DNA from: Deltaproteobacteria bacterium
GTDB taxonomy: Bacteria; Myxococcota_A; Polyangia; JAAYKL01
DNA: 32,181 bases
Assembly (NCBI GenBank): GCA_016935665.1
Contig: JAFGQN010000191.1
Location: 1-32,181, forward strand
Direction of reading: 5' to 3'
Part shown: positions 1 to 32,181 of the stretch, one piece after another
Layout: each line of letters begins with the position of its first letter
Position numbering within the stretch: position 1 is the stretch's first letter
Made by a program: the position numbers and the translations under genes
The notes under the pieces: generated by a model
Databases searched by the model: none
What the model was told of the DNA's origin: nothing
Seen by the model: only the letters and a program-made list of their open reading frames with translations

Positions 1-120
1 AGGTGGCTGCGATGCAGATTTTTAATGACGACAGGGGTCAGACTGGTTCTTTCGCGGTGCAATGGGTGGATGGTCCTGGCTCGACGCACTCATCGAACCG
101 CAACGGACTCATTGATTCGG

Positions 121-969
121 TTAATTGAAAAATATCACCGCCAGCAACTGCCATACGTTGGGGACATGAACCGTCGTCAATTGTCCCATGCTGCACTGGG
201 ATTGCTGCGTAACAAACATATCGGTGTCGTCCGCGGCATCCGAACCATCGTCCGCGTCACTGTTCGGCGTCTCGTCATCGTTTACGTCATCCGCGTCGTT
301 GGCATCGTCGCCATCATCGGCATCGTCGTCATCATCATCGGCATCGTAATGTTCATCATTGTCGTTATTGTCATCGTCGCCAATATCAGCGGGCACTGCC
401 GGGTCTGTGTCTTCGGTCTCAACATCATCCGCTGCCATTTCCACATCACAACTCTTTGCCAACGACACGCACCAAAACGAAATCTCTCGAAGGGAATCGG
501 TTCCCAGCAAATCGGCACCCACCCCCCAACTGTCCACTCCGTCGCATTCGCAATCCACCCGCTGGTTCGTATCGTCCTTGTCAATCGACCAGTCACAAAC
601 ACCTTTTTGGGATTCGCACATTATTTCGATGGCGTCATCGGATTGCGTCACGTCCACCACGATATCGCTTACCACCGTCGAACACCTGTCGAGGGTGCGC
701 GCACACGCATCGTCCAGCTCATCGTCAGACAATTCATCCGCATCGGAAATTTCGTCTTCAAGGGTCCCCCAAAAAATATCCCCGTCATAACAACGGCACT
801 GCACCTGCATGGTGTCCTTATTGGCATGAAACAAATCCCCCTGACAATCCCCAATATCGGATGCGCATGAAACGGAACGTTCGGGCGCCAACCAGATGGC
901 GGTGGCGGAACGGGTCCAAATCCCCAAAAAAGCAAATGCGCACAGACTCAACCCAATATACGTCTTCAT
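121..969 (-). CDS. Secreted Cys- and Asp-rich protein of unknown function
   Basis: I do not recognise a named family. The 282-aa product starts with a typical Sec signal peptide (MKTYIGLSLCAFAFLG..., likely cleaved after SATA near residue 24), so it should be exported; there is no lipobox. Residues about 30-175 hold regularly spaced cysteines, which suggests disulfide bonds in the periplasm or outside the cell. Residues about 180-250 are a low-complexity acidic linker of Asp, Asn, Ala and Glu. The last 24 residues change character (one Cys, then a short hydrophobic end) and could be a degenerate sorting tail, but no Arg cluster follows, so this is not a clear MYXO-CTERM. A strong GGGGAGGG Shine-Dalgarno sequence lies about 6 nt before the ATG. 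It lies downstream of the restriction gene on the same strand, separated by 96 bp. It shares the MKT[YH]IG start, Cys content and acidic tract with the gene at 3865-4407. Confidence 0.75.
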   Translation of the reverse strand: MKTYIGLSLCAFAFLGIWTRSATAIWLAPERSVSCASDIGDCQGDLFHANKDTMQVQCRCYDGDIFWGTLEDEISDADELSDDELDDACARTLDRCSTVVSDIVVDVTQSDDAIEIMCESQKGVCDWSIDKDDTNQRVDCECDGVDSWGVGADLLGTDSLREISFWCVSLAKSCDVEMAADDVETEDTDPAVPADIGDDDNNDNDEHYDADDDDDDADDGDDANDADDVNDDETPNSDADDGSDAADDTDMFVTQQSQCSMGQLTTVHVPNVWQLLAVIFFN

Positions 970-1065
970 TGAAATCCCTCCCCTGTAAAAAGGTGTTCAC
1001 CCCATTCCAGTTCCAACGACTTGAAAAATGAGAACCTCGCCCCTTTAAAAAAGCACGTTTTGAAT

Positions 1066-2295
1066 TTAAAATTGCAGCGGTGATTGCCGGGGCGCCTGTT
1101 GCCGCTCCTTTACAATGGCAATGAAGTCGGCAACGGTGATGAGCCACGTTTGCTGTGCGGGTGTAAACGAGGATAAAATCTCTTTGGGAACCACCAGCTG
1201 CACACCGCTGTCGCGCATTTCGGTGGTCTGAGCGACACTGATTCCAGGCTCCAGTGTGCACAGGTGTTTTTGCGATATACGCGATGCTTCGGCCAGCACC
1301 TGACGCCAGCGATCTTTGCAGGTGGTTTTGGCGCCCAGCATGGTCAGCCGCTCGGTGGGAAACGATTCGTTTTGATACATTTGCAGCCCGGGAAAAATAA
1401 AATCCGGTCTGGAGGCATGTTCGGTCACTACATTGTATCCATAGTCGATTTGCAACTGTGTGAACAGGGCCAGCAAATGATTTTCCAAAGCATACCCGGC
1501 GCGGGATTTTCGGCGATTTTGCACACTCAATGAAAACCGGATAAATTCATCCACGTCGGCAAATCCGGTGTTGATTTTAGATTCCAGCTGATTTTTTTCG
1601 AACACGCGAAATGCCCGGTCTTCGATGGACAGCCATTCGGATAACGCACCATCGGGGTCCATTCTCGGATCGACATCCGACAATTCGCGGGCGAAGGCCG
1701 AAAAGACGCGTGTGGAGGGGAATCCATGGGCGAATCGCATGTGCAACCGACTGAGCAGTTCATCATCGCGAGACGTGGACACAATACCCAGCTTGTCCAG
1801 AATGAGGGATGCATAAAAATTTTTAACCCCGGTATTTTTCACATCCTTTGGGGCAAACCGAATACTCAGCTGTCGCTCTGAGATGCCAAACAGCCACAGC
1901 AGTTGTGCGGTCACCGTATCGCCATTTTTGGAAAGAAACATGGTGAACGGTTCAGCGCAGGTGGCGGATGGGCGATTGCGACAAAGAATCATCACATCTT
2001 CGGCCACAGTCGCGCCGATGCATGGGTTATCGGTGTAATACAACCGATACTCCGATCGGGTGGGATGGTTTTCGCGCGCATCGTACCAGGTCAACTGGAG
2101 CACGTCTTCCAGCATGCACTCTTCATCGTCGCACAGATAATGTACGCGGCAGGGGATTTTTTCGCGCCGCGCCAATCCGAAAATCTGTTTGAGACCACTA
2201 ACGCCATTAAACTCGTGTTCGTTGGATTTTGCAGGATCCACCTCCACTGCCGACAAGCGTTTATAGCCAAAGCAATCGAAGTGCTCGCTGAGCAT
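1066..2295 (-). CDS. EcoRII-like type II restriction endonuclease
   Basis: Predicted restriction enzyme cutting at the site protected by the adjacent cytosine methylase, probably CCWGG. The C-terminal third shows a PD-(D/E)XK nuclease core of EcoRII-C type: Glu in ALENHLLALF (about residue 271), Asp in RPDFIFP (about 298) and Lys in LGAKTTCKDRWRQ (about 323). The TTCKDRWRQVLAEA segment is, to my knowledge, the hallmark of this family. The N-terminal part would be the DNA-binding effector domain; the total of 409 aa is close to EcoRII itself (about 400 aa). The longest frame starts at 2361 inside the methylase gene, but the first 22 residues only shadow the methylase tail. The ATG at 2295, 14 bp after the methylase stop, is preferred although its Shine-Dalgarno sequence is weak. 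The two genes are probably co-transcribed, methylase first. Assignment to the family is firm; the target is inferred from the methylase. Confidence 0.88.
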   Translation of the reverse strand: MLSEHFDCFGYKRLSAVEVDPAKSNEHEFNGVSGLKQIFGLARREKIPCRVHYLCDDEECMLEDVLQLTWYDARENHPTRSEYRLYYTDNPCIGATVAEDVMILCRNRPSATCAEPFTMFLSKNGDTVTAQLLWLFGISERQLSIRFAPKDVKNTGVKNFYASLILDKLGIVSTSRDDELLSRLHMRFAHGFPSTRVFSAFARELSDVDPRMDPDGALSEWLSIEDRAFRVFEKNQLESKINTGFADVDEFIRFSLSVQNRRKSRAGYALENHLLALFTQLQIDYGYNVVTEHASRPDFIFPGLQMYQNESFPTERLTMLGAKTTCKDRWRQVLAEASRISQKHLCTLEPGISVAQTTEMRDSGVQLVVPKEILSSFTPAQQTWLITVADFIAIVKERQQAPRQSPLQF

Positions 2296-2309
2296 CCCGT
2301 GGCGGGTGT

Positions 2310-3644
2310 TCACGAATCTTCTCTGTGCCGTTGCAGTTGTCTGGCCACTTCTTTGGCGCACGCGGAGATGGCCGGCACCACCACGCTGTTGCCAATCTGG
2401 CGATAGGCCTGTGTATTGGATACCGGGAAACCAAATTTTTTGGGATTGTATCCCTGAAGCTGCATGGCTTCCTCCACCGTGAGCCGACGGGGCCGCCGCC
2501 CTTTTTGCTCAATCAGAATCTCAGCGCCGTCCTTGTGGTAACGGGCGGAAATCGTACGGGTCACCTGCCCCTTTTTAATGGGAGTGGTGTGCAGACCGTA
2601 CCCGAAGCCATTGCCTCTGGCTGCATGGTTGGCGCGATGGCGTTCCAGCGTATCCCATGTGCCAGGCCCCAATGTGAACTTGTCGTCCACTTTCCTGTTG
2701 ATAATCTTTTTAAGCTCCGGGTACACATACGATGGGTCGGGGCCATCTGGAATACAGATATCTGCTTTGTTCATGGGGATTTGAAACGGATCGTATCCCA
2801 CGATAAAAATCCGTTCCCGATGCTGGGGAACCCACTTTGCGCCGTCCACTATTTTCCAGTTGATTTCATAGCCAAGCACATCCTCCAGAGTATGCCGAAT
2901 AACTTCAAACGTTTTTCCCTTGTCATGAGCGCTCAGGTTTTTCACGTTTTCGAGAAAAAATGCTTTGGGTCTTTTAAGGCGCAGGATTTCCTTTATTTCG
3001 AAAAACAAAGTGCCCTGAGTTTCATCCTCAAACCCATGCTTGCGGCCCAGGGAGTTCTTTTTGGACACGCCAGCCAGTGAAAATGGCTGACACGGAAACC
3101 CGGCGCACAACACATCGTGATTGGGAATTTGAGATTTGTCGATGCGACAGATATCCCCGTACGGGACTTCGCCGTAATTGGCCTCATACGTCCGCTTGGC
3201 ATGTATATCCCACTCGCTGCTGAAAAGACACTTGCCCCCGGCATCCTGAAACGCCTGACGGAATCCACCGATGCCGGCAAATAAATCAACAAACGTAAAA
3301 TCCCACCGGGAGGGTGGCGGGTAAGGCACGTCGTTAAAAGAAAATGATTTATGCGCCTTTGGTGTCAATTTCTGGAGTAAATCAGAAATCTCCCGTGACA
3401 AAAACGGAAACAGGGTATTGGGAGATTGCATCCAGTGGGAAACGATTGCTGCCGCTTCTTCGCGGGATTCCGGGCCCAGTGAAGGCAACTGTTTCACTTT
3501 ATCCACTGCTGTTTTGAGAAATTCCCTGCTTACCATAGCGCTTCTGTCCTGGGTGCTGCAAACCCCGTTGCAGTAATGTTCATACTCTGAAACCCGCACC
3601 ATTGTCCACTGTTGATTTACACAGGCTTCTACCATGTAAATCAT
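2310..3644 (-). CDS. DNA (cytosine-5) methyltransferase, Dcm/EcoRII type
   Basis: Methylates carbon 5 of a cytosine in DNA, protecting host DNA from the neighbouring endonuclease. The C5-methyltransferase motifs appear in order: motif I FVDLFAGIGGF (about 118-128, SAM binding), motif IV GFPCQPFS with catalytic Cys185, motif VI ENVKNL, motif VIII QHRERIFIVG and motif X YRQIGNSVVVP near the C terminus. The target-recognition region contains ARGNGFGYGL and VTRTISARYHKDGAEIL, which resemble Dcm and M.EcoRII, so CCWGG is the likely site (family inference). The ~110-residue N-terminal extension also fits Dcm-like enzymes. No good Shine-Dalgarno sequence precedes the first ATG (3644) or the next (3635); an inner ATG at 3536 has AGGA 10 nt upstream and is an alternative. 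The 444 aa fit the family. Confidence 0.93.
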   Translation of the reverse strand: MIYMVEACVNQQWTMVRVSEYEHYCNGVCSTQDRSAMVSREFLKTAVDKVKQLPSLGPESREEAAAIVSHWMQSPNTLFPFLSREISDLLQKLTPKAHKSFSFNDVPYPPPSRWDFTFVDLFAGIGGFRQAFQDAGGKCLFSSEWDIHAKRTYEANYGEVPYGDICRIDKSQIPNHDVLCAGFPCQPFSLAGVSKKNSLGRKHGFEDETQGTLFFEIKEILRLKRPKAFFLENVKNLSAHDKGKTFEVIRHTLEDVLGYEINWKIVDGAKWVPQHRERIFIVGYDPFQIPMNKADICIPDGPDPSYVYPELKKIINRKVDDKFTLGPGTWDTLERHRANHAARGNGFGYGLHTTPIKKGQVTRTISARYHKDGAEILIEQKGRRPRRLTVEEAMQLQGYNPKKFGFPVSNTQAYRQIGNSVVVPAISACAKEVARQLQRHREDS

Positions 3645-3864
3645 TGAAACTATTTAACATATTACATACAAGGCCTATTCTCACAGGAATTATTCACCTC
3701 TGTATCGCCCCACATAAAAAAAATTTGATTCACCGAGCACACGGCCAACAACCCGCTGTGCACCAAAAGAGTTGGGCGCGCCACCAATAATCAATTTCGC
3801 ACTGCGGTCATTTCTGAAATGAGGCTATGAAAGGGATATTCCCTGGGGGCAAAATGGTGGGTAT

Positions 3865-4407
<543 letters not shown>

Positions 4408-5001
4408 GATGGCCCCCTTGCTCGTTAACGTGTTTATGTCTTTCCACAATCTCAGGTTGATATTCTCAGCCTTCATCCATTTTTTGCACAGGTTCGTTCT
4501 AATGCTGACATGCAGATAATCGTCAACGCAGCAAATTTCCGAAGCACCAAAGGCGATTTTTTATAAAAATACAGCATTAATAGAATCAATCAATCGAACA
4601 AAGATGCTTGCACGACGTGGATTTTTCATCATATTTTCGGGGTGTTATATTGACCGTCGCAATCATCACAGGCGAATTGCGCCATGCTCCATGCCAGATA
4701 AACCACTAATAAAATTAAACAATTCCCAACAAACACGTTTGTTGCAAAAATAGGATATCAGTGCTGACGGTTTATGTTGACCTTTTGTTCGCTGACCGTT
4801 AATTTCAGATTTATAAAAACTGACGGTGAATTAATAACAGAATAACCATGATCCAAAATTCGTTTTGAGAAATCCTGCAAAGAGCATCTCAAAACGGATT
4901 GTCGCTGATTTTTTTTCAACGACATCGTCGTAAGAGCGAAACGGTGACACCGAAAGAAAATATATCGAATGGAATTTTGTTTCTGAACAAGCGGCAAAGC
5001 G
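4408..5001. other. Intergenic region, 594 bp, with 28-bp-spaced repeats
   Basis: AT-rich stretch between the divergent poly-Asp gene and the histidine-kinase gene; no credible gene was seen on either strand. It should hold promoters for both directions. The clearest structure is a set of three CTGAC(G/C)GT motifs at 4764, 4792 and 4820, listed separately. A TTGACC at 4778-4783 could be a -35 element, but no convincing -10 follows at the right distance. Confidence 0.6.
4764..4832 (+). promoter_or_regulatory. Three direct repeats CTGAC(G/C)GT at exact 28-bp spacing
   Basis: CTGACGGTTTAT begins at 4764, CTGACCGTTAAT at 4792 and CTGACGGTGAAT at 4820, each 28 bp from the last. The 8-bp core differs at one base in the middle copy, and the four bases after it are A/T-rich apart from one G. 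They lie 170-240 bp upstream of the histidine-kinase start. Repeated half-sites upstream of a two-component gene suggest regulator binding, but this is inference from spacing only. Confidence 0.35.
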
Positions 5002-7169
5002 ATGAGCACCAGACAAGCACCATTTCAAAACAGCACGTTCCCGTTTGACGTGTCTTCCACGCGCCGACACCTGGACCGCACCGCATCAATTTTCAAAGCG
5101 GTCCGTGGCATCAACCGAGGCGTGGTAATAGGCGAGGACTCGATAAAGCTGATCTCGTCCGCAATTGAAAAATTGATTTCGGAAAAAATCCTTACCACCG
5201 CATGGCTGTACCTGCACCCAGCCAAATCCACACAATCCAAAAATGTGGCGCATGGGTGGGGCCCGGCATTTGCAAAACTGGCCGAAAAAATGGATAGCGG
5301 CTGGCTCCCCCATTGCTGTGAGACGGCACTGACAGAGGAATGCATCGTCACACTCCAACTGCCGGCGGACAACTGCCGGGAATGTCCCCTCTCCTGCATC
5401 TGGCCAGTGGAATACGAAATGCCGGAAGAAGCGTTGACCACCACCATCCAGATGGATTCAGAAATACTGGGCTACATCAGCGTCACGGCGGACTCGTCAT
5501 CGTCCACTGTGGAAGAGCGACAATTCTGGCTGAAGGAGCTGTCCAATGACATCGCATTTGCGCTGCGCAACCTGGCACTCATTGAAGACCAGAAAAACGC
5601 GGAATCCGCACTGCAGCAGGAAGCGATTCGACGTCAGGTTCTGATGCAGGCCTGCAGGGACGGCATTTGCATTTTCAATCAGGACTACAAAGTGGTTGAC
5701 GCCAACCAGCGCTTTGCGGATACGCTGGGATACTCCCCAGAGGAAATACTCGACCTTCACCTGTGGGATTTTGAATCAAATATGAATGAGGAACAGATTC
5801 GAGCAGGCTGTCCCGATCTGACACAGGTATTTTTTACCTTCGAGACCCGTCATCGGCGCAAGGACGGCACGTTGGTTGACGTTGAGGTGAGTTCATCCGG
5901 CGCATTGGTGGGCGATACCCCTTTGGTGTTCAGCGTTTGTCGGGACATCACCGAAAAGAAGAAACTGCACGCCAGCCTGGTGCAGTCAGATCGATTGGCC
6001 AACATGGGACTGATTGCAGCGGGAGTGGCGCACGAAATCAACAATCCCCTGGCCTACCTGTTGTACAATCTGGAGAGTGTCAGTAGCGATTTATCTGCGT
6101 TAAAACCCAGGCATCAAAAGAGATCGGAAACAAATTCGCCTGCACAAAACGGCGCACTCTCGCCATCACCAGTCAACGTTCTGGCCTCGCTCATTAAAGA
6201 TATTGACCGCAAAATTGCAGAAGCGCTGGAAGGCGCTCGGCGCATACAGGGAATCGCTCAAACGCTGGGGACATTTTCACATGCAAACATGGAAAGTGTG
6301 GCGCCGGTCAGTGTGAACTATGCGCTGAAATGTGCCATAGATATGGCGTTCAACGAAATTAAATACCGCGCCAGACTGGTGACCGATTTGGCAACTGTTC
6401 CGAATGTAATGGCAGACGAAGGCTCACTCTCTCAGGTATTTTTAAATTTGCTCATTAACGCCGCCCACGCCATTGACGAAGACAGTGTGTCTAAAAATGA
6501 AATCCGAGTAAAAACATTCTGCCAGGACAACATGGTTCACATCGAAATCCGCGACACGGGCTGCGGGAACACCTCAATCAAATCTTCGACCCGTTCTTTA
6601 CCACTAAAAGCTGTGGTATTGGTTCCGGTCTGGGGCTGGCCATTTCCAAAAGTATCGTGTCAGCGTTCAATGGTGAAATATCCGTCCAAAGCACCTGCGG
6701 TGAGGGAACACAATTTCGCATCGCCCTGCCCGCATATATTGAAGAATGCCCGGAGGAATCGCCCGCGGAGGAAACGGTTCTGGAACCGGAAAATTGCGGA
6801 CGAGTTCTTGTGATTGACGATGAGGAAGGCATTTGTCGAGCGCTGCAAAGATTGCTGTACCAGCACGAGGTCATCACCGTAAAACATGGCTATGATGCAA
6901 AGGAGACCGTGACCGAGAACGATAATTTCGATGCAATTCTTTGCGACATGATGATGCCAGGGGTCACGGGAATGGACTTTCATCAATGGCTCGCTAATAC
7001 GTATCCACATCTGGCGTCTCGCGTTGTCTTTATCACCGGTGGCGCGTTCACTCCCGTTGCCCAGGAGTACCTCAATTCGTCGGGAGTCCCCTGCATCAAC
7101 AAGCCGTTTGACTCAATGGAACTTTCTAAAACCGTCAACGAAATGATTGGCGCCCCAAAAAAGGTGTGA
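5002..7169 (+). pseudogene. Frameshifted hybrid sensor kinase: GAF-like, PAS, HisKA/HATPase, receiver
   Basis: A soluble sensor histidine kinase with a C-terminal receiver, broken into two frames. The first frame (5002-6813) carries a Cys-rich GAF-like sensory region (about residues 40-195, with HCCE, EEC and NCRECPLSC), a PAS domain (about 208-325), the phospho-acceptor motif AHEINNPLAYLLYNL (His344), an N-box (FLNLLINAAHAI) and a G1 box ending DTGCG near 6567. The expected continuation, EHLNQIFDPFFTTK, GSGLGLAISKS and then a receiver (VLVIDDEEG..., CDMMMPG, NKPF), is in another frame that runs to 7169. After DTGCG the usual three residues (such as IPP) are missing, so about 10 bp were probably lost; a single missing G is the alternative. 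As read, the kinase lacks its lid and G2 box. The N-terminal start has a weak ribosome site. If the shift is a sequence error, the gene encodes one protein of about 720 aa. Confidence 0.85.
6560..6575 (+). other. Frameshift site inside the kinase ATP-binding domain
   Basis: Up to ggctgcggg (6559-6567) the protein reads DTGCG in the upstream frame; from gaacacctc (6567-6575) it reads EHL in the downstream frame. Both sides match the kinase consensus, so the break is located to a few bases. Confidence 0.8.
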
Positions 7170-7206
7170 TCAATTCGAACCGATGTTCAAAGGAAGTCTG
7201 GTTAAC

Positions 7207-10200
7207 CTATCGCACTTCCAGGTGGGACCAGGGAACATTTCCCTGGTAATAGAGATAGTACCCACCGTCCACTTTGGCGGGATAATCCCAGTTTCCAACG
7301 TAGATATTGGTCACGTCACGACCATTCAGGTTCACATTGAGGTTATTCCAGCTGTTTACATAACTGCGCAGATTATTGAGGAAGTAACAGGTGTTTGCCG
7401 AACCATCCTTTGTGAACGGCGCGTTGACAGTCACTACAGAATCACATCCGGAAAGACACGTGCAATTATCAACGGGGCATTCGCCGCAGTCTGAAGGGCA
7501 ACTCTCACAGTCTTCGCCGTCTTCACATACGCCGTTGTCACAGACCGGCGGACAAGCACCGCAGTCTGCCGGACAGTTGGAGCAGGTCTCCCCGTCTTCG
7601 CACACGCCGTTGTCGCAGACCGGCGGACAAGCACCGCAGTCTGCCGGACAGTTGGAGCAGGTCTCCCCGTCTTCGCACACGCCGTTGTCGCAGACCGGCG
7701 GGCACACGCCGCAGTCTTCTGCACAGTTTGAGCACGTCTCGCCTTCTTCACATACGCCGTTGTTGCAGACTGGCAGGCACGCGCCGCAGTCGGTTACGCA
7801 GGACAAGCAATCTTCACCACCGTTGCATACACCGTCTCCACAGCGAGATACTTTCCCAAAGGTCACTCTAAAGATACCGCTCTCCCCCGGTGGCAATGTC
7901 ACTACCCGTGTATCCGGATTGAAGTTGGTATATGCGGCACCGTCGTGGGTGATGCGCAGAATCTTGAATAATTCATCTTCAATAGCCACAGGTGTCAGGC
8001 GAATATTCTGGGTCTCGTTAGACTCCGGGAATTTGTAATACAGATGTACCGATGCGTCGTGATAGTACAGACTTGAGTACAGATATGTGTAGTATCCCAG
8101 TTCGATGGGGTGGTAACCGCCATTAAACAGACCGCCTTTGGATATGGCCACGAGCGAACTGCCGTCTTCCGAAATTTTGTCAAATACATCACCGTAAACA
8201 TCATCCACCTGGTGCTCCATGAAAAAGCGCATGGATTCGTCAGCCACCTGCAGATACATGTCTTTGTCGCTCTGAGAGTCTGCCACGTAGTAGTTGATCA
8301 AACCGGATGTAACGCATTGCTCCAGCATCCAGTGGTCTTTGTTTCGATTGAAAACCACCCCGGTATTCCAATTAAACTGAGAAAACGGCCCACCATTCAC
8401 ATGATCATAGCCGCCATTTTCCCACATATCCCACATCATGGCCTGTGCTGCTTCTTTCAACTCGGTTCTGTCTCTGTTGGCCAGATAAACGCGTTCCAGC
8501 ACCCACGCCACCTTGTACACATGGCCCACATCTGTGGTGGTGTTGTTGGCACTGACATTCCAATCCGCGTCATATACTTCCGGCCATCCCAATGCGGACG
8601 TATCCATACTGCCGTACAGATGATCAATGATGTTGTCGGCCAAATCCATTAACCGCTCGTTGAACCGGGCATCGTCGAACATAAGGTCGAGCAACGCGGC
8701 ATGGGTGGTCACCGCATCCACGGTGGGGGTGAATCCTTTTTCAGAGCGATTGGTCCAGTCCGTGGACGCATGATTAAAGTAACCTTTGGTGGAAGGCGCA
8801 TCATCCCAGAGATGCGTATCCAGATTCCAAAGGCCGGTTTCCAGCCACGATGCATCGGAGCCGGCGCCGTCGTTCCATGGCAAATTGCCCCCGCCCGTGG
8901 CCTCCACCATCGCTGCAATTCCCACCATGGCGTAATGCTGCTGGAAGCTCCACCAATTGTTATGCCCCCAGTGAGAGATATGATTTCCCGCCACATCGGT
9001 GGCAATGTACCAACCGTTATCATAGGCATGCTCATAAAGAAACGCCAGCGCGTGGCGGGCATTCTCGAGATATGCTTCATCACCCGTCAACATGAATGCC
9101 CGCACAAATGCATATGCCAGACGCGATTGCCCGCACATGGATTTCAGGTTTTCGCTGGTGGGTGTGCCGTCCCGATTCAGGCTGGTATAAAAACCGCCAT
9201 TGGTATCGTCGCGCCCCAGTGAACGAAAATCCGCAATGCTACGGACAAATTCAATATTCAACTCAGGAGTGAGAATGTAGGGGCTCTGCGGCTGGTATCC
9301 ATTGGTCACGGCAAACGATACCGTCACATCCACTGGAGACGCCATGTTCAAGGCGCTGTGGGTAATGGAAATAACATCCGAATAACTGCCTGGCAAAAGG
9401 GCGCCGGCATCCGCGACAACGTTTAGCGTTACGACTCCTCCCGGAGTGATGGTGCCATTTTGTGGAGCCACCGACAACCAGGTCTGCGATGACGCCAGGG
9501 ACCACTGAATGGCGGTACTTGACGAATTCTGCAAAACCACACTATCCGAAGTCTGTTCCGTTGTCAGCGCCGACAGCGTTACGGACTGTTTATCCAACGA
9601 TAATCCAGACAAAATTGTTGCTCCCGACAGGGCCACGGAAATCGAAGGATTATCTGTCGCATCGCTTTGAATGCTGAGCAATCCCGCATAATCACCCTCA
9701 GCGACTGGTGCAAAGGTAATAGTAATGTCTACGCTGGCTCCGTTGGCGATAACAACGGGCGTGCTGACATCCACAGAAAACGCTGCATCGTCCACATCAA
9801 GCGCCGATACGGTTACCGGAAGCGCACCATCATTACTCAATGTCAACGAAACCGTTTTAGAAACGCCCGGCTCGGTGGTGCCAAAGGGAATCTCAGTCTC
9901 GGAAACGGCCAGATGTGCCTCACTGTCGGCTACCTCCGTCAGACTGATGTTGTCGAGATGATATGTCCCGCCATACACCCCACAGTTGAATTCAATGCGC
10001 GCCCCAGCATCACTTTGCGCCGTCATTTCGAATGTAACGCTGTACCGTGTGGATACGGTGGTCAGCGTCACCTCCTTTTCACTGGGCACAGTCGTGTACG
10101 GGGTATAGTCACCGCCATCTTCACCCACATTGATTTGCATTTTCTGGGCGCCGGTATTCTGTGGCCCCTTCCATGCATCAAAGGAAAATGTGTATTTCTT

Positions 10201-10530
10201 CCCCTGAACAAGGGAAATCCCACCCTGATTAAACTGAACGTTCCACCACTGATTTCCAGTGGAAGTAACATTAATGATATAATGGCCACTGGAAACTACT
10301 CCCGACGCCTGTCCTCCCCATTGTCCCAGATACCAGTGGGTGGAACCATTTGAGAAATCGCCATTCTGAACCAGTTCATCCCCGGCAACGAAGCGCGGAG
10401 ATAAATTCTCCACCGATTTTTCCACCGTTTCTTCGCCACACGCGATAACCACAAACGGCAAACATATTACGATTGCCAGATACGCCACTCGCCACACAGT
10501 GACTTTTGCATTTGTTTTAAAATTAAACAC
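7207..10530 (-). CDS. Large lipoprotein: carbohydrate-binding, Ig-like, AGE-type barrel and Cys-rich repeats
   Basis: Probable surface carbohydrate-active or carbohydrate-binding protein. The GTG at 10530 is chosen: AAAGGA lies 7 nt upstream and a lipoprotein signal follows (VVIAC, Cys31). The longer ATG at 10566 precedes this Shine-Dalgarno sequence. Domains by appearance: CBM4/9-like jelly roll (about 40-195; GDFSNGSTHWYLGQWGG), HYDIN/choice-of-anchor-D Ig-like domain (about 200-300), BACON-like domain (about 305-405), and a long alpha-helical region (about 415-830) like the N-acylglucosamine 2-epimerase/AGE alpha6-barrel superfamily (GGFYTSLNRDGTP; GQSRLAYAFVRAFMLTGDE). Then come five to six Cys-rich units (CDNGVCEDGETCSNC...DCGAC, about 893-1010) and a C-terminal module ending GGYYLYYQGNVPWSHLEV, like small cellulose-binding tails of bacterial cellulases. 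It may act on or hold a polysaccharide; the exact activity is not predictable. It converges on the kinase gene with a 37-bp gap. Confidence 0.82.
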   Translation of the reverse strand: MFNFKTNAKVTVWRVAYLAIVICLPFVVIACGEETVEKSVENLSPRFVAGDELVQNGDFSNGSTHWYLGQWGGQASGVVSSGHYIINVTSTGNQWWNVQFNQGGISLVQGKKYTFSFDAWKGPQNTGAQKMQINVGEDGGDYTPYTTVPSEKEVTLTTVSTRYSVTFEMTAQSDAGARIEFNCGVYGGTYHLDNISLTEVADSEAHLAVSETEIPFGTTEPGVSKTVSLTLSNDGALPVTVSALDVDDAAFSVDVSTPVVIANGASVDITITFAPVAEGDYAGLLSIQSDATDNPSISVALSGATILSGLSLDKQSVTLSALTTEQTSDSVVLQNSSSTAIQWSLASSQTWLSVAPQNGTITPGGVVTLNVVADAGALLPGSYSDVISITHSALNMASPVDVTVSFAVTNGYQPQSPYILTPELNIEFVRSIADFRSLGRDDTNGGFYTSLNRDGTPTSENLKSMCGQSRLAYAFVRAFMLTGDEAYLENARHALAFLYEHAYDNGWYIATDVAGNHISHWGHNNWWSFQQHYAMVGIAAMVEATGGGNLPWNDGAGSDASWLETGLWNLDTHLWDDAPSTKGYFNHASTDWTNRSEKGFTPTVDAVTTHAALLDLMFDDARFNERLMDLADNIIDHLYGSMDTSALGWPEVYDADWNVSANNTTTDVGHVYKVAWVLERVYLANRDRTELKEAAQAMMWDMWENGGYDHVNGGPFSQFNWNTGVVFNRNKDHWMLEQCVTSGLINYYVADSQSDKDMYLQVADESMRFFMEHQVDDVYGDVFDKISEDGSSLVAISKGGLFNGGYHPIELGYYTYLYSSLYYHDASVHLYYKFPESNETQNIRLTPVAIEDELFKILRITHDGAAYTNFNPDTRVVTLPPGESGIFRVTFGKVSRCGDGVCNGGEDCLSCVTDCGACLPVCNNGVCEEGETCSNCAEDCGVCPPVCDNGVCEDGETCSNCPADCGACPPVCDNGVCEDGETCSNCPADCGACPPVCDNGVCEDGEDCESCPSDCGECPVDNCTCLSGCDSVVTVNAPFTKDGSANTCYFLNNLRSYVNSWNNLNVNLNGRDVTNIYVGNWDYPAKVDGGYYLYYQGNVPWSHLEVR
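7500..7860 (-). repeat. 75-bp tandem repeats encoding Cys-rich modules
   Basis: Units of 25 residues (C-x-N-G-V-C-E-x-G-E...C...C...DCG-x-C) repeat in tandem. The two units at 7541-7615 and 7616-7690 appear identical base for base; flanking units have diverged. This indicates a recent in-frame duplication in the lipoprotein gene. Confidence 0.9.
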
Positions 10531-10999
10531 GATATTTTCCTTTCGTCCGACGGATAAACCGGACAAAGTGCAATCAGAAATTGCGTTTTCAGTGCCCCGA
10601 AAAATTTTAAAATATGCGAATTTTTACCATATATCTTGCAAAACAAAAAGCTCAAAGATCGATATGATCGAAAAAATATATTTTTGTGCCATAATTGACA
10701 CAAGACCGTCATTATCAGCAACAAAACACGATACATTTAACATGTCAGATTTAGAATGAGCGAATATGTTCCAGTTCTCTGCCCGGACTCAAGGCACCTC
10801 ACGCCGCCAGAAACACTTTAATAAAAGCGGAAAAATATCAAATAGATGCACGACAGGACGAATTCATGCAAATTAATCTATCGCCATCAATATCTGTAGT
10901 AAATGTTCCATTCCCCAACCTGCGACTAGTCTGTTCGCAACGTATGTCAGGGGACGTTTAACCCGTCACGCCGGAATCGGATTAATATTGAAGTCCGTC
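10531..10999. other. Intergenic region, 469 bp, leader of the lipoprotein gene
   Basis: No credible gene. It lies upstream of the lipoprotein gene and downstream of the small exported-protein gene, both on the minus strand. It holds two small perfect stems next to the lipoprotein start: GTCCG/CGGAC (10545-10549 with 10560-10564), which abuts the Shine-Dalgarno sequence, and GCAAT/ATTGC (10570-10574 with 10580-10584). A 14-bp A/T palindrome sits at 10672-10685. No known riboswitch consensus was recognised. Confidence 0.5.
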
Positions 11000-11263
11000 T
11001 TAAAATTCGCCAGAATCGACAACACGGGTCACTTCTTCAAGAAAACTGTCTTTCACTTCAATGGATTCGTAAACGAGGGATCGTCGTGTATTGATAAAAA
11101 ACGCGTTGGGCTTTTGCACTCGCCCTTCAATGGTGGTGACTTCCAGCCGGATAACACCACCTTTTTTTTCCTGAGCCGACACCTCAGCGGAGCCCAGAAA
11201 AAATGGTGGCGCCAATGTCATCCACACCAACGTGACGAAAATAAATCTTTCGCGACAGCTCAT
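11000..11263 (-). CDS. Small exported protein, conserved in myxobacteria-like genomes
   Basis: 87-aa product (91 aa if the ATG at 11275 is used; neither start has a strong Shine-Dalgarno sequence). A signal peptide runs to about VSA-QEK near residue 30. The mature part, with IRLEVTTIEGRVQKPNAFF and SLVYESIEVKDSFLEEV, resembles a family of small exported proteins with an IEG-x-(I/V)QKP-x-A-F motif that I associate with Myxococcota; no function is known to me. It is transcribed away from the RND exporter gene and shares about 210 bp of promoter region with it. It is probably periplasmic. Confidence 0.65.
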   Translation of the reverse strand: MSCRERFIFVTLVWMTLAPPFFLGSAEVSAQEKKGGVIRLEVTTIEGRVQKPNAFFINTRRSLVYESIEVKDSFLEEVTRVVDSGEF

Positions 11264-11322
11264 AACTTGCACCATTTCTCATATTCAAAGAATCTCACAA
11301 TACAGGCAGTAATATCACAAAA

Positions 11323-11352
11323 TCGACTTTGAGTCAGACTTTTTCATACAAT
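11323..11352 (+). promoter_or_regulatory. Possible sigma-70 promoter for the RND exporter gene
   Basis: TCGACT (11323-11328), an 18-bp spacer and TACAAT (11347-11352) match 4/6 and 5/6 of the sigma-70 consensus, about 125 bp upstream of the ATG at 11477. By-eye match only. Confidence 0.25.
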
Positions 11353-11476
11353 TCCCCTGTCATTTGGCGTGCATTTGGAATCACATCTGCTACATGTGTA
11401 TCAACAGCACGCTGCAGTGCCGATTGCCTTTTGATTGCTTTTCGCGGTCATTTTTAAAGAATGGTTTTCACAATTT

Positions 11477-14416
11477 ATGACTTCTTTCACCCGGCGCATC
11501 ATCCAATATCGATTCCTCATCATTGTGGTAACAGCTCTGACGACACTGGGTGCGGGCTGGCTGATGAGAACACTTCACGCCAACAACGATGTCATGCGCT
11601 TTCTGCCGCAGGACGATCCCGATATTCAGCTTTTCCACCGGGTGAATGAGCGATTTGGCGGGCTGGACGTGGCGATCATCGGACTGGAAAACGATGCGTT
11701 GTTTACCACCCGCAAAATCGCGGCCGTGCGGGAGATGTCCCGCAGATTGAAAGAGGTTGACGGCGTGTATGATGTCCTGTCGTTCACCGAGCTGCCTCAC
11801 TTCCAACCGTCGGCGGAGGGACTGCGGGTCACTCCTTTGGTGATGGACAAAATCCCCAGCCAGCCTGGTGAATTGGCTCTGCTCAAAAAAAATGTGCTGT
11901 CCAACGCCAATGCGGTTGGCAATCTGGTTTCTAAAGATGGAAAGGCGGCCATGGTGCTTTGTTTTCTGGGCGGAAATCGACCCCGGACGGACATTGCCAA
12001 AGATATTCAGCACTCCGCATCCACCATCTGGCCAAAGGACGAACTCTATTTCGCCGGCTCGCCGTTCATCCGACTTTATATTGCCGGCGGCACCTACGAT
12101 GATTTGGTCAGGCTCACGCCAGTGGTGGCGCTGGTGGTCCTGCTGGTCACTTTTTTTATCTTCAAAAGACCACTGGGAGTTGTTCTGTCGCTGGGAACGG
12201 TGGCCATTGCCATTGTATGGATCATGGGACTGGTCTCCGCCGGAAATGACGGCGTAACACTGGTGGGCTCCAGCCTGCCCACTATTCTGGTCGCCATCGG
12301 GGGCGCCTATGGCATGCACATCCTGGCGGCGTATTTCAACGGAAAATCCACCACCGTCGCCGAACGTATATCGGAAGCAATGGGAACGGCGGGCCCCCCC
12401 GTCATTGCGTCGGGTGCAACCACGGCCGTTGGCTTTCTATCCTTTCTCGTGATGGACATTGCTCCGCTTAGAGAATTTGGACTGCAGGCAGCACTGGGCG
12501 TCATTGCTGCGGCAGGAATGGCACTGATTCTGACACCGGCACTGTTGTCTTTTCAAAAATCGCCACCACACGCCCTCAAAGGGTTCCTGCCATTGAAGCC
12601 TCTGGCGCTCCTTGGCGCCTTTTCCGAAAAACACCCACGTTCGGTGCTCATCGCAAGTATTGTCATTGCCGCGGCAGGCGCCACCGGTATCCGACACATG
12701 GCGCCGGATGCCACTATGGAAACGTTCTTTAAAAAAGGGTCTCTGCCCGACAAAGCCAATCGATTTCTGGAAAGAAATTTTGGTGGCGCCATCTATCTTC
12801 AGATCTATTTTGAAGGCGACCTGCGGTCTCCATTCGTCCTGAGACAGCTGCAAAAAGTGGTGGAATTCGCCCGTGGTCTAAACGAGGTGGCGCAGGTTTC
12901 CGCCATCACGGATTCGCTCATCATGATGAACGAAGCCATGGGAGGACGCGCCGATATTCCGCTCACCAACCGACGCGCGGGATCTCTTTACCCGTTTCTG
13001 GAAGGAACCGCCGCCATAGACCAGATGATTTCCGCACAGAAGGACGCCAGTCTGGTCCAGATTCGACTGAAAGACATTGATGCGCAACAGGTATCAATGG
13101 TGATTGCCCAGTTCAGAAAATTTATTCGCAAGGAAATTCCAATGGCGATTGAGGCCTTTCAGGTGGGCCCGTTGGCTATCCCCGATCTGGCGTTCAGAGA
13201 GTATTCTTCTGCTGCGCTCAAGTCGCCGGATGGCCGAATTATAAAAGCTGCATGGCAGACCCCCATCCAACATCAGTTGTCTCAAAAGGAACTGTCGAAA
13301 AAGAAACTGGCACTGATGGTTGAGATTTCCAAACGCCTCACACGACTGGCGCGTATCCATCAATCGAACGCTGTTCCGAAGGATGCGCAAACGGCACTTT
13401 ACAAACTGCTTTCCACACACATGACATCGGGCCCCATGGCGCCAGGCCCGGATCTCCAGAAAGCCGTGAAACGTGTGGTGAAAGAACACATTGTCACCGA
13501 TTTTGCGTTTCTCGACGCCAATCCCCTGGCGGACGATGCCCTGGAAGGGTCATCGTTGTCTCCCGCCGAGCAGGAGTGGGATACACGGCAGAGACGGGTT
13601 GAAGACCGTCTGGTCAAAGAGGCGACAGCCTTTATCCCGCAGGCAGATATGGAACGCTTTGTGTCCGAGGCGCTCCCTCTCACAGCGGAGCGCGATCCGG
13701 AAGGACTACTGCTGACCTCCGAAGCCATGGCGCAGAGCCTGGCCCTCGAGCGCTCGGTGGTTGTGGCGGAACGATTACTTCCCTCCGTATTGAAAATCCT
13801 CAACGCAAAACGCCCGTCGCGAGAATTTCAAAGCGGCCTCAAATGGGCATTGACCGATGTGGCTGCACCCGTCTATGGCTTTGCGGGAAGCGGGAAAAGC
13901 GCAGTCCCCATTCTCATGCGCGTTACCGGTTCGCCGGTGGTGAATGTGGCACTGGGCCAAAGTACCATTTCCAATCAGGTTAAATCTCTGTCGCTGTCAT
14001 TCGCACTGATTCTGTTGATTCTAATCGCTGTATTGCGCTCGTTTTCTGCGGCGGTAAAAGGAATGGCGCCGCCGCTGCTGATGCTGCTGGTATCTGCGGG
14101 CGTGATGGGCGCTTTTCAGGTCCCTATTGATATCAGCACCAGTATGATCGCCACCATTGCGCTTGGAATTGGCGCAGACTATTCCATTCATTACCTGTGG
14201 CGCTGTAAAATCCGCAAAGAGAGCCTCGCCAATACCACGTCCGAAGTGGGACCGTCGGTGCTGGCCAATGCGTTGCAGGTATCAATGGGATTCTCGGTGC
14301 TGTGTCTTTCGAGCATGATTCCCATGCAGCGATTTGGACTGTTGATTGCGCTGACGATGGTCCTTGCGGCGCTTCTCACCTTCGTGCTGCTGCCAGCGAT
14401 GCGTCCCCAACGTTGA
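11477..14416 (+). CDS. RND/MMPL-family exporter
   Basis: Inner-membrane transporter of the RND superfamily (MMPL type), expected to move lipids or other hydrophobic substrates using the proton gradient. The 979-aa protein has the duplicated plan: TM1 (about 10-28), periplasmic loop 1 (about 30-210), a five-helix block (about 211-365) with GGAYGMHILAAYF, TM7 (about 387-404), loop 2 (about 405-833) and a second helix block with ALGIGADYSIHYLWRCK. The loop-1 segment NDVMRFLPQDDPDIQLF and FGGLDVAIIGLEND are typical of this family. ATG at 11477 (MTSFTRRIIQYR) is preferred over an upstream TTG at 11435, which only adds a non-family extension. Loop 2 is more than twice as long as loop 1, which is unusual. 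No membrane-fusion or outer-membrane partner gene is adjacent. Confidence 0.88.
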   Translation: MTSFTRRIIQYRFLIIVVTALTTLGAGWLMRTLHANNDVMRFLPQDDPDIQLFHRVNERFGGLDVAIIGLENDALFTTRKIAAVREMSRRLKEVDGVYDVLSFTELPHFQPSAEGLRVTPLVMDKIPSQPGELALLKKNVLSNANAVGNLVSKDGKAAMVLCFLGGNRPRTDIAKDIQHSASTIWPKDELYFAGSPFIRLYIAGGTYDDLVRLTPVVALVVLLVTFFIFKRPLGVVLSLGTVAIAIVWIMGLVSAGNDGVTLVGSSLPTILVAIGGAYGMHILAAYFNGKSTTVAERISEAMGTAGPPVIASGATTAVGFLSFLVMDIAPLREFGLQAALGVIAAAGMALILTPALLSFQKSPPHALKGFLPLKPLALLGAFSEKHPRSVLIASIVIAAAGATGIRHMAPDATMETFFKKGSLPDKANRFLERNFGGAIYLQIYFEGDLRSPFVLRQLQKVVEFARGLNEVAQVSAITDSLIMMNEAMGGRADIPLTNRRAGSLYPFLEGTAAIDQMISAQKDASLVQIRLKDIDAQQVSMVIAQFRKFIRKEIPMAIEAFQVGPLAIPDLAFREYSSAALKSPDGRIIKAAWQTPIQHQLSQKELSKKKLALMVEISKRLTRLARIHQSNAVPKDAQTALYKLLSTHMTSGPMAPGPDLQKAVKRVVKEHIVTDFAFLDANPLADDALEGSSLSPAEQEWDTRQRRVEDRLVKEATAFIPQADMERFVSEALPLTAERDPEGLLLTSEAMAQSLALERSVVVAERLLPSVLKILNAKRPSREFQSGLKWALTDVAAPVYGFAGSGKSAVPILMRVTGSPVVNVALGQSTISNQVKSLSLSFALILLILIAVLRSFSAAVKGMAPPLLMLLVSAGVMGAFQVPIDISTSMIATIALGIGADYSIHYLWRCKIRKESLANTTSEVGPSVLANALQVSMGFSVLCLSSMIPMQRFGLLIALTMVLAALLTFVLLPAMRPQR

Positions 14417-14441
14417 GGTTGTACAAACAAGTATGGTGGCT

Positions 14442-14489
14442 CACCTGATGGGATGCTGAAGTGCAAGGTTGCGGTTGCCCAATCAGGTG
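14442..14489. terminator. Possible bidirectional terminator hairpin
   Basis: CACCTGAT (14442-14449) and ATCAGGTG (14482-14489) form a perfect 8-bp stem, extended by GGG/CCC with one bulged A; the loop can fold further (GCAA/TTGC). It lies between the convergent exporter and coiled-coil genes and overlaps the latter's stop codon. There is no clear U-tract, so the terminator role is inferred from position. Confidence 0.35.
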
Positions 14490-14644
14490 TTGTCCACGGT
14501 CTCGATTTCTTCGTCAATTAAATGAATAATTTGACCAATCACCTGATTTATCTCGGCTTCGGAAACCTCCAGCTGTTTCTCCAGCGCCTTGATTTCAATG
14601 TCAAGTCTGGCCACTTCCCGTGCGAGTCTGGTATTGTGATCCAT
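14483..14644 (-). CDS. 53-aa coiled-coil protein of unknown function
   Basis: Short gene supported by a clear AAAGGA Shine-Dalgarno sequence 7 nt before the ATG at 14644; the frame could be extended to 14677 but without a ribosome site. The product is one charged amphipathic helix (REVARLDIEIKALEKQLEV followed by more heptads), likely a homodimeric or SlyX-like coiled coil in the cytoplasm; SlyX similarity is in style only. It lies downstream of the three AIM24-like genes on the same strand, after a gap of about 230 bp, so co-transcription is uncertain. Confidence 0.65.
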   Translation of the reverse strand: MDHNTRLAREVARLDIEIKALEKQLEVSEAEINQVIGQIIHLIDEEIETVDNT

Positions 14645-14870
14645 CTTTTTTCCTTTCAACCAGCCCTGGGTTTCCACAAACAGGAAAAGAAAACTCAGGG
14701 CACCGATTCGAATTTCATCAGTCGACAGCTGCCGCTATCCCTTTGGCAATCTTAAGATCAGCTATTTTTATACAACCCCACATCAAAATCAACGACATAA
14801 ACCGATTCTGACGGATGTTTTCGCTATTCCGCCAGCTATTTAAGGCACTATTTGAACCCGGAAATAGAAA

Positions 14871-15548
14871 TCAGTTGCTGTTTTTCACCGGACGGTAGGG
14901 ATGCAGAAAACTGGCCAGTTGGCCTGGACTTCGGGTTTGCGCGTATACCATGCCATTTCCACTGAATTTGGCCACCAACCCTTCACCGCCAAAGAACAGC
15001 GACTTGATGCCGCCCACTTTGGTCACTGAGTATGTGACTGTTTCCTCGAATGCCACGATGTGATCGGTATCCACAATGTACTCGCCTTCACAGGCTTTGG
15101 GATAAATGGCGCCATAGGATGCCACAAACACTGTGCCCGGCCCCGTGGCTTTGAGCAAAAACATTCCCGTACCGCTGAAAAAGCCTTTGACACCGCCCCA
15201 TTTGGTATCGAGCGTCACTGACGGCGTGGCAGCCACGTATGCAGACGATTGAATCATCAGCGATTTACCGTCCGCCAAATCAAAGGAAATGATATCCCCC
15301 GGAGAACCGGGCGCCAGCATCACGTGACCTTCACCGCCTTCAGCGGTAAATGTGTTTTGAAAAATGGATTCTCCCCCCAGAAGCTTTCTTTTAGCTGCGG
15401 CAAAAAGCCCGCCACGCGCTTCGGTTTTCATTTTAATATTCGACGACATGGACACCATGGCGCCGGACTCGGCCACAACGGATTCTCCGTCGGCGAGCGT
15501 GTAGTCGATAATGGCAAAATCAGGTGAACTTTTAATTTCGTATGGCAT
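14871..15548 (-). CDS. TIGR00266/AIM24-like protein, copy 3 of 3
   Basis: 225 aa from the ATG at 15548, which has a strong AAGGAG 6 nt upstream; the longer frame to 15662 overlaps the preceding gene. The family signature is visible: GESVVAESGAMVSMSS near the N terminus, LLGGESIFQNTFTA, APGSPGDIISFDL, a WGG/FGG loop with a GTGMFLL strand, and YIVDTDHIVAFEETV. The fold is a trimeric or pseudo-symmetric beta-sheet domain related to tryptophan RNA-binding attenuator-like proteins; mitochondrial AIM24 is the eukaryotic relative. The biochemical role is unknown. Third gene of a tight operon (14-bp gap). It is about 30-40% alike by eye to the other two copies; all keep GGES and VDTxHIVAF. Confidence 0.88.
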   Translation of the reverse strand: MPYEIKSSPDFAIIDYTLADGESVVAESGAMVSMSSNIKMKTEARGGLFAAAKRKLLGGESIFQNTFTAEGGEGHVMLAPGSPGDIISFDLADGKSLMIQSSAYVAATPSVTLDTKWGGVKGFFSGTGMFLLKATGPGTVFVASYGAIYPKACEGEYIVDTDHIVAFEETVTYSVTKVGGIKSLFFGGEGLVAKFSGNGMVYAQTRSPGQLASFLHPYRPVKNSN

Positions 15549-15562
15549 CTGACACTCCTTTC

Positions 15563-16249
15563 CTACTTGTTCCGCGGAGGCAGTTTGCCACCAACGAGAG
15601 AACCGAATTCCGCCGGATTTCGGGATTGAATAAACAGTTTTCCCTTGCCGTGGAAACGGCACACCAGTCCCTCCGAAGAAAAGATGGTGGAAAACCAGGA
15701 GCCCACTCGTTTGATGTCGAACTGCAACGTCGGCTCAAATGCCACGATGTGTCCGGTATCGATAATGTAGCTGCCGTCAATGTCTATCTCTTTTATGGCG
15801 CCGAATGCGTTCAGGGTCAGCGGACCATTGCCAAAAGCGCGAATCCAGAACATGCGACCCTCGCCAAAGAAACTTTTAAATCCGCCCCATTTGGTTTCAA
15901 TTTCCACGCCGGTGCCGCTGGCCAGATAGGACTGCTGCTGAATAATTAAATCACTGCCCTGCATATTGTACTGCATAATGTCGCCGGGAAGACTTGGGGC
16001 AAACGTCACTTCACCAGGACCGCTATCGGCATGAAATGTGTTTCTGAAAAAAGACTCGCCGAGAAAAAGAGAGCGGCCAAGGCCTTTTAAAAAACCGCCA
16101 ACGCCTTTGCCCTGGGAGGCCGACGTTTCCATGCGAATATGCGCATCCTGCGTCACCATGGCGCCGCTTTCCGCCATAACCGAATCACCCCGCTCCAATT
16201 TTGCGATTGCCAGCGCGTAGGCTGGACTGAATTGTATATCAAAATGCAT
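15563..16249 (-). CDS. TIGR00266/AIM24-like protein, copy 2 of 3
   Basis: 228 aa from the ATG at 16249, with AAGGAG 6 nt upstream; the frame to 16366 overlaps copy 1 and is rejected. Signature segments: GDSVMAESGAMVTQDA, FLGESFFRNTFHA, APSLPGDIMQYNM, YIIDTGHIVAFEPTL and SSEGLVCRFHGKGKLFIQSR. Between the first two lies a Gly/Lys-rich loop (GKGVGGFLKGLGRS). No signal peptide, so cytoplasmic. Middle gene of the operon (13-bp gap from copy 1). Confidence 0.88.
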   Translation of the reverse strand: MHFDIQFSPAYALAIAKLERGDSVMAESGAMVTQDAHIRMETSASQGKGVGGFLKGLGRSLFLGESFFRNTFHADSGPGEVTFAPSLPGDIMQYNMQGSDLIIQQQSYLASGTGVEIETKWGGFKSFFGEGRMFWIRAFGNGPLTLNAFGAIKEIDIDGSYIIDTGHIVAFEPTLQFDIKRVGSWFSTIFSSEGLVCRFHGKGKLFIQSRNPAEFGSLVGGKLPPRNK

Positions 16250-16262
16250 GTTCAACTCCTTG

Positions 16263-16961
16263 TTAAGCCGGTAATCTGGGGGAAATCCAGCCAACCATGG
16301 CGCCGAGATTTCGCGATTGGATAAACAGTTTGCCGTTACCATTGAATTGGCAGACCAACCCTTCACCAGACATCAACGTGGATTTCAATCCACCCGCGCC
16401 TTTGATTTTGTAGTCCAGCGTATCGTCGAACGCCACGATGTGGCCCGTATCCACAATGTACGAACCCTTAACCTCTATTTCGTGGATAGCGCCGTAGCAA
16501 TTCACCCATAAATCACCGTTTCCGGAACATTGCAGCCAGAACGCCCCCTCCCCGGAGAACAGGCTTTTCAACCCACCGAATTTGGTTTTAACTGTCACGT
16601 CCCCCGCCGAGGCCAGATAGCTGGAGGCTTGAACGATGAGCGATTTGTTGCCATCCAGCGTGTAGTGCACGATGTCGCCAGACAGTGCCGGAGCGATCAT
16701 CAGTTGACCGGATTGGCCTTCCGGCGGAGTATATGTGTTGACAAAGAAACTTTCGCCACCAAGGAACTTTCGAACCAACGCCATCATAAAATTGAGGAGC
16801 TTCCCAAAAAAGCCCATCTTGTTGCCGCCGATGGTTGTTTTAATATTCAGCCCGTCGCTCATCCCCACCATTGATCCCGCTTCAACGGTGACACTTTCAC
16901 CGGCCGCCAGATCGATTGTGGACATGGCATAAGCCGGCCCAAACTCGATATTCTGCTGCAT
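16263..16961 (-). CDS. TIGR00266/AIM24-like protein, copy 1 of 3
   Basis: 232 aa with GGAGGG 6 nt before the ATG. Signature segments: GESVTVEAGSMVGMSDG, FLGGESFFVNTYTP, APALSGDIVHYTL, YIVDTGHIVAFDDTL and GEGLVCQFNGNGKLFIQSR. The loop after the first strand set (NKMGFFGKLLNFMMALVRK) is hydrophobic and longer than in the other copies, perhaps a membrane or partner contact. First gene of the operon, reading away from the ECF sigma factor gene across a 258-bp shared upstream region. Confidence 0.9.
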   Translation of the reverse strand: MQQNIEFGPAYAMSTIDLAAGESVTVEAGSMVGMSDGLNIKTTIGGNKMGFFGKLLNFMMALVRKFLGGESFFVNTYTPPEGQSGQLMIAPALSGDIVHYTLDGNKSLIVQASSYLASAGDVTVKTKFGGLKSLFSGEGAFWLQCSGNGDLWVNCYGAIHEIEVKGSYIVDTGHIVAFDDTLDYKIKGAGGLKSTLMSGEGLVCQFNGNGKLFIQSRNLGAMVGWISPRLPA

Positions 16962-17114
16962 AAATTACCCTCCATTGAAAACATCCAAAACACGGAAAAT
17001 CCGCGGATGGATCCCAATTGCATTTTTGAAACGCTGGAAGTGTAGCACACGATCCTGCGCCGCACACAAAAAAGTTGATATTTCACAGCAGCCGAAATAA
17101 AAATAATTTCAATA

Positions 17115-17139
17115 ACTTTGTAACTTAAAGCAACAAAGT
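17115..17139. promoter_or_regulatory. Inverted repeat ACTTTGT-N11-ACAAAGT in the divergent promoter region
   Basis: A perfect 7-bp inverted repeat with an 11-bp spacer, centred about 93 bp before the sigma factor start and 166 bp before the AIM24 operon start. Its size and position fit an operator for a dimeric regulator. GTAAC (17120-17124) followed by GTATC (17138-17142) could instead be ECF -35/-10 elements. Neither is proven. Confidence 0.35.
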
Positions 17140-17219
17140 ATCAGTGACGGCAACAACATTTTTTTTTACTTCCCTGTGACAACAGGTTCTCGGATATTGA
17201 TGGGCTGGGACTACACACT

Positions 17220-17753
17220 ATGAAGACAGCGGTAAAGCGCGCACAGCAGATTGAAGACATGCACCGGAAATACGCCGGTGTCATTTATGATTTGTGTCTG
17301 CGCATCTTAAAGGATGGGGCAGAGGCGGAAGATGCCGTTCAGGAAACGTTTCTGAGTGCGTTTCGAGCACTGGATTCATTTTCGTACGGAGATTCTCACT
17401 TGCCCTGGTTGTATCGCATCGGTACCAACACCTGTTTGAAGATGCTGCGTACCCGGCGGCGAAAGGGCGCCACTCCCATGGAATCGGTCGCATCTGTGGT
17501 TGATACATCATGTTTATCCGATCCCGCCGACGCCATATCGGTGCGCGCAAAACTGGAAACGCTGCAAGAGAATTTGGATGAAAGAAATATGGAAATTGTT
17601 ATTTCCCACTTTTTGCTCGGAATGAATCAGCAGGAGGTTGCCGATATGCTGGGAATTTCCAGACGGGCTGTGGTAAAACGGCTCACACGCCTCAAGTCGC
17701 AGATTGGGGAAATGCCATTTCGTGATTTGGAACACCGCCAATCACAGGAGTAA
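17220..17753 (+). CDS. ECF-type RNA polymerase sigma factor
   Basis: 177-aa alternative sigma factor that directs RNA polymerase to a stress or envelope regulon. Sigma-2 region: YDLCLRILKDGAEAEDAVQE followed by AFRALDSFSYGDSHLPWLYRI (about 20-85); sigma-4 region: helix-turn-helix QQEVADMLGISRRAVVKRLTRLK (about 139-161). There is no sigma-3, as expected for group IV. The ribosome site is weak (GGG about 10 nt upstream). It heads a four-gene operon with its likely anti-sigma factor 5 bp downstream, and it may regulate its own operon, as is usual for ECF factors. Confidence 0.92.
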   Translation: MKTAVKRAQQIEDMHRKYAGVIYDLCLRILKDGAEAEDAVQETFLSAFRALDSFSYGDSHLPWLYRIGTNTCLKMLRTRRRKGATPMESVASVVDTSCLSDPADAISVRAKLETLQENLDERNMEIVISHFLLGMNQQEVADMLGISRRAVVKRLTRLKSQIGEMPFRDLEHRQSQE

Positions 17754-17758
17754 AATCG

Positions 17759-18580
17759 ATGACTGACTGCCCTTCCAGACTGATGCTGGCCAGCTACCAT
17801 ACAAACGAGATGGATGAACGCCAGATAGAAATGGTGAATTCTCATTTGAAACACTGCGCACGCTGCAACGAGGTACTAAATAAATTAAGACAGCACGCGA
17901 CGGCATACGAATCAAACGAAGCACACCATTTGTCCAATCTACGCGCCGCAATGGCAGCCGAAAACGCAGCGAATGACAATGTCGTTTCCATCCGTCAATC
18001 CCGGCGGGGAAAAGCAGCCATCTATGCCGGTGTCGCCATCGCCGCAGCAGCACTGCTGCTCGTTATGTTTCCAGTATTTAAGCCCCGCAGCCAGGATTCC
18101 GAAAAAGACATGGTAACGTACAAGGGGGACTTCAGCATGAATGCCGTGGTCAAACGCGATTCGAATCAGTTTGTGCTCAGTGAAGATGCGGCGCTGCAGG
18201 AGAACGATGCCCTTCGATTCACGGTGCAGACCAAATCTCCAGGTTTTGTTTCCATCTTCAACGTGGACGCCACCGGTGCCATTACGCTGCTGTATCCAGG
18301 CAGCGATTCGTCACAGAATCTTCCTGCGATGAAAATCCCCCGAAGTGGCGAGACAACACTGGACGGCAGTGTCGTTCTGGATGATGCCACCGGGACCGAG
18401 CGGTTTGTCACAGTATTTTCCACCAGACCGTTTAAAACAGATTCCATCCGAAACATTCTGAAAAAAGCAACGAATCAAAGTATCCATGACAGCGAAGATA
18501 TTGAAAACATGCTCACTGCACAATCGCCCGAACCGATGGCAGATGCGACTGTTCGCATTCTTACCATTCACAGGAAATGA
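17759..18580 (+). CDS. Transmembrane anti-sigma factor with zinc-binding ZAS domain and periplasmic domain
   Basis: Predicted to hold the adjacent sigma factor at the inner membrane. The N-terminal cytoplasmic part has the ZAS signature H-x3-C-x2-C (His29, Cys33, Cys36 in SHLKHCARC), one transmembrane helix spans about 86-107, and the C-terminal 165 residues are periplasmic. That part (VVKRDSNQFVLSEDAAL...NDALRFTVQTKSPGFVSIF...ITLLYP) resembles DUF4384-type beta domains, which in other bacteria often occur near caspase-like proteins. A good AGGAG sits 9 nt before the start, inside the sigma gene's end. Its stop overlaps the caspase start by ATGA, so translation is coupled. Confidence 0.87.
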   Translation: MTDCPSRLMLASYHTNEMDERQIEMVNSHLKHCARCNEVLNKLRQHATAYESNEAHHLSNLRAAMAAENAANDNVVSIRQSRRGKAAIYAGVAIAAAALLLVMFPVFKPRSQDSEKDMVTYKGDFSMNAVVKRDSNQFVLSEDAALQENDALRFTVQTKSPGFVSIFNVDATGAITLLYPGSDSSQNLPAMKIPRSGETTLDGSVVLDDATGTERFVTVFSTRPFKTDSIRNILKKATNQSIHDSEDIENMLTAQSPEPMADATVRILTIHRK

Positions 18581-20193
18581 TGAGACGCTTCAACCGGGAA
18601 CGCCGCTGTCGATTTTTGACACCGTCGGTATTTGGACTGTGTTCAATGGTGATGTTCCTTTTTTCCGCTCGGGTATTGGCGGACACAGCCCGGTTCGCAC
18701 TTGTGGCGGGGAACAACCAGGGGAATGAACATCGGGAAACACTGCGATACACCCATCGAGATGCCCGTAAAATGTTCGATTTGCTGACCCAGCTTGGGCG
18801 ATTCAAAAAGGATAACACCGTTCTGCTGCTCGAGGGGTCGGCAAAGGAATTCTGGCAGCAACTGAAGAGCCTGGAGGCAAAAGCAGCCGCGGCGCAGCAG
18901 GCCGGACAGGATACCATGCTGCTAATCTACTATTCGGGTCATGCCGCAGAATCCGCGCTGGAGCTGGGCAACAGTCTGGTGAAATTCAGTGACCTTCGTC
19001 GATTCCTTGAGCGCTCCCCCATGCAGGTCCGCCTGGCATTTGTGGATTCCTGTCACAGTGGTCAGCTCATAGCATCCAAAGGCGCCAGGCGGGGTGCGGA
19101 ATTCAAAATCAATGTGAATGACGAAATTTCGTCCTCGGGGTATGCCATCATCACCTCCAGCGCCCAGAATGAGCTGAGTCAGGAATCCCGGGAGCTGCGC
19201 GGCGCTTTTTTTACGCACTATCTGGCAAGCGCGCTGCGGGGAAATGCGGATACATCCAATGACGGCAAAGTCACTCTTCAGGAAGCGTACAAATACGCAT
19301 ATGCCCAAACTCTTGCCCAGACGTCCGGAAACATCGGGGTGAGCCAGCATCCCATGTACCACTTTCAGCTGAAGGGCAAAGGCGAAATCGTCCTGACGCA
19401 CACCCGGAAAGCTTACTCAGCGCTGGAGATTCCGTTTATTGAAGACGGGCGCATCCTCCTGCTGGACGGCATTGGCGAAGAAGTGCTGGCGGAGGCGGAG
19501 GCCCGTCGCAATGAGCGCATTCGGCTCAGCGTCCCGCCTGGCCCGTACATCGTTTACATTATAAAGAAAAGCGGAGCCGTTCGCATTGCCGAAGCCGATG
19601 TTTTGCCCCGTGAGACCACCACCCTCACTCCGGATGATTTCAGCACCACCACCCTTAAGGACGCGGTGTCCAAGGGAGGGCTTTTTCGAACCCCCGAATA
19701 CACATGGCGTCACCGGGCGGGGATATTTACGCTGCTGCGGTCCACTCCCCTTAACGGTGTGGACCCGCCATGGGGAGTGGGCCTTCACTATCGACTGACG
19801 CATGCCACCGGCATTCAGCCCGCCATTCGCGTCTTCACCACCCGTTCCGCTCATGAAGAAACGGCTCGAAAGTATTACGATGTGGCGATTTCAGCCGGAA
19901 TTGGCTATCTTTTCAATGTGAATTTTTTGCAACTGCGTTTCGAATTGCTTATTGGATATGAACACATGTTCCAGGATGAGACCCCTCATAGCAATGTGGT
20001 GGTCGGACGTCCGCACTCCTCCGCATTTTCAGGTATCGGCACCGTGGGAATTGAGGTACCATTGGCAATGGTTTACCTGTTCGCCGACGTGGGTGCCGGG
20101 GGTCGAATTTACCAGATCGCTTCGGAAGGCTGGCGACCGCGTTTCGAATTTCAGGCGATTGCGGGAGCCGGGTTTTCATGGGGAACACAATGA
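18577..20193 (+). CDS. Exported caspase-fold (C14) protease with beta-rich C-terminal domain
   Basis: Predicted Cys protease of the caspase/metacaspase superfamily. A signal peptide covers residues 1-35 (cleavage after RVLA). The p20-like domain has FALVAGNNQGN on strand 1, the catalytic His122 in IYYSGHA and Cys159 in FVDSCHSG; GAFFTHYLASALRG and an EF-hand-like DTSNDGKVTLQEAY follow (Ca2+ dependence possible, as in metacaspases). Residues about 280-375 look like a carboxypeptidase-regulatory or Ig-type segment. Residues 375-538 alternate polar and apolar residues in several strands (WGVGLHYRL, AISAGIGYLF, FRFELLIGYEHMF-type, GIGTVGIEV, FQAIAGAGFSW), like an outer-membrane beta-barrel. If so, the protease domain would face the periplasm. 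ATGA couplings join it to both neighbours. A nearby substrate would be the anti-sigma factor's periplasmic domain (inference). Confidence 0.88.
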   Translation: MMRRFNRERRCRFLTPSVFGLCSMVMFLFSARVLADTARFALVAGNNQGNEHRETLRYTHRDARKMFDLLTQLGRFKKDNTVLLLEGSAKEFWQQLKSLEAKAAAAQQAGQDTMLLIYYSGHAAESALELGNSLVKFSDLRRFLERSPMQVRLAFVDSCHSGQLIASKGARRGAEFKINVNDEISSSGYAIITSSAQNELSQESRELRGAFFTHYLASALRGNADTSNDGKVTLQEAYKYAYAQTLAQTSGNIGVSQHPMYHFQLKGKGEIVLTHTRKAYSALEIPFIEDGRILLLDGIGEEVLAEAEARRNERIRLSVPPGPYIVYIIKKSGAVRIAEADVLPRETTTLTPDDFSTTTLKDAVSKGGLFRTPEYTWRHRAGIFTLLRSTPLNGVDPPWGVGLHYRLTHATGIQPAIRVFTTRSAHEETARKYYDVAISAGIGYLFNVNFLQLRFELLIGYEHMFQDETPHSNVVVGRPHSSAFSGIGTVGIEVPLAMVYLFADVGAGGRIYQIASEGWRPRFEFQAIAGAGFSWGTQ

Positions 20194-21437
20194 TACGACA
20201 TGCGTTACACTATCTGTTTATTGTGTGGCTGACACTGTTTTCAGTGATAGCATGCGGTCCTGGATTAATCGAAGAGGAGGCCGCCCCGGATTCGGACAAC
20301 TCATTCACACAGCCAAAGGAACCGGAACTGCAGAATCTCCACTGGGATTCGCCACCGGATACGGGGTCGAACACCGAGCAATGCCCCGGCGCAATCCAGG
20401 CCGACTGTCCATCCGGAGTTACCAATCTACTCAGATATCCCGACTACGTGGTCGCCTCCACAGAATGGCTCGACCGGCCGGCCAGATTTACCCACGCCCT
20501 TTTTGGAATCGTCCTTGGGGAATTTACTGACAACGAAACCGCTGCGCCATTTGCCATCCAGGTGTCGATGAGTAATGCATGGGAGCGCACGTCATTTGGA
20601 AAAGACACAATCATCTTTACGCCACCGGCGGAGTTGTCCTTTTTTGGCCAATGGATTGGTGGCGCCGAATACCAGGGATTTATTGCAGGCACCCCCTACC
20701 CGGTTGTCGCAGTATACCACCAGAACAACGACTACTTCGTGTTTGGCATCCCCACAAATACGGCAAACGATTCGTACGAAACTATGACACCGATTTCTCA
20801 CGCCACGCTGAATACCGACAAGGCATATTCCAGGGTCGTTTATCTCGCCGACTTAACCACCAAGCAGAACTTTGCCGAGGAACTGAATGCGCTTTGCCTC
20901 TATGGCGAAGGAATGATCTGTTTCGATGGCGAAACCTGGACTGAAGAGATTTCACCCGACGATGGCCCCGAGATCACCGCCGTCGCGCTGTCAAAACCGC
21001 TGGATGAGATTAGTATCATCGCCGTCGACCATTCAAAGACAATATTCACGCGCAAACAGGGCGCCTGGACAACACATGTTCTGGACGGGAAAGGCACGGT
21101 TGAAACCGCCACCGTCAACCCGGTATCTCAGCAGTTTGCACTGGCAGGCGACGGTTTGCTGGCGAGAGGATACTCCCCCTATTACCTGGAACAATGCGAT
21201 GTGGATTTGGACATCGTGGATATCCATTACTTTTACCCGGTCTCCCAGTTCACGGTACTGACAAAGGAGGGCGAAATTTTCGGTGGCACGTCATCGCTCA
21301 AGGACCACCCACAGCTGTGTGGTCCCATCTTTGCCAACCCAAATACGCTCGATATTTTTACCGGCCAGGGCAACCTGTTCGTACTGAATGAGTCGGAGCT
21401 GCTGACGTCGCAAATTGAACAAATCATTGTTGAATAA
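20190..21437 (+). CDS. Lipoprotein of unknown function, last gene of the caspase operon
   Basis: 415 aa from the ATG at 20190, which overlaps the caspase stop as ATGA and gives a clean lipoprotein signal (MIRHALHYLFIVWL...SVIAC, Cys22); an ATG at 20178 lies upstream. After an acidic Pro-rich linker comes a beta-rich body with repeated hydrophobic strands ended by short turns (ITAVALSKPLDEISIIAVDH, TIFTRKQGAW, QQFALAGDGLLARGY, QFTVLTKEGEIFGG, NTLDIFTGQGNLFVL), suggesting a WD40- or YncE-like beta-propeller. I do not recognise a named family. As a lipoprotein it could sense or scaffold envelope signals for the caspase and anti-sigma factor; this rests on gene order only. Confidence 0.78.
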   Translation: MIRHALHYLFIVWLTLFSVIACGPGLIEEEAAPDSDNSFTQPKEPELQNLHWDSPPDTGSNTEQCPGAIQADCPSGVTNLLRYPDYVVASTEWLDRPARFTHALFGIVLGEFTDNETAAPFAIQVSMSNAWERTSFGKDTIIFTPPAELSFFGQWIGGAEYQGFIAGTPYPVVAVYHQNNDYFVFGIPTNTANDSYETMTPISHATLNTDKAYSRVVYLADLTTKQNFAEELNALCLYGEGMICFDGETWTEEISPDDGPEITAVALSKPLDEISIIAVDHSKTIFTRKQGAWTTHVLDGKGTVETATVNPVSQQFALAGDGLLARGYSPYYLEQCDVDLDIVDIHYFYPVSQFTVLTKEGEIFGGTSSLKDHPQLCGPIFANPNTLDIFTGQGNLFVLNESELLTSQIEQIIVE

Positions 21438-21503
21438 CAATTCCATTACGTCTGACGTCACCAGCACATACTGCAAGCGGGTATCCACCGTTTCCCTTTT
21501 CAC

Positions 21504-23174
21504 TTACGCTGTTTCGTTATATTCCTGTTCCCTAATCGTCCACGTGCCCACCTGAACGGCCAGCGCCTCCAGCGCCTCCGTCAATTCCATTGTGCTTCCT
21601 TCCATGTCGACAGAAATGCTCTGATTTTCGTTGGCGCTCAGATTAATTTCATCCATGGCCGCCGCAATCTGCGACAACCCTGTTGATTGCTGGTCGGCGG
21701 CCGCATCAATCTCATTGGCCACAATAGACGCCTCCTGAATCGCTTCACTCAAGTCATTGACAATCGCACCGGTATTGGCGATAGACGTCACACCATAGGC
21801 GGTCCGATCTTCGCCGTCCTGTGCCAGTTTCACCATCGCTCCAACGGACCGCCGAATGCTGGTCAATGTACGCGTAATTTGCTCCGTCGCTTCCTGAGAC
21901 TGCCCCGCAAGCTCTTGCACTTCCTGAGCCACGACAGCAAACCCTGCGCCAAACGTCCCGGCCTTGGCCGCCTCAATGGATGCGTTGACCGCCAGAATTT
22001 TTGACTGATCCGCAACAGAATTAACAGAACTGATGATGGCTCCCACTTCCTCCAACTGCGAGAGCAAGGCGCGGCTATGAGCAAAAATATTGGCGGAATC
22101 ACTTTTTATCTGTGTAATAATGCTGTTTGACAGCTGAACCGCTTCCCTTCCCCGCTCAGATGCCAGGGCACTTTTCTTTGCCGCGCTCACAATCCGCTTG
22201 GCGGCTTCAGCAACAGTTTTTCCCGAAATTTCCATTTGCTCCACTGTGGTTGCGGTCTGAGATACCGCTGCGGCCTGCTGCGATGCCGACACAGCCAATT
22301 GACTCATGGCCATGGCAATGCTGCGCGACACCCCGGATGCTTCTATTGTCAGGGACTTCACCAGCGCCACCTGCTTCTGGAGCGCCTGAGCAATGCCTTG
22401 AATGGCAGCGCCCAGACTGGCAATCTCAGCGGTTCCGCCCTTGCCAATTTCCACCTCTTTTGAGAGGTTTCCCCCGGCGATGTCAACCGCGCAGCTCACA
22501 AGCATTCGAAGCGGCTTACTCAACCGTTTTCCCAGCCAGATAATGCAAATAACCTGAAACAAAATAAACAATAAAAGAATTCCCCCCAGCCCCTTCGACA
22601 TTCGCTTGCCGGTTTCCGCAAACACCCTCACATCTGCGATGTAAACCAGATAGGCGACCACTTCCCCATTTTGTAAAATGGGATTGCCAACAAAAACGTA
22701 GTCTCCCTCCGACACATGAATGGGTTTTGAAATATCTGAAAGACCGGTCATTTGCTTTTCGAACGGTAACCGGGCGGGCACGTCTTCCCGAACCACCCGG
22801 GCCACGCTGACGAGATGGGCGTCAGAAGACTCACTGTGTTCTGCTGCTGCATGCACATTCGTCTGTGCCCTGTAAACCAGAAAGCCACTTACCTCCCGGT
22901 GCGTTTCAATTGCCTGCCTGAAAACACGCTGCACGTTATCTGAAATATCGGCTCCCGCGGTTTCCTTCAACGAGTGAACAATTTCGTCTCCCCAGCGAAG
23001 CTGATAATTTTCGGCTGAAGACGTAACCCCCTGTAAAACCATCTGTTGGATATTTTTTTGCAGCGTCGGCTTGTAGTACAGAAAAAAAGCGCCAAAAACC
23101 AGCAACAGCTGAATTCCCACAATAAAAAGGACAGATATGGCCAACAATTGCGTGAGCGAGAACCTGCGTTTCAT
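21504..23174 (-). CDS. Methyl-accepting chemotaxis protein
   Basis: 556-aa receptor. TM1 (about 11-33), a periplasmic sensor of about 160 residues, TM2 (about 195-214), HAMP (215-268) and a cytoplasmic signalling region with the hairpin tip (AIISSVNSVADQSKILAVN followed by ASIEAAKAG and GFAVVAQEVQELAGQS). The sensor fits a single-cache style domain (YLVYIADVRVF near its end) but is not assigned. No CheR-tethering pentapeptide is present at the C terminus. The ATG at 23174 has GGGAG about 7 nt upstream and starts at MKRRFSLTQLL; the frame from 23216 is longer without support. It diverges from the che operon and is its likely receptor. Confidence 0.93.
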   Translation of the reverse strand: MKRRFSLTQLLAISVLFIVGIQLLLVFGAFFLYYKPTLQKNIQQMVLQGVTSSAENYQLRWGDEIVHSLKETAGADISDNVQRVFRQAIETHREVSGFLVYRAQTNVHAAAEHSESSDAHLVSVARVVREDVPARLPFEKQMTGLSDISKPIHVSEGDYVFVGNPILQNGEVVAYLVYIADVRVFAETGKRMSKGLGGILLLFILFQVICIIWLGKRLSKPLRMLVSCAVDIAGGNLSKEVEIGKGGTAEIASLGAAIQGIAQALQKQVALVKSLTIEASGVSRSIAMAMSQLAVSASQQAAAVSQTATTVEQMEISGKTVAEAAKRIVSAAKKSALASERGREAVQLSNSIITQIKSDSANIFAHSRALLSQLEEVGAIISSVNSVADQSKILAVNASIEAAKAGTFGAGFAVVAQEVQELAGQSQEATEQITRTLTSIRRSVGAMVKLAQDGEDRTAYGVTSIANTGAIVNDLSEAIQEASIVANEIDAAADQQSTGLSQIAAAMDEINLSANENQSISVDMEGSTMELTEALEALAVQVGTWTIREQEYNETA

Positions 23175-23670
23175 GAGAAGCTCCCAAGTAATCAATATTA
23201 ACATCAGCGAGAACAAAAAATTATTATTTCACTGTAGCGCGTTTTCTACGAATCACAAAATAATATTCGGACTAACCATCTCGAATGGTACAATTTCAGC
23301 TTCATCCACCACACAAATCCACGGGGGCATCATGTTGCATACCGGGGATTATTTCTTGTCATTTTCATAAAATACAAATATTTTCAATTGAACGAAAAAT
23401 TCAAATGCGAACAAATAGATGCAAGATACTTTCTCATGGAGGAATTTGACCCGGAACCATCTAAAGCCCAAAACTCGAAGTAAGACATTTTGCCACATAT
23501 CGGGTGCATTTAAAATCGTCCAGAGAACAATCATGTGCCCATTCAGGAGATATCTCGGGAGAATTTTAAGAGAAACCGGAGAATGGCAAGGGAAAGCATT
23601 TGACCACAATCAATTCTGAGTTCAAATTTCTAACTGACGACCAGAACTCGTACATAGTGGGAGAAAAAAC
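23175..23670. other. Intergenic region, 496 bp, between the MCP gene and the che operon
   Basis: No convincing gene. A 15-codon open frame at 23437-23484 (ATG GAG GAA ... TAA) has no support beyond length. The stretch should contain promoters for both divergent units, including the candidate at 23600-23627. A perfect palindrome GAGATATCTC lies at 23547-23556. Confidence 0.5.
23600..23627 (+). promoter_or_regulatory. Possible sigma-70 promoter of the che operon
   Basis: TTGACC (23600-23605), a 16-bp spacer and TCAAAT (23622-23627) match 5/6 and 4/6 of the consensus, about 44 bp before the cheY-like start. By-eye match only. Confidence 0.3.
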
Positions 23671-24066
23671 ATGGCAAGCAAGATTCTTATCGTCGACGAT
23701 ACAGAAACTATGCGTCTGACGCAGCAAATGATGCTGAAAAACGAAGACTGCGAAATTGAAATGGCCACCAATGGCGTTGAAGCCCTCGAAAAAATTGGCC
23801 TCAACAAGCCGGACCTGGTTTTGATGGACATCATGATGCCGGAGATGGATGGCATTGAATGCTGCAGACAAATCAAAAACAACGATGCGTACAGCGACAT
23901 TAAAGTGGTAATGGTAACGACCCGGAGTGAATATGCGCGGGTGAAGGAAGCATTCGCCGCCGGTTGTGACGATTACATCAATAAGCCCATAAACAAAGAG
24001 GAGCTGCTCACCAAGGTCAATGACTTGCTGAAATTTGTCAGCCTCAGAAAATTGTTGAAAAATTAG
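23671..24066 (+). CDS. CheY-like single-domain response regulator
   Basis: 131 aa, one receiver domain only: acidic pair Asp9-Asp10 in ILIVDD, phospho-acceptor Asp53 in LMDIMMPEMDG, Thr83 in VTT and Lys105 in INKPI. It would take phosphate from the CheA encoded downstream and act on a motor or pilus or another target. GGGAG stands about 7 nt before the ATG. First gene of the che operon. Confidence 0.94.
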   Translation: MASKILIVDDTETMRLTQQMMLKNEDCEIEMATNGVEALEKIGLNKPDLVLMDIMMPEMDGIECCRQIKNNDAYSDIKVVMVTTRSEYARVKEAFAAGCDDYINKPINKEELLTKVNDLLKFVSLRKLLKN

Positions 24067-24076
24067 CAGGTAAACC

Positions 24077-24697
24077 GTGACAGACCCCAAACGAGATGAT
24101 TCCAGATCTGCCAGAATTTCAGGTGGTTTGTTCGATAAAATTGAAGAAATCACCAGGCTCGAGAACCAGGTTGTAAATCTAAAACGACAATTATTGCTCG
24201 ATTCCGCGCAGGGGTTCGGCGATGAACAGCTCGAGAATCCCAGTTTTCTGCTGGTCCACTCGGGAAAACACGTTTTTGCAGCCCCTTTGAAATATGTGGA
24301 TGAAATTGTGGAAATGCCCCACATTGAAGCGCTCCTGAATCCCATCTCATCCATTGCAGGAACAGTCAATTACCATGGCGATTTGCTTGCGGTGATTGAT
24401 GTCGAGGAGTTGACAACATCCGCCAGTACGCCAATGGAGTCATCTCAGGTGCTGGTCATCTGCACCATCGATCATCGCCGACTCGCGTTAAAAGTCGATG
24501 AAGCAATTGAAGTGGTCACAGTGGCCCAGTCCGACATCACCATGTCCGACACAGTGATGCCCGGTATCAGTAAAAGCAGTGGCCTGATTAAACTACCGGA
24601 CAACAATTCCGCACTTATCCTCGACCTGATTTGGATCGGAGTGGGTGCTCACCTTGGCAGCATTCTCAGTGAGGATGCGGCGACGCCTCAGGATTGA
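24077..24697 (+). CDS. CheW-like coupling protein with N-terminal coiled coil
   Basis: 206 aa starting at a GTG with AGGT about 6 nt upstream. A helical N-terminal segment (about 15-50, KIEEITRLENQVVNLKRQLL) precedes a CheW domain (FLLVHSGKHVFAAPLKYVDE, IAGTVNYHGDLLAVIDVEEL, LALKVDEAIEVV). CheW links receptors to CheA. The coiled coil is not part of a minimal CheW and may contact a partner. A second CheW is encoded at 26119-26652, so the two probably serve different contacts. Confidence 0.88.
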   Translation: MTDPKRDDSRSARISGGLFDKIEEITRLENQVVNLKRQLLLDSAQGFGDEQLENPSFLLVHSGKHVFAAPLKYVDEIVEMPHIEALLNPISSIAGTVNYHGDLLAVIDVEELTTSASTPMESSQVLVICTIDHRRLALKVDEAIEVVTVAQSDITMSDTVMPGISKSSGLIKLPDNNSALILDLIWIGVGAHLGSILSEDAATPQD

Positions 24698-24701
24698 GCA
24701 T

Positions 24702-26126
24702 ATGATTACGCCCATCTCCAAACTAACCATCACAGATCTGCAGTTTGACCGAATTCGCGAACTGGTGCAGCAGCGAACAGGGCTCACCATTTCAAGTTCC
24801 CGTAAACGGGATTTGGCCAAACGCCTTACCCCTTTTGTCCAAAAGGCCCATTCGATTGAAAAGCTCATTTCACAACTTGAAAAAAGCCCCATTATCGATC
24901 AGAGTCTGGTCAACGCGCTAACCATTGGCGAAAGCTATTTTTTTAGAAATCATCCCCACTTTCTGGCGCTGAAAAACGACATTATCCCGCGTCTAATCGA
25001 AAAAAATATGAGTACCAGACGGCTCAGGATATGGAGTGCCGGTTGTTCCACCGGAGAAGAACCGTATTCCGTCGCCATTCTCCTGGAAAGGGATTTTCCA
25101 CAACTGTTGGGATGGGACATCTCCATTCTGGCGTCGGATATCAACACCCATTTTTTACAGAAGGCCCAGACGGCACACTATACGCAATGGTCATTTCGCG
25201 GTGTTGATGACGCCACAATAAAACGATATTTCAAACAAACAGGGAAAAACGAGTATCAGCTCCTCAACAGTATTCGGAATCGGGTCTCTTTCTTTCGACT
25301 CAATCTCTCCACCCTGCCCAGTCATGTCGAGCCCATGTACCAGAACTGCGATCTGGTCCTTTGCCGAAACGTTTTGATTTATTTTCCAACAAAACTGGCC
25401 ACACGCATCTGTGAAGTGTTCTCCAACTGTATCACTGAAGACGGCTATCTTCTTTTGGGTCACTCAGAAGCGTTTCCGTCTCTCAAAGATTTGAAAACAG
25501 TGTACTCCCATGCCACTTACTACTACCACAAAAAAACGGCGAACGAACCGGAGAGAGCGCTATCGCGCATTTCCCTTGTGCCCGGACTGGGTCCCTACGA
25601 TCCCGAAAAGATGATTATGCCGGTGCACTATGAGACACCGGCGTTTGCCGGCGGCAGCCCCCGCACTGCGGTAAGCGACACATTTACCGCCATGTTTCAA
25701 ACCGAATCCACTGTATTGGACGAGGATTTGAAACGGGTCCGGGATTTGTCAATGGAGGGGGAATTGACAAAAGCGAGCGAAATGCTCCAAAAACTCGAAC
25801 GTTCTGCAGGCAAGCTCGATTTCAGAGTTTATTTTTTAAAGGCCCTGGTCGCCGACCAGCAAAACGAGCCGGAAGAAGCGCTGGCCCATTTGAAGCAGGC
25901 CATCTTTATTAACAAAGAATTTGTTATTGGACACTATTACCAGGGGGTCATCGCCGAACGGTTCGGGGACTTGAGAACCGCCAGGAGGGGATATCGCAAC
26001 ACATGCCAATTGGCGGAAAACATGCGGCCGGATGTGGAGATAAACGAAGGCGGTGGCATTCGCGCCGGTCGGCTGATGGAAATCGCGACTGAGCGACTAA
26101 AGGAACTGGAGCTGCAAAATGGCTGA
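24702..26126 (+). CDS. CheR-type MCP methyltransferase with C-terminal TPR-like region
   Basis: 474 aa; the ATG at 24702 is 4 bp after the cheW stop, and the frame from 24645 would overlap cheW. The helical N-terminal domain has TIGESYFFRNHPHF; the SAM-binding domain has LRIWSAGCSTGEEPYS (about 108-123) and CDLVLCRNVLIYF. Residues about 340-470 form TPR-like helices (TKASEMLQKLERSAG, EPEEALAHLKQAI, FVIGHYYQGVIAERFGD), as in FrzF-like CheR proteins, and may bind receptors or CheA. It methylates glutamates in the MCP. It overlaps the next gene by 8 bp. Confidence 0.92.
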   Translation: MITPISKLTITDLQFDRIRELVQQRTGLTISSSRKRDLAKRLTPFVQKAHSIEKLISQLEKSPIIDQSLVNALTIGESYFFRNHPHFLALKNDIIPRLIEKNMSTRRLRIWSAGCSTGEEPYSVAILLERDFPQLLGWDISILASDINTHFLQKAQTAHYTQWSFRGVDDATIKRYFKQTGKNEYQLLNSIRNRVSFFRLNLSTLPSHVEPMYQNCDLVLCRNVLIYFPTKLATRICEVFSNCITEDGYLLLGHSEAFPSLKDLKTVYSHATYYYHKKTANEPERALSRISLVPGLGPYDPEKMIMPVHYETPAFAGGSPRTAVSDTFTAMFQTESTVLDEDLKRVRDLSMEGELTKASEMLQKLERSAGKLDFRVYFLKALVADQQNEPEEALAHLKQAIFINKEFVIGHYYQGVIAERFGDLRTARRGYRNTCQLAENMRPDVEINEGGGIRAGRLMEIATERLKELELQNG

Positions 26127-26652
26127 CAAAATGCGGGAAATCGAAATCAGCTTACTGAAGAATCGCGCACACCGCCTGGCAACGCCCATCGAAACGAGTG
26201 ACGACAACGCTGAAACAGAGCGGCACCTGATTTTCACGGCAATGGAGTCCAAGTTTTCTGTGCCACTGGACTTCGTGGAAGCGGTCACTAAAATTTCCGA
26301 CATCATGCCCATACCGCACACGCCAGCCCATATTCAGGGGGTGATTCGGCGACGGGGTCAAACTATCGCACTGGTGAATCTCAGATACTTTTTCACAGCG
26401 AGTACAGAATCGCTGGCAGATGAAGATTACGCCGTGGTGCTGAAAGTCAAAGGCAAGCTCTTTGCGCTGCAGGTGGAGGATGTGGAAGGTGTGTCCCTGC
26501 TGCCGACAGCCAGCATTTTCCCGGTGCCCGAAAGTTACGACAAAGCATTGCGTCCGTACATTTCCGGCATCACAATGGATGATCTCGCAATCATTAATTT
26601 AAACGAAATACTGATGACACCCAATTTTAGCACAACGCCAATTGAAGGATAA
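26119..26652 (+). CDS. CheW-like coupling protein, second copy
   Basis: 177 aa; CheW domain with LIFTAMESKFSVPLDFVEAV, HIQGVIRRRGQTIALVNLRYFF and LFALQVEDVEGV, plus a short N-terminal helix. It overlaps the end of cheR and ends 3 bp before cheA, so it is likely translated together with CheA and is the best candidate for CheA's direct coupling partner. Confidence 0.92.
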   Translation: MADKMREIEISLLKNRAHRLATPIETSDDNAETERHLIFTAMESKFSVPLDFVEAVTKISDIMPIPHTPAHIQGVIRRRGQTIALVNLRYFFTASTESLADEDYAVVLKVKGKLFALQVEDVEGVSLLPTASIFPVPESYDKALRPYISGITMDDLAIINLNEILMTPNFSTTPIEG

Positions 26653-26655
26653 GCC

Positions 26656-28947
26656 ATGAGCGCCAACGACGATCTCTCAACCGAACAGATTGAACAGCTA
26701 TCCAAAGTATTTCGCGCTGAAGCGGTGGAACACATCAAGGGTATTGCGGAAATTCTCTTTGCCGCAGAAGACGGACTACTGGACAACCGCGATGAGGGCA
26801 TCAATCGCGCCTTCCGCGAAGCCCATAGTCTAAAAGGATCCGCAGGAACGCTCGGATTCAATCGCATCGCAACCATGGCCCATCGGTTCGAAGACGCTCT
26901 TGGAACAATGAAAGGCGACAGGCGCGAGGAGCTTACCCCCAAACGGCTGGAAACACTGCTTCAGGCTCTGGAAACCATCCGTCAGGGAGTGGCCACTCAT
27001 GCGCCGGGCGATTCAGAGTTGTCGGATCGCGAACAGGTAGCAATGCGTCAGCTGGAATCCACATTTCCACTGGAGCGACGGTCAAAAGCGCCACCGGAAC
27101 CATTTGCTGCATCAACTGTTGCCGCAGCAACCGAAGCGACAGCGGAATCCGTTCCAGCGCCACCACCCACAGAGGAGTCTCCAAAGGACAAAGCAGCCGC
27201 CGGGGCTGCCAAAACCGCCGTTCAGGAGGCCAAATCAGAGTTCATTCGCGTCTCCGAAAAAAGAATCGACGAAGTCATCACGCAATTTGGCGAATTGTTT
27301 GAAACCAGCCTCCAGCTGGAATCACTCAGCCATGACCTCGATACCAATATCCATGAAGCCAACCGGCTGAGTGAAAGCGTCGGTATCCTTTTGGGCAAAC
27401 TGGAGGGTTCGGCCCACGAAGCGGAAACCATGGAACTGTTGGATATGGCACGGAACCTGTCCATTCTCAGTAAAAATGCCGGTTCCAAATTTGATTTCAA
27501 CCAGCGGGAACTCACCAAGCACATTCAACGTTCACAGGACGCATTGCGTGAGTTGCGCATCGCCCCCGTTTCCAATCTCACCCTCACCGCCCGCAATCAG
27601 GTACGCGAGACATCCAACAGCACGGGAAAACGCGTCCAGTTTGCCATGCACGGAGGAGAGTATTCCGTTGATAGAGCCATTCTGGATGCCATCGAAAAAC
27701 CGCTTATCCATCTGATTCGCAACGCCATTGACCACGGAATTGAAACGCCGGCCATTCGCCGCCAACGGGGAAAAACCGACGAAGGGCATCTCACCATCGA
27801 AGGCCGCCATCTTGGTGATGCCGTCGAATTGCACATAGTCGATGACGGCAACGGCGTGGATCCGGAAAGAATTCGTACCAAGCTGGTTGAAGCGTACCAG
27901 ATGGATGCGGATGTGGCTGCCCGGTTATCCGAAGCGCAGCTCTTCGATTACCTTTTTGAACCCGGATTCACCACCAGCCAGAAAGTGTCTCAGATTTCAG
28001 GCCGGGGAGTCGGACTGGATGTGGTGAAATACACCATTGAGCATCTGGGCGGCGAAGTCAGTCTGCAGAGCACCCTGGGCAAAGGGTCCAGATTTATCCT
28101 CAGACTGCCGCTCACCATGTCTTCCATCAAATGCCTGCTGGTGGACGCCGGGGGCCAGACACTGGCGATTCCAGCGGCCAACGTGTCCAGGGTCACTGTC
28201 ATGGACGAAACCGACGTCAAGACAATTGGCGGTGGAGATGTCATCATTCAGGAAGGTCAGCAGATTGCCCTCACGTCGTTTGAAGAAATACTCTACCCCG
28301 AAAAGGATTTCAAAGAGCGAAAGCGCCGGGATTTACGGTTCGCCGCCACGGTCCGCTTCGGCAATCGCAAATACGCGTTTGGATTCGATCGCATCTATGA
28401 GTACACGCAACTGGTAATTAAACCACTGGGAGATTTGCTGGAACGCGTTCCAAATGTATCCGGACTGGCATTGCTTGGCACTGGCAAGCTTTGCCTTGTG
28501 CTCAACCCATCCGATCTGATTCGATCGGCCACCGGCACCGTTGCGCAAAAGACGCTGGCGCTCAAAAAATTGCCTCAAAAGCGGCAAACCACCGTTCTGG
28601 TGGTGGACGATTCCATTGCGATTCGCACCATGCAGCAAACACTGCTGGAATCTGCCGGATTTAAAGTACTGCTGGCCACCGATGGCTTACAGGCCCTTCA
28701 AACCCTTGGAAACAATGAGGTTGACCTGGTTATCTCCGACGTCCAGATGCCCAACATGGATGGATTTGAGCTCACCAAAGCAATTCGCTCCCGCAACAGA
28801 ATCAAAAGTATTCCGGTCATTCTGGTGACATCACTGGGAAGCCCGGAAGACATCAGCGCTGGGATGGCCGTTGGCGCAGATGCCCATATTGTAAAAAAGG
28901 AATTAACTCGAACAGAGCTGCTAACCACAATAGGTCAGTTGCTTTAA
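26656..28947 (+). CDS. Hybrid chemotaxis kinase CheA with C-terminal receiver domain
   Basis: 763-aa CheA. HPt domain at the N terminus (phospho-acceptor His57 in AFREAHSLKGSAGTLGF), an Ala/Pro/Glu-rich linker (about 145-195), dimerisation helices, and HATPase with N-box LIHLIRNAIDHG, G1 VDDGNGVDPERI and G2 SGRGVGLDVVK. A CheW-like P5 domain follows (LPLTMSSIKCLLVDAGGQTL), then a receiver (Asp651-Asp652, Asp695 in VISDVQMPNMDG). The classical P2 CheY-binding domain is not obvious. CheA-REC fusions occur in Frz-like and type IV pilus systems; the receiver may act as a phosphate sink. Fits the operon. Confidence 0.95.
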   Translation: MSANDDLSTEQIEQLSKVFRAEAVEHIKGIAEILFAAEDGLLDNRDEGINRAFREAHSLKGSAGTLGFNRIATMAHRFEDALGTMKGDRREELTPKRLETLLQALETIRQGVATHAPGDSELSDREQVAMRQLESTFPLERRSKAPPEPFAASTVAAATEATAESVPAPPPTEESPKDKAAAGAAKTAVQEAKSEFIRVSEKRIDEVITQFGELFETSLQLESLSHDLDTNIHEANRLSESVGILLGKLEGSAHEAETMELLDMARNLSILSKNAGSKFDFNQRELTKHIQRSQDALRELRIAPVSNLTLTARNQVRETSNSTGKRVQFAMHGGEYSVDRAILDAIEKPLIHLIRNAIDHGIETPAIRRQRGKTDEGHLTIEGRHLGDAVELHIVDDGNGVDPERIRTKLVEAYQMDADVAARLSEAQLFDYLFEPGFTTSQKVSQISGRGVGLDVVKYTIEHLGGEVSLQSTLGKGSRFILRLPLTMSSIKCLLVDAGGQTLAIPAANVSRVTVMDETDVKTIGGGDVIIQEGQQIALTSFEEILYPEKDFKERKRRDLRFAATVRFGNRKYAFGFDRIYEYTQLVIKPLGDLLERVPNVSGLALLGTGKLCLVLNPSDLIRSATGTVAQKTLALKKLPQKRQTTVLVVDDSIAIRTMQQTLLESAGFKVLLATDGLQALQTLGNNEVDLVISDVQMPNMDGFELTKAIRSRNRIKSIPVILVTSLGSPEDISAGMAVGADAHIVKKELTRTELLTTIGQLL

Positions 28948-28965
28948 AGAGGACGACGCGAAACC

Positions 28966-30054
28966 ATGATTCGATTACTGATAGCCGAAGATTCCTTGAC
29001 CGTGCAACGTGTGTTAACGCATCTGTTGTCGGGCGAGCCCAACATCGAGATTGTCGGAATAGCCAGCGACGGTGAAGAAGCAGTGCGCATGTGCAAAGAG
29101 CTTCGACCGGACCTGATGACGATGGACATTTTCATGCCCAAACTAAACGGTCTGGAGGCGACGCGGAAAATCATGTCCGAATGCCCCACCCGAATTGTGG
29201 TCATCAGTTCCATGGTCAATGCGCCAGATACCAAGTTTGCATTCGAGGCCATGCGAGCCGGCGCCATCGACGTCATCGAAAAACCGGTTGGCATTCTATC
29301 CGGCAAATATCAGGAAATAAAAAAAGAACTGCTTCGCATCATCAAGTCATCCATCAAAACGCGTCCGGATGCTCAGTTGTCATGGCTGCCGTCTCAAATC
29401 GCCGATGCCCCGTGGATTAAGCCGGCTAAACCCGCATCCGTGCCACCGAGCGAAATCCCAAAACCGCCCGATGAAAATGCCCCGCTGGAACTCATTTGCA
29501 TTGGCGGATCAACCGGCGCACCAACAGTGATTGTGGAAATTCTGTCTCAACTCCCAAAAGAATATCCCATTCCCATTATTGTAGCGCAGCACATCTCCAA
29601 AGGGTTTGCCGAAAAAATGGCAGACTGGCTCAACAGCGCCATCTCTCTCGACGTCAGGATGGCATCGGAGCACACCAAACTTCGGCCCGGGCTGGTGCTG
29701 GTATGCCCGGATCACAAACACCTGCGTTTTGTGGGAAAAGACCAGATTGTGTTGTCCAATCCAACTGGCCAGGGCGGACACATTCCCAATATTGACATGC
29801 TGTTTCAGACCGTAGCCGAACATTACGGCGCATCAGCGGTCGGCGTCATTCTTTCAGGGATGGGAAAAGACGGTTCCAGCGGCCTGCTTAAAATGCGTCA
29901 GAAGCAGGCGTACACCATCGGCCAGAATGAAGAAACATCGGTGGTCTACGGCATGAATCGCGTGGCCAGCGAAATTGGGGCCGTCCACGTGGAACGGTCC
30001 CCCATTGGAATCGCCAATACGCTGGTTGAACTGGGCGAAAAACGGCACTCATAA
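28966..30054 (+). CDS. CheB-type chemoreceptor methylesterase/glutamine deamidase
   Basis: 362 aa. Receiver domain (Asp54 in MTMDIFMPKLNG) and C-terminal esterase domain with catalytic Ser in CIGGSTGAP, His in VAQHISKGFAEKM and Asp in SGMGKDGSSG. It removes methyl groups from MCPs after phosphorylation by CheA. AGAGGA precedes the ATG by about 9 nt. Last gene of the che operon; no cheD, cheC or cheZ is present, consistent with a non-flagellar, Frz-like system. It converges on the next gene with an 11-bp gap. Confidence 0.95.
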   Translation: MIRLLIAEDSLTVQRVLTHLLSGEPNIEIVGIASDGEEAVRMCKELRPDLMTMDIFMPKLNGLEATRKIMSECPTRIVVISSMVNAPDTKFAFEAMRAGAIDVIEKPVGILSGKYQEIKKELLRIIKSSIKTRPDAQLSWLPSQIADAPWIKPAKPASVPPSEIPKPPDENAPLELICIGGSTGAPTVIVEILSQLPKEYPIPIIVAQHISKGFAEKMADWLNSAISLDVRMASEHTKLRPGLVLVCPDHKHLRFVGKDQIVLSNPTGQGGHIPNIDMLFQTVAEHYGASAVGVILSGMGKDGSSGLLKMRQKQAYTIGQNEETSVVYGMNRVASEIGAVHVERSPIGIANTLVELGEKRHS

Positions 30055-30065
30055 CCCCGTTTACG

Positions 30066-32000
30066 TTACCCCACCTGCGATACTTTGGACATGCGCGCCA
30101 GTGTATTCATCCGGTTTCGAACCCCCGCCTCCTCCAATCCCAGATGTCTGGAAATGTCCAGCAAAAGCGTGAGTTCTTTGCGGTCGATTTTTCCATCAAT
30201 CAGTGCCGCCCCAATCAGACCATCCACAAACGCCTTCGGATTCTCCGGTTTCATTTCGTGAATCGACTCCGGACTGACCTGTCCATACAGAATTGGATTT
30301 ACCATTTCCATTGGCACATCCCACCGCTTCGATGCCGTTCGCAGCAGCTTTCGTTCCTGTTTGGTCACCACCCCGTCCGCCATCACCACAGCGGCCATAT
30401 TCATCAGCAGCAACGCCCGTTCCTGCCTTGATGCCATGTCGGGCAGAGCAAAGGAGGCGATGGCGCCATCACTCTCATCCCCATTGCCCGTTGAGGTGGC
30501 CGAGGGGGCAACCGTCGCAGCGCGCGCATTGTATTCGTAAGGCAGCAGCACTTCACTCAACACCCAGTCGGCCTTACCCGACGTCAACTCGGCATCGCAG
30601 TATTCACACCTGCTCGAATCGTTCTCCGAGAGCGGCCCCAGACAGTTGGGACAATGGGCATGGGACAGTCCACCGCTCTTTTGTGGTGCGCCCTCTCGTG
30701 AAAACACAAACAAATGGCGGCGATGAATGGGCGGGCTCGACGCAGTGGCAGCACTGCTCCAAAGAATTTTGGTCACATAACGCTGTTCTGTCGCCTCGGC
30801 GGTCCCACCGCTCACCTCCACCAAATCCACACTGCCCACAGCGGTTTTGAAATGCGTCAGGGGCCCCTGGGCCAACAGTTGCTGCTGCAGATGAGGGGTG
30901 GCACATTTGGCCAGTGGCGCCTGTTTCCCCGTCACTGTCGCCTCAATCCAGCGCCAGAATACATACGAAGCTCTGTCTTCCGCCACCTGTCGATTGAATG
31001 CCGCATCCAGCTGCTGCATCGCGGCCAGGCCGGGCACCTGCCCTGTCGAGGACGGACGCCATTCCATGGTCTGTGTAATTTCTGCCAGCACCCAGTCGTA
31101 ATCGCCCGAATTCACCAGCGCATTGCAGTACTCACATTTGGCGGACTGGGTATTTTCCAGTGGCGCGCCGCAATTGGGACAGGTCCCCTGATTGAATCCG
31201 CGATCGTCCAGCGTCTTCGCACCGGGCCGGCGCAAAAACGACCATATTTCGGTGTAGCGCTGCGAAGAGGCTTTGGCCGCCCTGGCCATGGCTTCCTCAT
31301 AACTTAAATTGGCTGGAACTTCCACATCCCTGGCCTCCGCCTCGATGGCCACATGAATGGTATCAAAATGAGCGTCCTGTTCCACCGCGTGAACCGCGCA
31401 CTTGAAAATTCGATGATCCGCCACCGGGTTTTGCACGTTCTGATGCTTCATAATCGCCAATTGCGTGGCAAAGCGCCTGAACAATCCGTCGCTCAAAAAA
31501 TTGCGTACCGGCGCCATGTCGCCCCGACTCCAGGCCGATTGAATGTCATTATCAATTTTCTTCACCCAATCGATAAACGCCTCGGTCTGAAACGACGCAT
31601 CGCGCTGCTGAATGCGCGCCAACCCCGAACTGTCTGGCGCCGCCATCCCCGACAGATTGCGGATGGCCCGAGCCGTGGTATTGTCCGGATTAAATCGATG
31701 CTTCAGCACCACCACCGCAACCCCAATCACCAGCAATGGCACCCCCACCTGCGGATGCCGAACTGCCAGATACACCAGCCAGATTATGATTTCTCCACCA
31801 CCATCACCACCGCCACCGCCACCACTACCGCCGCCGCCCCCCCCACTGTAATTGCCACCACCACCGGCCCGGGCAAGCGCATCAAAGGCCAAAAGCAGCA
31901 GCATCGCCAGCATGCCCACCCCCAGCGCCGTCGACGAAACCGACGCGTTTTTTAGCCGTGCGCCAAATTGATTCAGCACTTTTTCAAGGAACTCCTTCAT
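30066..32000 (-). CDS. Membrane protein with two Tim44-like/zinc-ribbon units and a TerB-like domain
   Basis: 644 aa from the ATG at 32000, with GGAGG 6 nt upstream; the frame to 32138 is rejected because it has no ribosome site. Layout: TM1 (24-44), a Gly-rich stretch (46-69, as in bacterial Tim44-type proteins), TM2 (71-99), Tim44-like domain (about 128-255, starting IQQRDASFQTEAFIDWVKKI), zinc ribbon CPNC...CEYC (Cys274, 277, 289, 292), a second Tim44-like segment (about 328-440), a second ribbon (Cys450, 453, 465, 468) and a TerB/DUF533-like helical domain (about 525-640, with VVMADGVVTKQERKLL and GAALIDGKIDRKELTLLLD). Each ribbon is followed by a similar (Y/A)DWVL(A/S)E segment, so the Tim44-ribbon unit looks duplicated. 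Function unknown; envelope stress or lipid-related roles are possible. No clear link to the chemosensory genes. Confidence 0.83.
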   Translation of the reverse strand: MKEFLEKVLNQFGARLKNASVSSTALGVGMLAMLLLLAFDALARAGGGGNYSGGGGGGSGGGGGGDGGGEIIIWLVYLAVRHPQVGVPLLVIGVAVVVLKHRFNPDNTTARAIRNLSGMAAPDSSGLARIQQRDASFQTEAFIDWVKKIDNDIQSAWSRGDMAPVRNFLSDGLFRRFATQLAIMKHQNVQNPVADHRIFKCAVHAVEQDAHFDTIHVAIEAEARDVEVPANLSYEEAMARAAKASSQRYTEIWSFLRRPGAKTLDDRGFNQGTCPNCGAPLENTQSAKCEYCNALVNSGDYDWVLAEITQTMEWRPSSTGQVPGLAAMQQLDAAFNRQVAEDRASYVFWRWIEATVTGKQAPLAKCATPHLQQQLLAQGPLTHFKTAVGSVDLVEVSGGTAEATEQRYVTKILWSSAATASSPPIHRRHLFVFSREGAPQKSGGLSHAHCPNCLGPLSENDSSRCEYCDAELTSGKADWVLSEVLLPYEYNARAATVAPSATSTGNGDESDGAIASFALPDMASRQERALLLMNMAAVVMADGVVTKQERKLLRTASKRWDVPMEMVNPILYGQVSPESIHEMKPENPKAFVDGLIGAALIDGKIDRKELTLLLDISRHLGLEEAGVRNRMNTLARMSKVSQVG

Positions 32001-32107
32001 AAAAAACCTCCATAAATCAAGGGAGTTTATGAAGCTTAGCGCCTTACAAAAAAAAAAACAGTTTTTATTTCTTGACGGAACAGGTCCAGATACATATTCT
32101 GCGCGGC

Positions 32108-32181
32108 GGAGAGTTGGCCGAGTTGGTCTAAGGCGCACGATTCGAAATCGTGTGAGGGTAACACCTCCGAGGGTTCGAATC
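32108..32181 (+). tRNA. tRNA-Ser (anticodon CGA), 3' end beyond the window
   Basis: Starts GGAGAGTTGGCCGAG. The D-loop contains GGTCTAAGG; the anticodon stem CACGA/TCGTG closes the loop TTCGAAA, giving anticodon CGA (reads UCG, Ser). A long variable arm (GAGG...CCTC) and the T-arm start GAGGGTTCGAATC follow, as in class II tRNAs. The T-stem 3' half and acceptor 3' strand are missing because the window ends. Confidence 0.93.

Follow-up and report, generated by a model that had tools for sequence, protein, structure and literature searches.

In Myxococcus xanthus, four of the five metacaspases are encoded in operons with a sigma factor, and sigma/metacaspase operons are also found in Anaeromyxobacter, Haliangium, Sorangium, Ralstonia and Fibrobacter (Asplund-Samuelsson et al. 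2012, PMC3501461). The role of bacterial caspase homologues is a long-open question, mostly framed as cell death. Such a role is also suggested in the 2012 paper, the main text of which puts forward no cleavage site or signalling mechanism and does not contain the words anti-sigma, periplasm or barrel.

In Craspase, a cytoplasmic, RNA-guided type III-E CRISPR system, Csx29 (TPR-CHAT) cleaves Csx30, which inhibits an ECF sigma factor (PMC10028731). The FecI-FecR-FecA system combines an outer-membrane barrel, an inner-membrane anti-sigma factor with a periplasmic domain, an ECF sigma factor and proteolysis of the anti-sigma factor; in receptors of the FecA type, the barrel is large and TonB-dependent, and contact with the anti-sigma factor is made by a signalling domain (PMC11637429). 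In the RseA/DegS/RseP and RsiW systems, the ectodomain of the anti-sigma factor is trimmed by a site-1 enzyme before an M50 protease acts. The known site-1 enzymes are of the serine (DegS, AlgW), signal peptidase or PrsW types.

Here we analyse a four-gene locus in a window of 32,181 nucleotides, the whole stretch of DNA under study. The locus is almost certainly of the same kind as the sigma-70/metacaspase operons described in 2012. These operons were already known; we found no report in the literature of the predicted barrel, the candidate cleavage motifs or the proposed mechanism.

A conserved unit of sigma factor, anti-sigma factor and caspase

The initial annotation described an ECF sigma factor, a transmembrane zinc-finger anti-sigma factor, an exported caspase and a lipoprotein as one unit, with 5-bp or ATGA spacing throughout. 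All four are present as open reading frames (Table 1), and the coordinates agree with the spacing: 5 bp separate the sigma and anti-sigma genes, and ATGA overlaps join the anti-sigma gene to the caspase gene and the latter to the lipoprotein gene. Besides its NCBIfam match, the sigma factor contains Sigma70_r2 (1.2e-16) and r4_2 (2e-7) domains (Pfam); only weak HTH-type matches were obtained with PADLOC. The search for a promoter motif of the sigma factor gave nothing beyond a weak enrichment of GTTCTC 5' of the sigma gene in the closest subgroup.

Table 1 Features of the locus, with positions in the window.
Feature	Position	Strand	Basis
ECF sigma factor, 177 aa	17220..17753	+	Pfam Sigma70_r2/r4_2; NCBIfam sigma70-ECF 1.8e-23
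Transmembrane anti-sigma factor, 273 aa	17759..18580	+	Zinc motif, TM helix, DUF4384
ZAS-type H-x3-C-x2-C motif (H29, C33, C36)	17843..17866	+	Conservation among relatives; zf-HC2 in 20/44 relatives
Anti-sigma transmembrane helix, residues 85-103	18011..18067	+	AlphaFold
K122-G123, proposed site-1 cleavage dipeptide, juxtamembrane linker	18122..18127	+	Conservation, low pLDDT
DUF4384 / Ig-like periplasmic domain, residues 125-273	18131..18577	+	Pfam, VIA
Exported caspase with predicted C-terminal outer-membrane barrel, 538 aa	18577..20193	+	Pfam, conservation, AlphaFold, Foldseek, VIA
Predicted N-terminal signal sequence (hydrophobic helix 16-30)	18577..18678	+	AlphaFold helix; homologue N termini
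Caspase domain, residues 38-275	18688..19401	+	VIA, conservation
Catalytic dyad H122, C159	18940-18942, 19051-19053	+	SGH and DSC motifs
K168-G169, proposed self-processing site, activation loop	19078..19083	+	[KR]G conservation
Small beta domain between caspase and barrel, residues 281-358	19417..19650	+	AlphaFold strands
K366-G367, proposed site freeing caspase from barrel	19672..19677	+	Conservation among relatives, low pLDDT
Predicted eight-stranded outer-membrane beta-barrel, residues 378-538	19708..20190	+	AlphaFold, Foldseek
Lipoprotein (lipobox IAC-G, Cys22), lineage-specific accessory	20190..21437	+	ATG at 20190

Across Myxococcota, the genes for sigma factor, anti-sigma factor and caspase stay together as a conserved unit, far beyond chance. 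Among 80 independently fetched caspase loci of Myxococcota, a same-strand anti-sigma gene lies within 2.5 kb at 72 and a sigma gene at 67; these counts, like the motif counts below, come from related homologues and are not independent. In the reverse search, 74 anti-sigma factors had a complete periplasmic domain; 69 of these have a caspase within 1.5 kb, and all 74 come from genomes that encode a caspase. Caspase homologues without such neighbours, which as a majority would speak against the coupling, are therefore the minority. The genome of the window encodes 17 caspases, of which 13 have a sigma or anti-sigma neighbour and four have none on the same strand. Some loci are ordered caspase-x-sigma-anti-sigma, and at two (L081, L088) the caspase adjoins a TM-DUF4384 protein that has neither zinc motif nor sigma gene; a further protein of this kind (L118) is found in the window genome. 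Anti-sigma/caspase fusions would have been direct evidence of interaction, but the apparent cases were rejected: the reading frames had been extended upstream, out of frame, in GC-rich DNA, and L141 probably reflects a frameshift or an error of assembly.

The lipoprotein does not belong to the conserved core. It was rejected as a core sensor because its homologues are confined to the neighbourhood of the closest orthologues; it has no Pfam or PDB match.

Domain architecture and predicted topology

The anti-sigma factor is of the zinc (ZAS) transmembrane type, as annotated initially, with an H-x3-C-x2-C motif, one hydrophobic helix in the AlphaFold model and an adjacent sigma gene. The three zinc ligands are nearly invariant among its relatives and absent from some paralogous clades; the zf-HC2 match of the window protein is below the Pfam cut-off (E 0.0036). 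A natural sigma/anti-sigma fusion adjoins a paralogous caspase (L014), which establishes that the N terminus of the anti-sigma factor is cytoplasmic. The periplasmic part, the identity of which the initial annotation had missed, is a DUF4384 domain (Pfam, 4.3e-9) modelled as a beta-sandwich similar to Ig-like and S-layer domains (VIA, Z 8.7-9.5).

The caspase matches Peptidase_C14 (Pfam, 3.4e-14) and has the fold and His-Cys dyad of the C14B metacaspase/orthocaspase type. His122 and Cys159 are never lost among the homologues (76/76 and 77/77, the His region being missing from one truncated sequence). The best structural match is Arabidopsis metacaspase 4 (AtMC4, Z 21.7), with Z about 21 for caspases and metacaspases in general (VIA); the matches listed all concern the caspase domain and are uninformative on the barrel. 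AtMC4, a type II plant metacaspase, has the basic P1 and the activation by cleavage after Lys that are proposed here, but it is cytosolic and calcium-dependent and has no barrel. Its processing site is in another loop (PMC4357240). D157 (invariant) and D62 (41 of 42 relatives) align with the metacaspase acids; in TbMCA2, the S1-pocket residues reported to go with a basic P1 are D211 and D95 (PMC4357240). Judged by this sequence alignment, the caspase keeps both acidic S1 residues expected for Lys or Arg at P1. It reaches 65.1 bits against the NCBIfam model NF047832 (EACC1-associated caspase; cut-off 140), and is related to these systems without being a member. The earlier analogy to a CRISPR caspase-like protease is apt in that Csx29 cleaves Csx30 (PMC10028731). 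However, type III-E is defined by a TPR-CHAT protease, Cas7-11 and Csx30, whereas the window caspase is a Peptidase_C14 protein without TPR or CHAT domains, and PADLOC gave no CRISPR-type match for the anti-sigma factor, caspase or lipoprotein. The Craspase sensor is not homologous to the one here, and neither Csx30 nor the CHAT protease is related to the barrel, to DUF4384 or to the zinc anti-sigma factor.

The N terminus is hydrophobic in nearly all caspase homologues and is predicted to be a signal sequence. The C-terminal region, described earlier as a beta-rich tail, is indeed beta-rich; in the AlphaFold model its eight antiparallel strands are predicted to form an outer-membrane barrel of the OmpA/OmpX/OmpW type, with an aromatic C-terminal strand. 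Foldseek matches OmpW (E 4.8e-7) as well as OmpX, OmpA and NspA, one relative matches OMP_b-brl (Pfam, 1.4e-6), and 113 of 134 homologues have an aromatic residue among the last five. The loops are long after strands 1, 3 and 5 and the turns short after strands 2, 4 and 6, with lengths of 10, 8, 13 and 3 after odd and 4, 2 and 2 after even strands. These lengths place the N terminus of the barrel, and hence the caspase domain, on the periplasmic side, rather than outside the cell, a placement that would have spoken against the initial interpretation.

The predicted parts resemble those of FecI-FecR-FecA, with a putative functional link between them. In contrast to FecA, the barrel has eight strands and a protease domain takes the place of the signalling domain; no Pfam domain of a TonB-dependent receptor (plug, N-terminal signalling domain) was found in 42 homologues. 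Signal perception had been assigned earlier to the beta-rich tail or the lipoprotein, and the caspase's own barrel is the more likely sensor, the lipoprotein being lineage-specific.

Lys-Gly dipeptides in linkers predicted to be flexible

Three sites show an almost invariant pair of a basic residue and Gly: K122-G123 of the anti-sigma factor, and K168-G169 and K366-G367 of the caspase. In the models, each of them falls in a region of low confidence that is predicted to be flexible. The initial annotation had proposed to look for co-conserved cleavage sites, with Arg/Lys or Asp at P1, in the periplasmic region of the anti-sigma factor. A co-conserved site with basic P1 is present there, K122-G123, and is matched by the two caspase sites. 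Among 44 anti-sigma relatives this dipeptide is conserved as strongly as the zinc ligands, and it is part of a linker (residues 104-124) with low pLDDT. Within 35 residues after the TM helix, [KR]G is present in 102 of 116 anti-sigma factors compared with 41% of shuffled linkers, and KG alone in 93 of 116 compared with 18%.

In the activation loop, [KR]G occurs in 138 of 140 unique caspase homologues, and KG at a fixed distance from the Cys in 131; the motif is kept in paralogues whose loop has gained or lost residues (C231, C16, C86). K168 is located 9 residues after Cys159, in a loop with pLDDT of about 52-73, and 11 residues after strand beta-4; the processing site of caspases is placed ~14 residues after beta-4 (PMC4357240). 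At the barrel junction, Lys or Arg is present in 42 of 42 relatives and Gly in 40, within a linker (residues 360-377) with pLDDT under 50 in part.

One anti-sigma clade (L096, L101, L102, L108) has Met-Gly, and a few anti-sigma factors have Lys-Ser, Lys-Ala, Arg-Ser or Arg-Ala. In the loop of two caspases, the motif is replaced by Lys-Asp or Lys-Thr. The three proteins without zinc motif or sigma gene (L081, L088, L118) do not contain KG; they are probably one lineage, and the K/R-free control set of anti-sigma factors is small. The sole clear, readable caspase control without a sigma gene (L239) has no Lys-Gly in its loop.

The dipeptide could be partly structural, as it adjoins the first strand in the anti-sigma factor and keeps a fixed distance from the Cys in the caspase. 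The structure of DUF4384 as its sole cause is weakened by the TM-DUF4384 proteins lacking zinc motif, sigma gene and Lys-Gly alike. Circularity, with the anti-sigma profile favouring Lys-Gly carriers, is countered by the caspase loci without a recognised anti-sigma factor, where the upstream genes are not missed membrane anti-sigma factors. The occurrence of Lys-Gly in exposed linkers of both proteins suggests that the protease cuts the anti-sigma factor, and that its function is signalling from the surface rather than killing.

Proposed signalling mechanism and alternatives

We consider it fairly probable that the caspase is the site-1 protease of the ECF anti-sigma factor in a cell-surface signalling unit, working through self-processing, anti-sigma cleavage, RseP and sigma release. 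The barrel in the outer membrane would sense something at the cell surface, with the N-terminal caspase domain hanging in the periplasm, its predicted position. Once triggered, the caspase would process itself after K168 in the activation loop and probably also be cut after K366, freeing it from the barrel. It would cut the anti-sigma factor after K122, between the membrane helix and DUF4384, so that the ectodomain is shed. Release of the ECF sigma factor would next be completed by an M50 protease of the RseP type together with cytoplasmic proteases, and the sigma factor would turn on its targets, probably including this operon. The window genome encodes an RseP-like M50 protease with split catalytic parts (G000:C59), a candidate site-2 protease for regulated intramembrane proteolysis. 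The proposed sequence is similar to that of RseA and RsiW, whereas the site-1 enzyme would be a cysteine protease of clan CD whose gene belongs to the operon itself. Computation shows the gene association, the conserved catalytic and S1 residues, the predicted barrel and periplasmic side and the three Lys-Gly sites in flexible linkers; that cleavage takes place, in which order, in response to which signal and with which target genes is inferred. The initial interpretation is partly supported: its core idea, an envelope caspase cutting the periplasmic region of the anti-sigma factor as a signalling protease, gains strong indirect support.

It is possible that the caspase is a mere product of sigma control: ordinary envelope proteases would inactivate the anti-sigma factor, the operon would be autoregulated, and the caspase would act on other envelope substrates in stress defence, cell death or predation. 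It is common for ECF sigma factors to regulate the operons that encode them (PMC10028731), and the four window-genome caspases without adjacent partners and the caspase-x-sigma-anti-sigma loci fit such a role. We regard it as rather unlikely, as it leaves unexplained the Lys-Gly common to anti-sigma linker and caspase, the basic-P1 pocket and the fact that anti-sigma factors of this type are almost always paired with a caspase; positive feedback could also make both it and site-1 cleavage true.

The near one-to-one pairing could also mean that DUF4384 inhibits the caspase or acts as its partner, with the sigma system controlling the protease and Lys-Gly serving in docking or structure. The L081 and L088 proteins, adjoining a caspase without zinc motif or sigma gene, point to a caspase-related role of DUF4384 itself. 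However, these proteins, lacking the sigma-binding part, also lack Lys-Gly, which fits a cleavage site needed for signalling only, and the dipeptide is in the disordered linker, off the folded domain; this explanation seems improbable to us. Myxococcota include predators, and an N-terminal enzyme joined to a C-terminal barrel by a conserved basic dipeptide could be an autotransporter-like device that exports the caspase, cut at K366-G367, to act on other cells, with purely regulatory sigma coupling. Autotransporter barrels have 12 strands, however, and one of eight is too narrow for a passenger. The loop lengths place the N terminus in the periplasm and K122-G123 of the anti-sigma factor is left unexplained, making export very unlikely.

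The locus offers a defined candidate substrate (the neighbouring anti-sigma factor), a defined candidate bond (K122-G123) and a defined compartment (the periplasm) for a bacterial caspase. If site-1 cleavage by the caspase is true, it would represent a new route for a signal across two membranes, in which the barrel receptor is the protease itself. The chances seem to us evenly balanced that such proteins are widespread, multiplied surface receptors, in which a barrel-borne periplasmic caspase releases itself and sheds the anti-sigma factor, all at Lys-Gly. Bacterial caspases would then have an envelope signalling role with many parallel channels per genome and, given their copy number, would constitute a major sensory system in a large phylum most of which is uncultured.

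A conserved sigma, anti-sigma and caspase unit

The initial annotation placed an ECF sigma factor, an anti-sigma factor, a caspase and a lipoprotein in one coupled set. Open reading frames, spacing and domain searches confirm this: the genes are tightly packed, with one 5-bp gap followed by two ATGA overlaps. The domain searches add a DUF4384 domain in the periplasmic part of the anti-sigma factor. As a unit, sigma, anti-sigma and caspase are conserved, while the lipoprotein lies outside. In the closest subgroup, GTTCTC (or GATTCTC) occurs 19-44 bp 5' of the sigma start (17180-17200 in the window; loci L121, L122, L124, L126, L127, L134 and L063) and is a possible autoregulatory promoter element. 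Three similar tandem genes, of which the middle one is AIM24, diverge from the operon across a 258-bp gap.

Features of the window and predicted domains of two operon proteins
Feature	Position	Strand	Basis
ECF sigma	17220-17753	+	ORF; sigma regions 2 and 4
Anti-sigma	17759-18580	+	ORF; DUF4384
Caspase	18577-20193	+	ORF; Peptidase_C14
Lipoprotein	20190-21437	+	ORF
Three similar tandem genes	16263-16961, 15563-16366, 14871-15662	-	middle one AIM24, 1.9e-60
EcoRII-like restriction enzyme and cytosine-5 methylase pair	1066-3644	-	
Chemotaxis-type cluster (MCP, CheY-like, CheW, CheR, CheA-CheY-like hybrid, CheB)	21504-30054		
Tim44-like and TerB/DUF533-like regions, one protein	30066-32138	-	
Caspase: signal helix	N terminus		AlphaFold
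Caspase: caspase domain	residues 38-275		AlphaFold
Caspase: small beta domain	residues 281-358		AlphaFold
Caspase: poorly ordered linker	residues 360-377		AlphaFold
Caspase: exactly eight long strands	residues 378-536		AlphaFold
Anti-sigma: helical cytoplasmic part	N-terminal of TM helix		model
Anti-sigma: TM helix	residues 85-103		model
Anti-sigma: disordered linker	residues 104-124		model
Anti-sigma: Ig-like beta-sandwich	residues 125-273		model

The window genome (8.16 Mb) encodes 17 homologous caspases and 63 sigma region-2 matches in total. Most of the caspase loci follow the order sigma, anti-sigma, caspase with frequent ATGA overlaps; an alternative is caspase, small gene, sigma, anti-sigma. 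A same-strand sigma or anti-sigma gene is close to 13 of the 17. The proposed conservation of these neighbours was checked at 80 loci of named public genomes (Myxococcota/Deltaproteobacteria MAGs, Myxococcus, Pyxidicoccus, Archangium, Anaeromyxobacter, Nannocystis, Hyalangium and one Chitinispirillum): an anti-sigma gene lies within 2.5 kb at 72 and a sigma gene at 67. For a reverse search, the anti-sigma profile alone was run against 141 Myxococcota genomes; the best 10-18 candidates per genome were scored, so the counts are lower bounds. At least 74 anti-sigma factors with a full periplasmic domain were found outside the window genome. Among the matches listed, 69/74 have a caspase within 1.5 kb and none lies in a genome lacking a caspase match. 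The association is a genuine, conserved system. Genome G134 carries a tandem pair of caspase genes of this family (contig C4, 19024-20061 and 20424-21491).

Predicted architecture of the caspase and anti-sigma factor

The catalytic His-Cys dyad is kept in every caspase homologue (76/76 and 77/77), and the N terminus is hydrophobic in almost all of them. The AlphaFold model (pLDDT 87.4, 42 sequences) matches caspases, metacaspases and legumain in Foldseek searches of the PDB, and VIA gives Z 21.7 against Arabidopsis metacaspase 4. The same model also matches OmpW (4.8e-7), OmpX, OmpA, NspA and Ail. Its barrel loops measure 10, 8, 13 and 3 residues after strands 1, 3, 5 and 7 versus 4, 2 and 2 after strands 2, 4 and 6, the pattern of a barrel with a periplasmic N terminus. 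Across 134 complete homologues, alternating-strand windows in the tail number 4.6 versus 1.0 per 100 aa, and 113 have an aromatic residue at most five positions from the C-terminal end; one relative matches Pfam OMP_b-brl (1.4e-6). Because strands, Foldseek, loops, tail statistics and OMP_b-brl agree, the beta-rich tail is best read as an outer-membrane anchor, with the caspase domain predicted to be periplasmic. The tail had been suggested as a sensor, which is probable for the barrel. Caspases of 750-800 aa, among them L074 (contig C98 of genome G007, 2204-3181 region), have a barrel-like C-terminal end that is separated from the caspase by GFQGAGIANV-type repeats; we read these as the same protease fitted with a different type of sensor.

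The anti-sigma model has a pLDDT of 87.0 (44 sequences). At the paralogous locus L014 (contig C231 of the window genome), ECF sigma and DUF4384 anti-sigma are naturally fused into one 478-aa protein (4692-6128 of the locus) directly 5' of the caspase. This fusion fixes the topology, with sigma on the inner side of the membrane and DUF4384 on the outer side.

Basic-glycine sites in caspase and anti-sigma factor

Only M1, H29, C33, C36, K122, G123 and D208 are nearly invariant in 44 anti-sigma factors. H29, C33 and C36 are zinc ligands; K122-G123, in the flexible linker, is a co-conserved candidate basic-P1 site of the kind anticipated for the periplasmic region. The 42 caspases have two such nearly invariant pairs, K168-G169 in the activation loop and K366-G367 at the barrel junction (each basic in 42/42, Gly in 40/42). 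The activation-loop [KR]G persists despite changed loop length (127 KG and 11 RG). Against composition-shuffled segments, [KR]G is found in 138/140 unique caspase loops (expected 39%), 130/139 barrel junctions (32%) and 102/116 anti-sigma linkers (41%), where KG alone reaches 93/116 (18%). One group of paralogues has RG in the caspase loop and RG, KG, RA, KS or RS in the anti-sigma factors.

At P1, metacaspases accept either Arg or Lys, and the TbMCA2 S1 pocket comprises Asp95 and Asp211 (PMC4357240). D62 and D157 align with these acids (conserved in 41/42 and 42/42). K168 lies 11 residues past strand beta-4; the animal caspase processing site lies about 14 past it (PMC4357240). A basic-P1 pocket, two conserved basic-Gly sites in the caspase's own flexible linkers and the same dipeptide in the anti-sigma factor, where it separates membrane and ectodomain, fit a protease-substrate pair, and these sequence features suggest that the operon partners are one. 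L081, L088 and L118 are TM-DUF4384 proteins in which loss of Lys-Gly coincides with loss of the zinc domain and adjacent sigma gene; two adjoin a caspase, and they may form a single lineage.

A candidate surface-signalling pathway

The most likely overall order is signal, barrel, caspase, anti-sigma, RseP, sigma; we infer every step from the surface signal on. A signal would reach the barrel, the caspase would process itself and be released, which is proposed to bridge the gap between the two membranes, and a cut after K122 would shed the anti-sigma ectodomain. RseP would then act, freeing the sigma factor; the window genome encodes an RseP-like candidate for this second cut. The main rival, that the caspase is a mere target of the sigma factor, may hold together with this signalling model. 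The initial idea of a signalling caspase that cuts the anti-sigma factor gains partial support from the association, S1 pocket and Lys-Gly sites, with cleavage still putative and sensing reassigned towards the barrel.

Sigma-70 genes have already been reported from M. xanthus, in four of its five metacaspase operons, and from several other genera (Asplund-Samuelsson et al., PMC3501461); a word search of that paper's main text returned no 'anti-sigma', 'periplasm' or 'barrel'. Related ideas in other compartments are ECF-linked EACC2 caspase loci (PMC8195603), ECF54 with CHAT proteins (PMC8999054) and Craspase (PMC10028731). A search of open-access journal papers turned up neither an outer-membrane caspase nor a caspase acting as site-1 protease. 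The evidence partly supports reading the locus as ECF surface signalling in a new form, in which a caspase would take the protease role.
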